Source: Pseudonocardiales bacterium
GTDB taxonomy: Bacteria > Actinomycetota > Actinomycetes > Mycobacteriales > Pseudonocardiaceae
Direction of reading: 5' to 3'
NCBI GenBank assembly: GCA_019241525.1
Contig: JAFAWY010000121.1
Span: 1 to 59,455 of the forward strand
DNA: 59,455 nt
Shown: positions 1 through 59,455 of the stretch, piece by piece
Layout of the letters: each line of letters starts with the position of its first letter
Numbering within the stretch: the stretch's first letter is position 1
The notes under the pieces: model-generated
Databases searched by the model: none
Told to the model about the DNA's origin: nothing
Seen by the model: only the letters and a program-made list of their open reading frames with translations
Program-made: the position numbers and the translations under genes

Positions 1-576
1 GTCCTCGAAGCGACGACCGGCATGCGGCGCAGCGAACTCGCCGGTGTGCACCGTGACGGGATCGATTTCGACATCGGCACTCTTACCGTCGGCTCGACCC
101 GTGTCGTGATAGACGGCAAGGTCGTCGAGGAGGACGGCAAATCCGACAACAGCCGGCGCACCATCGCGCTGGATCCCTACACGCTCGGCGTGCTGCGTTC
201 CCATGTGAACATGCTTGACGCCGAGCGCGCGGTAGCTGGCGAGCACTATCAAGACCACGGGCTGCTGTTCTGCTGGGAGGACGGTCGCCCGCCGCACCCG
301 GACACCATCACTGCCCGCTTCAACCGACTGGCTCAGGCTGCTGGGCTGCCCCGCATCCGGCTGCACGACGTGCGGCACAGCTACGCCACCGCTGGCCGGC
401 TGGCGCGAGTCGACACCAAAGCACTGAGCCAACGAGTCGGGCACACGTCGGTGAGCTTCACGATGGAGACCTACATGCACGGCGACCTGGAGGCCGATCG
501 CGAGGTTGCTCACGCGCTGGCATCGGTGATCCTGGCTGGTCTACCGGGACGGGTTAGCCCTGGTGAGACGGTATGA
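1..576 (+). CDS. tyrosine recombinase/integrase, 5'-truncated by window edge
   Basis: This is the C-terminal catalytic domain of a phage-type tyrosine recombinase. The reading frame is open from base 1, so the start lies outside the window. Residues counted from base 1 show the box TGMRRSEL with the first catalytic Arg at residue 9, the HDVR motif (His122, Arg125), VGHTS (His147) and the tyrosine nucleophile in TYMH (Tyr158). All catalytic residues are present, so the enzyme looks active. The stop lies 82 bases from the CCA end of an initiator tRNA gene. That is the usual arrangement for an integrase beside its own attachment site, so the gene probably belongs to an integrated phage or conjugative element to the left. 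Whether it is a phage or an AICE-type plasmid cannot be told from this part. Confidence 0.95.
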   Translation, partial: VLEATTGMRRSELAGVHRDGIDFDIGTLTVGSTRVVIDGKVVEEDGKSDNSRRTIALDPYTLGVLRSHVNMLDAERAVAGEHYQDHGLLFCWEDGRPPHPDTITARFNRLAQAAGLPRIRLHDVRHSYATAGRLARVDTKALSQRVGHTSVSFTMETYMHGDLEADREVAHALASVILAGLPGRVSPGETV

Positions 577-617
577 GCGTCGACAGAGCGTTACCAAATC
601 CGTTACCACTGGGGCAT

Positions 618-655
618 AAAACAGGCCCGGCCTACAAGAAGACCGGGCCTGTTTT
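618..655. terminator. bidirectional terminator between integrase and tRNA
   Basis: This is a perfect 13-bp inverted repeat (arms 618-630 and 643-655, 12-base loop) with an A-run at the left edge and a T-run at the right edge. It can therefore end transcription of both the integrase gene and the opposing tRNA gene. Confidence 0.85.
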
Positions 656-658
656 CCC

Positions 659-735
659 TGGTAGCGGGGGGCGGATTCGAACCGCCGACCTCTGGGTTAT
701 GAGCCCAGCGAGCTACCGAGCTGCTCCACCCCGCG
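659..735 (-). tRNA. initiator tRNA-fMet (CAT), CCA encoded
   Basis: On the minus strand a 77-base cloverleaf can be drawn with anticodon CAT. It has the initiator hallmarks. The first base is C and does not pair with position 72. The anticodon stem has the three G-C pairs (GGG..CCC). The sequence begins CGCGGGGTGGAGCAG. The T-loop is TTCGAAT and the 3' CCA is encoded at 659-661. The 3' end faces the integrase gene, which makes this gene the likely attB/attR locus of the neighbouring element. Confidence 0.96.
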
Positions 736-791
736 TTGCTGACGCAACTGTACGCGCACGGTCATCGGCGGGCAAATCGACTGCTCAGCGG

Positions 792-3710
792 TCAGCCACC
801 GCCACCTGTGGGCGGGGCAGCAGCGCTACCGGCCACCCTCGAGGCGGCGTCGAACCGTTTGCTGGCGGCATCAAGGTCGGCCAGCGCCTTGCCTTGCGCG
901 GCGAAGTCACCAGCTGCCTGTGCCTGGTGCAACCGCTGCAGCGCGCTGGCGATATCAGCAACCGCCTGGTGCAGATCCTGGTTGGCCGTGCCGGCCGATA
1001 CCGGTGGTGGCACGGCACCCTGGTTAGGCGGCCTGGTCTGCTGGCCGGGCGAGGCAGTTGCGTCGCCGGCCCCTGCACCGAACACCTGATTGAGCGCGCC
1101 GCGCAAGGTCGGGTCGTACCCGATGCGATCACCGTAGGCGACCAGTACCCGATTGAGTTGCGGGAACGTCGCTTGCCGGTTTGCCCGCTCGATATAGACA
1201 GGCTCCACATATAGCAACCCACCACCGACAGGCAGCGTGAGCAAGTTCCCAAAGCGGACGTCTGTCTCCGACTGTCGCAGAAGGTTCAGTTCTTTGCTGA
1301 CTTCCGCAGAAGACACGAACCTGTTCTGCACCTGCTCTGGGCCCAGCGTCTGGGCTTCACTGGGCAGCTCAAGAACCGTAATCTTGCCGTAATTCTGCGG
1401 ATCGCACCCCACCGAGATATAGGACGCTAGGAACGGTCGGCGTAGGCTGACCAGCGCGCTGGTGAGCTGGAACTGGGCCGGGCCTGGCCCATTCGGTGAT
1501 CCAGCCAGGACATAGTAGGGCGGCTGGTCGACGCCGGGCTGATTCTGCGTGGGATCTGCGGGCACGTTCCAGAAGTCGTCATTGGTGAAAAACACCGACG
1601 GGTTGTTGACGTGATAGCGAGCGAGCATCTCCCGCTGTACCTTGAACAGGTCTTCGGGGTAACGGAAATGCTGTCTCAGCTCGTTGCTGATCGCACTACT
1701 GGGTTGCACGGTCCCCGGGAAGATATCCATCCAGGTGCGCAGCACCGGATCGGTGTCATCCATTGCGTACAGCGTCACAGTGCCGTCATAGGCATCCACG
1801 GTCGCCTTGACTGAATTGCGGATGTAGCTGATTTCGTCATCCGGCAGCCGGGAGACACCGGTCAGCGTGTCAGTAGTCGCTTTGCCCAGCACGGTCCGTT
1901 GCGCGTACGGGTAATTATCCAAGGTCGTGTAACCGTCGAGAATCCACTCGATCTTCCCGTTGATCACCGCGGGATACGGGTCGCCATCGACAGTCAGCCA
2001 CGGCGCGACCTTTTCCACCCGGTCCCGAGGATGCTGATTGTAGATGATCCTTGAGTCCGCACCGATCGCCTGGTTGAATAGAATATTACGCTCGCCGTAG
2101 TACGAGGCAAACATTAACCGGCGCGCCCAACTCCCCAGCGCTACGCCGCCCTTACCTTGATAGGTGTAATTTTCCGGACGGCCGTCGAACTCCCGGGGCG
2201 GCGCACCAGGATTGCCGCCGACGATTGCGTAGTCGTCGATCAACTCACCGAAGTAGATCCGCGGCTGAGTTACCGGGATATCACCTTGCCGCGAGGTGTC
2301 CGATACGGTGAAGACCGGGTAGCCACCTTCTCCGGAGCCGGCGTCGGCCAGCGCCGAGTTCACGGTGTTGGCTGGGGCAGCGACGAAACCGTTGCCGTGG
2401 GTGAAGGTCAGATGCTGGTTGATCCAGGTGCGCTGGTTTTCAGCCAGCGATGCAGATTCCAACTCCCGTACTGCGACAATATAATCCTGCGGCTTACCAT
2501 TAACCGTGTAACGGTCGACATCGAGCTTGTCCGGAAATCCGTAGAAGTTTTCCCGCTGCTGCAGCTGGGTGAACGTCTGAGAAAGCACACTGGGGTCGAG
2601 CAAACGGATGTTCGGGATAGTGGCTGTGTCGGCGTGCACGTCGGAAGGTGATACATCGCTGCGCCCCGAGTACTGCTCGTATGTGACCTGACGGTCGGTA
2701 AGGCCGTAGGCCTGCCGAGTTGCGGCGATATTGCGCTGGATAGAGGGTGCTTCACGCTCGTTGGCGTTGGGTCGCACTACGAACTGCTCCAGTACCGCCG
2801 GCCAGGCAGCGCCTACCAGGATGCTGGACAGCAACAGCAGCGCGATGGCGATCGCTGGCAGTTGCAGGTTGCGCAGCACCGCTCCGGCAAAAAAGGCGAC
2901 CGCGCAGATCACCGCGATGCACATCAGGATGAGCTTGGCTGGGAGTACCGCGTTGAGATCGGTGTAGCTGGCGCCGGTAAACAGCGGATTTCGCCGTGAA
3001 AACAACAGGCTGTAACGATCCAGGTAGTAGCCCACTGCTTTGAGCAGTACAAAGACGCCGGCCAATACCGCGAGCTGAACACGGGCCGGAGCGGAGAGTT
3101 GACCGCCACGGCCGGCCAGCCGCAGCCCTCCGAACAGGTAATGGGTGATCAGCGCGCCGATGAAGGAGATCACCACAATGACGAAACCCCAGCCTAGCAG
3201 CTTGCGATAGAACGGCAGGTCGAAAGCGTAGAAGCTGACGTCTTTGTGGAATTGGGGATCGGACACACCGAAACTGGCACCGTGGAGAAACATCTGCACC
3301 GTTTGCCAGTCGCCTAATGCAGAAAGTCCAGCGATGAGCCCGACCAGCACAGGTACCCCGACACCGACCAGCTGGAGCCGTGTCAAGATCGCCGTCCGGT
3401 ACCGGGCTACTGGATCGTCTGGTCCTGTCACCGGTACGAACACCGGGCGAGTCCGATATGCGATCACCAGATTGACCGCAAGCAGGCCGCCTACCAGCAA
3501 GCCGACGATGAGAAATTGCACCAAACGGGTGACCAGAACGGTGGAGAAAACCGATCGGAATCCCACCTCGTCGAACCACAGCCAATCCACGTAGGTATCG
3601 ATCAACCGCGACCCGACGATGAGGAGCACCAGCACCGCAACCCCGACCGCGATCAGGATTCTGGCGCGACGGGACAACGCGGGAACAGCGACGGGGGGCC
3701 GGTTGGCCAC
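792..3710 (-). CDS. UPF0182 family large membrane protein
   Basis: A 972-residue protein of the UPF0182 family (COG1615, like Rv3193c). The N-terminal third holds about seven hydrophobic segments, starting at ARILIAVGVAVLVLLIVG. A long soluble domain predicted to lie outside the membrane follows, with family-typical stretches such as RQAYGLTD and DPNG-like loops. The C-terminus has a Pro/Gly/Ala-rich linker and then a helical segment. Its biochemical role is unknown in all organisms. I chose GTG at 3710 because an AGGAG ribosome site lies eight bases upstream and the protein then begins just before the first helix. A longer ATG frame to 3797 exists but has no such site. It is divergent from the PPA1309-family gene. 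Confidence 0.93.
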   Translation of the reverse strand: MANRPPVAVPALSRRARILIAVGVAVLVLLIVGSRLIDTYVDWLWFDEVGFRSVFSTVLVTRLVQFLIVGLLVGGLLAVNLVIAYRTRPVFVPVTGPDDPVARYRTAILTRLQLVGVGVPVLVGLIAGLSALGDWQTVQMFLHGASFGVSDPQFHKDVSFYAFDLPFYRKLLGWGFVIVVISFIGALITHYLFGGLRLAGRGGQLSAPARVQLAVLAGVFVLLKAVGYYLDRYSLLFSRRNPLFTGASYTDLNAVLPAKLILMCIAVICAVAFFAGAVLRNLQLPAIAIALLLLSSILVGAAWPAVLEQFVVRPNANEREAPSIQRNIAATRQAYGLTDRQVTYEQYSGRSDVSPSDVHADTATIPNIRLLDPSVLSQTFTQLQQRENFYGFPDKLDVDRYTVNGKPQDYIVAVRELESASLAENQRTWINQHLTFTHGNGFVAAPANTVNSALADAGSGEGGYPVFTVSDTSRQGDIPVTQPRIYFGELIDDYAIVGGNPGAPPREFDGRPENYTYQGKGGVALGSWARRLMFASYYGERNILFNQAIGADSRIIYNQHPRDRVEKVAPWLTVDGDPYPAVINGKIEWILDGYTTLDNYPYAQRTVLGKATTDTLTGVSRLPDDEISYIRNSVKATVDAYDGTVTLYAMDDTDPVLRTWMDIFPGTVQPSSAISNELRQHFRYPEDLFKVQREMLARYHVNNPSVFFTNDDFWNVPADPTQNQPGVDQPPYYVLAGSPNGPGPAQFQLTSALVSLRRPFLASYISVGCDPQNYGKITVLELPSEAQTLGPEQVQNRFVSSAEVSKELNLLRQSETDVRFGNLLTLPVGGGLLYVEPVYIERANRQATFPQLNRVLVAYGDRIGYDPTLRGALNQVFGAGAGDATASPGQQTRPPNQGAVPPPVSAGTANQDLHQAVADIASALQRLHQAQAAGDFAAQGKALADLDAASKRFDAASRVAGSAAAPPTGGGG

Positions 3711-3884
3711 AGGACACGCTCCTGGCGACGACGGCAATGCGGTGCAGACGCCCCCTGCGAGGCGTGAGCCGCGCAAGGTTGAGTCCTGCATGTCCAACTC
3801 TACGGAGAGCCCTAGGGTTCCGATCCTTGTGGCTCCGTGCTACTGCCTGTGCGCAACGAGCGGTGCAACGATGACGGGGTGAGC

Positions 3885-4424
3885 ATGCCGCCGCACCCTT
3901 CCATGCTGTCCCTCGCCCTGCCTGCCACCGCACGAGAAGTCGAGCAGTTCGTCGCAGCCGCCGGATGGGACCAGCAGCCGCAACTGTTCGCCCTCGTTGC
4001 CACGGCGACCTTGCTGGCTAACCAACCGGACCTGGCCGACCAGCTGGATGCAGAGGCGGCACTCACTCCGATCGCCCAGGAAGCCTTCCCCGAGGGAGAG
4101 CTTGACGCGGCGCTGGCCGGCATCGAATGGCCAGATTCAGTAGCTGGCTGCGCGCTGGCCCAGGAAATCGTGATATTGCCGCCGACGGCTGAAGCTGACC
4201 TTGGTGCGCTACCTGACGACCCAGCGCAAGCTCGTCGCGCCGCCATCAAGCATCCGCAGCGGCGAGAGGGCAGGCTGGTGGCCGCAGTACTCCGGGACGG
4301 CGTCGGAGCGTGCGTGTTGCGGTTACGGGCCAGCCCCGGCGGTGGCCAGCGAGACGACGAACTGGTAGAGGACCCGCAACTCGCTCCGAACTTGCTGCGG
4401 GCGCTGCTAGCCACGTTGCACTAA
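3885..4424 (+). CDS. PPA1309 family conserved protein
   Basis: A protein of about 180 residues resembling the actinobacterial PPA1309 family of unknown function. The recognisable N-terminal part reads LALPATAREVEQFVAAAGWDQ, followed by the family block IEWPDSVAGCALAQEIVILPP and a C-terminal ELVEDPQLAPNLLRALLATL. It has no signal peptide or membrane segment, so it is probably cytoplasmic. The start is uncertain: ATG at 3885 or GTG at 3879 both follow a GGGG tract and both fit the family start better than the upstream ATG at 3837. It converges with the PDZ protease gene, only 21 bases away. Confidence 0.82.
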   Translation: MPPHPSMLSLALPATAREVEQFVAAAGWDQQPQLFALVATATLLANQPDLADQLDAEAALTPIAQEAFPEGELDAALAGIEWPDSVAGCALAQEIVILPPTAEADLGALPDDPAQARRAAIKHPQRREGRLVAAVLRDGVGACVLRLRASPGGGQRDDELVEDPQLAPNLLRALLATLH

Positions 4425-4445
4425 CGGATCGGTGACCGCGCCTGC

Positions 4446-5468
4446 TCAGCAGCGGGGCGGTTGCTGACCCGCACGAATTGCATCCAGCGCGTGCACGGCA
4501 TCCGTCAGGGTGCTCACCCGCACCAGGCGTAACCCTGCCGGGGCACGCTGCACCGCCTCGGCACAGTTGTCCGCCGGCACGAGGAACACCGTGGCCCCCG
4601 CCTCCCGTGCCCGGATCATCTTGAGCGGGATACCACCGATCGCGCCCACCTGACCAGCGGTGGTGATCTCCCCAGTGCCCGCCACGAAGGTGTTACCGGC
4701 CAACGCCCCAGGGGTCAGCTTGTCCACGACGGCCAGCGCGAACATCAGTCCCGCCGACGGGCCGCCGATATCACCGAGGTTGATGGTGACGGTGAAGGGC
4801 ACGTCGGGCTTTTCGGTCAGCCCGACGCCCAGGTATCCGCGACCTGGCTGGGCTCCTGGTCCCAGAGTGATCACTGCCTCTTGCGGTGAGGTATCGCCGC
4901 GCTGGAAGCGGACATGGACAAGTTGCCCAGGGCGACTACTGGCGAGCAGGTCTACTGCCTGCTGCGCCGTGCGCACCTCGTGACCGTCCAATGCCAGCAG
5001 CCGGTCCCCAGCAATCAGCTTGCCGTTGGCGGCGCCGCGCGGGAGCACCTGACCGGTCACGACGTCGACTGGGTAACCCAGGTAGTGCAGCGCGGCTGCC
5101 TTGGCGTTGGATTCGGAGTCCCGGAACATCTGCTGGTTTTGCTTCTCCACCTGCTGCTCGGACAGCTCTGGGGGGAAGATCTCGTCGCGAGGAACCAGCT
5201 CGCTCTGCCCGGAGACCCACAGCGCGAGCGCTGTGTAGAGCGTGACGTTGTCGACCACCGACACCGTCGTCATGTTCAGATGCCCACTGGTCGGGTAGAT
5301 CTGAGTACCTCTGATGTCGACTACGGTCTTGCCGGCCACCACTCCTAACGTGTCGAACGTCGGTCCCGGACGAAGCGCGACGTAGGGCACCGTCGCGAAG
5401 GCGCCCAGTAACCCCAGCATCACGGCCAGGCCGAGGCTGACCAGCAGGGTCCAGGTGCGGCGGGTCAC
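4446..5468 (-). CDS. membrane-anchored PDZ / Lon-like (S16) serine protease
   Basis: A 340-residue protein matching the Rv3194c family (YlbL-like). Residues 5-30 form an uncleaved signal anchor. A PDZ-like domain lies around 140-190 (RGAANGKLIAGDRLLALDG). The C-terminal Lon-type proteolytic domain has the catalytic dyad: Ser238 in DIGGPSAGL and Lys283 in GGIPLKMIRA. It is therefore likely an extracytoplasmic processing protease with an unknown substrate. GTG at 5468 is chosen because it gives the family N-terminus TRRTWTLL directly before the anchor; the longer frame upstream runs into the divergent metalloprotease gene. Only 43 bases separate the two divergent starts, so they share a promoter region. 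Confidence 0.93.
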   Translation of the reverse strand: MTRRTWTLLVSLGLAVMLGLLGAFATVPYVALRPGPTFDTLGVVAGKTVVDIRGTQIYPTSGHLNMTTVSVVDNVTLYTALALWVSGQSELVPRDEIFPPELSEQQVEKQNQQMFRDSESNAKAAALHYLGYPVDVVTGQVLPRGAANGKLIAGDRLLALDGHEVRTAQQAVDLLASSRPGQLVHVRFQRGDTSPQEAVITLGPGAQPGRGYLGVGLTEKPDVPFTVTINLGDIGGPSAGLMFALAVVDKLTPGALAGNTFVAGTGEITTAGQVGAIGGIPLKMIRAREAGATVFLVPADNCAEAVQRAPAGLRLVRVSTLTDAVHALDAIRAGQQPPRC

Positions 5469-5511
5469 GGCCGAACAGCGTACGTGCTGGGGATCCGCGT
5501 ACCGTGGACGC

Positions 5512-6903
5512 ATGAACGACGTGCCCTTCGGTTTCGGCTCCGACGATCCTCGGGATCCCGACCGGAGGAACAAACCGGAAGACAGCAGCGGGGGTCCCGA
5601 CCCGGCGAATCCGTTTGCGGCTTTCGGCTCCGGAGGCTTCGACGTCGGTGCACTTGGCCAGATGCTCACCCAGCTGGGCCAGATGATCAGCCAGGGCGCA
5701 GCTCAAGGTGGCAGTGGCCCGGTGAACTACGACCTGGCCCGGCAGATGGCGGTACAGAAGCTGTCCACCACCGGGTTGCCTTCAGCCCAGCAGGCCACCG
5801 CAGTCACCGACGCGGTGCACCTGGCCGAATTGTGGCTGGATCCGGCAACCACACTGCCCACCGGAGTGCACAGCACCGCTGCCTGGTCACCACGAGACTG
5901 GGTCGAGGCGACGTTGCCAACCTGGCAACGATTGTGTGACCCGGTGGCCCGCCGGATGGCCAGTTCCTGGATCGATGCACTGCCCGGCGAGGTCCGCCAG
6001 GCGGCCGGCCCCCTCGTGGCAATGATCGAGCAGATGGGCGGGATGGCCTTCGGCTCGCAACTCGGCACGGCACTGGCACAGCTCGGTGGCGAGGTGCTCA
6101 CCTCGACCGAAATCGGGCTGCCGCTTGGCCCCTTGGGCGTGGCGGCGCTGCTGCCGGCCGCTATCGACCAGTTCGCCACCGGGTTGGAACGCAAGAGCTC
6201 CGAGGTGATCGTTTTCCTGGCCGCCCGGGAGGCCGCCCACCACCGCCTGTTCGGGCATGTGCCCTGGCTGCGCCAGCGGCTGCTGGGCACCGTGGAGCAG
6301 TTCGCCCACGGCATCCAGGTGGACACCGACGCGCTGTCTGAACTCGCCCGCCAAGTCGACCCCACAGACCCGCAGAGCATGCATCAGCTGCTGTCCTCTG
6401 GCCTGCTCGAGCAACGGCACAGTCCCGAGCAGAAGGCCGCTCTGAGCCGGCTGGAAACACTGCTCGCACTGGTCGAGGGTTGGGTCGATGTGGTCGTCGC
6501 AGAGGCGCTGGGTGAGCGCCTTCCTGGCGCCGAGGCGTTACGGGAGACACTGCGCCGCCGGCGGGCGTCGGGGGGGCCGGCCGAGCAAACCTTCGCCACG
6601 CTGGTCGGGTTGGAATTACGGCCGCGCAAGCTGCGTGCTGCCGCCGATCTGTGGCGCCGGCTCACCGAAGCACATGACATCGAGCGCCGGGACGCCCTGT
6701 GGAACCACCCGGACCTGTTGCCTACCAGCGACGATCTGGACTCCCCCGGCGCCTTCGTCGATCGGGTGGCGAAGCATGCTGCCGATCTCGACGACCCGAT
6801 CGCCGCATTGGAACGTACCGCGGCGGATGCCCCACACGAGCCGCAGCCGCCCGATGATCCCGGTGCATCCGGCGATGACCCCGCACCGTCTTCCAGCGGT
6901 TAA
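5512..6903 (+). CDS. zinc-dependent metalloprotease, DUF2342 family
   Basis: A 463-residue protein of the DUF2342 / F420-biosynthesis-associated metallopeptidase-like family (Rv3195). The N-terminus is Gly/Pro/Asp-rich. The core contains the helix with REAAHHRLF, the family's metal-site segment that takes the place of a classical HExxH, followed by GHVPWLRQRL. The tail is Pro/Asp-rich and looks disordered. Proteolytic activity of this family is not well established, so the name rests on family convention. The ATG at 5512 gives the family start MNDVPFGFG. It is divergent from the PDZ protease gene, and the intergenic region after it carries a DnaA-box cluster. Confidence 0.9.
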   Translation: MNDVPFGFGSDDPRDPDRRNKPEDSSGGPDPANPFAAFGSGGFDVGALGQMLTQLGQMISQGAAQGGSGPVNYDLARQMAVQKLSTTGLPSAQQATAVTDAVHLAELWLDPATTLPTGVHSTAAWSPRDWVEATLPTWQRLCDPVARRMASSWIDALPGEVRQAAGPLVAMIEQMGGMAFGSQLGTALAQLGGEVLTSTEIGLPLGPLGVAALLPAAIDQFATGLERKSSEVIVFLAAREAAHHRLFGHVPWLRQRLLGTVEQFAHGIQVDTDALSELARQVDPTDPQSMHQLLSSGLLEQRHSPEQKAALSRLETLLALVEGWVDVVVAEALGERLPGAEALRETLRRRRASGGPAEQTFATLVGLELRPRKLRAAADLWRRLTEAHDIERRDALWNHPDLLPTSDDLDSPGAFVDRVAKHAADLDDPIAALERTAADAPHEPQPPDDPGASGDDPAPSSSG

Positions 6904-6972
6904 GACGGTTGTGCCGGGCTGGGCGTTGTATCCCCACCCACGCCCCGGCGTTCCCCACCCAGCACCCACGCC

Positions 6973-7013
6973 TATCCACAAAACATCCACAATTGTGGAC
7001 AACCTGTGGACAG
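6973..7013. promoter_or_regulatory. cluster of four DnaA-box-like sequences
   Basis: Within 41 bases there are four 8-9-base matches to the actinobacterial DnaA box TTGTCCACA. They are TATCCACA (6973-6980, +), CATCCACAA (6984-6992, +), TGTGGACAA (6994-7002, an exact box on the minus strand) and TGTGGACAG (7005-7013, minus). The middle part is the palindrome CCACAATTGTGG (6988-6999). It lies between the DUF2342 gene and the ThiF-like gene. No dnaA or dnaN is nearby, so it is not the classical origin. Confidence 0.7.
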
Positions 7014-7053
7014 TCAGTTGAGGTACCAGACTGGGCCAGTCAGGATGGCGGCC

Positions 7054-8139
7054 ATGATCTCGCCCAACGACGGTGCTGCCTTGCCGACCACCGGTGACAC
7101 TGCCCTCAGCGATGTTCCCGAGCAGCTGCGATTGGCACCAGGCCGAGTCGCACTGTGGCGTTCGCCCACGTGCTTGCAGCTCGGGCTGGATCCTCAACAC
7201 GCCATGGTGCTGGACGAACTGCCCGAACCGCTGGCCGCGCTGCTCAAACGGATGGACGGCGTGTGCAGCACCACCGAACTGCTCGACGAGGCGCAAGCAG
7301 CCGGATTCTCCCGGATTGAAGCTCTCACGATGCTCGCCGAACTGCACCGGTGCGGTCTGGTGCAGGAGGTAACAGCGCCCGATCCCAGCCGGCCCGGATG
7401 GCACCGGGTAGCGCTGGCAGCCGAAGCGGTCGGCTGGTCTATCCACAGCTGTCACCCGGCTCGCCACGTGCTGCGGCAACGGCGTACGGCGGTGGCGCGA
7501 ATAATCGGGTCTGGCCGGGTCGGCGTGGCGGTGGCGACTGCGCTGGCCGCCGCCGGAATCGGGCATGTTGTAGTGCAGGCCACGGGCACGGTCAGCGCCG
7601 CAGACTTGGGTACCGGCTACCTTCCCGACGACCTCGGCCGACCTCGCGCCGCAGCAGCTGCTGACGCCGTGCGCCGCGCTGCCCCGGAGGTGGTCGTTGC
7701 CGCACGTCGCCGGCCTGATCTGATCGTGCTCACCGACATGGTGGTGCCGGAACCGACCGTGGTGACCGAACTGCTCGGTAGCGGGATTCCCCACCTGGTC
7801 GGCTACGCCCACGAGGGGATGGCGGTGGTGGGCCCGCTGGTGTGGCCGGGCCGCACAGGCTGCCTGCGCTGCGCCGACTTGCACCGTGCGGACACCGACT
7901 CTGCGTGGCCGAAGCTGGCCGCGCAGCTCGTCGGACAACGCCCGACTGCGGGACTGGCCTGCACCCAGCTGGCTGCTGCGCTGACCGCCGAGCAGGTGCT
8001 GGCCATGCTCGCGGGACCACAATCAGGGTTTCCGGTCCCGCCCACCTGGGGTGCGGTGCTCCAGCTTGACCCGGTGCGCGGCAGCTTCACCTGCCTACCC
8101 CGGCCAGCTCATCCGCGCTGCGGCTGCGGCGCCAGATGA
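7054..8139 (+). CDS. ThiF/E1-like protein (Rv3196 family), cyclodehydratase-domain type
   Basis: A protein of about 361 residues. Its N-terminal third resembles the winged-helix leader-binding part of cyclodehydratase partner proteins (LPEPLAALLKRMDG ... FSRIEALTMLAELHRCGLV). The middle is a Rossmann-type E1/ThiF-like domain (IIGSGRVGVAVATALAAAGIGHV). A zinc-ribbon pair follows: CLRC in GRTGCLRCADLHR and the terminal CGC. Relatives act with YcaO enzymes in azole formation, but this conserved actinobacterial version stands alone, and no YcaO gene or Cys/Ser-rich precursor is seen nearby. Its function is unknown. Start: ATG at 7054 after AGGA; ATG 7045 is an alternative. It lies just upstream of the ABC1 kinase gene, as in mycobacteria. 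Confidence 0.85.
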   Translation: MISPNDGAALPTTGDTALSDVPEQLRLAPGRVALWRSPTCLQLGLDPQHAMVLDELPEPLAALLKRMDGVCSTTELLDEAQAAGFSRIEALTMLAELHRCGLVQEVTAPDPSRPGWHRVALAAEAVGWSIHSCHPARHVLRQRRTAVARIIGSGRVGVAVATALAAAGIGHVVVQATGTVSAADLGTGYLPDDLGRPRAAAAADAVRRAAPEVVVAARRRPDLIVLTDMVVPEPTVVTELLGSGIPHLVGYAHEGMAVVGPLVWPGRTGCLRCADLHRADTDSAWPKLAAQLVGQRPTAGLACTQLAAALTAEQVLAMLAGPQSGFPVPPTWGAVLQLDPVRGSFTCLPRPAHPRCGCGAR

Positions 8140-8205
8140 TGTATCTGGTCGGCCACGATGCGCGGTGTCACGCAGAATAAGCAGGGAAAGGAGACAATCG
8201 TCGCT

Positions 8206-9516
8206 GTGACCGAGATTCCGCGCCGAGCGACGCAACGCACCGCCCGGCTGGCGAGCCTCCCGCTGGGGGTGGCTGGAAGGGTCGCTGCCGGCTGGGGCAA
8301 GCGGCTAGTCGGACACGACGCGGATGATGTCAATGCGCAGCTGTCCGCGCGCACCGCTGAGCAGTTGTTCTCCGTGCTTGGCGAGCTCAAGGGCGGTGCC
8401 ATGAAGTTCGGGCAGGCGCTGAGCGTGTTCGAGGCAGCAATTCCTGATCAGTTGGCCGCACCGTACCGCGAGGCATTGACCAAACTACAGTCAGAAGCGC
8501 CTCCGATGTCGCCGCAATCAGTGCGACGGATGCTCGACGAGCAACTCGGCACGGGATGGCGGCGCCGCTTCGCCGATTTCTCGGATGAGCCGGCTGCAGC
8601 AGCCAGCATCGGTCAAGTCCATCGGGCGGTGTGGCATGACGGTCGTGAGGTTGCCGTCAAGGTGCAATATCCAGGCGCGGACGAGGCACTGCGGTCGGAT
8701 TTGCGGCAGTTGCAAAGGTTCAGCCGGTTCTTCCAGGCGATTGTGCCGGGTATGGAAGTTAAACCATTGCTGAGCGAGTTGCGCGACCGGATGGTGGAGG
8801 AACTGGATTACCACGACGAGGCGAACAACCAGCGGGTGTTTGCCGCCGCGTTTCGTGGCCATCCCGATATCGTTGTCCCCGCGATCGTGGCGAGTGCCCC
8901 AAAGGTGATCGTTTCTGAGTGGATCAATGGCGTCCCGATGGCGCAAATCATCCGCAGCGGCTCACGATCAGAACGAGATGACATCGGTACCAAGCTGTCG
9001 CTGTTCCATTCCTGCTCACCCGCTGTTACCGGGCTGTTGCATGCAGATCCGCACCCGGGAAACTTCGTGCGCCTAGACGACGGACGGCTGGGCGTGCTGG
9101 ACTTTGGCGCTGCGGCGAAGCTGCCTGGCGGAGCTCCTCGCACTCTCGGGGTGGCAATCCGGTTAGCTGTCGAGGAACGCTCGGCCGAACTACTTGAATT
9201 GCTGCGCTCGGAAGGTTTCGTGCGGCCGGGAATGCAGCTGCGCGCCGAGGATGTGCTCGCCTATCTTAGTCCGTTCGCCGACCCCGTCCGCACCGAGATA
9301 TTTCATTTCACCCGCGCCTGGATGCAAGCCCAGGCTGAGCGGGTCGGCGATTTCTCAGGCCCGGATTTCCGTACTGGGCGGGCGCTGAACCTGCCACCGA
9401 GCTACCTGCTCATCCACCGGGTAAGCACCGGAACATTTGGGGTGCTATGCCAGCTGGACGCCACCGTGCCGTTGCGCGGAATTGCTCAGCGCTGGCAACC
9501 AGGTTTCGCGAACTGA
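8206..9516 (+). CDS. ABC1/UbiB-type atypical kinase (Rv3197 family)
   Basis: A 436-residue ABC1/ADCK/UbiB family protein. The signature motifs are visible in order: KGGAMKFGQALS (the KxGQ motif), the Ala/Ser-rich nucleotide loop ASIGQVHRA, VAVKVQYPG with the ATP-binding Lys, the catalytic loop HADPHPGNF and the metal-binding DFG in VLDFGAA. There is no quinone-synthesis gene nearby. In mycobacteria the homologue sits next to whiB7 and has been linked to intrinsic drug tolerance, which fits this context but is not shown here. GTG 8206 is chosen because it gives the family N-terminus; AAGGAGA lies 12 bases upstream, a slightly long spacing. Confidence 0.92.
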   Translation: MTEIPRRATQRTARLASLPLGVAGRVAAGWGKRLVGHDADDVNAQLSARTAEQLFSVLGELKGGAMKFGQALSVFEAAIPDQLAAPYREALTKLQSEAPPMSPQSVRRMLDEQLGTGWRRRFADFSDEPAAAASIGQVHRAVWHDGREVAVKVQYPGADEALRSDLRQLQRFSRFFQAIVPGMEVKPLLSELRDRMVEELDYHDEANNQRVFAAAFRGHPDIVVPAIVASAPKVIVSEWINGVPMAQIIRSGSRSERDDIGTKLSLFHSCSPAVTGLLHADPHPGNFVRLDDGRLGVLDFGAAAKLPGGAPRTLGVAIRLAVEERSAELLELLRSEGFVRPGMQLRAEDVLAYLSPFADPVRTEIFHFTRAWMQAQAERVGDFSGPDFRTGRALNLPPSYLLIHRVSTGTFGVLCQLDATVPLRGIAQRWQPGFAN

Positions 9517-9549
9517 ACCCTCTGCTTGCCGCCCTTCCTTACTTTTCCC

Positions 9550-9601
9550 GACATGGAGCTATATCGGGGTAAACGTCATATCCCCGATATAGCTCCATGT
9601 C
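9550..9601. terminator. 20-bp perfect inverted repeat, probable bidirectional terminator
   Basis: Arms 9550-9569 and 9582-9601 are perfectly complementary over 20 bp with a 12-base loop. It lies between the ABC1 kinase gene (+) and a small convergent gene (-), so a shared terminator is the simplest reading. It lacks a clear T-run. Confidence 0.6.
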
Positions 9602-9625
9602 CGGCGCATGCCGCGGGTCAGCGAA

Positions 9626-9784
9626 CTACAGGCGCTCGGCGGCGCGGTGGGCCCGCCGTTCTGCGTAACGGGCCAGGCGTTGCCAGCGGCGAACCGCGGC
9701 CAGCCTCCGGGCAACCTGTTCTTGCCGAGCCCGGCGCTGATCATGGCACATTCGATCTCGGGCGAGCACTTCGTACAGCAACAT
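9626..9784 (-). CDS. small arginine-rich protein, 52 aa
   Basis: A short frame encoding a 52-residue, very basic peptide that begins MLLYEVLARDRM and continues with heptad-like Arg/Ala runs such as RRLAAVRRWQRLARYAERR. ATG 9784 follows GGAG with seven bases between. Small basic helical proteins of this style are common in actinobacterial genomes and carry no known function. The whole chain is predicted helical. It lies downstream of whiB7 in the same direction, separated from it by the whiB7 terminator, and ends just before the 20-bp inverted repeat. The call rests on start signal, codon usage and resemblance to other small actinobacterial proteins, so it is moderate. Confidence 0.6.
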   Translation of the reverse strand: MLLYEVLARDRMCHDQRRARQEQVARRLAAVRRWQRLARYAERRAHRAAERL

Positions 9785-9873
9785 GGTGGCGCTCCAGGAA
9801 AGTCATAGCGATCGAGCGGAAGCCGGCTACTGGCGACCGCATGGTTGGTAGTCGTTGTGGCCAGCGGGGACCC

Positions 9874-9906
9874 AGGTTGGGGGACTCTTGAAGAGCCCCC
9901 CAACCT
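9874..9906 (-). terminator. whiB7 terminator
   Basis: Arms 9874-9883 and 9896-9906 form a stem of about ten pairs (AGGTTGGGGG with CCCCCCAACCT) extended by inner CTC/GAG pairs. It begins at the whiB7 stop codon. Confidence 0.7.
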
Positions 9907-10286
9907 CAGGCGGCGGTGCCCCGGCTGGCGGACTCGCGTTCGGCACGTTCCCGCTCCAGGGCGGCCTTGCTGGGGCGGCCACGGGGGCGCTTACGCGGGA
10001 TGACAGCCCCGTGCTCGAAGATCTCGCCGCCCCACACGCCCCACGGCTCCTGCCGGGACAACGCGCTGTCCAAGCAGGCGAGCCTGATGGGGCATTCAGT
10101 GCACAGCTGCTTGGCCTGTTCCAGCTCAGCGGGTGACTCGGCGAACCAAAGATCCGGGTTGTGATGTGAGCGGCAGGGCAAGGTGTCCGATCCGGACGGC
10201 ACCGTATCGAGCAGGGGGGCCAGCTCTGCGCTACCTAGCAGGACGGGCAACGCTCCGCCGTCCAGCGGGACGGTCGCGGTCAACAC
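9906..10286 (-). CDS. whiB7: WhiB-like redox regulator WhiB7
   Basis: A 126-residue WhiB-family iron-sulfur transcription factor. The four cluster ligands are Cys38, Cys62, Cys65 and Cys71 (C..CTECPIRLAC). The family turn WGVWGGE follows at 82-88, and the WhiB7-specific AT-hook RGRP is at 102-105 within RKRPRGRPSK. WhiB7 binds SigA and an AT-rich sequence upstream of promoters and controls intrinsic resistance to ribosome-targeting antibiotics in actinobacteria. The GTG start at 10286 is preceded by GAGGAGGAG. Upstream lie a long leader with a translated uORF and an attenuator hairpin. Position between the ABC1 kinase gene and uvrD2 matches mycobacteria. Confidence 0.96.
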   Translation of the reverse strand: MLTATVPLDGGALPVLLGSAELAPLLDTVPSGSDTLPCRSHHNPDLWFAESPAELEQAKQLCTECPIRLACLDSALSRQEPWGVWGGEIFEHGAVIPRKRPRGRPSKAALERERAERESASRGTAA

Positions 10287-10338
10287 TTGTCTCTCCTCCT
10301 CGGTGCCGGTCCGCCGCGGGATGAGTGCCTCGCAAACG

Positions 10339-10381
10339 CACCGAGGCCGCGGATCCCGCTGCGGGGTCCGCGGCCTCGGTG
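10339..10381 (-). promoter_or_regulatory. whiB7 leader attenuator hairpin
   Basis: A 19-bp stem (arms 10339-10357 and 10363-10381, one G-T wobble, 5-base loop) lies in the whiB7 leader, 52 bases before the start codon. On the transcript it begins about 24 bases after the uORF stop, and a short T-rich stretch follows it. This is the arrangement expected for uORF-dependent attenuation of whiB7. Confidence 0.75.
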
Positions 10382-10405
10382 AGCCGGATGTCGCTGGCTC
10401 GGGGA

Positions 10406-10618
10406 TCAAGGCTCCGATGCGGACTTGTGCATACGGTCGGTAGCTGGCAGATCACTGCCAATCGGGTTGATGAGGACGGGGTGGAAGGGACGCTCAGCGA
10501 GCAGCCAGCGCGCGCTCATCGGCGCGGTCCACGGACGCTTGGACTGAATGCCCCCAGACACAGCGACGAGCCCGAACTGCGGGAAGCAACGGGCACCGGT
10601 GGTCGTGTTGATCTCCAT
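10406..10618 (-). CDS. whiB7 leader peptide (uORF), 70 aa
   Basis: A 70-codon frame beginning MEINTTTGARCFPQ and ending HKSASEP, with an ideal ribosome site (AAGGAGGAG, six bases to the ATG at 10618). It sits between the whiB7 promoter and the attenuator hairpin. In mycobacteria and streptomycetes a uORF in the whiB7 leader couples ribosome stalling to read-through, and this frame is in the right place and has the right signals. The peptide has no recognisable domain, no signal peptide and no cluster of rare codons that I can point to. A regulatory role is inferred from position. Confidence 0.65.
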   Translation of the reverse strand: MEINTTTGARCFPQFGLVAVSGGIQSKRPWTAPMSARWLLAERPFHPVLINPIGSDLPATDRMHKSASEP

Positions 10619-10712
10619 CGGATACTCCTCCTTCCCGCCTGGCCCATGTGCAGTGCTGGGCGATCCACCCTGGTCAGCCGCATACCACGACCGCTTCCAG
10701 GAAGTAGGAGCA

Positions 10713-10756
10713 AGAGTAGGACCCTGCTGATACACGAGCAACCGAATTATTTTGGG
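10713..10756 (-). promoter_or_regulatory. whiB7 promoter with AT-rich WhiB7 box
   Basis: Read on the minus strand, a -35-like TTGCTC (10736-10741) and a -10-like TACTCT (10713-10718) are 17 bases apart. Directly upstream is an AT-rich tract CCCAAAATAATTCGG (10742-10756). An AT-rich element next to -35 is the known target of the WhiB7 AT-hook, so autoactivation is likely. Confidence 0.65.
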
Positions 10757-10776
10757 AATTTGTTGCTCACGCCTGT

Positions 10777-12522
10777 TCACGTCCGGCCGGCGTAGGACCG
10801 TCCCGCGGTCACCGGTGCCAGGCCGTGGAGAAACCGACTGCGCTGGCGGGAAGGCCGCCCGCCTGGGCTGCGAGTCAGCGCCCACGACAGCGCAAGCCAG
10901 CGCCGAGCCCGGGTCACTCCCACGTACAGCAACCGGCGCTCCTCCTCCAGCGCAGCCTGGTCGCCGTCAGCGTACTGAATGGGCAACGTGCCGTCGGCCA
11001 GACCGACCAGGAACACCGCATCCCATTCCAGCCCCTTTGCGGAGTGCAACGAGGCCAACGTCACACCTTGTACCGCGGGCGGATGCGCAGCATCCGCCCG
11101 CGCGTCGAGCTCGGCGACGAACTGGCCAAGATCAGCTAGGGGGATACTGGCAGCGAGATCATCGGCCAGCTCGGCGAGCGCGCGCAGCGACTCCCAACGG
11201 GTTCGGGCGGCACTGCCCGCTGGTGGCTGCGCGGTCAGACCGTGCCGGGCCAGTACCGCCCGAACGTTGGCGCCCAGCCCGGCTGCTGACTCCAGGGTGG
11301 CTGCCGTGGCGGCCGCTCGCAGCGCTCGAATCGCACTGCGCACTTCCAAGCGGTGAAAGAAGCGCTCACCGCCGCGGACCTGGACGGGGATGCCCAGCGC
11401 GTCCAAGGCTTGCTCGTAGGCCTGCGACTGAGCGTTCACCCGGTACAGCACAGCGATCTGGGCAGGCGGGACACCCTCGCGCAGCAGCTGCTCGATCGAC
11501 GCGGCTACAGCGCCGGCTTCAGCGAGTTCGTCGTCATGCTCGGTGAATGCCGGCTCCGGACCCGCCGGCTGCTGACCCTCTAACGGCAGCCGGGCACCAG
11601 CAGGGCGGCCGCGGGCACTGGAGATCACCCGATTCGCCAGCGACACCACCTGCGGAGTGGAGCGGTAGTCGCGGTGCAACCGTACCGTCACCCCATCAGG
11701 GAACCGTCGGCTGAATTCCAGGAGGAAACGAGGGGTTGCACCGGCGAAGGAATAGATGGTCTGGTTGGCATCACCGACCACGGTGAGGTCGTCACGGCCG
11801 CCTAGCCAGGCGTCGAGCACTCGCTGCTGCAGCGGGGTGACGTCCTGGTATTCGTCGATGACAAAACAGCGGTAACGGTCCCGGAACTCCTGCGCCACAT
11901 CCGGGTGTCCCTCCACGGCAGCTGCCGTGTGCAGCAGGATGTCGTCGAAGTCGAGCAACTGGTTGCGGTTTTTGAGTTCCTCGTATACGGCATACACCGC
12001 CGCGACCTGCGCTACCGGCGCCGGCGGCTGCCGCCGAGCTGCGGCCACAGCGGCCGGATACTGCACCGGGCTGATCAGGTTCGCCTTGGCCCATTCGATC
12101 TCACCCGCGAAGTCGCGGACATCGTCGGCACCGGTGGCCGCCCCCGCGCGCTGCGCGGCCTGACCGACCAGTCGCGGCTTGTGCTCCAGCAGCGGCCACG
12201 ACTGACCCCCAACCACTCGGGGCCAGAAGTAACGCAGCTGCCGAAGCGCTGCGGCATGGAAGGTGCGCGCCTGCACACCGCCTACTGCCAGGTCACGTAG
12301 CCGGGTGCGCAGCTCCCCCGCCGCGCGGGCGGTGAACGTGACAGCCAGCACCTGCCCCGGCGCGACATGACCGGTCCGGACCAGCTGGGCGATCCGCCGG
12401 GTGATGGTGCGGGTCTTTCCGGTACCTGCGCCGGCCAGCACACAGACCGGCCCGCGTGGCGCGCAGACCGCGGCGCGCTGCTCTGCGTCAAGGCCGTTCA
12501 GCGGGTCTCGGTGCTCCCCCAC
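10777..12522 (-). CDS. uvrD2: UvrD2-like DNA helicase lacking the C-terminal tetracysteine/HRDC part
   Basis: A superfamily 1A helicase of 581 residues. Motif I is [11 protein letters not shown], motif II is [11 protein letters not shown], motif III is [14 protein letters not shown], motif IV is RLHRDYRST and motif VI is [13 protein letters not shown]. The locus and sequence match UvrD2 of mycobacteria (Rv3198c). That protein is about 700 residues and ends with a tetracysteine domain and an HRDC domain. Here the protein stops shortly after the conserved [17 protein letters not shown], so both are missing. I prefer GTG 12522, which has GGAGG nine bases upstream; ATG 12531 sits directly on that site. 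whiB7 lies downstream. Confidence 0.9.
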
Positions 12523-12582
12523 GACCGGCATCCTCCCAGAGCTGTCCGACGGTCAGGAACATCGCGCAAGGTTTCCCTGTTG

Positions 12583-12831
12583 ATGCTGAGCGTGAATGAC
12601 GTGACGATGTACTCGACGGTGTGGTGCGGCTACTGCCGGCGGCTCAAGGCACAACTGGATCGCGCGGGCATCCCCTTCCGGGAAGTGGACATCGAACACG
12701 ATGCAGCGGCCGCTGAGTTCGTGGCAGGCGTCAACGGGGGCAATCAGACGGTGCCGACCGTGCTCTTACCAAACGGTTCGGTGCTGACGAACCCGACCAT
12801 CGACGAGATCATCGCGGCCACTCCTGCCTAA
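12583..12831 (+). CDS. mrx1: mycoredoxin-1-like glutaredoxin
   Basis: An 82-residue glutaredoxin-fold protein with the redox motif CGYC at residues 15-18 (VWCGYC), the cis-proline loop TVPTV and the family segment EVDIEHDAAAAEFV. It matches Rv3198A. Mycoredoxin reduces mycothiol-protein mixed disulfides in the cytoplasm, using mycothiol as electron donor. It is divergent from uvrD2 with about 60 bases between the starts. ATG 12583 aligns with the family N-terminus; GTG 12592 is a possible alternative. Confidence 0.93.
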   Translation: MLSVNDVTMYSTVWCGYCRRLKAQLDRAGIPFREVDIEHDAAAAEFVAGVNGGNQTVPTVLLPNGSVLTNPTIDEIIAATPA

Positions 12832-12912
12832 CGCTGACCCTGCCGGAAATTGGCCACGAAGCGTTATGATTGCCCGCGTGCTTGGTCGGTAAGCGGCTGA
12901 CGCGGGGGCGGT

Positions 12913-13116
12913 GTGCCAGTGAAAACCAGGGACCGGAAACGGTGGGAACGAGAACTCACTGACCACATGCGGCGCCATGCCGCTGACCTTCATCAAGTAT
13001 CTCGGCCGCGAGCCCAGGCCGGAATGTGGATGACTGCGCCGCGGCTCATCCTCTGGACGCTCATGGTAGTGATCATCACCAGTGTGGGCTGGGCGGTTGG
13101 CCTTTACGTCTTCTAA
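12913..13116 (+). CDS. small single-helix membrane protein, 67 aa
   Basis: A 67-residue protein with a basic, His/Arg-rich N-terminal half (residues 1-40, KTRDRKRWERELTDHMRRH) and one C-terminal membrane helix (about 44-66, LILWTLMVVIITSVGWAVGL). The positive charge before the helix suggests an N-in orientation. The GTG start follows a G-rich tract. I do not recognise the family. It follows mycoredoxin by about 80 bases, and a TATGAT box lies in that gap, so it may have its own promoter. Confidence 0.65.
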   Translation: MPVKTRDRKRWERELTDHMRRHAADLHQVSRPRAQAGMWMTAPRLILWTLMVVIITSVGWAVGLYVF

Positions 13117-13150
13117 CTGGTTGACGTACTTGCCGTGGCGGGCATGCCGG

Positions 13151-14512
13151 TCACGGCAGTTCCACGCCACCCAATCCCGCCAGCGGATCGGACAGCCGCT
13201 TGGCGTCTCCCACCACGACGCCGGTGAACCGGCTGGGAGCAAAGAAATGTGCTGCGGCCTCGGCTACTTCAGCGGCTGTGACGACGCGTAGCCGGCTGGG
13301 GTGGGTAAGCAGCCAGTCGAGGTCCAGGCCAAGGCCGGCCAAGGTCACCAGCTGACCCGCCAGTCCACGCTGAGATGCCAAATTGATGGTCAGCGATCCG
13401 ATCGCGTAGTGGCGAACGCTGTCTACCTCGGCCTCACCGGGAGGCACAACGGTCATCCGGCCCAACTCGTAGCGGGTCTCCAGCAGTGCTGCCGCAGTGA
13501 CTTCACTTGCTGTGTCCGCCTCGGCGACCAATGTGGCTCCGGAAGAGGTGAACTCGAGGCCACTGTGTGCGCTGTAGGTGTAGCCCTTGTCCTCCCGGAT
13601 GTTCTCCACCCAGCGGGACGAGAAGTACCCACCGAACACCAGGTTTGCCAGCTGCAACGCCGGATAGCGTTCATCGTCACGCGGCACCGCCTGCGCGGAC
13701 AGCCGCAGCTGGGACTGCACTGCGCCGTCGCGGTGCACCAAGAGCACATCAGCGGGGGTCAAGGGTGGCAGCGGCGCCAGCCCGACGGCAGGGTGGTCGG
13801 ACTGCCAGCCCGCCAGCATTGACGCGACCAATTCGACCGCACGATCCGGCACGATGTCACCCACAAGCACCAGCACCGCGCGGCGGGGTACCACCGAACG
13901 GCGGTGCAGCGCACGAACGGCGGCCGGCGTCACCGCGGCGACGTCGTCAGGTTCGGGCCACTCCCGGGCGAACGGATGGTTGCCGTAGCGACGCCGTTGC
14001 AGCGCCTCCCGGGCGATCACCTGCGGCCTGGACCGGCTCAGCGTGAGGCGTTCCACCAGGCGGTCCCGTTCCCGGATTACCTCAGGGCTGGCATACGAGG
14101 CCGCCCTGAGTGCGTCGCCGAGCACATCGAGTGCTATGTCCAACCCGCTGGCCAGAGCTGACCCCGACACCGACAGGTGCTCAGGATCGACTACGGCCGA
14201 CAGCTCACCGCCGACAGCGGCGAGCACCTTGTCGATGGTGAACCGGTCCCGCCGGGGCGTGCCTTGCAGCAGGGTGGCGCCGAGCAACTCGGCACGGGCC
14301 GGGTGTGTGCGATGCGTGCCACCAAAAGGGATCCTCAACCGCAGTTCGACCATCGGCACCGCGGGCCGCCGCACCGCAATGACTCGCAGGCCGGTGTCCA
14401 GCACGGTATCCACAGCAGATGGTGCGCTGGGAGTGCGTGGCGGTCCTAGCGGCGGCAGCGGACGCGGCCCTAGCTCAGTGCTGCCGATCTGCTCGGCGGT
14501 GCGGTGCGGCAT
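13151..14512 (-). CDS. M16 family peptidase-like protein, probably non-catalytic partner
   Basis: A 453-residue protein with the two-domain M16 (insulinase/pitrilysin) fold. The first domain begins with LDTGLRVIAVRRPAVPMVELRLRIPFGG. Where the active subunit has HxxEH this one has HPARAELLGATLL, so the zinc site is absent. The C-terminal domain has YPALQLANLVFGGYFSSRWVENIREDKGYTYS, the R/Y-type substrate segment typical of M16. Bacterial M16 pairs of one active and one inactive subunit work as heterodimers, and this gene starts inside the stop codon of the catalytic gene (TGATG). The two are therefore almost certainly one complex. The substrate is unknown. Confidence 0.88.
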   Translation of the reverse strand: MPHRTAEQIGSTELGPRPLPPLGPPRTPSAPSAVDTVLDTGLRVIAVRRPAVPMVELRLRIPFGGTHRTHPARAELLGATLLQGTPRRDRFTIDKVLAAVGGELSAVVDPEHLSVSGSALASGLDIALDVLGDALRAASYASPEVIRERDRLVERLTLSRSRPQVIAREALQRRRYGNHPFAREWPEPDDVAAVTPAAVRALHRRSVVPRRAVLVLVGDIVPDRAVELVASMLAGWQSDHPAVGLAPLPPLTPADVLLVHRDGAVQSQLRLSAQAVPRDDERYPALQLANLVFGGYFSSRWVENIREDKGYTYSAHSGLEFTSSGATLVAEADTASEVTAAALLETRYELGRMTVVPPGEAEVDSVRHYAIGSLTINLASQRGLAGQLVTLAGLGLDLDWLLTHPSRLRVVTAAEVAEAAAHFFAPSRFTGVVVGDAKRLSDPLAGLGGVELP

Positions 14513-15858
14513 CACGCCTCCCCAACCGAAGAACCGCTTGCGGGTTCGAGCGCTGACACCGAAGAACCGCTTGCGGGTTCGACGATCAGCACAGCGCGGG
14601 AATCCGGTCGCAGCTGGCTGGCCGCCTTCGCGACTTGTTCAGCGGTCATCCCGGCCACCAGGGCGGGCGCTTCGGTGATCAATTCGGCCCGCCCGTGCAG
14701 CAACTCGAACGAGCCGATCCCGACGGTGCGGCTTACCAACCGGTCGTGCTCACGGAATAGCGTCGCAGCCCACCGAGCGGTGATGCGGGCCAACTCTTCG
14801 GGCTCGGGGCCGTTGGCAGCGAGTTCAGCAAGCTCCTCATCGGTCGCAGCGATCACTGCCTCGACGTCCACACTGCCGGGATGGATTGCGGTAATGGTGA
14901 AGGTATCCGGGTCGCGGGCATCCAGCGGCGCACCAAAGAGACCACTACCTGCACCGATATCGGTCACCAGCGCGTCGGTGTGCACCAGACGCTGCTCAAG
15001 ACGGGAAGAGTCACCGTCAGATAACACCGCAGCAACGACCTCATAGGCGAGGTAGTCCTCGAAGCTGGCAGCCGGATCGGGCATCCGGTAGCCGAGGGCC
15101 AATGCGGGTAACGGTGCATGCGGATCGCGATAGCGATGCCGACGTTCTCCCTGTGGTGGCGGCTCACCGAACGATGGCCGTAGCGGTACTGGACGCGCGG
15201 GCACGTCATCGAAGTGCCGGTGCACCAGCTCGAGTGCTGCGTCCACGGTGAAATCTCCGGACACCGTGAGCACTGCGTTACCTGGCGCATAGTAGGCGTC
15301 GAAGAACGCCGCGCAGTCTTCCACGGTGGCCGCTTCCAGCTCGGAGAAATCACCATAGCCGTTGTGCGCATTGGGAAAGGTGTCATAGAGCACTGGGGGC
15401 AGCGTGATCCAGGGGAACCCGCCATAGGGCCGGTTCAGCACGTTGAGCCGGATCTCTTCTTTGACGACGTCGACCTGATTGCGCAGGTTTTCCGCGGTGA
15501 GCCGGGGCGCCCGCATCCGGTCGGCTTCCAGGAACAGCGCGCGTTCCAACGCCGCCGACGGCACGATTTCAAAATAGTTGGTGTAATCGGGGTGAGTGGA
15601 ACCGTTGAATGTCCCGCCCGAAGCCTGCACATAACGAAAGTGGGCGAGCTTTTCCAGACTCTCGCTGCCCTGGAACATCAAATGCTCGAACAAGTGCGCG
15701 AACCCGGTGCGGCCTTGCGGTTCGGAACGAAACCCGACGTCGTAGTGCACACCGACGGCGACCACGGGAGCTGATCGGTCCGGGCAGAGCACCACCCGCA
15801 GCCCATTGGACAGGGTCTCGCGGTGCAGCTCGACCGCGGGCAAGGGGATACGGGTCAT
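14512..15858 (-). CDS. M16 family zinc peptidase, catalytic subunit
   Basis: A 448-residue M16 peptidase with the inverted zinc motif HLFEH at residues 55-59 (TGFAHLFEHLMFQGS) and the downstream glutamate region DVVKEEIRLNV. It has no signal peptide, so it is probably cytoplasmic. The C-terminus carries an 11-residue tandem duplication (LEPASGSSVSA then LEPASGSSVGEA) produced by a 33-base DNA repeat. It overlaps the upstream membrane-protein gene by four bases (ATGA) and the downstream inactive partner by one base, so the three form one operon. Confidence 0.93.
   Translation of the reverse strand: MTRIPLPAVELHRETLSNGLRVVLCPDRSAPVVAVGVHYDVGFRSEPQGRTGFAHLFEHLMFQGSESLEKLAHFRYVQASGGTFNGSTHPDYTNYFEIVPSAALERALFLEADRMRAPRLTAENLRNQVDVVKEEIRLNVLNRPYGGFPWITLPPVLYDTFPNAHNGYGDFSELEAATVEDCAAFFDAYYAPGNAVLTVSGDFTVDAALELVHRHFDDVPARPVPLRPSFGEPPPQGERRHRYRDPHAPLPALALGYRMPDPAASFEDYLAYEVVAAVLSDGDSSRLEQRLVHTDALVTDIGAGSGLFGAPLDARDPDTFTITAIHPGSVDVEAVIAATDEELAELAANGPEPEELARITARWAATLFREHDRLVSRTVGIGSFELLHGRAELITEAPALVAGMTAEQVAKAASQLRPDSRAVLIVEPASGSSVSALEPASGSSVGEA
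14525..14582. repeat. two tandem copies of a 25-base unit, 33-base period
   Basis: The same 25 bases, starting ACCGAAGAACCGC, occur at 14525-14549 and 14558-14582. The period is 33 bases, so the reading frame is kept. It lies in the 3' end of the catalytic M16 gene. Confidence 0.9.
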
Positions 15859-16304
15859 GGGCCCACCCTACGGTGGGCGACGATCCGGTCGCCGCGCAGC
15901 CGCCATGCCAGCAACGCTCCCGCGATCCCAGCGACTGCTACACCGATCGCGCCCAGACGCTGCCCATTCCTTGCTGCGTTGGGGACCCCGGTTCCGGCCA
16001 GGCGCGCGACCCATTCGCCAGCCGGCAGCCGGTCAGGCACCTCGACGAACACCACCTCGCCGAGCCGGTGACCGCACCCATCCAGCCGGGCCGGCACCAC
16101 CCGGCCCGTTACCAACTCAACGTGCACCAGATCTTCGGCATTGGCGGGGCCGCACAACACCGACTCCACCACAGTGGCCTTGGCGACGCGGAATTGGCCG
16201 CCACCGGGAGGTGGCCACAGCAACCACCCCATCCCGATCGACACGAGCACGATCATCACCGCAAGCAGCACGCCACCGGCTCGAGCGGTACCCCTGGCTG
16301 CCAC
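15855..16304 (-). CDS. two-helix membrane protein of unknown function
   Basis: A 149-residue protein with an N-terminal membrane helix (GGVLLAVMIVLVSIGMGWLLW) and a second one near the C-terminus (LGAIGVAVAGIAGALLAW). Between them is an extracytoplasmic domain of about 75 residues containing two Cys (VLCGPANAE, LDGCGHRLG) that could form a disulfide. I do not recognise the family. The end overlaps the M16 catalytic gene by four bases (ATGA), which implies co-translation. GTG 16304 is selected because it immediately precedes the first helix. Confidence 0.75.
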   Translation of the reverse strand: MAARGTARAGGVLLAVMIVLVSIGMGWLLWPPPGGGQFRVAKATVVESVLCGPANAEDLVHVELVTGRVVPARLDGCGHRLGEVVFVEVPDRLPAGEWVARLAGTGVPNAARNGQRLGAIGVAVAGIAGALLAWRLRGDRIVAHRRVGP

Positions 16305-16395
16305 CGGGCCATCGTAGCCAGGCGGCTTGTTGGCCAAGGATGTGCTGCTCAGTGAGGCTTGTAGCCGGTCGCGTGCGCTGCCCCGCGATCTGAAA

Positions 16396-17505
16396 TCAGC
16401 AGCGGCGCAGACCCACCTCCCGTGCCCCAGCGGCCAGCGAGTCGAGACCGAATGCTTCCACAGGGCCCAGCGCCCCTGGCCCGGATACACCATGCTCGGC
16501 CGCCCGCTGCGCACCCCAGGCAAGTAGATCCGCGGTGAGCTGGTACGGATCACCGGACGCGACCCTGGCCTGGGCCAGCTTGGCGCCAGATGCGTCATAG
16601 GCGGTGGCTACGACGTGGGAGTTGACTTGCGCGAGCGCCCCTGGATCGGGCTCGTCAGCAACGAAGCGCTGCGCGAAGGTCCCGATGGCGCCCACTAACG
16701 ACCGGGCACCAGGTAGCGCCAGCACCGCCGGTACGACATGGCAGGACAACTGCGCCAGGCGTGTCGCGGGAGTGCGCCGGCCGAGGTAGACGTCCACCTC
16801 CGACAGACCCGCTAATCCCGCCGCGGCTGCGAGCCGAGGCAGCGCGTAATGCTCGGTAGCGCCGACGGCCGTCACTGGGTACTCCACCCCGGCCACCTTG
16901 ACGATGCGAAATCGCGATGCAGTGGGTTCGGCCTGGATGCTGCCGTCGCGCCAGGTAAAGCTTGGCTCGGTGAGTAACCCGGCAGCGGATCCGAAGGTGC
17001 CCCCACTGATCACCTGCGCCCTACCGACCCCACCGACCAGGTAGACAACCTCGATGCGGTGCACCGGTTGCTGCAAGCCGTGCAGCGCCAGCGCACCGGC
17101 GAGGTTGCCGGGCACGTAGTCGTAGCCGAAAGCCGTGATGAGGCCAGCCCCGGTCCGCTGCGCTGCCGGGCCGAAATCCTCGAATACCCGGCGGATGAAC
17201 GGCGGCTCGCCTGTGGAGTCGAGATAAATCGCACCCGCCTCGACCGCTGCCCCCAGTGCCGGTTCCCCGAGCCGGACAAATGGACCGACGGTGCTGACCA
17301 GCACGTCATTCCGGCCGATCAGACGCTGCACCGTCGCGGGATCGGTCACATCAGCCCGCGCCACCTCCAAGTTCCCCAGCCGGGCTGCCAGCGCACCGAG
17401 CCGAGCGGTATTGCGCCCGGCCAGGATCGGACGCAAACCCCGCCGCACCATGGCCTGCGCCACCCGGCCGCCGGTGTAGCCGGTCGCACCGAACAGCACG
17501 ATCAT
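16396..17505 (-). CDS. saccharopine dehydrogenase-like / trans-acting enoyl reductase family protein
   Basis: A 369-residue protein with an N-terminal Rossmann fold (VLFGATGYTGGRVAQAM, residues 3-20; NADP-type RN at AGRNTARLG) and a C-terminal domain of the saccharopine dehydrogenase-like superfamily. Members include trans-acting enoyl reductases and uncharacterised NAD(P)-dependent enzymes, and the substrate cannot be assigned. It overlaps the stop of the MarR-type gene by four bases (ATGA), so the two are co-transcribed. Confidence 0.85.
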   Translation of the reverse strand: MIVLFGATGYTGGRVAQAMVRRGLRPILAGRNTARLGALAARLGNLEVARADVTDPATVQRLIGRNDVLVSTVGPFVRLGEPALGAAVEAGAIYLDSTGEPPFIRRVFEDFGPAAQRTGAGLITAFGYDYVPGNLAGALALHGLQQPVHRIEVVYLVGGVGRAQVISGGTFGSAAGLLTEPSFTWRDGSIQAEPTASRFRIVKVAGVEYPVTAVGATEHYALPRLAAAAGLAGLSEVDVYLGRRTPATRLAQLSCHVVPAVLALPGARSLVGAIGTFAQRFVADEPDPGALAQVNSHVVATAYDASGAKLAQARVASGDPYQLTADLLAWGAQRAAEHGVSGPGALGPVEAFGLDSLAAGAREVGLRRC

Positions 17506-17981
17506 CGGGAGGGTGCGGCTAGGTGCTCGACGAGACGAGCCAGCGCCGGTATGGCGGCACGGACAGCGGCCTGATCTGTGCTCGGTAGTTCGTCAAGCGC
17601 ATCGCCGATGCGCCGCTGGTGGGCCTGCTCCCAGCCGGCAAGCTTGGCGCGGCCTGCTGGGGTCAGGGTCACCACGGCAACACGCCGGTCGGAGGGGTCC
17701 GGGCTCCGCTCGGCCAGATCTGCCTCGACGAGGGCCTGGACTAGCCCGCTGACGGTGTTAGGCGCGAGTCGCAACAGGTCGGCGAGCTGGCCGATGCGGA
17801 TTGATTGGTGATCCCGTACCGCGAGCAACAGTTCGACTTGCGCCATCGGTAGGAATTCCCATGGGTAATCGGTACGGATACTCGTGCGCAGCGCGCGCCG
17901 CAGCTGGGTAACCACCTCGGTGAGGGCCCGGGCTTCGGACGACACCACAGCTTGTGCAGCCTTGGATGCAGGCGCTGCCAT
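17502..17981 (-). CDS. MarR family transcriptional regulator
   Basis: A 159-residue winged-helix regulator of the MarR family. The DNA-binding part reads QSIRIGQLADLLRLAPNTV followed by the wing DRRVAVVTLTPAGRAKL, which is diagnostic. MarR proteins usually repress a divergent exporter and respond to small aromatic or drug-like ligands. Here a divergent MFS exporter gene starts 107 bases away, with two palindromes between them. The dehydrogenase-like gene follows in the same operon. Confidence 0.93.
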   Translation of the reverse strand: MAAPASKAAQAVVSSEARALTEVVTQLRRALRTSIRTDYPWEFLPMAQVELLLAVRDHQSIRIGQLADLLRLAPNTVSGLVQALVEADLAERSPDPSDRRVAVVTLTPAGRAKLAGWEQAHQRRIGDALDELPSTDQAAVRAAIPALARLVEHLAAPSR

Positions 17982-18004
17982 GCCAGGAGCTTAGCCCACC
18001 CACT

Positions 18005-18035
18005 CATCGGTACCCGATTATGTCGGTCACCGATA
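18005..18035. promoter_or_regulatory. probable MarR operator, two palindromes
   Basis: Two perfect short palindromes lie between the divergent marR-type and MFS genes: ATCGGTACCCGAT (18005-18017) and TCGGTCACCGA (18023-18033). They share the half-site ATCGG/TCGGT and are the likely binding site of the adjacent regulator. Confidence 0.6.
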
Positions 18036-18087
18036 CAATTCCTCATGCCGGCGTTGCGGTGACCGCTGCGGGGGAACGGAGCCTGCC

Positions 18088-19497
18088 GTGAACTTGTCTG
18101 TATTAGTCCGCGAGCGGGCGCGGCCGGCGCGGATACGCGACTGGCCAGAAGCCTGGCGGCTGGCCGTCGCGACGGTGTGCTTGGGCGCATTCATGGGCCA
18201 GCTCGACGCTAGCATCGTGACCTTGACCTACCGATCGCTGCGTACCGAGTTCGGCGCTTCCTTGGCGGAGGTGCAGTGGGTATCACTGTCCTACCTGGTG
18301 ACCCTGGCCGCACTGCTGATCCCGGCTGGGCGGTTAGCTGACGCGCACGGTCGCAAGCTGCTGTACCTGTACGGCTTCGTGGTGTTCGCCACCGCATCGG
18401 CCGCGTGCGGCTTCGCGCCGTCGCTCGGCGCGCTGGTCGCCTTGCGGGTTCTGCAGGGCGCCGGTGCCGCACTGATGCAAGCCAATAGCGTCGCTTTGAT
18501 CGCCACCGGCGCTCCCCCGCATCGGCTACGTGCGGCGCTCGGGATCCAGGCAGCCGCCCAAGCTGTCGGGCTGGCACTGGGCCCCACAGTGGGCGGCCTG
18601 GTGATCTCCAGCCTGGGCTGGCGGTGGGTATTCTTGATCAACGTCCCGATCGGCGTGCTCGGCGTGATTGCGGGTGTCTACTTGCTACCTCGCACCCGGC
18701 AACGCACCCCAACCTCCGGATGGGATCTTTCCGGCCTCGTGCTGCTGAGCACCGCGACCACCGCGTGCTTACTGGCCATGTCGGCCGCATCCGGGCTGTC
18801 GCTGCCGGGTTGGGCGGTGATCACGCTGCCAGTGCTCGCGGTCGCCAGTATGGCCGCCTTTCTGCTGCGCCAGCGCTACGCGACCGCACCGCTGTTGGAT
18901 CTGGGTCTGCTGCGCAGCCGTGCGGTCACCGCCGGATTGCTGGGCGCGCTGGGTGGATATCTGGTGCTGTTCGGCCCGCTGGTTCTCGTCCCGGTCGTGC
19001 TGACTGCGGACGGCTATGCAGAACTACGCGCCGGGCTTATCCTCACCGCACTGCCGGCCGGGTTCGCCATCGCTGCCGCGATCGGTGAACAACTCATGCC
19101 CAGCGGTTGGACTGACCGCGTCCGCTGCACCGTCGGTGCGCTGCTCGCTGTCGTTGTGTTGAGTGCGCTACTGGTTGTGCCACTGACGGATGCCTGGTTG
19201 ATCCCGCTGCTGGGCGGGCTCGGGATCGCGTTGGGGATCTTCACGCCGGCGAACAACAGCCTGGTGATGCGGGCCATGCCCGCTCGTAGCGCCGGTACCG
19301 GCGGGGGATTGCTCAATATGACCCGTGGCTTGGGCACCAGCCTCGGCGTTGCGCTGGTCACGCTGGCGTTGCATCAGAGCGTGGCCCACCTGCCGGTCGA
19401 CAGGCCACGCATCGCCCTTGCCTCCCTCACCACCGTTGCAGCCTTCGTGCTGCTGTCCACCCGGCTCAGTCCCGCCACACCCGCTGCCCATTCCTGA
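18088..19497 (+). CDS. MFS drug exporter, DHA2 (EmrB/QacA) type
   Basis: A 469-residue protein with about 14 membrane helices. It shows the family motifs FMGQLDASIVTLTYRSL in helix 1 (DHA2 motif D1), GRLADAHGRKLLYLYG (motif A) and the motif C-like GPTVGGLVISSLGWRWVFLINVP. It probably expels a hydrophobic or aromatic compound in exchange for protons. It starts at a GTG preceded by GGAG and is divergent from a MarR-type repressor gene. The resistance substrate is unknown. Confidence 0.93.
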   Translation: MNLSVLVRERARPARIRDWPEAWRLAVATVCLGAFMGQLDASIVTLTYRSLRTEFGASLAEVQWVSLSYLVTLAALLIPAGRLADAHGRKLLYLYGFVVFATASAACGFAPSLGALVALRVLQGAGAALMQANSVALIATGAPPHRLRAALGIQAAAQAVGLALGPTVGGLVISSLGWRWVFLINVPIGVLGVIAGVYLLPRTRQRTPTSGWDLSGLVLLSTATTACLLAMSAASGLSLPGWAVITLPVLAVASMAAFLLRQRYATAPLLDLGLLRSRAVTAGLLGALGGYLVLFGPLVLVPVVLTADGYAELRAGLILTALPAGFAIAAAIGEQLMPSGWTDRVRCTVGALLAVVVLSALLVVPLTDAWLIPLLGGLGIALGIFTPANNSLVMRAMPARSAGTGGGLLNMTRGLGTSLGVALVTLALHQSVAHLPVDRPRIALASLTTVAAFVLLSTRLSPATPAAHS

Positions 19498-19531
19498 CAT
19501 GGGACATCTCGGGGCAGGGCGGAAGAACTGG

Positions 19532-22165
19532 CTACTCCGCGCGCAGTGCTTTGGCCAGTTCGGCGCGGCTGCTGATGCCGAGTTTCGCGTAAGCATTAGC
19601 CAGGTGCGCCTCCACGGTCCGGACCGAGAGGACCAAGCGCTCGGCGATGGCCTGATTCTTCAGGCCCTGCACAACCAGGCTGGCGACTTCGCCTTCCCGA
19701 GTGGTCAGCGGTCGCGGCGCGAGCTGCTCCAGAGCCGGAGTGCGGATCTCCTCGCAAGCTCGGGCCAGGCCAGCGGCGCGAGCTGTGGAGGCCGCCGCTC
19801 GCCGCCGATCACCGGCGCGCAGGTGCGCTGCGGCAGCATGCGCTGCGGCGTCGGTTGCCAGTAACCGGGCTCCCAACTTCTCGAACTCTGCGGCCACTTC
19901 ATCCAGCCCGCCACCGGCATTGGCGGCCGCTGCCTCGGCATGCGCGCTATAGGCAGCTACCAGGGGACCCTCGACCTGTTCGGCCAGCTGCCGCAACCGG
20001 TTGGCCACCTCGCTTGCCCGTCCTAACCGGACCGCGGCATGCAGCGCTTGCGCCTCGACAGCCCGCTGACCCATGTCACCGGCTACCCTGGCCGCCTGCT
20101 GTGTACGATCGATCGCCTGAGCGGTGCGGTCCTCGGCGGCCGCTTGCCAAGCCTCCGCCATCAACCACTCCGGTTCGAACACCGCGCAGTGCCGCCCGAT
20201 CTCGCCGCTATCCAGCAGCCTCCTGGCCTGGGCGGCGTCGCCTAGCTGAGCATGGGTTTGTGCCAGCAGGGCAATACACAGTTCCCGGAACCCTCCTGGG
20301 TCGCATTGACCCAGCCCGGCGACCGCCTCGGCGAGCCATCGGATGGCGGTACGTGGACGTCCTGCGGCTAGTGATGCCCATCCGATATGAGCGGCGGCCA
20401 GAGCATCCCCGGCCCACTGCGGCTGGCTCATGCACCACTCGTGTAAGGCAGTGGCTCGAGCTACCGCCTCGGGTACACGCCCAACCCGCATGAGCGCTGA
20501 GATCTCGGCATGCGCCAGGACCTGGCGGCATAACGCCATTTCCGGCTCAGTCGTGCAGCGGGCCAGAGCCGCCCAACCCGCTTCCACGGCGGACAGCACT
20601 TCGGTGGTGCGTCCCTGGACAGTCAACCCCGCCCCGGTTGCGCTCGACGCCCACACCGCAGCCTCTGGACTGACGCCCTCTGAGGCCAGGATCTCGGCGC
20701 CTGACTCTGCCGCCTGCTGCGGCCTCCCAGCAAAAAACGCCAGTACGCCCTGGACCGCGCTAATGCGCCGGCGCACCTCGTTGTCAACGGCGTCAGCGAC
20801 AGCTTTGTGCAGCATCCCCTCGGCCTTGGCCACCTGGTGGACACCGAAAAACAGATTCAGTGCCCGCACCACGGCCAGCCGTGACCGGTCCTCTGCAGAA
20901 GTGGCGAAGGGGGCTGTCGCCGCTGCGACCTCGTCGGCTTCGTCTGGGCAGCCCTGCCAGCGCACCGCCTCGATCAAGGCCAGGTGTGCCTGCACCCCGT
21001 CGCGGCCGTCACTTCCGTCAATCGCAGCCTGCGCCAGGCGGGCGGCGTTTTCGTGATCGAGTAGGGCGTTAGCGTGTACGGCGGCATCGGCCAGCAGGCT
21101 GGCGTGTGCCTGCGGTTGATCGCTATCCAGCAGCAGCAGACCGGCCCGGAGCAGGTCGTCTTGGCGTTTCCACGGCAGGTGTGTGTTCGCCAGCCTGCGG
21201 CGCAACTGGCAGGCATTGGCCTCCGGAAGCTGATCCCGCACCACGGTGGCGTAGATGGGATGCGCCAACCGCACCTCAGCTCGCCAGCCACTGTTGACGA
21301 CCCTGACCAAGCCCCGGCGCTCCAACACCGCGACCACCTCGGGATTGATCAAACTGGCCACCCGCCCCAGACCTAGCGGCTCGTCGGTGGCCAGCAGCTC
21401 CAGCGCGGTTCTCTCGTCGGCCCCCAATCCACCGAGCTGGCCCTGGACGATCTCGCGGAGGCGGGGAGTGGGCTCCATGCGGCCTTCCCAGCGCCACACG
21501 CCATCGCGCATCCGCAACTTCCCGGTCTCGCAGCCGCCTTCGACCAGTTCCCGCAGGAAAAGGGCGTTCCCGCGGGTAGCCCGCCACAGCCGTTCGATGG
21601 TGCGGCTGTCGACCACCCCGCCGAGCACAATGGTGACGAGACGGTTCATTGCCGCCCGCGGCAGTTGCGTCAGTTCCAGCCGGTCGGCCAAGCCGTTTTT
21701 CCATAGCGTCACCACTGGATCCGGCGCAGGTTCTCCGGTGCGCACGGTCAGCACCACGCATGCTGTGCGGGTCAAGGCCAGCTGATGGAGCAGCGTCACC
21801 GACAGCTCATCAAGCAGGTGTGCATCGTCCACGCCGATGACCAACCGGTGGCCCTTGCCCTGCTCGGCGATCGCGGCTCCGGCTCGCTGCAGCAACGTCA
21901 ACGGCTCAGACACTGTTTCCACTGCAGGTACCAGGTGCGCCACCGCTCCCAAAGGAATGGCCGCCGCCGCGTTAGTTCCCGCGGCCCACCGCGTCACCCG
22001 ACCACCACGCTTTGCCACTGCCAGCGCTTCGCGAGCAAGTCGTGTCTTGCCAACGCCGGCCGGGCCGGCGATGACGACGCTGCGTGATTCCCCACCAGTT
22101 AAACGCTCTGCGATAAACTGCAACTCTGAGTCACGCCCTGTGAGCGTCCACGAATCCGTTCTCAT
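19532..22165 (-). CDS. LAL-type LuxR regulator with AAA ATPase domain
   Basis: An 877-residue regulator of the LAL group (large ATP-binding LuxR). Walker A is GPAGVGKT at residues 34-41, and VIGVDDAHLLDE is the Walker B region. A long helical repeat region (about 330-800) resembles TPRs. The C-terminus is a LuxR helix-turn-helix (LTTREGEVASLVVQGL ... AERLVLSVRTVEAHL). LAL proteins are typically pathway-specific activators. It lies next to the glycine-rich peptide locus and points away from it, so it is the best candidate activator for that locus, by position only. The 327 bases upstream hold a 21-base-spaced direct repeat. Confidence 0.92.
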   Translation of the reverse strand: MRTDSWTLTGRDSELQFIAERLTGGESRSVVIAGPAGVGKTRLAREALAVAKRGGRVTRWAAGTNAAAAIPLGAVAHLVPAVETVSEPLTLLQRAGAAIAEQGKGHRLVIGVDDAHLLDELSVTLLHQLALTRTACVVLTVRTGEPAPDPVVTLWKNGLADRLELTQLPRAAMNRLVTIVLGGVVDSRTIERLWRATRGNALFLRELVEGGCETGKLRMRDGVWRWEGRMEPTPRLREIVQGQLGGLGADERTALELLATDEPLGLGRVASLINPEVVAVLERRGLVRVVNSGWRAEVRLAHPIYATVVRDQLPEANACQLRRRLANTHLPWKRQDDLLRAGLLLLDSDQPQAHASLLADAAVHANALLDHENAARLAQAAIDGSDGRDGVQAHLALIEAVRWQGCPDEADEVAAATAPFATSAEDRSRLAVVRALNLFFGVHQVAKAEGMLHKAVADAVDNEVRRRISAVQGVLAFFAGRPQQAAESGAEILASEGVSPEAAVWASSATGAGLTVQGRTTEVLSAVEAGWAALARCTTEPEMALCRQVLAHAEISALMRVGRVPEAVARATALHEWCMSQPQWAGDALAAAHIGWASLAAGRPRTAIRWLAEAVAGLGQCDPGGFRELCIALLAQTHAQLGDAAQARRLLDSGEIGRHCAVFEPEWLMAEAWQAAAEDRTAQAIDRTQQAARVAGDMGQRAVEAQALHAAVRLGRASEVANRLRQLAEQVEGPLVAAYSAHAEAAAANAGGGLDEVAAEFEKLGARLLATDAAAHAAAAHLRAGDRRRAAASTARAAGLARACEEIRTPALEQLAPRPLTTREGEVASLVVQGLKNQAIAERLVLSVRTVEAHLANAYAKLGISSRAELAKALRAE

Positions 22166-22384
22166 CGCAGGCCCGACCTACGCGCTCGGCACCCGGCGCT
22201 GGTCGGAGGCAATGTTGACGGCACAGCCGGCCGCCACGGCCCCCCCTGACACATTGGCTACGCCCCCCCGCGTCGCGCCAATACCCCCTGGACGTCAGCA
22301 TAAGCTAACTGTGACGAGATAGCCATGGGCGACTTGTTCTTAGACGGTGAATACTACAGTGAGTAGGATAGTAAGATCCCACTT

Positions 22385-22414
22385 CGGTAACAGTGCGTAT
22401 ACCTGCGGTAACAG
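22385..22414. promoter_or_regulatory. direct repeat upstream of the LuxR-type gene
   Basis: CGGTAACAG occurs at 22385-22393 and again at 22406-22414, a spacing of 21 bases or two helical turns. Such same-face repeats often bind a regulator dimer. Apart from this and a small hairpin at 22449-22468 (GGATCG/CGATCC, possibly the end of the lipoprotein operon), I see nothing else in 22166-22492. Confidence 0.4.
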
Positions 22415-22492
22415 GTTGTTTCTACATTTAATTGTCTTCAAATAGAGGATCGCCCCTAGTCGATCCCATTTCTGTCCACTACTTACCCACCA

Positions 22493-23455
22493 TTATCCGG
22501 AGTCGGGCACAACGGATGACATCCCCGATGTCTGAGAGCGGGTGATGCGGGGCGAGCCGCGGTAGCGCAGTACCGACGCTCCGGTGGCCTCCACGGCCAA
22601 CGTGTCGCTGACGGTGACGACCGCATGGCTGGCCCCAGACAGTTCTGCGTCGAGGCGGTGGGCGGTGAGGTCACCGAGCGGCAACCGGCTGGCTCCGGCC
22701 GCCTCCAGGTGAAAATCTTGCACCTGCCCAAACACTCCCACAGTGCCAGCTCCGGAAACGCCGGCCTGCAAGCGGTCCACCTGGACCGGCCCGGTCACCG
22801 AGCCCACGCCGCTCACCACCAGCTGCAGCGTGGGGCTGCGCACGGTATCGGTCAGCACGACGCGGCTGGCTCCGCTGCTAGCCACCCGATCAAGCCGGCC
22901 CACGGTCACGTCGGCCGACAGGGTGGCATTCCGGACGTTCATACCCGGCTTGATACCTAGCCGCAGCACTCCGCCGGTCACAGTGGCGTCGATCCGGTCA
23001 ACCAGGTTGTCGTCCATCCTGACCACCGCCTGCGCCGGTCCGCCCGTCCGCAAGTGCACGACGAAATTCGCCGCGGCCACCACCGCGGTGACTCGGGAAA
23101 GGGCAACCGTCCGGCTAGTCAGCCGGCCGGAGCCAGCCAGGGCGGCGGGATCGGAGAAGTCGCCACCGAGCGCACCGGGTGTCCCGTCAGCACCGGCGCC
23201 ACCGTCGGCGTTGCCACCGTTACCGCCATGGCCGTTGCTCCCCCAACTGCCATAGCCGTCCCCACCGTCACCCCCAATACCTCCGGCACCTCCGCTGGTG
23301 GTTCTGCTGGTACCAGCCGTGCCGGTACCAGCAGAACCTGGAAATGATCCCGTCGAGGTGCAACCCGCCAACAGTGCCGTGATCGCCAGCATCACTGCCG
23401 CCCGGGGAACCTGGATGGTGCCCCACCAAACACTGCACTCCGGGTCATCAGGCAC
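22493..23455 (-). CDS. glycine-rich lipoprotein with DUF2807-type beta-repeat domain
   Basis: A 320-residue predicted lipoprotein. A hydrophobic signal ends in the lipobox LLAGC (Cys32). Residues 55-98 form a glycine tract of the GGAGGIGGDGGDG type with Asn, Asp, Tyr and Trp interspersed. After about residue 105 comes a repetitive beta domain with periodic G-A-S/V units (LQLVVSGVGSV, LQAGVSGAGTV, FHLEAAGASRL, DAELSGASHAV), typical of DUF2807 / GIN-type adhesin-like domains. GTG 23455 is chosen because it overlaps the M50 stop codon (TAGTG), implying translational coupling. The frame stays open further upstream, but there it only shadows the M50 gene. The glycine tract is of the same style as in the five peptides beyond the M50 gene. 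Confidence 0.82.
   Translation of the reverse strand: MPDDPECSVWWGTIQVPRAAVMLAITALLAGCTSTGSFPGSAGTGTAGTSRTTSGGAGGIGGDGGDGYGSWGSNGHGGNGGNADGGAGADGTPGALGGDFSDPAALAGSGRLTSRTVALSRVTAVVAAANFVVHLRTGGPAQAVVRMDDNLVDRIDATVTGGVLRLGIKPGMNVRNATLSADVTVGRLDRVASSGASRVVLTDTVRSPTLQLVVSGVGSVTGPVQVDRLQAGVSGAGTVGVFGQVQDFHLEAAGASRLPLGDLTAHRLDAELSGASHAVVTVSDTLAVEATGASVLRYRGSPRITRSQTSGMSSVVPDSG
23301..23337. repeat. 14-bp perfect inverted repeat inside the lipoprotein gene
   Basis: Arms 23301-23314 and 23324-23337 (GTTCTGCTGGTACC and its complement) are separated by nine bases. It lies in the Gly/Thr/Ser linker just after the lipobox codon. Confidence 0.85.
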
Positions 23456-24798
23456 TACACTTTCCCCGCGCGTGTCCGCGCTATCGGCGAGCGAGTAAGC
23501 AGCCAGCGCACAGGCCGGCGGACCATCATGCCCAGCATCAACAACGATCCCACCCACGGGATCAATAGCAAGATGACCTGCACGACGCCCAGCGTGCTCT
23601 CGGCGATGTGGCCCTCCACCGCTGCAGCCGCCACTGCCCGGCACAGGTAGACCAGCCGATCCCATACCACCGGCAGCACCTTGGGGATCACCAGTAAGAA
23701 CCCGATCAACCAATACCCCAGGTAAGGCACCACGATGAGGACCCACAGGGTGATCGTGCGACGAGCCCACGGCTTGAGCTCTTGCACCCGGGGATGGGTC
23801 GGCCGCCCGGGGATAATGCTCGCCAGCACCGGACCCATCCGGCTGAAAAGATCCGGTACACCAATCAGGTCGGACAGGATGTAGTAGCCATCCAGCCGGA
23901 TCATCGGCAGGAACTGCGTCGCGGTCTCGATATGAAGTGCCACGATGGCCACCAGCAGCCACGGTGCGCCGGTATCGAGGTAGGCTGCGCACATTCCGGT
24001 AATGAACACCGCGTTGAAATAGACGCCGCCGAGATCGGTTCGCAGCCGCCCAACCCGGCTCAAACGATAGGAATCGGTGACCGTGCTGTAGAGCGCCGGC
24101 CACACCAAGTACAGCCCAAAGCCCATCACTCCAGGTTTGGCGCCACCATAGCGGCACGCGGCTACGTGCCCGCACTCGTGAAACGCGGCCGAGACCAGTA
24201 GCAACCCGATCACCAGCAACGTCAATGCCGGCTGATACACCAATGCCACCGCACTCGGCACGATCTGTCCCAGACCACCCTGAGCAATGATGGCCACGTC
24301 CAACCCGACGAATGCAGCCAGTGCGGCCAGAATCACCGGGGGCCAGAACATCGGTCCGAATAACCCGGCAATACGCCAGACCAACCTCTCGGGCACTACG
24401 CCGACCCGAAACTTTAACGCCAGCAACGGATCGGACTTCACCGCCATCTTTGGCTTGCCGTCGCCCTGCTCTGCGCCAGGTTGACCAGGCACCGAATCGT
24501 CGGCCACGATTCCTACCGGCTGCAACCGCTTTTCCAGCAGAAACGCCACCTGTTCGGCCTGCACTATCTTGCCGATCTCAGCGCTGAGCACCGTGGCCAG
24601 CTGCTCATGGTCACGCTCGCCATCCAGGCTGGCCGCCAACAGATATAACAAGCGCGGCAACTGGATGACCTGTCCGTCGACACGACGCACAATGTAGGGC
24701 GCCTGGACGAAACCCGATCCCTGATACTCCCCGATCAGTTCGATTCCCTCGGCCAGTCGCGGCGCCGTACCCACAACTGAGCCTGAATCAACCATCAC
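23455..24798 (-). CDS. M50 (site-2-type) membrane zinc metallopeptidase
   Basis: A 447-residue membrane protein of the 'peptide zinc metalloprotease' M50 group. The zinc motif HECGH is at residues 207-211 inside a membrane helix, and the third ligand is Asp303 in LDGYYILSD, the usual motif in this group. About six to eight further hydrophobic segments are visible. The soluble N-terminus (about 20-100, YIVRRVDGQVIQLPRLLYLLAASLDG) resembles the PqqD-like winged-helix part often fused to such peptidases, though I cannot confirm a leader-binding fold. Related proteins accompany peptide maturation or export loci. It is followed by the coupled lipoprotein and lies next to five peptide genes. The start is GTG 24798 or ATG 24795; neither has a strong ribosome site. 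Confidence 0.88.
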   Translation of the reverse strand: MMVDSGSVVGTAPRLAEGIELIGEYQGSGFVQAPYIVRRVDGQVIQLPRLLYLLAASLDGERDHEQLATVLSAEIGKIVQAEQVAFLLEKRLQPVGIVADDSVPGQPGAEQGDGKPKMAVKSDPLLALKFRVGVVPERLVWRIAGLFGPMFWPPVILAALAAFVGLDVAIIAQGGLGQIVPSAVALVYQPALTLLVIGLLLVSAAFHECGHVAACRYGGAKPGVMGFGLYLVWPALYSTVTDSYRLSRVGRLRTDLGGVYFNAVFITGMCAAYLDTGAPWLLVAIVALHIETATQFLPMIRLDGYYILSDLIGVPDLFSRMGPVLASIIPGRPTHPRVQELKPWARRTITLWVLIVVPYLGYWLIGFLLVIPKVLPVVWDRLVYLCRAVAAAAVEGHIAESTLGVVQVILLLIPWVGSLLMLGMMVRRPVRWLLTRSPIARTRAGKV

Positions 24799-24980
24799 AC
24801 GTTCAGTGTCGATGACGCCCTCCCCGACTCCCCGACCCGAGCTCGCTGTAGCCGGATTCGAAACCTGCTACCACCGGCAACTTGCACCCAAAACACCCTG
24901 TAAAGGGCAGACACTCGACGGCGGCATTATTGAATCGTCATCCAGCCTAACCGATACCTAATGCCTTAGTATGGTTGTCG

Positions 24981-24989
24981 ACTACTTAG
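24981..24989 (-). promoter_or_regulatory. possible copy of the peptide-gene upstream box before the M50 gene
   Basis: ACTACTTAG at 24981-24989 matches the box ACTAC(G/C)TAG found upstream of each peptide gene. The part to its left (24946-24962) only weakly resembles the second half of that element. It is about 185 bases upstream of the M50 start. The rest of 24799-25105 holds the peptide 1 terminator and nothing else I recognise. Confidence 0.35.
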
Positions 24990-25030
24990 TTTCAGCGGCG
25001 TCATTGCGTAAGGTTGCGGTGCTATAGCAT

Positions 25031-25067
25031 TGCGAAGGGGCGGCCGACTCCAGCCACCCCTTTCGCA
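25031..25067 (-). terminator. terminator of glycine-rich peptide gene 1
   Basis: An imperfect stem, GCGAAGGGG with CCCCTTTCGC (one bulged base), sits about 40 bases after the stop codon. Confidence 0.6.
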
Positions 25068-25105
25068 CTACGGCGCACCTGATGACGCCTGAACTACCCT
25101 TCGAC

Positions 25106-25375
25106 TCAGCTGTTGATGGCCCCTCCGGCACCGCCAGTACCATCGCCGCCTACGCCGCCGAAGCCGCTACCTGCGGAGTTGGTCTGGTCGCCCAGCAGGT
25201 TGACGTTGATGAGGTTGGCGCCGATTCCGCCACGCCCGATGCCACCGCGACCACCAACGCCGCCCTCGCCACCACGGCCACCGCTGATCGTGGTGAACAT
25301 CGACATCAGGGTACGGTGCGGCAACAGCTCGGCACGCTGCCTGTCGAGGTCAGCAAAGCTCAGTGCGTCAGACAT
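25106..25375 (-). CDS. glycine-rich leader-type peptide 1, 89 aa
   Basis: This is the last of five paralogous genes in transcription order and the most diverged of the four close copies. The N-terminus MSDALSFADLDRQRAELLP (residues 1-19) corresponds to the leader shared by all five. Residues 31-52 are a glycine tract (SGGRGGEGGVGGRGG). A conserved centre NLINVNLLGDQTNSAG follows, and the C-terminus is again glycine-rich (GGVGGDGTGGAGG). There is no Cys and no hydrophobic signal peptide. ATG 25375 follows AGGAGGAT. Codons are typical for the genome. The function is unknown; the architecture resembles a precursor peptide with a leader and a low-complexity core, or a PGRS-like structural protein. 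Confidence 0.85.
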   Translation of the reverse strand: MSDALSFADLDRQRAELLPHRTLMSMFTTISGGRGGEGGVGGRGGIGRGGIGANLINVNLLGDQTNSAGSGFGGVGGDGTGGAGGAINS

Positions 25376-25493
25376 AGATCCTCCTAGGAAAGGTGTTCCG
25401 GCGGCCTGTCGATGACCCCGGGGACTACGGACACCGCATCGGTGGCAGTACCGATTCGGCGCTCACCTACCGTGCCCATAGCCACACCCTCGT

Positions 25494-25537
25494 GGCAATC
25501 AGTAGTCGTACTTAACTCTTCTAGGTGCACTACGTAG
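25494..25537 (-). promoter_or_regulatory. shared upstream element P1 (peptide gene 1)
   Basis: This is one of five copies of a 43-44 base element. On the coding strand it reads CTASGTAGT, 11-12 bases, AGTTACGTG, then YGAYTACTGATTGCC. This copy has CTACGTAGT and ACTACTGATTGCC. It lies 119-162 bases before the start. Between it and the start are a -10-like TAGGTG and the inverted repeat ATCGG-n8-CCGAT (25438-25455). Confidence 0.75.
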
Positions 25538-25649
25538 TCTCAAGGACACTCCTGCTACGTAGCGACTACAGATGCCACGGAGATCCAGTCGGCGAATCAC
25601 CTACGTCGAAAGTCCGCCTCACCCCATTTTCCCTGGTAATTGGGCCCTA

Positions 25650-25696
25650 CTGGCTGGGAGGGGTGACCGGGCCCCGAGCACCCCTCCACCAGCCAG
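25650..25696 (-). terminator. terminator of glycine-rich peptide gene 2
   Basis: Arms CTGGCTGGGAGGGGT (25650-25664) and ACCCCTCCACCAGCCAG (25680-25696) pair with a small bulge. Confidence 0.65.
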
Positions 25697-25741
25697 CGGC
25701 GCTACGCACGATCAGGTGATCACCTAGTCGTGCAGCCCATC

Positions 25742-26014
25742 TCAGCTGCCCAGCGCCCCACCGGTGCCGCCCCCAGCGTCACCGCCAGCACCGCCGGTCC
25801 CATCGCCGGCGCCGTTGACCTGGTCGCCGAACAGGTCGATGTTGAGGATGTTCAGGCCGATGCCACCACGGCCCTGGCCGCCCGCGCCACCCTTGCCGGC
25901 GTTGCCGCCACGGCCACCACTGGCATCCGTGTGCAGGAGCGACATGACAGTGCGGGCCGGGAGCAACTCCACGTGCTGAGAGTCAACTTCAGCAAAGCTC
26001 AATGCGTCAGACAT
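25742..26014 (-). CDS. glycine-rich leader-type peptide 2, 90 aa
   Basis: Paralogue 2. The leader is MSDALSFAEVDSQ followed by VELLPARTVMSLL. The first glycine tract is SGGRGGNAGKGGAGGQGRGG. The hydrophobic centre is LNILNIDLFGDQVNGAG, and the C-terminal tract is DGTGGAGGDAGGG. ATG 26014 is chosen because it gives the common MSD start, with AGGAGG seven bases upstream; the in-frame TTG one codon earlier sits too close to that site. The gene has its own promoter-type element and terminator, so it appears monocistronic. A short stem CCCGG-CTAA-CCGGG (26037-26050) lies just before the ribosome site. Confidence 0.88.
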   Translation of the reverse strand: MSDALSFAEVDSQHVELLPARTVMSLLHTDASGGRGGNAGKGGAGGQGRGGIGLNILNIDLFGDQVNGAGDGTGGAGGDAGGGTGGALGS

Positions 26015-26118
26015 CAATCCTCCTAGGAAAGGTGATCCCGGCTAACCGGGCCGAAACACCTCATCGGTTGGCAGTGCCGATTTGGCTATCCACACCTTGC
26101 CTAGCCGCACGGTCGGGT

Positions 26119-26162
26119 GGCAATCAGTAGTCACACGTAACTGTGCCGCAGCTACTACCTAG
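26119..26162 (-). promoter_or_regulatory. shared upstream element P2 (peptide gene 2)
   Basis: A copy of the 44-base element with CTAGGTAGT, then AGTTACGTG and TGACTACTGATTGCC. It lies 105-148 bases before the ATG. The inverted repeat ATCGG-n9-CCGAT (26063-26081) lies between it and the gene. Confidence 0.78.
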
Positions 26163-26287
26163 GACGCGGATTTTCTTCTCATACCTAGCCGACCACAAAG
26201 TCCACTTAAGCGTGCCACCACAAGTACCTATCTCGGAACCGACTCCCCGAACCATCTGGAGTCCGAACTGCTGCACTTGAATCAGGG

Positions 26288-26324
26288 GGTAAAGGGGGCA
26301 GCAAATTGAGCCACCCCCTTTACC
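26288..26324 (-). terminator. terminator of glycine-rich peptide gene 3
   Basis: A perfect 11-bp stem GGTAAAGGGGG / CCCCCTTTACC with a 15-base loop, 50 bases after the stop codon. Confidence 0.7.
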
Positions 26325-26373
26325 AATTCCTGTCGCGCACGACCCCTGTGATCGTCCGACGACACTAATTGGG

Positions 26374-26649
26374 TCAGCTGTGGACAGATCCGCCCTTGCC
26401 ACCATCGGCCGAGCCGCCGGCACCGCCGGTTCCGTCGCCAGCGCTGTTGGTCTGGTCACCGAAAAGGTCGATGTTCAGCACGTTCAGACCAATTCCGCCG
26501 CGACCCTGGCCACCGGCGCCACCGTGGCCACCGTTGCCGCCACGGCCGCCGTTCTCGCCACCGGTGTGCAGCAGGGACATGACGGTGCGAGCCGGCAGGA
26601 GCTCCACGTGTTGCCCGTCGATCTCCGCAAAGCTCAGTGCGTCAGACAT
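26374..26649 (-). CDS. glycine-rich leader-type peptide 3, 91 aa
   Basis: Paralogue 3, the closest to the family consensus. The leader is MSDALSFAEIDGQ followed by VELLPARTVMSLL. A short variable segment HTGGEN precedes the tract GGRGGNGGHGGAGGQGRGG. The centre is LNVLNIDLFGDQTNSAG, and the second tract is DGTGGAGGSADGGKGG. About 40 percent of residues are Gly. There is no Cys, Trp or signal peptide. ATG 26649 has AGGAGG eight bases upstream. Identity with paralogue 4 is very high at protein and DNA level, which points to recent tandem duplication. Confidence 0.9.
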   Translation of the reverse strand: MSDALSFAEIDGQHVELLPARTVMSLLHTGGENGGRGGNGGHGGAGGQGRGGIGLNVLNIDLFGDQTNSAGDGTGGAGGSADGGKGGSVHS

Positions 26650-26757
26650 CAAATCCTCCTAGGGAATATTGCCCCGGTGATACCCGAGGACTACATCGCT
26701 TCATCGGCGGCATTACCGATTCAGCAACACATACTTTGCCCGCCATTAAGGCCACCC

Positions 26758-26801
26758 GGCAATCAGTAATCGCACGTAACTCCACAGCGTGGACCACGTA
26801 G
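26758..26801 (-). promoter_or_regulatory. shared upstream element P3 (peptide gene 3)
   Basis: A copy of the 44-base element with CTACGTGGT, AGTTACGTG and CGATTACTGATTGCC. A -10-like TATGTG (26728-26733) follows downstream in the direction of transcription. It is preceded by GGGCA, which recurs with small changes in the other copies. The inverted repeat ATCGG-n8-CCGAT (26703-26720) would then fall at or just after the transcript start. Confidence 0.78.
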
Positions 26802-26880
26802 CCATGTGGAATTCTGCTATTCCGGTACCTACCACGGAGATACGTTCACGAACTGGCCTCGATAAGTACAGCAAACGAAA

Positions 26881-26914
26881 GGGAGGGGTACCCGCTAAGC
26901 GGGCCACCCCTCCC
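26881..26914 (-). terminator. terminator of glycine-rich peptide gene 4
   Basis: GGGAGGGGT and ACCCCTCCC pair perfectly, with an inner CCGC/GCGG stem. Confidence 0.7.
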
Positions 26915-26963
26915 CGATAAACGGCACACTGCGATCGTTAGATCGCTAGCAGCATCGGCTCAC

Positions 26964-27239
26964 TCAGCTTTGCACAGCTCCACCGTTGCCACCATCGGCG
27001 GTGCCGCCCGCGCCACCGGTCCCGTCACCAGCGCTGTTGGTCTGGTCGCCGAACAGGTCAATGTTCAGAAGGTTCACCCCGATGCCCCCGCGGCCGGCGC
27101 CACCGTTGCCGGCGTGGCCGGCGTTCCCGCCACGGCCGCCGTTTTCGCCACCGAGGTGTACCAGCGACATCACGGTACGGGCAGGCAGGAGCTCCACGTG
27201 CTGCCCGTCGATCTCAACAAAGCTCAATGCGTCAGACAT
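26964..27239 (-). CDS. glycine-rich leader-type peptide 4, 91 aa
   Basis: Paralogue 4. The leader MSDALSFVEIDGQ plus VELLPARTVMSLV differs from paralogue 3 at only two positions. The glycine tract is GGRGGNAGHAGNGGAGRGG, the centre LLNIDLFGDQTNSAG, and the C-terminal tract DGTGGAGGTADGGNGG. The centre and its flanks are more conserved than the glycine tracts, which vary in length and in the residue between glycine pairs. ATG 27239 has AGGAGG upstream. It has its own upstream element and terminator. Confidence 0.9.
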   Translation of the reverse strand: MSDALSFVEIDGQHVELLPARTVMSLVHLGGENGGRGGNAGHAGNGGAGRGGIGVNLLNIDLFGDQTNSAGDGTGGAGGTADGGNGGAVQS

Positions 27240-27344
27240 CAAATCCTCCTAGGAAAGGACGCCCCGGAGACTTCCGGGACGAAAACACGTCATCGGCGGC
27301 ATACCGACTCGGCATCACATACACTGCCCACATCAGGGTCGCGA

Positions 27345-27388
27345 GACAATCAGTATTCACACGTAACTCGCAGGTCCGAACTACCTAA
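27345..27388 (-). promoter_or_regulatory. shared upstream element P4 (peptide gene 4)
   Basis: A copy of the 44-base element with TTAGGTAGT, AGTTACGTG and TGAATACTGATTGTC. The downstream inverted repeat is ATCGG-n7-CCGAC (27292-27308), one mismatch from the other copies. Confidence 0.75.
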
Positions 27389-27484
27389 CGAACCGGCTGC
27401 AAACCAACAATATGCCGACCGGATACGTAGCTGACCGCGACTGGCGTCGCATATTTGGAACCCAAGATTTACCGTAGAAAAAAG

Positions 27485-27526
27485 CGCACCGGGAAGGGTG
27501 GCCGAATGGCCACCCTTCCCGGTGCG
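27485..27526 (-). terminator. strong intrinsic terminator of peptide gene 5
   Basis: A perfect 19-bp stem (27485-27503 with 27508-27526) with a 4-base loop, followed on the minus strand by a run of T residues (27478-27483). It is the clearest intrinsic terminator in the locus. Confidence 0.9.
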
Positions 27527-27569
27527 TGATCGCTCTGCAGTGACGATCTGGTGGCTGCAGAGCGGTTGG

Positions 27570-27884
27570 TTAGGAAGCTGCAGGGGCAGCCGCAGCAGGA
27601 GCGGCAGTGGCAGCACCACCAGTAGTGGCACCACCATCGGCGCTGCTCTCGCCACCAAGGCCACCGGTCAGCGAGTTGGTCACGTTGCCCTCGGTGTAGA
27701 AGTACGGGTACAAGAAAAACGCCTTGCCCTCGCCCTCGCCACCAACGCCACCCTTGCCACCCTGGCCACCGTTGCCGGCGTCTCCGCCGCGTGCGCCGGA
27801 AAGGTTGAACAATGACAGAACAGTACGTGCAGGCAGCAGTTCGACGTGCTGCACGTCGATCTCCGCGAAGCTCAGTGCATCCAT
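27570..27884 (-). CDS. divergent glycine-rich leader-type peptide 5, 104 aa
   Basis: The outlier of the family and the first in transcription order. The leader is kept (MDALSFAEIDVQ, then VELLPARTVLSLF) but lacks the Ser at position 2. The glycine tract GARGGDAGNGGQGGKGGVGG is followed not by LNIDLFGDQ but by an aromatic segment KAFFLYPYFYTEGNVTNSL. The C-terminus is Ala/Pro-rich (ATAAPAAAAPAAS). The leader is therefore under stronger constraint than the rest, as in precursor peptides. ATG 27882-27884 follows AGGAGG. It has its own upstream element and the strongest terminator of the set. Confidence 0.87.
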   Translation of the reverse strand: MDALSFAEIDVQHVELLPARTVLSLFNLSGARGGDAGNGGQGGKGGVGGEGEGKAFFLYPYFYTEGNVTNSLTGGLGGESSADGGATTGGAATAAPAAAAPAAS

Positions 27885-27996
27885 AAGGTCCTCCTAGGAA
27901 AGGTGAGTCCCGGGGCAAACCGGGGACACAAACCACCCTCATCGACCTAGTTTGCCGACTGGGTACCATCTACCCTGCCGAGGAGTAACGCTATGC

Positions 27997-28039
27997 GGCA
28001 ATCGGTAATCGCACGTAAATCCCAGAGTGAAGTACCTAG
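27997..28039 (-). promoter_or_regulatory. shared upstream element P5 (peptide gene 5)
   Basis: The most diverged copy (43 bases), with CTAGGTACT, then TTTACGTG and CGATTACCGATTGCC. The downstream inverted repeat is degenerate (ATCGA-n9-CCGAC, 27941-27959). Next to the ribosome site GTCCCGG and CCGGGGAC can pair (27907-27927). Confidence 0.65.
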
Positions 28040-28138
28040 CAAACGTCCTCACTTTTTACACGTAGTCCAGCGCCCATATGTTACGGAGATTGGCGGCACC
28101 GGACACCAATGCTGCCTTGTCAATCCCCAACTGCCGGT

Positions 28139-31100
28139 TCAGCCAGCAGGTATGCCACGTAAGAGGTCCCGCAACCCGTCGGCATCGAGCAGGTCAGTAG
28201 GCCGCAGCGTGCGGTTGTCCCGGACGTAGTGAAATGCTGCCCGCACCCGATCGAGCGGAGCTCCGGACAGCGCCGACCAGGCCAACCGGTAGGCGGCGAG
28301 CTGCACGCTCACCGCCGGCAGTGCCAACTCATCGGGCACGGGTCCGGTCTTCCAATCGACCACTGTCCACCCGCCGTCCGGGTCCGCGAACACCGCATCC
28401 ATCCGGCCGCGCACGCCTACTCCGTCCAACACCGTCTCGAACGGAACTTCAACATCATGCGCGCTACGGTGTGCCCACGCACTGGCGAGAAACGCCGCCT
28501 GTAGGGACGCCAGATCAGTGTTCGGCGCGGCTGACTCGTCGGCAGCGCCGGGGAGTTCATCATGATCGATCAACCGGGTGGAACCGAACCGCCGTTCCAG
28601 CCAGGCGTGAAATGCGGTCCCGTTGCGCGCCATCGGGTTTGGGGGCAACGGCAGCGGCCTGCGTAACCGCGCCGCCAGGGCTGCCGGGTCGGCGGCGAGT
28701 TCCACAAGCTGGCTCACTGACAGGTGTGCGGGCAGCAGTACCTGTTGGTGAGCCCGCCGGGCATCTCGCTCGGCGAGCAGCACGTCCACCTCTTGCTGCC
28801 ATTGCCCTGCAGCAGGCACTGGTGAGTCGTCTGTAGTGCACAGCTTGAGGGCGTCGTGTACTAGCGCAGCGCCCGCCACCACCGCATCGCGGCGGTGCCC
28901 GAGCGGGTCAACTGGCCAGGCTTGTTGCCTCGGCGCAGCGTCGAGCGGGTTGGTCTGGCCCTCCGCAGGGGCCGGCGCCCACTGATCGATAACGCAAGGG
29001 ACGGCATCGCGAATCTCCAGCAGGAACGGCGATACCTGCTTCGGCGCGGTCCCGGCCTCAGCCCAATGATGACCACTGACCAGAAGTGCCTGCTGGGCAC
29101 GGGTCAGGGCGACATACAGCAGCCGGCGTTCCTCCGTCAGCCGGCGGGCGTCAAAAGCCTCCTCGTGGGCGGCCAGGATCTCGGCCAGTTGCTTCTGATC
29201 CGCCCCGGCAGGCAGCGTGAGATCGGGCAGATCTGCACGGTCGCCGCGCAGGGCTACCGGCAGCTCGGTGACCGTCCGCAGCCACGACGAGCTTTTCTTA
29301 GCCGCCGGGAATATCCCGTCGACCAGGTGTGGAAGGGCCACCACCTGCCATTCGAGGCCTTTGGCGGCATGCACGGTCAGGATCTGCACCCGATCTGGGG
29401 CGACTTCCACCTCACCTTGCTCCAGACCGTCTTCGGCGTCCTCGGCGGTGCTCAAGTAGTCCAGCAGTGCGGGTAAACCAGCCAGTGGGCTGGCAGCGGC
29501 AAAGTCTGCGACCACATCGGCAAAGGCATCCAGATGGGCTCGACCCGCGGGTCCGGGACGGACCAGCGATTCGGTGTCGAGCAGCAAGGTGCGCTCGGCA
29601 TCGGCAACCAGGTCGGTCAGCGGCTGGCTGATCCGGCGGCGCAACGCTCGTAACTCGGCAGCCAGCGTGCGCAGCCGCCGGTAGCCCAGCTCGGAGTAGC
29701 GCGCCGGGTCGCCGGGTGAGTCCAACGCATCCACCAACCCCGCCGCCTCAGCTGCTTCCCCGGGCAGATCGCCAGGCAACGCAGCCAGCACCGCGGCCGC
29801 ATCAGCGCTCTGGCTTGATCCATTCTGGTCGGTACCACCCGTACCCGGTGCCGACTGGTGATCGATCGCCAATTCCCGGGCCCGTTCCCACAAGGCGGCC
29901 AGATCGGCCGTGCCGATCCGCCAGCGCGCACCGGTGAGCAGCCGCACCGCGGCGGTGCCGGCAAGCGGGTCGACGAGTAACCGCAGCACGCTCACCAGGT
30001 CGCGGATCTCCGGCGTGTCGAGCAACCCACCGAGCCCCACCACCTCGACCGGTACCTCGCGGGCCCGCAGCGCCGCGGCCAGCGGGGCCATATCCGCGCG
30101 GCGGCGCACCAGCACCGCAGCACTGGGCGGGATCCCGCGATCGGCCACTGCGCGGTGCCAGCGGTCGGCGATGGCGGCGGCAACCCAGCTGACTTCGGTA
30201 TGGGCGTCGGGCAGCAACGCAACGCGAACCTCACCGGATTCAGCGCCATCCCGGCAGCACAACTCCCCTACCCGGACCGCGCCACCGCGCAACTCACCGG
30301 AAGCCGCGTTCGCCACCGCGAGAACCTCTGGCGGGTTGCGGAAGCTGGTCAGCAGGCCGCGGGTAACGGCCGGTGACCCGTCGGCGCGGGGGAAATCGGT
30401 CGTGAAGCGCGGCAGGTTCGCCGCAGAGGCACCGCGCCAGCCGTAGATCGACTGGCACGGGTCACCGACCGCGGTCACCGGGATTCCGGTAGCACCGAAC
30501 AGCGACCGCAACAACACTCGCTGGCTATGCCCGGTGTCCTGGTACTCGTCGAGCAGCACTGCCTGGAAACGGGCCCGCTGCGCCGCACCCACCTCCGGAT
30601 GGTCACGCGCCAACATGGCGGCAACGCTCATCTGGTCACCGAAGTCCAGCACCGCCTCGCGGCGCTTGAGCTCGAAGTAACGCTGCACTAGCGGCAGCAT
30701 CGCCAGCCGCGACCGTTGCGCCTCCAACGCCGGCTTGAGATCAGCGCGCAGCGGGCCACGCTGGCGGGACCCGGGTGCGGCAGTGACCAGCGCATTGATC
30801 AACGCTTCGGTATATTCGCGCAGCTGGGCCGGCTCGCACAGATGCTCGGCAAGCTGCCCGGCAATCCCAAGCAGCCAGCCGGTGACCGTCCGCGGCACCT
30901 TCCCGTCCAGATCCAGATCAGGTTCCCATCCAGCGGTGACCCGGTGTGCTAACTGCCACGCGCCGGTCTGGGTAAGCAACCGGGCCCCAGGGTCGGTGGG
31001 TAATCGCAGCCCGTGCTCGGCGACCAGCCGGCCTGCGTAGGCGTGATAGGTCAGCACGGTGGCCTCACCGGTCAGCGCGGCGGCCCTGCGCTGACCGGTG

Positions 31101-31435
31101 GAGTCCAGTCGATCCAGCACCGGTGAGCCGGCGAGCCGGCGTAGCCGCGTCCGGATCCGTTCGGCGAGCTGCTGGGCCGCCTTGCGGGTGAATGTCAAGC
31201 CGAGCACGCCATCGGGTGTGATGTACCCGTTGGCGACCAACCACACCACCCGGGCCGCCATTGTCTCTGTCTTACCCGATCCCGCGCCGGCGATGACAAG
31301 TGTCGGTTCGTCCGGCTCGGCGGCGATGACGTCGGCTTGCTCAGCGGTGGGCGGGGGCGTACCGAGTTCGGCGGCGAGCTCAACGGGTCCGATACCGGCG
31401 GTCGGCCGCCCGCCTTCGTCCGGTGACGCCGTCAC
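28139..31435 (-). CDS. adnB: AdnB subunit of the AdnAB helicase-nuclease
   Basis: A 1098-residue UvrD/RecB-type protein matching AdnB (Rv3201c). Walker A is IAGAGSGKTET, motif II VLLDEYQDTGHSQ, motif III VGDPCQSIYGWRGAS, motif VI LLYVALTRAQQALL. The C-terminal PD-(D/E)xK nuclease domain has GRMDAVFADPDG and VVDWKTG with the catalytic Asp and Lys. AdnAB resects DNA double-strand breaks for recombination in actinobacteria. GTG 31435 is chosen because it overlaps the adnA stop (GTGA), which implies coupled translation; the longer frame to 31498 lies entirely inside adnA. Confidence 0.94.
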   Translation of the reverse strand: MTASPDEGGRPTAGIGPVELAAELGTPPPTAEQADVIAAEPDEPTLVIAGAGSGKTETMAARVVWLVANGYITPDGVLGLTFTRKAAQQLAERIRTRLRRLAGSPVLDRLDSTGQRRAAALTGEATVLTYHAYAGRLVAEHGLRLPTDPGARLLTQTGAWQLAHRVTAGWEPDLDLDGKVPRTVTGWLLGIAGQLAEHLCEPAQLREYTEALINALVTAAPGSRQRGPLRADLKPALEAQRSRLAMLPLVQRYFELKRREAVLDFGDQMSVAAMLARDHPEVGAAQRARFQAVLLDEYQDTGHSQRVLLRSLFGATGIPVTAVGDPCQSIYGWRGASAANLPRFTTDFPRADGSPAVTRGLLTSFRNPPEVLAVANAASGELRGGAVRVGELCCRDGAESGEVRVALLPDAHTEVSWVAAAIADRWHRAVADRGIPPSAAVLVRRRADMAPLAAALRAREVPVEVVGLGGLLDTPEIRDLVSVLRLLVDPLAGTAAVRLLTGARWRIGTADLAALWERARELAIDHQSAPGTGGTDQNGSSQSADAAAVLAALPGDLPGEAAEAAGLVDALDSPGDPARYSELGYRRLRTLAAELRALRRRISQPLTDLVADAERTLLLDTESLVRPGPAGRAHLDAFADVVADFAAASPLAGLPALLDYLSTAEDAEDGLEQGEVEVAPDRVQILTVHAAKGLEWQVVALPHLVDGIFPAAKKSSSWLRTVTELPVALRGDRADLPDLTLPAGADQKQLAEILAAHEEAFDARRLTEERRLLYVALTRAQQALLVSGHHWAEAGTAPKQVSPFLLEIRDAVPCVIDQWAPAPAEGQTNPLDAAPRQQAWPVDPLGHRRDAVVAGAALVHDALKLCTTDDSPVPAAGQWQQEVDVLLAERDARRAHQQVLLPAHLSVSQLVELAADPAALAARLRRPLPLPPNPMARNGTAFHAWLERRFGSTRLIDHDELPGAADESAAPNTDLASLQAAFLASAWAHRSAHDVEVPFETVLDGVGVRGRMDAVFADPDGGWTVVDWKTGPVPDELALPAVSVQLAAYRLAWSALSGAPLDRVRAAFHYVRDNRTLRPTDLLDADGLRDLLRGIPAG

Positions 31436-34400
31436 TCCGTCACCTGCCGGCCCGAGTCGTGCAGGGGGCATGCGATCTTGGAGGGGCATCGGGCGCAATC
31501 GCCGTTGTCGATGGCGAGGAACTGTGGCCCCGCAGTGCGCCGGGCCGCCTCCCGCACGACACCGCGCCAGTGCGCCACGCCGGATGGGCCCAGTGGCTGT
31601 TGATTGCGCTGTACGGCGGCGGCGGTGCGAGCGGACACCTGCACGATGCAGGCACCCCCGGGCTCGGCGGGCAAACCCTGATCGGTAAAGGCACCGTGCG
31701 CGGCCGCGAGCTGGTAGACCGCCAGCTGCGGGTGATCTTCGGCAGCCTTCTTGCTGACCGGTACCTTGCTGGTCTTCACATCGACGATGACCGGGCGGCC
31801 ATGGCAGTCACGCTCCAGCCGATCCACCCGACCGCGCAGCATGACCGCAGGGTCGCTATCAGGCGTATCAGGGCCGGGTGGTGGAAGGTGCACCTCGATG
31901 TCTTGCTCGCAGCACACTTCGGTGAACTCACCACGGCTATCACGCCACCAGCGGCGGAACATCTCCACCATCTGGCGGACCCGTTGCTGCTCAGCGCGGG
32001 AGTACCACGGGGCCCCCGCATCGACGCCGGCCCACGCTTGCGCCAGAGCGTCTTCAAGCTGCTCCTCGGTAGCCCCAGCTGCCACCGCCTGAACCAACCT
32101 GTGCACGATTGACCCGGTAACGGCGCCCAGCGCCTGGACGTCCTCGCCGCCATGCCGGGTGAGCAGCCACCGCAACGGGCAATTCGACACCAGCTCGACC
32201 AGCGACGGTGACACCCTGGCAGGTTCACCGAGCATTCGCAGCGCGGCCTGACTCGACAGCGGCCCAAGCCCATACCAGGAATCGGGATGCGCGCCAGGGA
32301 CTCCCGCCTGGGCTAGCTGCGCCAGACCCGCTGCCGCATCGTGGCGCCGCTGGTCGGTCTCCTCGGGATCGCAACACACCCGGCGCAACTCGGCGACGAG
32401 TTCGGGCAGGCTCAGGCCCCGGTTCCGGGCGGCGGCGGGGTGCTCGAAGATCGATGCACCGGGTTCTTCGAGTTCAGCGAGGAACCGGGAGGGCTGTTCG
32501 TCTTCCCCTTGTACCGCGCTGACCAGCAACCGGCGCCGGGCACGGCTGGCCGCCACCAGCAACAGTCGCCGTTCCTCGGCCAGCAGCGGCGCGGTGCGCG
32601 ATACCGTGCTGGAGTCGATGCCGGCGACTACGTCGACGAGCTGCTCCACGCCGAGTAGCGAGCCCCGTAACCGCAAGTCTGGCCAGCTGCCTTCCTGCAC
32701 TGCGGGCACCGCGACGACGGACCACTCACGCCCTGCGGCCGCATGAACGGTCAGTACGGCTACCGCATTACCCTGAGGCGACCGATCAGCCAGCGAACCA
32801 CCGGGTATCTGTTGCTCGCTGAGATAGTCGCAGAAGCCGAGCACCCCGGACGGACCACAGTCAGCGCCTGGGAGGCGATCCGCATAGCGAGCGGCAGCGT
32901 CGAACAGCGCGACGACCGCATCAAGGTCCCGATCGGCTTGCGCACCGGCGGGGCCACCACGCATCGCCAGGGCGGCCCAGCGCGACGCGAGCCCACTGCG
33001 GTGCCATACCTGCCACAGCACCTCCTCTGCGGTCTTGCCGCTGCGGGCGGCATCGGCGGCCGTTCGCAGCAAGCCGGCAAGTCTCCTTACCGGTGCCGCA
33101 GTGCGGTGGTCGAACCCGTCGAGTGGGTCGGCGCGATCCAGCGCGTCAACCAGCAGCTCACCGCTGGTTCGGGTACCGCCTGCGGCGAGCTCGCGGCGGC
33201 GCAGCTCCCGACGCAGCCTGCGCAATCCGACCGGGTCGGCGCCCACGAAGGGGGAGGTGAGCAGCGCATCTGCCGTCTCCTGGTCGAGCGCTGCGCGGTG
33301 CACCGCGCAGCGCAGCACCGCCAGCAATGGCACCACCGCGCCCTCGTAGGCCACTGGCACCTCCTCGCGGGGCACCGCTACCGGTACCCCTACCGCGAGC
33401 AGCGCCCGGCGCAATGCCGGCAATGCCCTCGCCGTGGAGCGCACCAGCACCGCCATGTCCGACCACGCCACGCCGTGCAGCAGGTGGGCCCGGCGTAGCT
33501 GATCAGCTACCCAGGACGCCTCGGCGGCCGCGGAACCAAACACCCGGACGGTGACCTGCCCACCCGGACTCTCCCCCACCGGACCGTGCTGGTCAGCGCG
33601 CGGGCCGGGCAGCCGGCTGGCCAGCCGTGACACGGCGGTCCGCACTGCTGGGGCCATCCGGTGGTCGGTGCACATCCGCACCACCGGCGACTCGCCGGTG
33701 GTCAGCAGGCTCGGATCGGCGCCGCGAAAGGAAAAGATCGTCTGGTCTGGATCGCCGAACAGCAACAGCTCGTGTGCCCGGGAGCCGAGCCTGCTGATCA
33801 GCCTGGCCTGCAACGGGTCGAGGTGCTGCGCATCGTCGACGATGAGGTGGCGCACCCGGTCGGATTCTCGGCGCAACACCTCGGCGTCGGTATCAAGAAC
33901 CAGCAGCGCCGCGGACACCAGCTCAGCGGCGTCCAGAGCCGGCGCGGTGGCTTGCGGGATAGCGGTGCCCACCGATCCGCGAAGCAGCATGACCTGCTCG
34001 TAGCTGCGGAAGAAACGCCCAGCCGCCATCCACTCGTCGCGCCCGCTGCGGCGGCCTAGGGAGATGAGATCCTCTGGGGCCAGTCCGCGTTCCGCAGCGC
34101 GCATCAGCAAGTCTCGCAACTGCGCGGCGAAGGCCGGCAAACTCAGTGCCGGACGTAGGCGCGGCGGCCAACCTCGCCCGCCGGCTTGCAGCTCTCCGGC
34201 CAGCAGGTCCCGGATCACCACATCCTGCTCGGCGCCGGACAGCAATCGGGGCGGTGGCACATCGTGCAGCGAGGCCTGCAGCCTGAGGACGGAAAACGCA
34301 TAGGAGTGCACGGTGCGCACTAGCGGTTCCCGCACGGTAGGCGTGACACCGCCGGCGACCAGCTGCTCGACAATGCGTTCCCTGAGGTCAACGGCCGCGC

Positions 34401-34620
34401 GGCGGCTGGATGCGAGCACCAGCACCTGCTCGGGATCTGCTCCCTGCCGTACCCGATCGGCGACGGTGTGGGCCACTAGGGTGGTCTTACCGGTACCCGG
34501 ACCGCCCAACACCCGAAGCGGGCCCCCGGCGTGCTCCAAAACCCGGCAGGCATCGGAACCCCACAGCGCGGTGCGCGGTGTGACGGTTACGCAACGAATC
34601 AGGTCGGGCACGCTGCGCAT
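31432..34620 (-). CDS. adnA: AdnA subunit of the AdnAB helicase-nuclease, with Fe-S iron staple
   Basis: A 1062-residue protein matching AdnA (Rv3202c). Walker A is GGPGTGKT at residues 39-46, motif II LIVDDAQHLDP, motif III FGDPDQTIFSFRGADPS. The nuclease core reads GRVDRLERD and VIVDVKTSK. An iron-staple pattern is complete: one Cys before the nuclease core (SNCPLRWLL) and C-x2-C-x5-C at the end (CARCPSKIAC). It lies upstream of adnB with a four-base overlap. The start is uncertain: ATG 34620 is used because it begins shortly before the first conserved segment. It is divergent from the alkyltransferase-like gene. Confidence 0.92.
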   Translation of the reverse strand: MRSVPDLIRCVTVTPRTALWGSDACRVLEHAGGPLRVLGGPGTGKTTLVAHTVADRVRQGADPEQVLVLASSRRAAVDLRERIVEQLVAGGVTPTVREPLVRTVHSYAFSVLRLQASLHDVPPPRLLSGAEQDVVIRDLLAGELQAGGRGWPPRLRPALSLPAFAAQLRDLLMRAAERGLAPEDLISLGRRSGRDEWMAAGRFFRSYEQVMLLRGSVGTAIPQATAPALDAAELVSAALLVLDTDAEVLRRESDRVRHLIVDDAQHLDPLQARLISRLGSRAHELLLFGDPDQTIFSFRGADPSLLTTGESPVVRMCTDHRMAPAVRTAVSRLASRLPGPRADQHGPVGESPGGQVTVRVFGSAAAEASWVADQLRRAHLLHGVAWSDMAVLVRSTARALPALRRALLAVGVPVAVPREEVPVAYEGAVVPLLAVLRCAVHRAALDQETADALLTSPFVGADPVGLRRLRRELRRRELAAGGTRTSGELLVDALDRADPLDGFDHRTAAPVRRLAGLLRTAADAARSGKTAEEVLWQVWHRSGLASRWAALAMRGGPAGAQADRDLDAVVALFDAAARYADRLPGADCGPSGVLGFCDYLSEQQIPGGSLADRSPQGNAVAVLTVHAAAGREWSVVAVPAVQEGSWPDLRLRGSLLGVEQLVDVVAGIDSSTVSRTAPLLAEERRLLLVAASRARRRLLVSAVQGEDEQPSRFLAELEEPGASIFEHPAAARNRGLSLPELVAELRRVCCDPEETDQRRHDAAAGLAQLAQAGVPGAHPDSWYGLGPLSSQAALRMLGEPARVSPSLVELVSNCPLRWLLTRHGGEDVQALGAVTGSIVHRLVQAVAAGATEEQLEDALAQAWAGVDAGAPWYSRAEQQRVRQMVEMFRRWWRDSRGEFTEVCCEQDIEVHLPPPGPDTPDSDPAVMLRGRVDRLERDCHGRPVIVDVKTSKVPVSKKAAEDHPQLAVYQLAAAHGAFTDQGLPAEPGGACIVQVSARTAAAVQRNQQPLGPSGVAHWRGVVREAARRTAGPQFLAIDNGDCARCPSKIACPLHDSGRQVTE

Positions 34621-34800
34621 GCAACCATGGGGCGCCGACAATCGGCGGCGCGGGACGGCACACCAGCCGCCGTGAACGCTGCACATGCTGCGTGGCCAGG
34701 CAGTCGGCAAGTCGATCTCGTCGAGTTCCGGCACTTTCACCGAGTCCCAAGACAGCGATCATGGGATAGTCGATCCGAGTGCCGGCGGAGGAAGACGGCG

Positions 34801-35151
34801 TTGGATCACGACAGCTGGGAGCGAGTACGGGAGGTCGTAGCCGCCATCCCGGCGGGCTCCGTGCTCGCCTACGGAGACGTCGCCGCCCAAGCCGGCCTAC
34901 CTGGTCGAGCCCGGCTAGTGGGGCGCATCCTGGCCGAAGACGGTCACGACCTCCCCTGGCACCGGGTCCTTCGCGCCGACGGCACTCCGGCGCCCCACAT
35001 CGCCACCGAGCAACTAACCCGGCTGCGCGTTGAAGGCGTGCTAGCCCACAACGGGCGCATCCCGATGCGGCGCTACCGCAGTCTGGACGCAGACTGCGGT
35101 AATTGCAGCCCGGAAAACCCCAGTCTGTATCCAGAGTGCGGTCGTGGATGA
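34801..35151 (+). CDS. alkyltransferase-like protein (ATL), with repeat-derived C-terminus
   Basis: A 116-residue protein of the O6-alkylguanine transferase superfamily. The helix-turn-helix reads AYGDVAAQAGLPGRARLVGRIL. The active-site motif PCHR is replaced by PWHR at 52-55, so it is an alkyltransferase-like DNA damage sensor, which feeds lesions to nucleotide excision repair, and not a transferase. It matches the Rv3204 locus. TTG 34801 is chosen because GGAGGAAG lies seven bases upstream. From about residue 92 (YRSLDADCGNCSPENPSLYPECGRG) the coding sequence is made of a REPIN-like hairpin doublet, so the tail is not family sequence. Confidence 0.88.
   Translation: MDHDSWERVREVVAAIPAGSVLAYGDVAAQAGLPGRARLVGRILAEDGHDLPWHRVLRADGTPAPHIATEQLTRLRVEGVLAHNGRIPMRRYRSLDADCGNCSPENPSLYPECGRG
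35074..35142. repeat. REPIN-like hairpin doublet, copy 1
   Basis: The first hairpin has perfect arms ACCGCAGTCTG (35075-35085) and CAGACTGCGGT (35090-35100) with a 4-base loop. A second, degenerate one (ACCCCAGTCTG / CAGAGTGCGGT, 35117-35142) follows in inverted orientation. The same doublet in perfect form is at 53436-53503. This copy forms the end of the ATL gene. Confidence 0.85.
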
Positions 35152-35445
35152 TGTAACTGGAATGTTACCGCTTGTAAAGAATCAGCCAGCCGCGGGACGG
35201 GTAAACCGCGAGCCAGCTCACAAGTCAAATGTGTACTTCTCGCCGAGGGAACCAAGTCTTCGCAGGTCATCGAGCCCGATGGTGCATTTTGATGATTTTG
35301 CCACATGAACATTGTGTTACATAGGACGCACCACCGTCGGGGTGGAGATGTGAGCATTATCCGTCCTTGTTGAAGCACCAGGAAACCAGCGTCTAGGGTG
35401 GCGATCAGTCCCCGCAGCAAATGATCGCCCGAAGAGGTGGCGACC

Positions 35446-38400
35446 GTGACCAATACTCGTGATGACAATTCCGGCGATTTACTGCTACGGATGGGCCGGC
35501 ATTTCCAACGTGGGCGCACTTCGGCCGATCTACGTACCGTACACCGAATCGGCGGTCGATCGGCGGATGTGTTCTACCGGGACCGGTGGGCCTACGACAA
35601 GGTGGTCCGCTCGACTCACGGGGTCAACTGCACCGGTTCATGTTCGTGGAAAATTTACGTCAAGGACGGGATCATCACCTGGGAAGCACAGCAAACCGAC
35701 TATCCTTCGATCGGGCCGGACAAGCCCGAATACGAGCCCCGTGGTTGCCCTCGAGGTGCGTCATTCTCGTGGTACACCTACTCGCCAGCCAGAGTGCGTT
35801 ATCCCTATGTGCGCGGCACGCTGCTGGAGCTGTATCGCGAGGCAAAACAGCGACTCAAGGATCCCGTGCTGGCATGGGCGGAGGTGGCCGGCGACCCCGA
35901 GAAAGCCGGCCGGTACAAAGCGGCGCGCGGCATGGGCGGCTTCGTCCGGGCCGAATGGTGGGAGGCCGTCGAGATCGCTGCGGCGGCCCATGTGCACACC
36001 GTCAAGCGCTATGGCCCTGACCGGATTGCCGGATTCTCGCCGATCCCGGCGATGTCGATGGTCAGTCACGCCGCTGGCGCCCGGTTCATCTCGTTGATCG
36101 GCGGGGCCATGCTGTCGTTCTACGACTGGTACGCCGACCTTCCGGAAGCCTCGCCTCAAGTGTTTGGCGACCAGACCGACGTGCCGGAGTCTGCCGACTG
36201 GTTCGACGCCGGGTACTTGATCATGTGGGGTTCCAACGTCCCCGTCACGCGTACTCCGGATGCGCATTACATGACCGAAGCGCGATACCGCGGCCAGAAA
36301 GTCGTTGTGGTGTCGCCGGACTACGGTGATCACACCAAATTCGCCGATGAGTGGTTGCCGGGGCGGCCGGGCACCGACGCCGCCCTGGCCATGGCGATGG
36401 GGCACGTCATCCTCAAAGAATTCTTCGTCGACCGCCAGACGCCGCGGTTTCTGGACTACCTCAAACGTTTCACCGACCTGCCATTTCTCATTACGCTCCA
36501 TCAGGAAGGCGATAACTACCTGCCGGGCAAGTTCCTTACTGCAGCGGAGCTGGGGGATACCGGTGAAGGTGCCGAGTCGAAAACCGTGCTCGTGGATGCG
36601 CGCACGGGGCACCCGGTGATCCCGAATGGTTCACTGGGCCACCGGTTCACCGCCTCCGGGGAAGGCCGGTGGAATCTCGACCTCGACGGCGTGGACCCAC
36701 TGCTGAGTTTCTACGGCGAGGGCAGCGCGGAGGTCAGCCTGCCGCGCTTCGATTCAGGCAAACCCGGCATACTGCGCCGCGGGGTGCCGACCCGGACGGT
36801 CGCCGGCAAGCTCGTCACGACGGTGTTCGATCTGCTGCTGGCCCAGTACGGGGTGCACCGGCCGGGTCTGCCGGGTAGCTGGCCCAGCGGTTACGACGAC
36901 GCAGAGCAGCCCTATACGCCGGCCTGGCAAGAGTCGATTACCGGGGTGCCAGCGGCCGCGGCCGAACGGATCGGCCGGGAGTTCGCCGACAACGCCGAGC
37001 GTTCCGGCGGTCGCTCGATGATCCTCATGGGCGCGGGCACCAACCACTGGTTCCACTCTGACCAGATCTACCGGTCGTTTCTCGCGCTGGTGATGCTGAC
37101 CGGGTGCCAGGGGGTCAACGGCGGCGGCTGGGCGCATTACGTTGGGCAGGAAAAGTGCCGGCCGATCACCGGCTGGGCCACGCTGGCTTTCGGCCTGGAC
37201 TGGCAGCGCCCGCCACGGCAGATGCAGGGCACCATCTACTGGTACCTGGCCACCGACCAGTGGCGTTATGACCCGTTTACCACGGAAGCAATGGCGTCGC
37301 CACTGGCGCAAGGGCGTTTCGTGGGGCGTACCGCGGCGGACAACATTGCGCTGGCCAGCCGGCTGGGCTGGATGCCCAGCTACCCCACGTTCAACCGCAA
37401 CCCGCTGGAGCTGGCCGATGAGGCAGATCGGCTGGGCAAGGGCGCCGCCCAGCACGTCGTGGACGGGCTGGCCACCGGACACCTGCGGTTTGCCTGCGAG
37501 GACCCCGACGCGCTGGAGAATTTCCCGCGGTGTCTGACCGTGTGGCGAGCCAACTTGCTGGGGTCGTCGGCCAAGGGCAACGAATACTTCCTGCGCCACT
37601 TGCTGGGCACTGCCTCCAACCTGCAAGCCACCGACGCTGAGGGAGTGCATCCGGATGAGGTGACCTGGCGTGATGCCGCACCGGCGGGCAAGCTCGACTT
37701 GCTGCTGTCGCTGGACTTCCGGATGACCAGCACCACGCTGTTTTCCGACATCGTGCTTCCTGCCGCTACCTGGTACGAGAAGCACGACCTGTCCAGCACC
37801 GACATGCACCCTTATGTGCACGCATTCTCCCCGGCGATCTCGCCGCCGTGGGAGACCAAAACTGATTTCGAGGCCTTCCACCGGATCGCGCGTAGCTTCT
37901 CGCAGCTGGCTGACAAACACCTCGGCGTACGCCGCGACATCGTGGCCGTCCCGCTGATGCACGACACCGCCGACGCCACCGCGCAACCCGGCGGCCGGGT
38001 ACTTGACTGGAAAATCGGCGAGTGCGAGCCCATACCCGGCAAGACCATGCCGCGGCTGGTCGTGGTCGAGCGCGACTACCCGGCAATCGGCGAGAAGATG
38101 GCCGCGCTCGGGCCGCTGGTGGAGCGGGTAGGACTGACCACGAAAGGGGTTACCGTCCACCCGGATGCCGAGGTCGATTGCCTCAAGGCGACCAATGGCA
38201 CGGTCATCTCCGGGAGCGCTGCCGGGCGGCCGTCGCTGGCCAAGGACATCCACGCCGCCGAGGCCATCCTGGCGCTGTCGGGCACCACCAACGGCCGGCT
38301 GGCCACCGAGGGCTTCCGCACCCTGGAGCGGCGCACCGGCACCACACTGGCCGACCTTGCCACGGAGAACGCGGGTAAGCGAGTCACCTTTGCCGACACC

Positions 38401-39114
38401 CAGGCGAGGCCGGTACCGGTAATCACGTCACCCGAGTGGTCGGGCAGCGAAACCGGGGGCCGGCGCTACTCCCCGTTCACCATCAACACCGAGCGGCTCA
38501 AGCCGTGGCACACTCTCACCGGCCGGCAGCATTTCTACCTCGATCATGACTGGATGTCCGAACTCGGCGAGCAACTGCCGATCTTCCGGCCGCCGCTGGA
38601 CATGACCGGGTTGTTCGGTGAACCGAACATCGGGGCGCTGAGCTCCAACGGGCACCGCGCGGTCACCGTCCGGTACCTCACGCCGCACTCGAAGTGGTCT
38701 ATCCACTCCGCCTACCAGGACAACCTACACATGCTCACGCTGTCCCGGGGCGGGCAGGCCATCTGGATGTCCGATGTGGACGCCGCCAAGATCGGGGTAA
38801 AAGACAACGACTGGATCGAAGCGGTCAACCGCAACGGCGTCGTCGTCGCCCGGGCGATCGTCAGCCACCGGATGCCCGAAGGCACCGTGTTCATGTACCA
38901 CGCCCAGGACCGCGCGGTAGGAGTGCCGCGCACGGAGAAGACCGGCAAGCGTGGCGGCATCCACAACGCACTGACCCGGTTGATGATCAAGCCGACGCAC
39001 CTGATCGGTGGCTACGCCCAGCAGTCGTTCGCACTGAACTACCACGGCCCCACCGGCAACCAGCGAGATGAAGTCACGACCATCCGCCGCCGCAGCCAGG
39101 AGGTGACCTACTGA
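35446..39114 (+). CDS. narG: respiratory nitrate reductase alpha subunit NarG
   Basis: A 1222-residue molybdoenzyme of full NarG length. The FS0 iron-sulfur ligands are His58, Cys62, Cys66 and Cys101 (HGVNCTGSC ... EPRGCPRG), the NarG-specific His-Cys pattern. Mo-bis-MGD binding segments such as MWGSNVPVTRTPDAHYM and GAGTNHWFHSDQ are present. There is no Tat signal, so the site faces the cytoplasm. It reduces nitrate to nitrite with quinol electrons passed through NarI and NarH. GTG 35446 has GAAGAGG eight bases upstream; GTG 35437 is too close to it. It is first in narGHJI. The 294 bases before it contain no gene and only weak CRP/FNR- or GlnR-like motifs, none convincing. Confidence 0.97.
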   Translation: MTNTRDDNSGDLLLRMGRHFQRGRTSADLRTVHRIGGRSADVFYRDRWAYDKVVRSTHGVNCTGSCSWKIYVKDGIITWEAQQTDYPSIGPDKPEYEPRGCPRGASFSWYTYSPARVRYPYVRGTLLELYREAKQRLKDPVLAWAEVAGDPEKAGRYKAARGMGGFVRAEWWEAVEIAAAAHVHTVKRYGPDRIAGFSPIPAMSMVSHAAGARFISLIGGAMLSFYDWYADLPEASPQVFGDQTDVPESADWFDAGYLIMWGSNVPVTRTPDAHYMTEARYRGQKVVVVSPDYGDHTKFADEWLPGRPGTDAALAMAMGHVILKEFFVDRQTPRFLDYLKRFTDLPFLITLHQEGDNYLPGKFLTAAELGDTGEGAESKTVLVDARTGHPVIPNGSLGHRFTASGEGRWNLDLDGVDPLLSFYGEGSAEVSLPRFDSGKPGILRRGVPTRTVAGKLVTTVFDLLLAQYGVHRPGLPGSWPSGYDDAEQPYTPAWQESITGVPAAAAERIGREFADNAERSGGRSMILMGAGTNHWFHSDQIYRSFLALVMLTGCQGVNGGGWAHYVGQEKCRPITGWATLAFGLDWQRPPRQMQGTIYWYLATDQWRYDPFTTEAMASPLAQGRFVGRTAADNIALASRLGWMPSYPTFNRNPLELADEADRLGKGAAQHVVDGLATGHLRFACEDPDALENFPRCLTVWRANLLGSSAKGNEYFLRHLLGTASNLQATDAEGVHPDEVTWRDAAPAGKLDLLLSLDFRMTSTTLFSDIVLPAATWYEKHDLSSTDMHPYVHAFSPAISPPWETKTDFEAFHRIARSFSQLADKHLGVRRDIVAVPLMHDTADATAQPGGRVLDWKIGECEPIPGKTMPRLVVVERDYPAIGEKMAALGPLVERVGLTTKGVTVHPDAEVDCLKATNGTVISGSAAGRPSLAKDIHAAEAILALSGTTNGRLATEGFRTLERRTGTTLADLATENAGKRVTFADTQARPVPVITSPEWSGSETGGRRYSPFTINTERLKPWHTLTGRQHFYLDHDWMSELGEQLPIFRPPLDMTGLFGEPNIGALSSNGHRAVTVRYLTPHSKWSIHSAYQDNLHMLTLSRGGQAIWMSDVDAAKIGVKDNDWIEAVNRNGVVVARAIVSHRMPEGTVFMYHAQDRAVGVPRTEKTGKRGGIHNALTRLMIKPTHLIGGYAQQSFALNYHGPTGNQRDEVTTIRRRSQEVTY

Positions 39115-40763
39115 TGCGAGTCATGGCACAGCTGGCCATGGTCATGAACCTGGACAAATGCATCGGGTGCCACACCTGCAGCGTCACCTGCAAGCAGGCG
39201 TGGACCAACCGCGGCGGGGTCGAATACGCCTGGTTCAACAACGTGGAAACTCGACCCGGGCAGGGGTACCCGCGGCAGTACCAGGACCAGCAACGTTGGA
39301 AGGGCGGCTGGACGCTGACCAAGCGGGGCCGGCTGACCTTGCGCTCGGGCTCGCGGGTCAAGCGGCTGCTGAACATCTTCGCCAATCCCGACCTGCCTAC
39401 GGTAGGCGACTACTACGAGCCCTGGACCTACGACTACGACAATCTCCTGTCGGCTCCCCCGAGCGATACGACTCCGGTAGCCCGGCCGAAGTCCCAGATC
39501 ACCGGTGCAGACACCACAATCACCTGGGGAGCCAACTGGGACGACGACCTGGGCGGCGGCCCCGAACAGATCAGCCGCGATCCGGTGCTGGCCAAAATAT
39601 CCGCGCAGGTGAAGCTGGAATTCGAGCAGACGTTCATGTTCTACCTGCCACGGATCTGCGAGCACTGTCTGAACCCGTCGTGCGCGGCGTCGTGCCCCTC
39701 TGGGGCGATCTACAAGCGCAGCGAGGACGGCATCGTGCTGGTCGACCAGGACCGCTGCCGTGGCTGGCGGCAGTGTGTCACCGGCTGCCCGTACAAGAAG
39801 ATCTACTTCAATCACAAGACCGGCAAGGCCGAGAAGTGCACCTTCTGCTACCCACGGGTCGAGGTAGGAATTCCCACAGTTTGCGCGGAAACCTGCGTCG
39901 GACGGCTGCGCTACATCGGGGTGCTGCTCTATGACGCGGATGCGGTGCTCGCCGCCGCATCGGTACCGGATGACCAGGATCTCTACCCCGCGCAGCTGGG
40001 TGTGTTCCTCAACCCGCACGACCCGCGAGTGGTGGCTGAGGCCGAACGGGCGGGGATCGCCAGTGAGTGGATCGAGGCGGCCCAGGTATCGCCGGTCTAC
40101 CAGCTGATCGTGGACTACCAGGTGGCTCTGCCGCTGCACCCGGAGTACCGCACCATGCCGATGGTCTGGTACGTCCCGCCGCTGTCGCCGGTAGTGGACG
40201 TGTTAGCCGGCACCGGGCATGACGGGGAGGACGCCGGCAACCTGTTCGGCGCGATCGACGCGCTGCGCATCCCGGTCGAGTACCTGGCCGAGCTGTTCAC
40301 CGCGGGTGCTGTTGCCCCGGTTCGCGCCGCACTGGAGCGGCTGGCGGCCATGCGCGCACACATGCGCCGGGTCAACCTCGGCGAGCCGGCGCGGCCGGAG
40401 ATCGCCGAATCGGTGCACCTGACGCCGGCGGAGATCGAGGCGATGTACCGGCTGCTGGCCATCGCGAAATACGAGCATCGTTACGTCATCCCCAACGCGG
40501 CCGCTGCGGATGCACACCGGCTGGACGCCCTGGCCAGCGGCTGCAGCCTGGACTCCGATGGCGGGCCAGGCATGACCGCGTTCGACGCCGCGGACAGCAA
40601 GTTTCACCTCACCGCGTCCCCAGCTGATACCAACGGTGCTGCTGCGCCGGTGGATAAGGCGCGCCGGATCAACCTGCTCGACTGGGACGGCAAAAACACC
40701 GACGGGCTGTTTCCCCCGGTAACGGCGAACGGTGCGGAGCACGTTCCGGAGCGCACCCGATGA
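39114..40763 (+). CDS. narH: nitrate reductase beta subunit NarH
   Basis: A 549-residue ferredoxin-type subunit that carries one 3Fe-4S and three 4Fe-4S clusters. The ligand blocks are CIGCHTCSVTC (Cys16-Cys26), CEHCLNPSCAASCPSGAIYKR, CRGWRQCVTGCPYKK (Trp at the place that makes the 3Fe-4S cluster) and CTFCYPRVEVG/VCAETCVGRLRY. It passes electrons from NarI haem to NarG. The ATG shares its A with the narG stop (TGATG), and CAGGAGG precedes it. The C-terminal tail of about 60 residues is longer and more variable than in enterobacteria. Confidence 0.97.
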   Translation: MRVMAQLAMVMNLDKCIGCHTCSVTCKQAWTNRGGVEYAWFNNVETRPGQGYPRQYQDQQRWKGGWTLTKRGRLTLRSGSRVKRLLNIFANPDLPTVGDYYEPWTYDYDNLLSAPPSDTTPVARPKSQITGADTTITWGANWDDDLGGGPEQISRDPVLAKISAQVKLEFEQTFMFYLPRICEHCLNPSCAASCPSGAIYKRSEDGIVLVDQDRCRGWRQCVTGCPYKKIYFNHKTGKAEKCTFCYPRVEVGIPTVCAETCVGRLRYIGVLLYDADAVLAAASVPDDQDLYPAQLGVFLNPHDPRVVAEAERAGIASEWIEAAQVSPVYQLIVDYQVALPLHPEYRTMPMVWYVPPLSPVVDVLAGTGHDGEDAGNLFGAIDALRIPVEYLAELFTAGAVAPVRAALERLAAMRAHMRRVNLGEPARPEIAESVHLTPAEIEAMYRLLAIAKYEHRYVIPNAAAADAHRLDALASGCSLDSDGGPGMTAFDAADSKFHLTASPADTNGAAAPVDKARRINLLDWDGKNTDGLFPPVTANGAEHVPERTR

Positions 40764-41461
40764 GGACCAGGCGGCTCGGCCAGCGCAAGACCGATGCTGC
40801 CCCGGGTGGGTTGACGCAGCGCGACCAGCGCCTGGTGTGGCGGATCGCCGCGCTGCTGCTGGACTACCCGACCCAGCAAACCTACGGCCTGCTCGACGAC
40901 CTGAGCGCGGCAGCTAGCACGCTGCCCGCCCCGTCTGGGCCGGCGCTGCTGGCGTTGGTGGATCGAATCTGTCAAACCGCGCCGATCGAGCTGGCCGCGC
41001 ACTACGTCGAGACCTTCGACTTGCGGCGCCGGCATTGCCTACACCTGACTTACTACGCCTACGGTGACACCCGGCAACGAGGGATGGCATTGCTGCGGTT
41101 CAAGCATGCTTACCGTGCAGCGGGCGTTGAGCTCGGCGAGCACGAGCTGCCCGATCATCTGGCCGTGGTGCTTGAGTTCGCCTCGACCGTCGACCCGGCA
41201 GCCGGCTGGCAGCTGCTGGTCGAGTACCGGCCGGTCATGGAACTGCTCAGGCAATCCCTCGGGGAAGCCGGCTCGCCCTACGCCGCGGCGCTCGACGCGG
41301 TATGCACCACATTGCCCCAGCTCAACGCCGCTGACCAGCGCCGGGTTGCGCAGCTGGCCGCGCAGGGGCCGCCGGAGGAAAAGGTGGGCCTGGAACCGTT
41401 CGGGATAGATCCGATGCTGACCGAGGCAAATGAGAGACGACCCAGCGGGGGACGCCGGTGA
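40760..41461 (+). CDS. narJ: nitrate reductase assembly chaperone NarJ
   Basis: A 233-residue TorD/NarJ-family chaperone. Recognisable parts are LVWRIAALLLDYPTQQTYGLLDDL, the family motif YVETFDLRRRHCLHLTYYAYGD and RGMALLRFKHAYRAAG. It holds NarG while the molybdenum cofactor and FS0 cluster are inserted and is not part of the final enzyme. It overlaps narH by four bases (ATGA) and narI by four (GTGA), so all four nar genes are one translationally coupled unit. Confidence 0.95.
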   Translation: MRTRRLGQRKTDAAPGGLTQRDQRLVWRIAALLLDYPTQQTYGLLDDLSAAASTLPAPSGPALLALVDRICQTAPIELAAHYVETFDLRRRHCLHLTYYAYGDTRQRGMALLRFKHAYRAAGVELGEHELPDHLAVVLEFASTVDPAAGWQLLVEYRPVMELLRQSLGEAGSPYAAALDAVCTTLPQLNAADQRRVAQLAAQGPPEEKVGLEPFGIDPMLTEANERRPSGGRR

Positions 41462-42189
41462 CCACACTGCTTTGGCTGACCGTGCCGTATGTGGCGTTCA
41501 CTTCGTTCCTCTTGGGCCACCTGTGGCGGTACCGGCACGACCAGTTCGGCTGGACCACCCGCTCCTCGCAGCTCTACGAAAGCAGGCTGCTACAGCTGGG
41601 CAGCCCGATGTTTCACTTCGGGCTGCTCGCGGTACTCGGCGGTCACGTGCTCGGCATCCTGGTTCCGGCGAGTTGGACTGCCGCGCTGGGGCTGTCAGAG
41701 TTCGCCTACCACCTGATATCGGTGTCCCTAGGCACGCTGTCTGGACTGGCCACGGTTGCCGGGCTGGCGATCCTGCTGTACCGACGGATCACCGTGCCGG
41801 CGGTGCGCCGGGCCACCACCCGCATCGACAAGGTCATGTATACGCTGCTGACCGCTGCGATCTTGAGCGGAATGCTTAACACCATCGGTGGCAACCTGGT
41901 CGGGGGCGGCTACGACTACCGAGCTACCGTGTCACCCTGGTTCCGCAGCCTGTTCACCATCTCCCCGCATCCCGAGTTGATGGCTACCACTCCGATCAGT
42001 TTCCAGATCCACAACCTGCTGGTGCTGGTGCTGCTGGCGATCTGGCCCTACACCCGGCTGGTCCATGTGTTCAGCGCGCCACTGGGCTACCTGACACGTC
42101 CCTACGTCGTATACCGCAGCCGCGGTGGCGTGCTGCCGCCGAACGCGCGCCGCTACGTTCGAGCCTGGGACGTGTCCACCCGCACATGA
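41458..42189 (+). CDS. narI: nitrate reductase gamma subunit NarI (cytochrome b)
   Basis: A 243-residue membrane subunit with five hydrophobic helices. His residues for two b-type haems are visible in FHFGLLAVLGGHVLG and in QIHNLLVLVLLAIWPYTRLVHVFS. The segment WRYRHDQFGWTTRSSQLYESRLLQLGSP is typical of NarI. It oxidises menaquinol at the outer face and passes electrons to NarH. GTG start inside the narJ stop. It converges with modBC with eight bases between. Confidence 0.95.
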   Translation: MTTLLWLTVPYVAFTSFLLGHLWRYRHDQFGWTTRSSQLYESRLLQLGSPMFHFGLLAVLGGHVLGILVPASWTAALGLSEFAYHLISVSLGTLSGLATVAGLAILLYRRITVPAVRRATTRIDKVMYTLLTAAILSGMLNTIGGNLVGGGYDYRATVSPWFRSLFTISPHPELMATTPISFQIHNLLVLVLLAIWPYTRLVHVFSAPLGYLTRPYVVYRSRGGVLPPNARRYVRAWDVSTRT

Positions 42190-42197
42190 CGACGGCG

Positions 42198-44075
42198 CTA
42201 CGACGTGATGTCTACGGCTTCGGCCCGCCGCGCGCTTGCTTCGTCGGGTGACAGGTCCACCGGCCAGATGGTGATGGCGTTGGGGGGCAAGTCGATGGAG
42301 CAGGTACGGCCGGGTACCAATTCGGGATGCGGGGCGGTGCGCGCGGTGAGTTCGACACCTCCGGACAGCAGCAGGGTGAGGTCGTCGTGTGCGGGTAATC
42401 CGATCCGGTCGATGACTTCGGCGGGGTAGTCCCCACCGTCGATCCGGATGTGCTCGGGATGAATGGACCAGGTCACCATGGTTCCCTCAGGCAGGTCCCG
42501 GCGGTTGGTGGGTATGGACAGCCCTCCGGTGCGCAGGTCGCCGGATGCGGATATCTGACCAGCCAGCAAGTTCGTGGCACCGAGCAGTCGGGCAGCCTGC
42601 GGGCTGGTGGGATGACTGAAAACCCGGGCCCGCAGACCCGCCTGCAGCAACCGCCCATCTGCGATGATCACCACGTCGTCGGCGAGCAACGCGGCCTCCG
42701 CCGGGTCATGGGTGACCAGGACGGTGGTCAGACCAGTCTCGCGTTGCAGGTTCCGCAGTTCCCGGCGCAGCTGGTCGCGCACCGGGGTGTCCAGGCCGGT
42801 CGACGGCTCGTCGAGCAGCAACAGGCGGGGCTGGCGGGCCAACGCCCGGGCCAGCGCGACGCGGCGACGCTGCCCACCGGACAGCCCTTCGGGCCTGCGG
42901 TGCGCAAGGTTCTCGATGCCCAGGTGGGATAGCCAGTAGGCGGCCAGCGCGGGATCAGCGTCGACCCCGAAGGTGACCTGGCGCCAGACCGGCAAACGCG
43001 GTAGCAAGGCTGAGTCCTGCGGCAGGTAGCCGACGTTGCGGGCTTCTGGCGGCAGCCCGGACAGCTCCTGCTGACCCAGCCTGACCGTGGTGGAGCTGCC
43101 TGTGGCCAGACCGGCGAGCAGCCGCAATGTGATGGTCTTGCCAGAACCCGAAGCGCCCAGCAATGCCAGGCGACGACCCGACGGCTGGTAGGTCACCCGC
43201 AGGTCGAAACCGCCGAACCGGGCGGCGAGGTCGAACCCCAGCGGTGGGCCGGGCTCACCGGTTGCCGGCGGCTTAGGTGAAGGAAGGTGAGCTCCGCGGC
43301 GCCGGGGAAGTCGCGCTCGGGAGATCACCCCGGTCAGAGTCAGGACGACAAACGCCCCGGCCAGCGCCACCGCAACCGGCAGCAGTGTGGTGGTCAAACC
43401 GGCGGCGCCGAACTGCACGAAGGTGAAGACCGGCAGCGTGTAGGGGTGATAGGCGAGGATGACGGTGGCGCCGAACTCCCCGAAGGCCCGTAACCACGCC
43501 AGCAGCAGGCCGGCACTGATCCCCGGAGCGGCCACTGGCAGCCAGACCCGCAGGAACCGCGACAGCCGGGTATGGCCCAGGGTGGCGGCGACGTCGTCGT
43601 AGGACGGTTCCACCGCGGCGAATGCAGAGCGGGCCGAGACAATGAGGAAGGGAGCGGCCACGAATATCTGTGCCAGCACGATGCCCACACGACTTTCGGT
43701 CAGTGCACCATGAAACAGCTGACCTAGAAACGTGTACGGCCCCACCAGGTAGATCAGCAGGATACCGGCAACGAGCGGCGGCATCGCCAGTGGCAGCTGC
43801 ACCAGCACGCCGATCAAATCCCGGACCCGGCCATGTGCCCGGGCCAGCAGGTAGCCCAGCGGGGTGCCCAGCACGGCGATCACCACGGTGGCGACGCTGG
43901 CCGTCTCCATGGAGACCATCAACGACGCGAACAGGCCACCGGGCTGCGATTCTTGCGCGGTGATGCCACCCACCTGACCGGTGAACCGGACGACGAACGC
44001 AATGATCGGGACGATCAGGTAAGCCAGCAGCAGCACGGACAGCCCGACCAGCGGGCTGATCCCCCGCGTTCTCAC
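42198..44075 (-). CDS. modBC: fused molybdate ABC transporter permease-ATPase (ModB-ModC)
   Basis: A 625-residue fusion. Residues 1 to about 260 are a ModB-type permease with six helices and the EAA loop YDDVAATLGHTRLSRFLRVWLPVAAPGISAG. After a Pro-rich linker (about 265-280) comes an ABC ATPase: Walker A LGASGSGKTI, signature LSGGQRRRVALARAL, Walker B LLLLDEPSTGLD. The last 90 residues resemble a small TOBE-type regulatory domain. The polypeptide supplies both the pore and the motor for molybdate import. GTG 44075 overlaps the modA stop (GTGA). Molybdate is needed by NarG, next door. Confidence 0.92.
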   Translation of the reverse strand: MRTRGISPLVGLSVLLLAYLIVPIIAFVVRFTGQVGGITAQESQPGGLFASLMVSMETASVATVVIAVLGTPLGYLLARAHGRVRDLIGVLVQLPLAMPPLVAGILLIYLVGPYTFLGQLFHGALTESRVGIVLAQIFVAAPFLIVSARSAFAAVEPSYDDVAATLGHTRLSRFLRVWLPVAAPGISAGLLLAWLRAFGEFGATVILAYHPYTLPVFTFVQFGAAGLTTTLLPVAVALAGAFVVLTLTGVISRARLPRRRGAHLPSPKPPATGEPGPPLGFDLAARFGGFDLRVTYQPSGRRLALLGASGSGKTITLRLLAGLATGSSTTVRLGQQELSGLPPEARNVGYLPQDSALLPRLPVWRQVTFGVDADPALAAYWLSHLGIENLAHRRPEGLSGGQRRRVALARALARQPRLLLLDEPSTGLDTPVRDQLRRELRNLQRETGLTTVLVTHDPAEAALLADDVVIIADGRLLQAGLRARVFSHPTSPQAARLLGATNLLAGQISASGDLRTGGLSIPTNRRDLPEGTMVTWSIHPEHIRIDGGDYPAEVIDRIGLPAHDDLTLLLSGGVELTARTAPHPELVPGRTCSIDLPPNAITIWPVDLSPDEASARRAEAVDITS

Positions 44076-44986
44076 CCGGCGCCCACCACCGATTGCAGGT
44101 CCTTGGGCACGGATGCTTGGTTTCCGGATACCTTCGGCTGCTGGATCAGCTCGAATCCGTGCTCTTTCAGCGTCGTCGTGCCCTGGCTTCCGAGCAGGTA
44201 TTTCACGAATGCCTCTCCACCTGCTGGATTGGCGGCCTGGTTGAGTACGGTGATCGTGTACTGGGCAGCAAGGTTGACGGGCGACAATGACGCGGTGGGA
44301 TCGCCCAAGTCGGCGCTTTCGATGGAATAGAAGAACCCGGCATCGAGCTGGCCTGCCTGCAGGCGCCCGACCAAGTCGGTCTCCGGAAAGACCGTCAAGT
44401 TCCGGTTGATCTGCTCAGCCATGCCTGGCTGGTTTTGATCTTTGGCGACCTGCTGGACAGCTTGGGCGGCCAGTTTGCCTTTGGGATCCAGCTTCGGGTC
44501 GGTGCTCCCGAGCCGGAACCCGGGTTGGCTGACCACTTCGTACCACGGCTTGGTCTTGAGCTGGTCAGCGAACTTGCTGCCCGGGTTGTAGGCCAATACC
44601 AGCGGCGAACGCGCGAAGGTGGTGTACCAGGACACGAACCCGTTGGGGCCCATCAGCTTGGTGTCGACCGCAGGATCAGCGGAGATGAAGACATCGCCCT
44701 GACGGATTTTGCCCTGGAGCTCGTTGGCTATTTGCGACGAACCAGCCCCGTAGCCCTGATACTGGTAACCGGTGGCCTTGGCAAATGCCGGCCCCATGGT
44801 CTTCTCCATGATGGACACCAACGAGCCGGCGTAGAGCACCCGAACTATGCGCTGACCACCGCCTCCCGCCCCGCTTGTGCCTGCCCCACCGCAACCCGCA
44901 GCCAGCAGGGCAATCATCGCCAGCAGGGCAACCACGATCCAGCCCATGCGCCGCCGGACCGGGGGCGTGCCGATGGTGATCGTCAT
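44072..44986 (-). CDS. modA: molybdate/tungstate-binding lipoprotein ModA
   Basis: A 304-residue lipoprotein with a twin-Arg-like basic start, a hydrophobic signal and lipobox LLAAGC. The mature part has the binding-protein fold of the ModA/WtpA group: VLYAGSLVSIMEKTMGPAFAK, YGAGSSQIANELQG, DVFISADPAVDTKLM and the late DAGFFYSIESADLG. The AGSL start is nearer to WtpA-type proteins, so tungstate binding is possible; the nar context favours molybdate. ATG 44986 follows GGAG. It is translationally coupled to modBC. Confidence 0.9.
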   Translation of the reverse strand: MTITIGTPPVRRRMGWIVVALLAMIALLAAGCGGAGTSGAGGGGQRIVRVLYAGSLVSIMEKTMGPAFAKATGYQYQGYGAGSSQIANELQGKIRQGDVFISADPAVDTKLMGPNGFVSWYTTFARSPLVLAYNPGSKFADQLKTKPWYEVVSQPGFRLGSTDPKLDPKGKLAAQAVQQVAKDQNQPGMAEQINRNLTVFPETDLVGRLQAGQLDAGFFYSIESADLGDPTASLSPVNLAAQYTITVLNQAANPAGGEAFVKYLLGSQGTTTLKEHGFELIQQPKVSGNQASVPKDLQSVVGAG

Positions 44987-45163
44987 CCGTCTCCGCCTTC
45001 CTACGTCTTCCACGCTCATCACTATCGGGTGAATGATGACGCGTTTGCACTATAGGTCTGCGCCTCGCGCCGCGCATACGGGAACGCCAATCACGATTCG
45101 GCGCAGAGCCGGTAATCGCAAGCGCCGGATACAGGCTCGGAGCGACAACGCGCGCCCAGCAGT

Positions 45164-45600
45164 TCATCCGCTGAGCAGGCGGAGTAACTGATTCCGGTCT
45201 GGCCCCGGGATCCGCATTGGAGCACCGTGGGCCACGCTGTCGATCGGATCCTTTATGCCGGGGCGTTGGAGCACTTCGTGTGGCAGCGCCAGGCACAGCA
45301 CAGTTTCGAGTAGCGCACAAAAGACCACCGGGTCCCAGCGACGGCTTTGACGAACCGGTCCATCACCGAGTTGCGTTCCGGTGGTGGCCGCCCGTCCCGC
45401 AACGCAGTGATCTCCGCGATCCGAGCACGGTCGGCAGCAACCTGATTCCAGTAGTACGGAGCGACGTGTTGTTCGGTGTGCTGGTGCCAGATCTGAGCGA
45501 GTTCAGCGGGGTCGTCGAAGTGGGCGCGCACGACACTGCGCAACAGTTGGGCGTGCACCAACCCGACCGAGTGTGACTCAGTAGGGCGGTGATGCGGAAG
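45164..45600 (-). pseudogene. FAD-dependent oxidoreductase remnant with frameshift
   Basis: About 145 codons resemble the C-terminal part of actinobacterial FAD-dependent oxidoreductases of the geranylgeranyl-reductase/hydroxylase type: SHSVGLVHAQLLRSVVRAHFDDPAELAQIW, then YYWNQVAADRARIAEITALRDG and RFVKAVA. At about 45335 the family reading moves to another frame (DPVVFCALLETVLCLALPHEVLQR) and continues to a stop at 45164. The N-terminal two thirds, including the FAD-binding GxGxxG, are missing. The gene is decayed and lies between modA and the siroheme gene. The upstream limit is approximate. Confidence 0.75.
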
Positions 45601-45640
45601 GGCGGCGGTGTCTTTAAGTAGTTGGTTGAACGCCGCCGAT

Positions 45641-46363
45641 TTATGCGCTCCGCAGTGCTGCATCCAGCCCGGCGAGCTGCACCAGCCGGTCGACAACTGC
45701 CGGGTGCGCACCGAGCGGCGCGGCGACCACATCAGCCTGAGCGACGGCGAGCTTGCGGTAGAACAGCCCCGGGGCGAGCAACCATGGGGCCACCGCGACC
45801 CGGCACTCCCCAGCCGCCCGCAACCCTGCGACCAGCGGCATAACCTTGGGCCAACCAGTGGCTATGAACCCGACGCGAACCCGACGTCCCAGTTGGCCGG
45901 ACAGCCAGCACGCCGCAGTCCGGACATCGGCCACGGCCCGCGGATCCGAGGAGCCCGCCGCAGCCAACACCACTGCGTCGTTTCGGCGCCAGCCTGCCTC
46001 GCGTAGCCGGTCGGTCAACCCCGCCACCAGCAGCGGATGCGGTCCTAGTGCGCTGCTGATCGTGACATCGCTACGGCCGGTAGCAGCCACTTCTCCGGGC
46101 ACATCGGTACGCACGTGATAACCGGAGCTTAAGAAGGCGGGAATCACGGTAACCGGGCCAGGTGCGCTCGCGACGACTTCGCGCACCCCGGGACCGAGCA
46201 CGTCGACGAAGCACAGTGACACCACGTTGCCAGGTAGCCGGGTGCGTAGCGCGTCGGCCAGCTGATGCGCCGTCGCGACACCGGCGGGGTCGCGGGTGCC
46301 ATGCGCAGCGACGACGATCGTGCGAGGGGCGCGCCCTTCACGGGTGCCTAGCACCACCTTCAC
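45641..46363 (-). CDS. sirohydrochlorin ferrochelatase / CbiX-type chelatase
   Basis: A 240-residue class II chelatase. The N-terminal active-site His is in VVAAHGTRDP and the second in PAFLSSGYHVRTDVP. A second half repeats the fold in weaker form (VVLAAAGSSDPRA, VAVAPWLLAPGLFYRKL). It inserts metal into sirohydrochlorin. Given nirB nearby, iron insertion for siroheme is the likely role, while cobalt insertion for B12 is the alternative. GTG start overlaps the stop of the uroporphyrinogen-III synthase-like gene by four bases. Confidence 0.9.
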   Translation of the reverse strand: MKVVLGTREGRAPRTIVVAAHGTRDPAGVATAHQLADALRTRLPGNVVSLCFVDVLGPGVREVVASAPGPVTVIPAFLSSGYHVRTDVPGEVAATGRSDVTISSALGPHPLLVAGLTDRLREAGWRRNDAVVLAAAGSSDPRAVADVRTAACWLSGQLGRRVRVGFIATGWPKVMPLVAGLRAAGECRVAVAPWLLAPGLFYRKLAVAQADVVAAPLGAHPAVVDRLVQLAGLDAALRSA

Positions 46364-47502
46364 CGGCAGTCTCCGATATCTAAGGCGAGCCGGTAGCCAC
46401 GCTTGACCACAGTCTGTACCAACCGCGGGGCGCCCAGTGCAGCCCGCAGCCGGGCCACCGCGGTCTCCACCGCGTGTTCATCGTCACCCGCCGCAGGCAT
46501 CACGGCCAACATCTCGGCGCGCGGGACCACCCGTCCGGGACGGGCCGCCAGCAGCCGCAGCAGAGCCATCGGGGTCGGCGGAACAGCGCGCAACATCCCA
46601 TCGACGACGGCGGCATGTCCGCGCAATTCGAGTACATGACCAGCGACGGGCCATCGTGGCACGCGGGCAGGCAGTGCCTCGGACAAGGTACGTACCAGCG
46701 CGCCGATCCGGGCCCGGTCCGGCTGCACGGTAGGCACGTCTCGAGCCACCAGCGGGCCGGCGGTGACGGGACCGACGCAGGCAGCCAGCACCTCCCGGCG
46801 CAGGAGTTGCAGCAATTGCTGGAGCACGCCTAACTCGTCAGCTCGGCTCAGCACGCTGGCCGCCGCGGGAGCGCTGGTGAAACTCACCGCGTCGACACAG
46901 CCGTCCAGGACAGCCCCGAGTAGCCGATCCAGCGGTGCTAGATCGTCTGGCAGCACCCACCGGTAGACGGGCACCTGCACGACCTCCGCGCCGGCGCACC
47001 GTAGCGCGTCGACGAAGTCCGGCAACGGCTCGCCGTGCAGCTGGACCGCGACCCTGGTGCCTTCGATGTCATCGGCCAGCAGATGCTCCAGCACCTCGGC
47101 CGAAGACTCCGACGGTGGCGACCAGGCGTCGGTGAGGCCGGCGGCCCGAACTGCGCCCCGCGACTTGGGGCCGCGGGACAGCAGGGTGGCCCGGCGCAGC
47201 GCACTGATCAGCGACTCGCCGAGCCCCCACCCCTCGGCGGCCTCCACCCAGCCGCGGAACCCGATCCCGGTCGTGATGACGACGACATCCGGTGGCTGGC
47301 CGATCAGTTGCTCGGTGGCCGCGTGCAGCTCGGTGTCGTCGGCCAGCGGCACGATCTTGATCGCGGGGGCGTGGAGCACCTCGGCGCCGCGCCGCTCCAG
47401 CAATGCGCCCAGCTCCTCGGCTCGCCGCGCGGCGGTGACGCCGACAGTGAAGCCCGCCAGCGGTTTGAGCTCTGCTGCGGACTGGAGTGAGGGTGCGGTC
47501 AT
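46360..47502 (-). CDS. uroporphyrinogen-III synthase fused to a response-regulator-type winged helix
   Basis: A 380-residue two-domain protein (Rv0260c type). Residues 1 to about 265 are a HemD-like domain (FTVGVTAARRAEELGALLERRGAEVLHAPAIKIVPL, then AVSFTSAPAAASVL). The last 100 are an OmpR/Trans_reg_C winged helix (LLAARPGRVVPRAEMLAVMP ... AVARLRAALGAPRLVQTVVKRGYRL). In actinobacteria this fusion accompanies nir genes and may act as regulator, enzyme or both. ATG 47502 starts at the family N-terminus; a longer open frame overlaps nirD. A copy of an intergenic repeat lies just upstream (47531-47562). Confidence 0.92.
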   Translation of the reverse strand: MTAPSLQSAAELKPLAGFTVGVTAARRAEELGALLERRGAEVLHAPAIKIVPLADDTELHAATEQLIGQPPDVVVITTGIGFRGWVEAAEGWGLGESLISALRRATLLSRGPKSRGAVRAAGLTDAWSPPSESSAEVLEHLLADDIEGTRVAVQLHGEPLPDFVDALRCAGAEVVQVPVYRWVLPDDLAPLDRLLGAVLDGCVDAVSFTSAPAAASVLSRADELGVLQQLLQLLRREVLAACVGPVTAGPLVARDVPTVQPDRARIGALVRTLSEALPARVPRWPVAGHVLELRGHAAVVDGMLRAVPPTPMALLRLLAARPGRVVPRAEMLAVMPAAGDDEHAVETAVARLRAALGAPRLVQTVVKRGYRLALDIGDCR

Positions 47503-47530
47503 ATCGACCCCAGAGCAGCGTGCGCCGGCG

Positions 47531-47562
47531 CGCGACACGTGAGGCACGGGGGCGCGACGCGC
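47531..47562. repeat. dispersed CGACACG-type intergenic repeat, copy B
   Basis: CGCGACACG-TGAGGCACGGGGG-CGCGACGCG. It resembles the copies at 54292-54325 and 59120-59145, all between genes. Confidence 0.65.
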
Positions 47563-47572
47563 GCGGTCCGGG

Positions 47573-47914
47573 TCATGGTGAACAGACTTCCACGGCGCCG
47601 TCCACCAGCCGTACCGGATATGTCGGAACCGACACCGTGGGATCGTCCAGACATATCCCGGTGGTGAGGTCGAACACTTGCTTGTAGATCGGCGAGGCCA
47701 CCGTGGGCCGCCCACCGCGATCGCCGACGATCCCCCGGGATAGCACCGAGGCGCTGCTGAACGGATCCAGATTCGACAGGGCATACAGCTGGCCATCGTG
47801 GGTACGGAATACCGCCACCGCGGCCCCGTCGACCAGGGCCGCCACGCCGCGCTCCGGGATCAGATCGTCGTAGCGGCACACCGCGGTCCAGCGGGCCTGC
47901 ACTTGCGCGGTCAC
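47573..47914 (-). CDS. nirD: nitrite reductase small subunit NirD
   Basis: A 113-residue Rieske-fold protein of the NirD family (AVCRYDDLIPERGVAALVDG ... QLYALSNLDPFSSASVLSRGIVGD ... YKQVFDLTTGICLDDPTVSVPTYPV). It has no Rieske cluster ligands, as usual for NirD, and serves as the partner of NirB in the cytoplasmic NADH-dependent nitrite reductase. GTG start overlaps the nirB stop by four bases. Confidence 0.95.
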   Translation of the reverse strand: MTAQVQARWTAVCRYDDLIPERGVAALVDGAAVAVFRTHDGQLYALSNLDPFSSASVLSRGIVGDRGGRPTVASPIYKQVFDLTTGICLDDPTVSVPTYPVRLVDGAVEVCSP

Positions 47915-50457
47915 CGGACTGCCGCCAGCTTGGGCCCGGCGATCACCACGGGTTGGCCGGGACGGCGATGAGCAGGCGTGGGTTGTCCCCGTTCCTGCAC
48001 AAATTCGATGGTGGGATCGGGCACCCCCGGCGCATTGACGAACGAGGTGAACCGGGCCAGCTTGACCGGGTCATCCAGGACCGCGCGCCACTCGTCGGAA
48101 TAACCGGCCACGTGCGCCTCTATCGCGGCGTCGAGCTCGGCGCAGATGCCCAGCGAGTCGTGCACGATGACGTCGCGCAGATGATCGAGGCCGCCCTCCA
48201 TCTCGTCCAGCCATGGCGCGGTGCGCTGCAGCCGGTCGGCCGTGCGCACGTAAAACATCAGGAACCGGTCGATGGTGCGCACCAGGGTTTCGGTATCCAC
48301 ATCCGAGACCAGCAGGTCAGCGTGCCGGGGACGGAATCCGCCGTTGCCGCAGACGTACAGATTCCAGCCCTTTTCGGTGGCGATCACCCCGAAGTCCTTG
48401 CTGCGGGCCTCGGCGCACTCCCGTGCGCATCCCGACACAGCGGCCTTCACCTTGTGCGGGGCACGCAACCCGCGGTAGCGCAGCTCCAGCGCGATGGCCA
48501 GGCCGACCGAGTCCTGCACGCCGTAACGGCACCAATCGGTTCCGACGCACGACTTCACAGTGCGCAACGCCTTGCCGTAGGCGTGCCCGGACTCGAATCC
48601 GGCGTCCACCAGCCGGCGCCAGATCGCCGGCAGCTGCTCGACCCGCGCTCCGAACAGGTCGATCCGCTGCCCGCCGGTAATCTTGGTGTAGAGCCCGAAG
48701 TCGCGGGCTACCTCGCCGAGCACGATGAGTTTCTCCGGAGTGATTTCCCCGCCAGGCACCCTGGGCACAACCGAATAGGTGCCGTTGCGTTGCAGGTTGG
48801 CCAGGAAATGGTCGTTGGTGTCCTGCAGCGCAGCCTGCTCACCATCCAGGATATGACTGCCAGGGTTGAGCACCCCGCTCAGCGAGGCCAAGATCGAGGC
48901 CACTGCGGGCTTGCAGATATCGCAGCCCCGCCCGGTGCCGTGCTTGGTGACCAGTTCGGAGAAGGTCCGGGCCCGGGTCACAGCGACGATCTGGAACAGC
49001 TCCGCCCGGCTGTGCGCAAAGTGCTCACACAGCGCCTTGGACTGCTCCACACCTTGCGCGGCGAGTAGTTTTTTCAACATCGGTACGCAGGATCCGCACC
49101 CGGTGCCCGCTTTCGTGCATGCCTTGAGCGCGGGCACAGTAGTGCACCCCTGCTGGTGCACCGCAGAGGTGATCGTCTCGACGGTGACCCCGTGGCACGA
49201 GCACACCTGCGCACCGGCCGGCAAGGCACCGGCATCGAGCTCACTGCCGGACGGGGAGATCAGCGCACCCGGATCAGCCGGCAGCTCGGCACCGACGAGC
49301 GCGCGCAATGTGCCGTAAAGCTCGGCATCGCCGACCAGGACCCCACCCAGCAATGTCCGCGCGTCGTCGGACACGACGAGCTTGGCGTAACGACCGGCAA
49401 CGGGATCGTTGTGGATGACCTCCAGTGCGCCCTCAACCTTGGCGTGGGCATCGCCGAAGCTGGCCACATCGACGCCAAGCAGCTTGAGCTTGGTGGAAGT
49501 ATCCGCACCGGGGAAGGTGGCGGTGCCACCGAGCAGCCGGTCGGCTACCACCTCAGCCATCGCGTAACCCGGCGCAACCAGCCCGTAACAGCGGCCCCCG
49601 ACCGCAGCGCACTCCCCGATCGCCCAGATGTGCTCATCGGCAGTACGGCAACCGTCGTCAACCAGTACCCCACCCCGCTCACCGAGCGGCAGTTTCGCCT
49701 CGCGAGCTAGTTGATCGCGCGGCCGCACCCCGGTGGAAAACACCACGACATCGGTGTCGAGCTCGGTGCCGTCAGACAACCGAACCAGCAACCGACCACG
49801 GTCCTCTTCGATGGCCTTGGTGGCATTGCCGCAGTACACCCGGACTCCAAGACCCTCGATGAACCGGCGCAGCAGCGCACCGCCACCCTCATCCACCTGC
49901 ATCGGCATCAACCAGGACGCGAGCTCGACTACGTGCGGGGACAGCCCCAGCTGGCGCAACGCGTAGGCGGCCTCCAGACCGAGCAGCCCGCCGCCGACCA
50001 CCACTCCGGACCGGCGGCCGGCCGCGGTGCTGTGCATCGCCCGTTTCGCCGCCGCTCGGATGGCGTCGAGGTCCTCGGGAGTGCGGTAGACGTAGCAGCC
50101 GGCCAAATCGTGCCCGGGAACCGGGGGCACGAACGGCGCTGACCCGGTGGCCAGCACCAGCGCGTCGTAGCTCACCCGCTGCCCAGACGCGGTGCGGACC
50201 CTTCGCCGGCGCCGGTCGATCGCCGCGCAGGGATCACCCAACCGCAGCTCCACCCGGTCGTCGGCGACGGCAGGCAGGGCCAGCGCGTCGGCGTCCCAGG
50301 AGTCGACATAGGACGAGAGAGCAACCCGGTCATAGGCCGGCCTGCTCTCCTCGGCCAGCACCACGATTCGCCATTCGTGCCGGACGTCCCGACCGATCAG
50401 AGCCTCCACCAGCCGATGGCCCACCATGCCGTGGCCGACAACGACGACGGTGCGCAT
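47911..50457 (-). CDS. nirB: NADH-dependent nitrite reductase large subunit NirB
   Basis: An 848-residue protein. The N-terminus is a FAD/NAD oxidoreductase (VVVVGHGMVGHRLVEAL; VVVGGGLLGLEAAYALRQLG). The middle has a BFD-type [2Fe-2S] domain (CSCHGVTVETI and CTKAGTGCGSCVPML). The C-terminal part is the sulfite/nitrite reductase domain with siroheme/4Fe-4S ligands in SCVGTDWCRYG and SGCARECAEARSKDFGV. It reduces nitrite to ammonium with NADH. ATG 50457 follows AAGGAG. A GlnR-like site and a hairpin lie upstream. Confidence 0.97.
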   Translation of the reverse strand: MRTVVVVGHGMVGHRLVEALIGRDVRHEWRIVVLAEESRPAYDRVALSSYVDSWDADALALPAVADDRVELRLGDPCAAIDRRRRRVRTASGQRVSYDALVLATGSAPFVPPVPGHDLAGCYVYRTPEDLDAIRAAAKRAMHSTAAGRRSGVVVGGGLLGLEAAYALRQLGLSPHVVELASWLMPMQVDEGGGALLRRFIEGLGVRVYCGNATKAIEEDRGRLLVRLSDGTELDTDVVVFSTGVRPRDQLAREAKLPLGERGGVLVDDGCRTADEHIWAIGECAAVGGRCYGLVAPGYAMAEVVADRLLGGTATFPGADTSTKLKLLGVDVASFGDAHAKVEGALEVIHNDPVAGRYAKLVVSDDARTLLGGVLVGDAELYGTLRALVGAELPADPGALISPSGSELDAGALPAGAQVCSCHGVTVETITSAVHQQGCTTVPALKACTKAGTGCGSCVPMLKKLLAAQGVEQSKALCEHFAHSRAELFQIVAVTRARTFSELVTKHGTGRGCDICKPAVASILASLSGVLNPGSHILDGEQAALQDTNDHFLANLQRNGTYSVVPRVPGGEITPEKLIVLGEVARDFGLYTKITGGQRIDLFGARVEQLPAIWRRLVDAGFESGHAYGKALRTVKSCVGTDWCRYGVQDSVGLAIALELRYRGLRAPHKVKAAVSGCARECAEARSKDFGVIATEKGWNLYVCGNGGFRPRHADLLVSDVDTETLVRTIDRFLMFYVRTADRLQRTAPWLDEMEGGLDHLRDVIVHDSLGICAELDAAIEAHVAGYSDEWRAVLDDPVKLARFTSFVNAPGVPDPTIEFVQERGQPTPAHRRPGQPVVIAGPKLAAVR

Positions 50458-50523
50458 CGCGTTGCTCCTTGTCAGTTTCGCCATCCTTTTGCCTCAGCGC
50501 ACGATCGGAGCTGATTACGGTTG

Positions 50524-50558
50524 TGGTGAGTTGCTCGGTGCAATTGAGCAACTCACCA
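50524..50558 (-). terminator. hairpin between narK and nirB
   Basis: A perfect 13-bp stem (50524-50536 with 50546-50558) and 9-base loop. It lies 80 bases after narK and 67 before nirB in the same direction. It may end narK transcripts or act as a leader structure for nirB. No T-run follows. Confidence 0.6.
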
Positions 50559-50590
50559 GCGGTTGCAGACCTTGATGACATCGTGAGCGC

Positions 50591-50624
50591 GTTACGTGAA
50601 CACGGTGTTTCCGGTCTGTTTCAT
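50591..50624 (-). promoter_or_regulatory. candidate GlnR-type operator upstream of nirB
   Basis: On the minus strand GAAAC, six bases, GAAAC, six bases, TTCAC, then GTAAC are arranged at an 11-base period. This resembles the GlnR pattern gTnAc-n6-GaAAc known to control nirB in actinobacteria. The match is partial. Confidence 0.4.
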
Positions 50625-50638
50625 CGCATCGTGATTCG

Positions 50639-52024
50639 TCACACCTGCGCATAGGCCAGTCGTGGTGTTTCGGATGTGGCAGCAGCGGACGCCCGGCGCA
50701 GGTAAAGCACGTAGGTCACCACCACACAGGCGCCGTAAAACGCCATGAAGGACCAGAACGCGAGAACCCCGGACTGCGCCGTCAAGAATGACTGGCGGAA
50801 AGCAAGGTTGATGAACACGCCGCCTAGCGCGCCGATCGAGCCGGCGATACCGATCACCGCACCGGATAGCCGGCGTGCCCGCATCAGCGCGGACTGCTTC
50901 GACTCACCGGAGCTGATCGCCATCCGGGCCTGCACGTCAAAAATTGAGGGGATCATCTTGTAGGTCGATCCGTTGCCGAGCCCGGAGAGCACGAATAACA
51001 GCAAGAAACCGATCACGAACAGGGGCAACGACTTCTGCTGTGATGCCACAATCACCACACCGGTGGCCAACGCCATGGCAAAGAAGTTCACGAACGTGAC
51101 TTTGGCGCCGCCGAAGCGGTCGGCCAACCAGCCACCGACGGGACGGATCAGTGAGCCGATGAGCGGGCCGAGGAAAACTACTGAGGCGGCCTGCAAAGGG
51201 GTACGACCGAACTGGTTTTGCAGCACCAGACCGAACGCGAAACTGTAGCCGATGAACGAGCCGAACGTGCCGATGTAGAGAAACGACATCACCCAGGTCT
51301 GAGGCTGCCTGATCGCTTCCCGCATCGCGCCGGTGTCATTGCGCATCGAGGAGATGTTGTCCATAAACAGCGCGGCGCATATTGCCGAGATGACGATGAG
51401 CGGGACGTAGATCGCCAATACCAGGCGCGGGCTAGTGGTGCCGACAAGCGCGATCACCAGCAGCCCGATCAACTGGACAGCGGCCACCCCGATGTTGCCG
51501 CCACCAGCGTTGAGGCCCAGCGCCCAACCCTTGCGGCCCTCCGGGAAGAAGGCATTGATGTTGGTCATTGACGAGGCAAAATTGCCCCCACCCAACCCAG
51601 CCAGCGCAGCGACTACAAGGAACGTCGTATACGAAGTCCCTGGATGCATGACCACGATGGCCAGCACTGTGGGAATAAGCAGCAACAACGCGCTGACAAT
51701 GGTCCAGTTACGCCCGCCGAATCGAGCCGGCGCCATGGCATACGGAATCCTGATCAACGATCCGATCAACGCTGGCAGAGATACGAGAAAGAATTTGCCC
51801 GCTGGATCGACGCCGTAGGCCTTGCCCATGAACAGTACCAGGACCGACCAAATGGTCCACATCGAAAACCCGATGTGCTCGACGAAGATCGAGAACCACA
51901 GGTTCCGATTTGCCACACGCTTGCCGACCGTCTGCCAGAAACCGGGATCGTCAGGCTCCCAGTGGTCGAGCCATCGCCCCCCACGCGCCGGTCTGCCCGG
52001 CAACATCACCTCGGTTGTGCTCAT
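50639..52024 (-). CDS. narK: nitrate/nitrite transporter NarK
   Basis: A 461-residue MFS protein with 12 helices. Both nitrate signatures are visible: GLGGGNFASSMTNINAFFP in helix 5 and LNAGGGNIGVAAVQLIGL shortly after. The N-terminal region DDPGFWQTVGKRVANRNLWFSIFVEHIGFSMW is typical of the NarK2/NarU type found with narGHJI. It probably exchanges nitrite for nitrate or imports nitrate with protons. ATG 52024 has AGGAGG upstream. A palindrome GAACTCCAGTTC (52107-52118) lies in its leader region. Confidence 0.95.
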   Translation of the reverse strand: MSTTEVMLPGRPARGGRWLDHWEPDDPGFWQTVGKRVANRNLWFSIFVEHIGFSMWTIWSVLVLFMGKAYGVDPAGKFFLVSLPALIGSLIRIPYAMAPARFGGRNWTIVSALLLLIPTVLAIVVMHPGTSYTTFLVVAALAGLGGGNFASSMTNINAFFPEGRKGWALGLNAGGGNIGVAAVQLIGLLVIALVGTTSPRLVLAIYVPLIVISAICAALFMDNISSMRNDTGAMREAIRQPQTWVMSFLYIGTFGSFIGYSFAFGLVLQNQFGRTPLQAASVVFLGPLIGSLIRPVGGWLADRFGGAKVTFVNFFAMALATGVVIVASQQKSLPLFVIGFLLLFVLSGLGNGSTYKMIPSIFDVQARMAISSGESKQSALMRARRLSGAVIGIAGSIGALGGVFINLAFRQSFLTAQSGVLAFWSFMAFYGACVVVTYVLYLRRASAAATSETPRLAYAQV

Positions 52025-52179
52025 AGCGCCTCCTGAGCTGGTGGGTACCAGGAGTGACGCTATGGGCCGCTTGTGTTCACTGTGTTGCTCGACGTTGCAA
52101 AACCGAGAACTCCAGTTCACATGACCGTGCCTGGCCGACGTGAGGTACCAGGTCGATGTGATGTAGTGAGATGTTTGGT

Positions 52180-53352
52180 CTAGTAAACGGGTAGCGATGG
52201 GTCAACCTGCTTGACCCAAGCCAGCACCCCACCACCAACATGCACAGCATCTCGGAAACCCGCCTTATGCAGGGCGGCCAGTGCTTCGGCGGAACGTTGC
52301 CCGGACTTGCAGTGCAACACCAGGGGCTTGTCCTGGGGCAAGTCGGCCAGCACCTCACCGGACAGGATCCGGTCCTTGGGGATCAGCGTTGACCCTGGAA
52401 TCCTGACGATCTCGTACTCGTTCGGCTCTCGAACATCGATCAGCGCGAACTCCTTACCGGAGTCGATCATTTCCTTGAGCTCCGCGGCCGTGATCGTCGA
52501 GCTGGCCGCCGCGGTGGCAGCCGCGTCGCTGACCGCGCCGCAGAACTCCTCGTAATCGATCAGCTTGGTGATCGGCTCAGCAGTCGGGTCCCGGCGGATC
52601 TTGATGGTGCGGTAGCTCATCTCCAAGGCGTCGTACACCATCAGCCGGCCCAGGAGCGGCTCGCCGATCCCGGTGATCAGCTTGATCGCCTCGGTCACCA
52701 TGATCGACCCGATCGATGCGCAGAGCACTCCCAGCACGCCGCCCTCGGCGCAAGAGGGCACCATTCCGGGAGGAGGCGGCTCCGGGTACAGATCGCGATA
52801 CTGCAAACCCTGCCCGCCGGGAGCGTCTGCCCAGAACACCGATGCCTGGCCCTCGAAGCGGAAGATCGACCCCCATACGTACGGCTTGCCCAGCAGTACC
52901 GCAGTGTCGTTGACCAGGTAGCGGGTGGCGAAGTTGTCGGTGCCGTCCAGGATGAGGTCATAGTCGCGGAAGATTTCCAGGGAGTTGGACGAGTCCAGCC
53001 GTACCGGATACAGGTTCACCTGGACGAAGGGGTTGATCTCGCGAATGGAGTCACGGGCGGACTCGCCCTTGGGGCGGCCAAGGTCAGACTGACCGTGGAT
53101 CACCTGGCGCTGCAGGTTTGACTCATCGACCTCGTCGAACTCGACGATTCCCAACGTGCCCACGCCGGCGGCGGCCAGATAGAGCAAAGCCGGACTACCC
53201 AACCCGCCGGCACCGATGACCAGCACCTTCGCATTCTTCAGCCGTTTCTGACCCTCCATCCCAACCTCCGGGATGATCAGGTGGCGGCTGTAGCGTGCCA
53301 CCTCTTCCCGGGTCAGCTCGGCGGCCGGTTCCACCAGCGGCGGCAAGCTCAT
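52180..53352 (-). CDS. moeZ: MoeZ: MoeB-type adenylyltransferase fused to rhodanese
   Basis: A 390-residue protein. The N-terminal E1-like domain has GAGGLGSPALLYLAAAG for ATP and the thioester-type PSCAEGGVLGVL. The C-terminal rhodanese domain has the sulfur-accepting Cys348 in LHCKSGQRS. It activates ThiS/MoaD/CysO-like sulfur-carrier proteins and loads them with sulfur, for molybdopterin, cysteine or thioamide pathways. It corresponds to Rv3206c. ATG 53352 follows GAGGAG. It lies inside the two REPIN-like doublets together with the nitrate island, but belongs to the conserved backbone. Confidence 0.95.
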   Translation of the reverse strand: MSLPPLVEPAAELTREEVARYSRHLIIPEVGMEGQKRLKNAKVLVIGAGGLGSPALLYLAAAGVGTLGIVEFDEVDESNLQRQVIHGQSDLGRPKGESARDSIREINPFVQVNLYPVRLDSSNSLEIFRDYDLILDGTDNFATRYLVNDTAVLLGKPYVWGSIFRFEGQASVFWADAPGGQGLQYRDLYPEPPPPGMVPSCAEGGVLGVLCASIGSIMVTEAIKLITGIGEPLLGRLMVYDALEMSYRTIKIRRDPTAEPITKLIDYEEFCGAVSDAAATAAASSTITAAELKEMIDSGKEFALIDVREPNEYEIVRIPGSTLIPKDRILSGEVLADLPQDKPLVLHCKSGQRSAEALAALHKAGFRDAVHVGGGVLAWVKQVDPSLPVY

Positions 53353-53435
53353 CAGCACTCTCCTCACCGTATCGTGCTGCCTTGCTCACCTGAACGTACT
53401 CAACCCGTCCCCTCTTCCCGTTCCCCGCTCCCATT

Positions 53436-53503
53436 ACCGCAGTCTGGATGCAGACTGCGGTTTCCAGGCCCGGTTTTACCGCAGTCTGCATCCAGACTGC
53501 GGT
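53436..53503. repeat. REPIN-like hairpin doublet, copy 2
   Basis: Two perfect hairpins: 53436-53461 (ACCGCAGTCTG, 4-base loop, CAGACTGCGGT) and 53478-53503, which is the exact reverse complement of the first. Sixteen bases separate them. It lies between the divergent moeZ and tetR genes. Confidence 0.92.
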
Positions 53504-53567
53504 AGCGGAAGCGGTGGGGATACCGGCGAGTAGGGTTAGCGGGGTTGGGCGGAGGTGAAGCAGGCCA

Positions 53568-54203
53568 ATGACCGAGATCGCATCCACCCGGGTGGATGCA
53601 GCGCCCCGCGGGGTACGGATGCCCCGGGATGAGAGGCGCGCTCAGTTACTCGCCGCAGCAACCGATGTGTTTGTCAACAATGGCTACCACGCCACCGTCA
53701 TGGACGACATCGCCGAGCATGCCGGGGTCAGCAAGCCGGTGCTTTACCAGCATTTTCCCGGCAAACTCGAGCTGTACCTGGCATTACTGGACCGCCACGC
53801 CGACGAGCTGGTCCATCGTGTCCAGACAGCGATCAAGGAAACGAACGACAACTCGCAGCGCGTACGCAACGCCGTCGGCGCGTACTTCGATTTCGTTGAT
53901 GGTGAAGGCGAGGCGTTCCGGCTGGTCTTCGAATCGGACCTGCGCAACCAACCGTCTGTGCAGGACATCGTGGACCGAATGCACGCCGCGTGCGTGCAAG
54001 CCATCGCCCAAGCCGTGGTGGCCGATGCTGGCTTGGATGCCGACCGCGCCTGGCTGGTCGCGGTCGGAGTGGTGGGCGCCAGCGAGCACGGTGCGCGCTA
54101 CTGGCTGACCCGCCGCCACGAACTGCCCAAGGAAGAAGCAGTTGCTCTCACTGCGTCGCTGGTGTGGAAGGGCCTGGCCGGCTTTCCTTTGCAGCACAGC
54201 TGA
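53568..54203 (+). CDS. TetR family regulator (Rv3208 type)
   Basis: A 211-residue regulator. The N-terminal helix-turn-helix reads RRAQLLAAATDVFVNNGYHATVMDDIAEHAGVSKPVLYQHFPGKLELY, a clear TetR signature. The C-terminal ligand domain matches the conserved Rv3208 group (YFDFVDGEGEAFRLVFESDL, GASEHGARYWL). This regulator is widespread in actinobacteria; its ligand is unknown. It is divergent from moeZ, with a REPIN-like doublet between them. Confidence 0.93.
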   Translation: MTEIASTRVDAAPRGVRMPRDERRAQLLAAATDVFVNNGYHATVMDDIAEHAGVSKPVLYQHFPGKLELYLALLDRHADELVHRVQTAIKETNDNSQRVRNAVGAYFDFVDGEGEAFRLVFESDLRNQPSVQDIVDRMHAACVQAIAQAVVADAGLDADRAWLVAVGVVGASEHGARYWLTRRHELPKEEAVALTASLVWKGLAGFPLQHS

Positions 54204-54248
54204 CTCGGTCTCCGCTGGCCGCGGACCCGGCGTTGCCGAACGCCAGGA

Positions 54249-54325
54249 CACGACACACCGGGCGCCAGCGCACGACACACCGGACACCGGGGCGCGACAC
54301 GCTAGGTATGGGGGATACGACACGC
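54249..54325. repeat. CGACAC repeat region with dispersed repeat copy A
   Basis: CACGACACACCGG occurs at 54249-54261 and 54271-54283. It is followed by CGCGACACG-CTAGGTATGGGGG-ATACGACACG (54293-54324), the same type as at 47531-47562. The region lies between convergent genes. Confidence 0.65.
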
Positions 54326-54341
54326 ACGCGCGGCGTTGCGG

Positions 54342-55472
54342 CTAGTTCCCGGCGGCGTAGGAGTGGCTGGCCTGGACTATGGCGGTGACGATCTCCAGTT
54401 CGGTCGCATCACGCGGTCCGAAGATCATGACCATGCCCGGCGTTAGCCGCAGCCCGGCCAGCGGGTGAGCTACCGCCCAGCCCTTCGCCAGCGCATCGTG
54501 AGCCAGTGCGATCGGTAGCGCAAGATGCAGGCTGCCGTCGTAGGCGGGATGCAGGTGGGCGAACTCCCCGAGATCGGGCACGATAAAGGCCTCGCGCGGG
54601 CCCCGGGCATTGCCAGAACCCAAGAAGAAGGCGCGGGCCCCGGGCACGGAGACGGCGCTGGGCGCCGTCGCGACACCATCTAGCTGTACGACCCGCTCGA
54701 ACAGCGCCTCCTGTAGCTCGGCGGGAGCATTTTGCGATACCTGTTGTTGCGGGGTGGTGACGCTGACCTCCGGTGTCTCGCCGCGACGTTCCGGCAACCG
54801 GCCATGCGGCAAGGTGGGCCAACGTGCCTGCCCGGTGGGCATCTCGGCCACCGGTGTGGCGCGTTGCAGGAAACCCAGCCGCGCCTCGATCCAGCCGCAA
54901 AGCCCGGCCACCGTTTCCGCGGTCAGCTTGTGGCCACCCGGCTGGCGCTGTGCCCACAACGGCGAGCCACTGTCTCGCACCAGGTAGTCCCACGTCCGAC
55001 GCTGCAGCTCCAGCGGGATGACCAGGTCCCGCGCGCCATGTGTCAGAAAAACCGGTATTCCGGCCAGCCGCCCGCGCGTCATCGGCACGTCCGAGTCGAC
55101 CGGCAACACGCCGTACAACAGCGCCGCCGCGGCGAAGCGAGCCGGGTCGGCGAGCAACATCCCGCCGGCCGCAGCCGCGCCGCCCCCCACGCCGATGAGC
55201 ACCACCGGCACCTCGGGCGTTCCACGCTGGTCAATCCATGCACGCAAGGCAGCCAAACCCGGGGGCGAGTGGCCCGGTGCCGCCTGTGGGACGCGCACCG
55301 CAGCGTAAGCAGCGCCGTCCGGGAGGCACCGCACGAACATCGCCAGATCCGTTTGGAGGCTGTCGCCAAACCCATCCCCGAGGCATTCACTACCCAGGAA
55401 CAAGACGATCAGCGGAGCCTCCGGATCGCACGAGCCCCACCGGGTGATCAGCGGTGAGGCAGATCCCGTCAC
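54342..55472 (-). CDS. alpha/beta-hydrolase-like protein fused to a DUF5519 ('luciferase') domain
   Basis: A 376-residue protein. Residues 1 to about 220 look like a phospholipase/carboxylesterase-type alpha/beta hydrolase (PLIVLFLGSECLGDGFGDSL, THGARDLVIPLELQRR, GGHKLTAE). At the nucleophile elbow, where GxSxG is expected, it reads IGVGGGAAAAGG, so the serine is missing and hydrolase activity is doubtful. After a Pro/Gln linker the last 130 residues fit the DUF5519 domain (ALFERVVQLDGVATAPSAVSVPGARAFFLG ... HPLAGLRLTPGMVMIFGPRD). GTG 55472 overlaps the VOC gene stop (GTGA). Confidence 0.78.
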   Translation of the reverse strand: MTGSASPLITRWGSCDPEAPLIVLFLGSECLGDGFGDSLQTDLAMFVRCLPDGAAYAAVRVPQAAPGHSPPGLAALRAWIDQRGTPEVPVVLIGVGGGAAAAGGMLLADPARFAAAALLYGVLPVDSDVPMTRGRLAGIPVFLTHGARDLVIPLELQRRTWDYLVRDSGSPLWAQRQPGGHKLTAETVAGLCGWIEARLGFLQRATPVAEMPTGQARWPTLPHGRLPERRGETPEVSVTTPQQQVSQNAPAELQEALFERVVQLDGVATAPSAVSVPGARAFFLGSGNARGPREAFIVPDLGEFAHLHPAYDGSLHLALPIALAHDALAKGWAVAHPLAGLRLTPGMVMIFGPRDATELEIVTAIVQASHSYAAGN

Positions 55473-55951
55473 GCGGTACTCACTCCCTTCCACCGGGACA
55501 GCTCCGCGGTCAGATCCAGCTCCTCTACCGGCGCGCTCGATTCGTAGCTGCCCCACCGGTCGCGCGGCAGCATCCACATGATCTCGAACTCGTTGCCGTC
55601 GGGATCGACGCCGTACAAGCTTTTGGTGGCTCCATGGCTGGACTCGCCACGCAATGCCCCCGAGGCCAGCAAGACCTTCCGCGCACCGACCAGATCGTCG
55701 ATGGTGTCGACCTGCCAGGCCAGGTGGTACAAGCCGACATACCCGCGTGGCGGGCGGGTGGCCCCTGAACCCAACCCGAACAATCCCAGGTCGTGATGGT
55801 TTTCCGAACGGCTGGCGCGAAGGAATGCGGCGTTGGCCCGAGGCTCGGTGGCGATCACCGTCATTCCCAGGACATCCCGGTAGAACTCGACTGCGCGGTC
55901 TAGATCGCTGACGAACAGCACTGCGTGGTTGAGCCGGCGAACCGCGATCAT
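55469..55951 (-). CDS. VOC superfamily (glyoxalase/extradiol dioxygenase-like) protein
   Basis: A 160-residue protein with two beta-alpha-beta-beta-beta modules. Metal-ligand-type residues are visible: His9 in RRLNHAVLFVSDLDRAVEFYRDVLG, His in VGLYHLAWQVD and Glu in DPDGNEFEIMW. It may be a ring-cleaving dioxygenase or a glyoxalase/resistance protein; the substrate is unknown. ATG 55951 follows AGGAGG. It is co-translated with the hydrolase-DUF5519 gene. Confidence 0.9.
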   Translation of the reverse strand: MIAVRRLNHAVLFVSDLDRAVEFYRDVLGMTVIATEPRANAAFLRASRSENHHDLGLFGLGSGATRPPRGYVGLYHLAWQVDTIDDLVGARKVLLASGALRGESSHGATKSLYGVDPDGNEFEIMWMLPRDRWGSYESSAPVEELDLTAELSRWKGVSTA

Positions 55952-56020
55952 GGACAGCCTCCTGGACAGGCGTGACAGCCGTGACCACGGTACGGCCCAG
56001 CTCAGCTGCGCGCAGCTGGA

Positions 56021-57307
56021 TCAGGCCTGGGCGGGCACCAGCAGGGTGAAGGTCGGCGGAGCGGGCCGGGTCAACCGGAGCCGGCCCCCTTCGGCTTCGG
56101 CCAGGCTGCGGGCCAGCGCCAGACCGATGCCATGTCCCTCGGCCAGCCGGGAACGTCTGGTGAACAGCTCCGGTTCGGGCGCGGTGATCCCCGAGCCTTC
56201 GTCGGAGACATCGATAGCCAGGGCATCAACGGCATTGCGCACCGCCACCGAGACGGTGCCCGAGCCGTGCGTGGCGGCGTTGTCCAGCAGCACGGTGAGC
56301 ACCTGCCGCACCGCAGCCGTGGATGCGAGGGATACCGGCGCATGGGGGTCCACCGCCACGTGCAGTTCCCGGTCCTGAGCAGCCAGCCGGTCATGCCAGC
56401 CCGCTTCGATCTCGTCCAGAAGGGCCGGCAGATCCAGGGGCGTGGTGTTGGAGCTGCGCGTGTCCCGGGCCAGCGCGAGCAGCTCCTCGATGGTCTGCTC
56501 CAAGCGGTCGGCGGCGGCAATGCCGTCAGTGATGGCCTGGCGAAGGTCCTGCCCTGGCCGGTCCAAGGCCGCTTCCAGCCGCAGGCGCAACCCAGTCAGC
56601 GGAGTCCTCAGTTGGTGGGACGCGTCGGCGGAGAAGGAACGTTCCCGCGCCAGCATGTCGTCAAGCCGCCCTGCCGTACTGTTGAGCGCCGATCCCACGG
56701 AATCGATCTCTGGGATGGCGGCTGGTGCGGTCCGGACGCTGAAGTCACCCTGCCCGAGACGCCGTGCCGCTTCCGACAGCTTTTCCAGCGGTTCGGCCAG
56801 CCGCCGGGCCTGGCGGCGCGCGACCAACCAGACCGTGCCGATGGCCAGCCCACCCAAGCCGAGCATGGCCAGCCACACCAGGCCCACCATCCGGTAGACG
56901 GTGCGCAACGGACTGGCGGCGCGGACCGCGCCGATTACGTCACTGTCATGGGTCACCGGCACCGCGACCACCAGATCCTCGTTGACGTCGGCGGTGTTGA
57001 TCTCACCGTGCAGCGCCTTGTGCACCGGGACGTCACCACCTTGGGGTCCAGCGCCCAAGATGAGTAAGCCGCGGTCGACATAGACCGCGAGCTGGGTCCC
57101 GTCTTTAGGATCACGAAGATCGGTCGGCATGTTCCCGCGGAGAACATCCGCCGTGACGGCCGCTGCCGCGGCATCTGCTACCCGCAGCAGTTTTGTGCGC
57201 TCGTCAGATTTTGCGTACTTCAGCACGCCGGCGGCCAGCGGCACGCCGAACAAGCCGATGGCGAGCACGGCGGCCAGCACCGCGAGGCCCACGATGCGAG
57301 TGCGCAC
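56021..57307 (-). CDS. sensor histidine kinase
   Basis: A 428-residue membrane kinase. Helices at 4-29 and 141-163 flank an extracytoplasmic sensor domain of about 110 residues. A HAMP domain follows (ARRLAEPLEKLSEAARRLGQGD), then the H-box with His231 (FSADASHQLRTPLTGL). The ATPase part has the N-box DNAATHG, the G1 box DEGSGI and GHGIGLALARSLAEAEGG. Class I (EnvZ/MprB-like). Its gene follows the response regulator gene in the same direction, 48 bases apart. The signal is unknown. Confidence 0.94.
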   Translation of the reverse strand: MRTRIVGLAVLAAVLAIGLFGVPLAAGVLKYAKSDERTKLLRVADAAAAAVTADVLRGNMPTDLRDPKDGTQLAVYVDRGLLILGAGPQGGDVPVHKALHGEINTADVNEDLVVAVPVTHDSDVIGAVRAASPLRTVYRMVGLVWLAMLGLGGLAIGTVWLVARRQARRLAEPLEKLSEAARRLGQGDFSVRTAPAAIPEIDSVGSALNSTAGRLDDMLARERSFSADASHQLRTPLTGLRLRLEAALDRPGQDLRQAITDGIAAADRLEQTIEELLALARDTRSSNTTPLDLPALLDEIEAGWHDRLAAQDRELHVAVDPHAPVSLASTAAVRQVLTVLLDNAATHGSGTVSVAVRNAVDALAIDVSDEGSGITAPEPELFTRRSRLAEGHGIGLALARSLAEAEGGRLRLTRPAPPTFTLLVPAQA

Positions 57308-57355
57308 GATGCGTTAATACCACGCTCGTGAGCAGAATTCGGTGCCCGAACGCGG

Positions 57356-58066
57356 TCAGGCAGGCACATGCCCCGACGGAGCCTCCAGCCGGTAACCGTG
57401 GCCACGCAAGGTGGTGATCCGGGGCACCGCCCCCAGGGTGGCCATTCCAGCCAACTTGCGGCGTAGCGCGGCGACATGTACATCCAGCGTTTTCGTGGGA
57501 CCGAACCAGTTTTCGTCCCATACCTGTGCCATCAACGTCTCGCGGCTGATCGCCGCTTCCGGTGCTGCCGCAAGACGGGCGAGCAGATCAAACTCCTTGG
57601 CGCGCAGCGGCATCTCCTGCCCTGCTACGGTCGCTCGCCGGCTGCCGGTATCCACCACCAGATCACCGACCGTGAGCAGAGGGTGGGCTTCCGGGTTCAC
57701 CGGAGCCACCCGGCGCAGGTGCGCCCGCACCCGGGCCAGCAACTCGGCCAACCGCACCGGCTTGGTCAGGTAGTCGTCCGCGCCGGCTTCCAAGCCCACC
57801 ACGACGTCCATCTCCTCGGTGCGAGCGGTCAGGATGACCAGGACCGCCGTGGGGTTGCTGGCCCGCAATTGCCGGCATACCTCGACGCCGTCTAAGTCGG
57901 GCAAACCCAAGTCCAGCAGCACCAGATCGAAGTCGGTTTCGGCGGCCGCATGCAGCGCACCCCGGCCGGTGCGCTGCCATCTGACCTGGTGGCCGTGCGC
58001 GCGCAAGCTCGACTCCAGCACGCTGCCGATGGTCTCGTCGTCCTCTACTACCAGCAGCCGCGACAC
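57356..58066 (-). CDS. OmpR-family response regulator
   Basis: A 236-residue regulator. The receiver has the acidic pair Asp9/Asp10 (VVEDDETIG), phosphoacceptor Asp52 (LVLLDLGLPDLDG) and the Lys of LTKPVRL. The winged helix ends with VHVAALRRKLAG and ITTLRGHGYRLE. GTG 58066 starts the family sequence SRLLVVEDD. Upstream of its cognate kinase gene. Confidence 0.95.
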   Translation of the reverse strand: MSRLLVVEDDETIGSVLESSLRAHGHQVRWQRTGRGALHAAAETDFDLVLLDLGLPDLDGVEVCRQLRASNPTAVLVILTARTEEMDVVVGLEAGADDYLTKPVRLAELLARVRAHLRRVAPVNPEAHPLLTVGDLVVDTGSRRATVAGQEMPLRAKEFDLLARLAAAPEAAISRETLMAQVWDENWFGPTKTLDVHVAALRRKLAGMATLGAVPRITTLRGHGYRLEAPSGHVPA

Positions 58067-58137
58067 ATCCGGCAGCCTAGTGCAGCCCGTGAACCGCACT
58101 CAGCGCTGTAACACCGAATACACTTCCGAGCAGCGGG

Positions 58138-58368
58138 TCAGCCGCCGACCGAAAACCCTACGCGCCGGCTGTCTGCCGGCCCGATTTCGATATACGCGAC
58201 CCGCGAGGCAGGCACCATGAACCGGCGGCCTTTGTCGTCGACCAGGGTGAGCAGTCCCTGGCTGTTTCGCAGCGCATCGGTAACTATGGCCTGTATCCGG
58301 TCCGGCGAGTCATCGGTGGACACCGTCAGCTCGCGAGGACTGTCCGCGACGCCAATCTTGACCTCCAC
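58138..58368 (-). CDS. DUF3107 family small protein (Rv3208A/TB9.4 type)
   Basis: A 76-residue protein starting MEVKIGVADSPRELTV and containing IQAIVTDALRNSQGLLTLVDDKGRRFMVPASRVAYIEIG. It is a conserved actinobacterial family without known function. GTG 58368 has GGAGG six bases upstream, so the short form is preferred. It lies 71 bases downstream of the ferritin-like gene in the same direction. Confidence 0.92.
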   Translation of the reverse strand: MEVKIGVADSPRELTVSTDDSPDRIQAIVTDALRNSQGLLTLVDDKGRRFMVPASRVAYIEIGPADSRRVGFSVGG

Positions 58369-58438
58369 GCCGAACCTCCATGGTGTGATCGACCTTGACG
58401 TCACGGGGACACCAGGGGTCACCAGGCTAGTGGAGTGC

Positions 58439-59083
58439 TCACCCGAGCCCGAGAGCGGCCATCCGACGGCCGTGCAGGATCTCCACCCGACGGATCAGCG
58501 TGGCGAGGCCGGCCAGATCCCCGGAGCCGCGGACGATCAGATCAGCCAGCGCCTCTCGCTCTGCCACGATGTGCTGCGCATTCGTCACCGCCTCGCCGAG
58601 CAGCCGCCGTCCCCACAGGGCCAACCGGTCGCGGGTTGTCCGGTCCTGCTCGCAGGCACTGCGCACCTCTCGCTCGGCGAACGCCGAATGCCCGGTATCG
58701 GCCAGCACCTCTTTGACCAGCGCGGCGGTAGCGTCGTCCAGCCAGCCGCCCACCTCGCCGTAGAAGTCCGCCGCCAGCCCGTCCCCGACGTAGGCCTTCA
58801 CCAGCGCCTCCAGCCAGGACCGCGGTGCCGTCGAGGCATGGAACTGATCGAAGCGCGCCACGAACGGGCGCATCGCCTCGTCTACCGCGACGCCCATCCC
58901 CCGTAGGTGATTCTCGATGAGCCGGAAATGTCCGATCTCGGCAGCCGCCATGCTGGCCATCGCCGCCCGGCCGGCCAGTGTGGGGGCACTGCGAGCATCC
59001 TCTGCGAGCCGGTCGAAGGCCGACAGTTCGCCGTAGGCGAGGACGCCCAACAAATCGATGATGCCCTCACGTGCCACGTCCAC
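58439..59083 (-). CDS. ferritin-like fold protein (tRNA-MiaE-like hydroxylase family, Rv3210c type)
   Basis: A 214-residue, all-helical protein. Carboxylate/His motifs suited to a di-iron site are visible: [42 protein letters not shown] and REREV-type helix 4 ([14 protein letters not shown]). It is annotated in relatives as a ferritin-like or tRNA-(ms2io6A)-hydroxylase-like protein, but no MiaE function has been shown for the actinobacterial branch. GTG 59083 gives the family start [25 protein letters not shown]. Confidence 0.88.
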
Positions 59084-59119
59084 GGCCGCGAGCGTAGTGC
59101 CGGATCGCAACGGTGCGCG

Positions 59120-59145
59120 GTGTCACGCGCATACCTGACGCGCGG
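59120..59145. repeat. dispersed CGACACG-type intergenic repeat, copy C
   Basis: On the minus strand it reads CCGCGCG-TCAGGTATG-CGCGTGACAC, related to the copies at 54293 and 47531, but shorter. Confidence 0.45.
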
Positions 59146-59320
59146 ACGGGTAACATGTGTATACGTGGCGTGACGCACGGCTGTGATAACTCCGTAGCCG
59201 CACGCCCGGCTCGGTGGCCGATGCCGCCGAGTGGATGACATGTGAGCGCGGACCTGGCGTCTTCGTTCCCGGCTGAGGTGGCGCCACTCGCGGCGCCCAG
59301 CTGGTTAGAGCGAGACAACA

Positions 59321-59455
59321 GTGAGATGGCAGGCACGCGCCGGTACGAGAGAGGCGAGCACGCTGACCGTCAGCCAGACCACACTGCCAACCACCTACCA
59401 CTTGGAAGCTTCCGACCTCAGCACCACCGACGGTGCCCATACCGATCGCGACGAA
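59321..59455 (+). CDS. N-terminal fragment, probably DEAD-box RNA helicase (RhlE-like) by synteny
   Basis: An open frame reaches the window end: 45 codons containing TLTVSQTTLPTTYHLEASDLSTTDG. The N-terminal tail of these helicases is poorly conserved, and no helicase motif is inside the window, so the name rests on position next to the Rv3210c-type gene (Rv3211 follows it in M. tuberculosis). GTG 59321 is in frame. CTG 59363 with GAGAGG just upstream is another possible start. The 237 bases between it and the ferritin-like gene contain only repeat copy C. Confidence 0.4.
   Translation, partial: MRWQARAGTREASTLTVSQTTLPTTYHLEASDLSTTDGAHTDRDE

Follow-up and report, generated by a model that had tools for sequence, protein, structure and literature searches.

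The window analysed here, a stretch of 59,455 nucleotides of actinobacterial DNA, carries five tandem genes for short glycine-rich peptides which share nearly the same N-terminus. The question raised by this locus is whether these peptides are precursors of an undescribed family, as had been proposed from the letters of the DNA alone (the sequence-only reading), and, if so, which proteins might mature and receive them.

Precursor genes and their leader

All five genes (A1 to A5, Table 1) proved to be real, with the coordinates, strand and lengths given by the sequence-only reading, and their leaders, GGxGG tracts and freedom from cysteine were likewise as it had described. The conserved centre that it had noted in four copies is exact in A3 and A4, reads LNIDLFGDQVNGAG in A2 and LINVNLLGDQTNSAG in A1, and is missing from A5. 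The part after the leader is 62 to 77 aa long, no stretch of A1 to A5 is hydrophobic enough for a membrane segment, and the last residue is Ser in all five, a position that varies among relatives. The search for known domains also agreed with that reading, as A1 to A5 had no Pfam match at E up to 1, the PE domain included, and one NCBIfam match at chance level, to a CsdA helicase model (E 0.82). This model was rejected, as were DUF7531 (E 0.024), Gasdermin (E 0.35), Fimbrial_CS1 (E 0.63) and matches of similar rank on precursors, all of which were below the cut-offs. An Rfam search of 22 to 30 kb of the window gave no match.

Table 1. Positions of the precursor genes, their flanking elements and the adjacent genes in the window
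Feature	Position	Strand	Remarks
LAL-type LuxR regulator (AAA_16 + GerE)	19532..22165	-	kept next to the cassette; candidate regulator
Lipoprotein	22493..23392	-	lipobox LLAGC (by eye), Gly-rich tract, then DUF2807 domain
RRE-like domain + M50 intramembrane metallopeptidase	23455..24798	-	presumed leader protease; HECGH at residue 207, LDGYY at 302
Strong hairpin, A1 3' stretch	25020..25105	-	z -3.85
Precursor A1	25106..25375	-	89 aa
Cis box of A1	25494..25515	-	2 mismatches
Strong hairpin, A2 3' stretch	25640..25741	-	z -4.44
Precursor A2	25742..26014	-	90 aa
Cis box of A2	26119..26140	-	0 mismatches
Strong hairpin, A3 3' stretch	26270..26373	-	z -4.99
Precursor A3	26374..26649	-	91 aa
Cis box of A3	26758..26779	-	0 mismatches
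Strong hairpin, A4 3' stretch	26870..26963	-	z -4.40
Precursor A4	26964..27239	-	91 aa
Cis box of A4	27345..27366	-	1 mismatch
Intrinsic-terminator-like site 3' of A5	27485..27526	-	19-bp stem, T run; z -11.96
Precursor A5	27570..27884	-	104 aa; leader MDALSFAEIDVQHVELLPARTVLSLF and Gly-rich core, centre FYTEGNVTNSLTGG
Cis box of A5	27997..28018	-	TTACGTGNGANTACTGATTGCC family; 1 mismatch

The window's own genome encodes 18 precursors with a 27-residue leader of this type (…LSFAEIDGQHVELLPARTVLSLF), 13 of them beyond the five-gene cluster, and six of the 18 contain two cysteines. For the 143 own-genome pairs outside the cluster, identity was 0.63 in the leader in comparison to 0.23 in the core and 0.22 in shuffled sequence, so that these cores are no closer to each other than shuffled sequence; a conserved leader and a variable core in a short precursor is one of the marks of a RiPP. 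Within the cluster the paralogues had an identity of 0.78 in the leader in comparison to 0.56 in the core. The earlier claim that the leader is better conserved than the core therefore holds among paralogues but not among orthologues, in which the core is kept too: the pooled dN/dS between the window and L017 was 0.20 for the leader and 0.19 for the core, while the single-gene values of A1 (0.60) and A2 (0.62) in this comparison rest on a dS of 0.05 to 0.06. The core dN/dS was 0.64 in one orthologue set and 0.34, 0.30 and 0.21 in the remaining three, and pooled leader values of 0.03 to 0.33 dismiss a near-neutral leader (dN/dS about 1), which the sequence-only reading had named as evidence against itself. 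Purifying selection acts on both leader and core.

Conservation drops after the LPxRTVLSLF of the leader, the widest form of which is about E-[IL]-x2-[QE]-x2-E-x-LP-x-[RK]-x2-[LM]-S. The leaders of the genus and those of distant lineages form a gap-free alignment of 27 columns (hhalign 97.4%, E 9.5e-12). The Gly-rich core is just one of the core types carried by this leader, whose range spans Actinomycetota.

Co-occurrence of the leader with an M50 protease

Same-leader matches were found in all 11 genus genomes searched, with 5 to 27 per genome, which excludes a chance origin of the five genes; with the class genomes added, homologues of the leader are widespread, a point on which the sequence-only reading could have failed. 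Among 394 genomes of the class, the leader model (A7) matched 58 and the M50 protease also 58, and both were present in 57, the pair being found in 23 of the 138 genera sampled. In the sole M50-only genome (G165) the match starts 165 bases into a contig, so that the region upstream lies outside the sequence available; in the sole leader-only genome (G142) the precursor ends 235 bases before the contig end, too short a distance for an M50 gene. After dropping the 13 genomes that had supplied rows to the leader model, the leader was found in 44 of 45 M50-positive genomes. These co-occurrence counts ignore phylogeny, and presence or absence does vary within genera.

For the distant M50 genes (29 loci, 27 assessable), a regular expression anchored on the HExGH position identified a leader-type ORF upstream of the M50 gene in 23 of the 27; among 1000 random stretches it did so in 82, and on the antisense strand in 2 of 27. 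This count supersedes the earlier ones of 8/10, in which many loci were missed, and 12/18. Loci L047, L053, L060 and L063, missed by the regular expression, were matched by the leader HMM (E 2e-6 to 4e-5).

The M50 protein itself resembles the daptide leader protease in its sequence, RRE-like N-terminus included: it matches the NCBIfam model daptide_HExxH (NF041824) over residues 32-317 with E 4.2e-29 and 101.8 bits, below the cut-off of 300. Residues H207, E208, H211 and D303 are invariant in all 20 aligned sequences, the window's among them. We infer an RRE-like domain at about residues 15-100 from profile matches that are all below cut-off, to daptide_HExxH as given above, to ApyI in a relative (E 0.011) and to PqqD in PDB (E 0.47). 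An RRE-bearing partner encoded with the precursor is a further RiPP mark, for which the M50 protein, with its 57 of 58 co-occurrence, is a candidate.

Partner proteins and gene neighbourhood

As the sequence-only reading had anticipated, the leader recurs at relatives' loci beside an M50 peptidase and a Gly-rich lipoprotein. A Gly-rich tract, recognised by eye, was present in the adjacent lipoprotein at 14 of 16 nearby-lineage loci. Among the 29 distant loci, a C-x2-C domain is fused to M50 in 10 and encoded by a separate gene just downstream in 11. No partner gene was recovered at two of the nearby loci and eight of the distant ones. In Streptomyces changanensis, Gly-rich cores lie close to a gene for a PGRS-like protein. 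The start of the window's lipoprotein was set at the ATG ahead of the lipobox and the true start may be slightly upstream. The LAL-type LuxR protein is our guess for the regulator of the cassette.

The Pfam families of eight neighbours at 10.8 to 34.7 kb included UvrD helicases, M16 peptidases, NAD-binding and MarR, with one protein without family, and in these eight we recognised no modifying enzyme, immunity gene or ABC transporter, no radical SAM epimerase, no aminotransferase, iron-type dehydrogenase or methyltransferase, and none of DapB, DapC, DapD and DapM. The absence of YcaO, which had been read from the window, extends to the whole own genome (98% complete, 0 matches), while 5 of 14 control genomes were positive.

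Upstream box and transcription units

Each of A1 to A5 has its own box (Table 1), a conserved TAGGAGGA ribosome-binding site and a 3' hairpin stronger than in shuffled sequences (5/5, z -3.9 to -12.0). This is consistent with separate transcription units, as had been proposed, although a terminator with T run was called at one hairpin only, 3' of A5 (the gene at 27570), and a sigma-70 promoter scan gave one site, no more than is expected by chance.

At up to 3 mismatches, the box occurs at nine sites in the own genome (4.7 Mb), all ahead of precursors and nowhere else, and the reversed pattern gave none. The other nine of the 18 precursors have no such box, one of them (on C33) having a weak site. 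The distance from box to leader ORF was 70 to 118 bases at 9 of 9 own-genome sites and at 71 of 78 sites in 11 genus genomes; of these 78, six are not followed by a leader ORF and one is followed by a truncated one only. RNAalifold placed 10 pairs in the 5' region, a single one of which shows double changes, in 2 of 22 sequences, and the covariation term was -0.35, so that this region is clearly conserved in sequence and not clearly in structure. A shared box of this kind would co-regulate the dispersed precursor genes.

Comparison with known systems

Prochlorosins combine one conserved leader with many unrelated cores on dispersed precursors, as here, and are lanthipeptides made by one synthetase, whereas no modifying enzyme was recognised in the window's eight scanned neighbours. 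Epipeptides require a radical SAM epimerase, and none was seen among those neighbours. Their M50 protease (EpeP/YydH/LiaK), thought to cut and export, has a profile that matches the window's M50 with E 4.4e-11, below cut-off, and no RRE is mentioned for epipeptides in the accessible text (PMC10885120), in contrast to the RRE-like N-terminus here.

The accessible text of the daptide papers (PMC10036551, PMC12338566) describes DapP/MpaP as an RRE-fused intramembrane peptidase and proposed leader remover, several precursors per cluster, an occurrence in Actinomycetota, and a leader motif of acidic residues, Leu and Pro. These have counterparts in the window, where the RRE-like match lies below cut-off. 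In the same text, DapB/C/D/M turn a C-terminal Thr into an amine and the part after the leader is about 21 to 24 aa, in comparison to 62 to 77 aa in the window, where the C-terminal Thr is lacking, no DapB/C/D/M was seen in the eight neighbours scanned, and precursors of this type are dispersed over the genome.

The PE_PGRS proteins, a paralogue family too, have similar Gly-rich triplet tracts, for which a cell-surface arrangement as polyglycine-II sandwiches has been modelled according to the accessible text (PMC9436101). Membership in this family was rejected for want of a Pfam PE domain in A1 to A5 at E up to 1; the window peptides are also much shorter, carry a 27-aa LPxR leader, and come from a genome that is not mycobacterial, judging by its relatives. 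Membership in the microcin B17 (McbA) type was rejected on the YcaO result, there being no cyclodehydratase in the own genome.

Proposed maturation and alternative explanations

A constant leader on unrelated cores, a near-perfect co-occurrence of leader and M50, partners in most loci, and a cis box are the observations to be explained. The leader and core architecture of the sequence-only reading is borne out by them; beyond it we infer leader binding and cleavage, export, a surface location and role, and the identity of the box-reading protein. With a probability of about 0.7, we favour leader-guided maturation, in which the RRE-like domain of the M50 protein would bind the constant leader and present it to the active site in the membrane; cleavage there, near the leader end, where conservation drops, would let an unmodified core leave the cell without modifying enzymes, to be held by the extracytoplasmic partner co-encoded with the protease. 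In this genus the Gly-rich cores would be surface peptides, perhaps held by the DUF2807 lipoprotein, whose Gly-rich tract resembles them, and their probable product would be a Gly-rich layer or fibre on the surface, as their composition and gene neighbours suggest.

It is unlikely that the cores are antimicrobial or signalling effectors, secreted by the same leader and protease logic against rivals or towards kin, with the spread of cores serving as an arsenal. The RRE-M50 protease proposed for daptides (haemolysins) and the M50 protease of epipeptides, as given in their accessible texts, would fit such a role, as would the high core diversity on one leader with scattered copies, the six precursors with two cysteines and the core dN/dS of 0.64; the lower values of the other three sets (0.34, 0.30, 0.21), the Gly-rich composition common to cores and lipoprotein, and the lack of a recognisable immunity gene, ABC transporter or modification enzyme in the eight scanned neighbours (one familyless) argue against it. 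M50 (site-2) proteases frequently act in signalling, and a LAL regulator adjoins the cassette, from which it could be supposed that the peptides act inside the cell, as substrates of a regulated intramembrane protease or as decoys for it, with no exported product. We regard this as quite improbable, given that A1 to A5 have no membrane-like segment, that the M50 is similar to leader proteases and that extracytoplasmic-looking partners recur, some of them M50-fused. A cluster for daptides of the ordinary type, or for another known RiPP, with its modifying enzymes elsewhere in the genome would account for the daptide-like M50 and the multiple precursors, which daptide clusters also have in the accessible text. 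It is very improbable indeed in view of the C-terminal Ser of A1 to A5, variable in relatives where daptides have an invariant Thr, the eight scanned neighbours without aminotransferase, iron-type dehydrogenase or methyltransferase, and the lack of YcaO in the 98% complete genome.

Leader-guided maturation may be extended, tentatively and with more doubt than belief, to a secretion route throughout Actinomycetota that uses neither Sec, Tat, type VII nor ABC systems, in which the LPxR leader would be the address and the RRE-M50 protein the gate and cutter, delivering structural, self-assembling cores to matched extracytoplasmic partners: Gly-rich cores to a Gly-rich lipoprotein or PGRS-like protein, and Asn/Ala/Gln-rich cores to the C-x2-C domain.

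Novelty and wider distribution

The view that the family is undescribed has held up, with no Pfam or NCBIfam model and with Streptomyces relatives annotated as 'hypothetical protein' in RefSeq. A literature search, covering few subscription papers and no supplementary files, turned up no account of this leader nor, except in daptides, of any RRE-M50 protein. One of the daptide papers cited above draws daptides from a larger set of RRE-containing peptidases, and the present proteases may therefore be contained, unnamed, in its data. Together the sequences point to a large undescribed family with one constant leader, many unrelated payloads and one membrane protease that probably removes the leader, and hence to a possible new route of peptide maturation in soil actinobacteria. 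If so, leader-guided maturation would be uncoupled from chemical modification: the protease pair, RiPP-like in kind, would serve to make plain and probably structural peptides, with as many as two dozen variants in one genome and one regulatory box shared by many of them. A nameless protein pair would gain a role, with leader model, protease and partner as a handle for finding more, and Gly-rich surface proteins outside mycobacteria would gain an assembly route testable in culturable Streptomyces.

In the phylum sample, the regular expression identified clear precursors in 4 of 10 loci (L081, L082, L086 and L089) and the leader HMM matched 8 of 10 at E up to 1e-4, with no match in L085 and a weak one in L090 (E 0.093). 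The leader matches of L083 and L084 lie on the opposite strand to the M50 gene. A plasmid search returned six records, four of which are distant M50 proteins outside Actinomycetota.

Co-occurrence of leader peptides and M50 protein

Of 394 class genomes, 58 (in 23 of 138 genera) have the M50 protein encoded beside the five glycine-rich leader peptides (A1 to A5), as do 23 of the 296 genomes of a phylum sample, which overlaps the class sample. A leader model of 28 positions, built from 25 rows with 13 of the 58 genomes contributing, also matched 58 of the same 394 genomes, and 57 genomes were common to both (Fisher's exact 1e-66, or 2e-55 without the 13 model genomes, both uncorrected for kinship). 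The genome with the M50 protein only (G165) has a match that begins at contig base 165 and carries one in-frame TAG, and in the genome with the leader only (G142) the precursor stops at contig base 235, oriented towards the end. The presence of the pair varies inside genera, two of which (g34 and g72) contain both carriers and non-carriers; named carriers include Pseudonocardia nigra, Gandjariella thermophila, Streptomyces sp. NBC_00557 and Streptomyces changanensis, and the RefSeq label of the two Streptomyces proteins is 'hypothetical protein'.

The sequence-only reading had proposed to test whether such leaders recur beside an M50 peptidase. Leader-type ORFs adjoin the M50 gene in 18 of 18 loci of the named-genome scan, which includes the identical pair L024/L025 and takes L017-L031 from nine assemblies. 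For the 29 more distant loci, 27 of them assessable, a regular expression placed a leader-type ORF no more than 1.5 kb upstream of the M50 gene in 23, whereas the antisense strand gave 2 of 27 and random stretches 82 of 1000; the leader HMM recovered the remaining four loci. In the phylum sample this HMM matched 8 of 10 loci at E <=1e-4, with a weak match in L090 (E 0.093) and none in L085. Distant leaders such as LTDEELEQQTGEDLPDREQMSL, ELDTERTELLPTRETLT, EELNKLAGELLPERAVLS and EELAAEGGTALPDKEVIS fit the same pattern, and the genus and distant leader profiles gave a gap-free alignment of 27 columns (hhalign 97.4%, E 9.5e-12). In two phylum-sample loci (L083 and L084) the M50 gene and the leader-type ORFs are on different strands, perhaps transcribed divergently.

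Precursor genes and their variation

The five proposed ORFs were confirmed on the minus strand, each with its start at a conserved ribosome-binding site, TAGGAGGA. The 3' hairpin was stronger than all 200 shuffles in five of five genes; the A5 hairpin alone was also predicted to be a terminator, with a T run.

Features of the window, the first ten in minus-strand order
Feature	Position	Strand	Remark
UvrD-type helicase/nuclease	31435-34740	minus	AdnAB-like pair in our reading
UvrD-type helicase/nuclease	28142-31498	minus	as above; precedes A5
A5	27570-27884	minus	hairpin z -11.96
A4	26964-27239	minus	hairpin z -4.40
A3	26374-26649	minus	hairpin z -4.99
A2	25742-26014	minus	hairpin z -4.44
A1	25106-25375	minus	hairpin z -3.85
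M50 protein	23455-24798	minus
Glycine-rich DUF2807 lipoprotein	22493-23392	minus
LAL-type LuxR regulator	19532-22165	minus
Two neighbouring M16 peptidases	13154-15858	minus	near cassette
AATCGG..CCGATGA inverted repeat	25380-25470

The M16 peptidase genes have counterparts in L018, L021 and L024/L025; M16 proteases take off leaders in some lanthipeptide pathways, according to the available part of PMC10885120.

The genome of this bacterium (4.72 Mb, 148 contigs, 98% complete) was searched with A3, which gave 19 matches at E <=1, the 19th (E 0.435, within a 528-codon frame) probably by chance, and with the five-row alignment, which gave 18. Eighteen precursors were read from these: A1-A5, six on contig C102, two on C109 and one apiece on C79, C51, C70, C54 and C33; judging the ORFs by eye, the dispersed genes seem to sit among unrelated genes. 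Outside the cluster (143 pairs) mean identity was 0.63 for the leader and 0.23 for the core, the latter as unlike as random (0.22 shuffled), while within the cluster (10 pairs) it was 0.78 and 0.56, respectively. Core composition spans glycine-rich, threonine/serine-rich and hydrophobic types, and two cysteines are present in 6 of the 18. A second RRE-M50 gene on C54 (L013:7045-8900), 63% identical, has its own precursor directly 5' and no cis box.

Homologues with the same leader, as expected for a genuine family, occurred in 11 of 11 genus genomes searched (5 to 27 matches each, some genes double-counted), as did the M50 gene (1 to 3 matches apiece); the same genus-derived model gave no match in another 50 genomes from the family and order. 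In Pseudonocardia nigra (L032:9350-9800) an ELLPART leader is followed by a long Asp/Glu-rich run ahead of the GGxGG tract.

Leader and core are both constrained, the leader values coming from few sites. Pooled dN/dS between the window and its relative L017 was 0.20 for the leader and 0.19 for the core, with single-gene leader values of 0.60 for A1 and 0.62 for A2 (dS 0.05-0.06), 0 for A3 and A4, and 0.31 for A5. Four orthologue sets gave 0.03, 0.33, 0.13 and 0.12 for the leader and 0.34, 0.30, 0.21 and 0.64 for the core. A leader ratio near 1, which had been named as evidence against the family, was thus not seen in the pooled values (0.03-0.33).

Upstream box and 5' region

A 22-base box lies 104-118 bases before the start codon in five of five cluster genes. 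Its pattern TTACGTGNGANTACTGATTGCC (<=3 mismatches) had nine sites in the same genome, 9/9 upstream of a leader ORF, and 78 sites across the 11 genus genomes; the reversed control pattern had none in either search. By eye, 62 of the 78 pair with listed leader ORFs 70-118 bases away, mostly 102-112, and inspection of the other 16 showed that nine have a leader ORF 74-112 bases downstream (71/78 in total), one (L101) precedes a truncated leader-like start, and six (L096, L097, L103, L104, L105 and L107) have nothing leader-like behind them. The similar box copies of L104 and L105, in two genus genomes, perhaps mark a dead precursor.

Scored with a weight matrix built from the nine sites, 45 of 60 leader ORFs (window plus L009-L031, with both of the identical loci L024 and L025 included) have an upstream site above 25 bits; the C33 copy reaches 17.7, and the other 14, including the listed C102, C79 and C54 copies, stay below 8 bits. 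Forty-four aligned upstream regions also conserve GGCA..GTATGT, AATCGG..TGCC..CCGATGA and CACCTTTCCTAGGAGGA. The inverted repeat of the table has equivalents before each precursor in these regions, and CACCTTTCCTAGGAGGA, around the ribosome-binding site, is a conserved stretch of unusual length; covariation in the 5' region gave no proof of RNA structure. The neighbouring LAL regulator is, as a guess, a candidate reader of the box.

M50 protein and proposed mechanism

In the M50 protein (447 aa), HECGH is at 207 and LDGYY at 302, and there are some five hydrophobic segments; H207, E208, H211 and D303 are invariant across 20 aligned sequences. The Pfam M50 match was marginal (E 0.13), and the NCBIfam models daptide_HExxH (residues 32-317, E 4.2e-29) and epipeptide protease (E 4.4e-11) both matched under their curated cut-offs. 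By sequence, residues 15-100 resemble a PqqD/RRE domain; the best PDB profile match was PqqD (residues 40-77), weak at E 0.47, and a relative matched the end of the ApyI model at E 0.011.

The logic of leader, RRE and M50 is already known from RiPPs. The daptide paper (PMC10036551), in the part available, describes a peptidase of the same type with a fused RRE and leader removal by an RRE-dependent intramembrane peptidase, while in epipeptides the M50 protein is thought to both cleave and export, as the accessible text of PMC10885120 has it. Because of this analogy, we propose that the RRE-like domain would bind the leader, that intramembrane cleavage may occur shortly past LPxRTVLS, and that the core would be freed outside the cell; the cut site is guessed since conservation drops past position +11 counted from ELLP (58 distinct precursors).

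Among known systems, a daptide identity was rejected on the features tested, as no DapB/C/D/M was present among the neighbours scanned and no C-terminal Thr was found. An McbA-like assignment was rejected with YcaO absent from the genome, and a PE_PGRS assignment with no Pfam match to the PE domain in the precursors. A search of the available literature returned no description of the leader/RRE-M50 system, and the available part of PMC10036551 notes a wider RRE-peptidase group. If the protease were to export unmodified structural peptides in general, the system would be categorically new.

Extracytoplasmic partners

The suggested glycine-rich lipoprotein neighbour also recurred, being the gene after the M50 gene in 14 of 16 near-relative loci (window and L017-L031) and not recovered in L027 and L029. 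A glycine-rich tract (e.g. GGNGYGGNGGDANGGGTGGNGG), with a looser pattern in L028 and L031, precedes a DUF2807-type part; tract and lipobox were assigned by eye, and the Pfam match to DUF2807 comes from the window and L018 proteins. In PGRS domains, glycine-rich triplets of this kind have been modelled as polyglycine-II sandwiches (PMC9436101, as far as its available text goes), and in our reading the cores may form a surface layer of polyglycine-II that is anchored by the lipoprotein.

In 10 of the 29 distant loci the M50 protein has a C-x2-C domain, found by regular expression, fused to its C-terminus; in 11 a separate downstream gene encodes the domain, and in 8 it was not found, with about 1.5 kb past the match covered and L050 running off its contig. 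The separate proteins in L069, L080 and L091 have signal-peptide-like starts by eye. Two M50 proteins (L075:8914-11325 and L065:6864-9395) carry a fused C-terminal domain with two C-x2-C motifs, separate elsewhere; it had no Pfam match at E <=0.1, and NCBIfam gave only CpoB (E 0.011), farther along L075.

Core type and partner type seem matched, in few independent cases. In S. changanensis, which has glycine-rich cores, the partner is instead a PGRS-like glycine-rich protein with a signal-like start (WP_257375598.1, plasmid L092:1006-1608), in the same locus as two glycine-rich leader peptides and the M50 gene.
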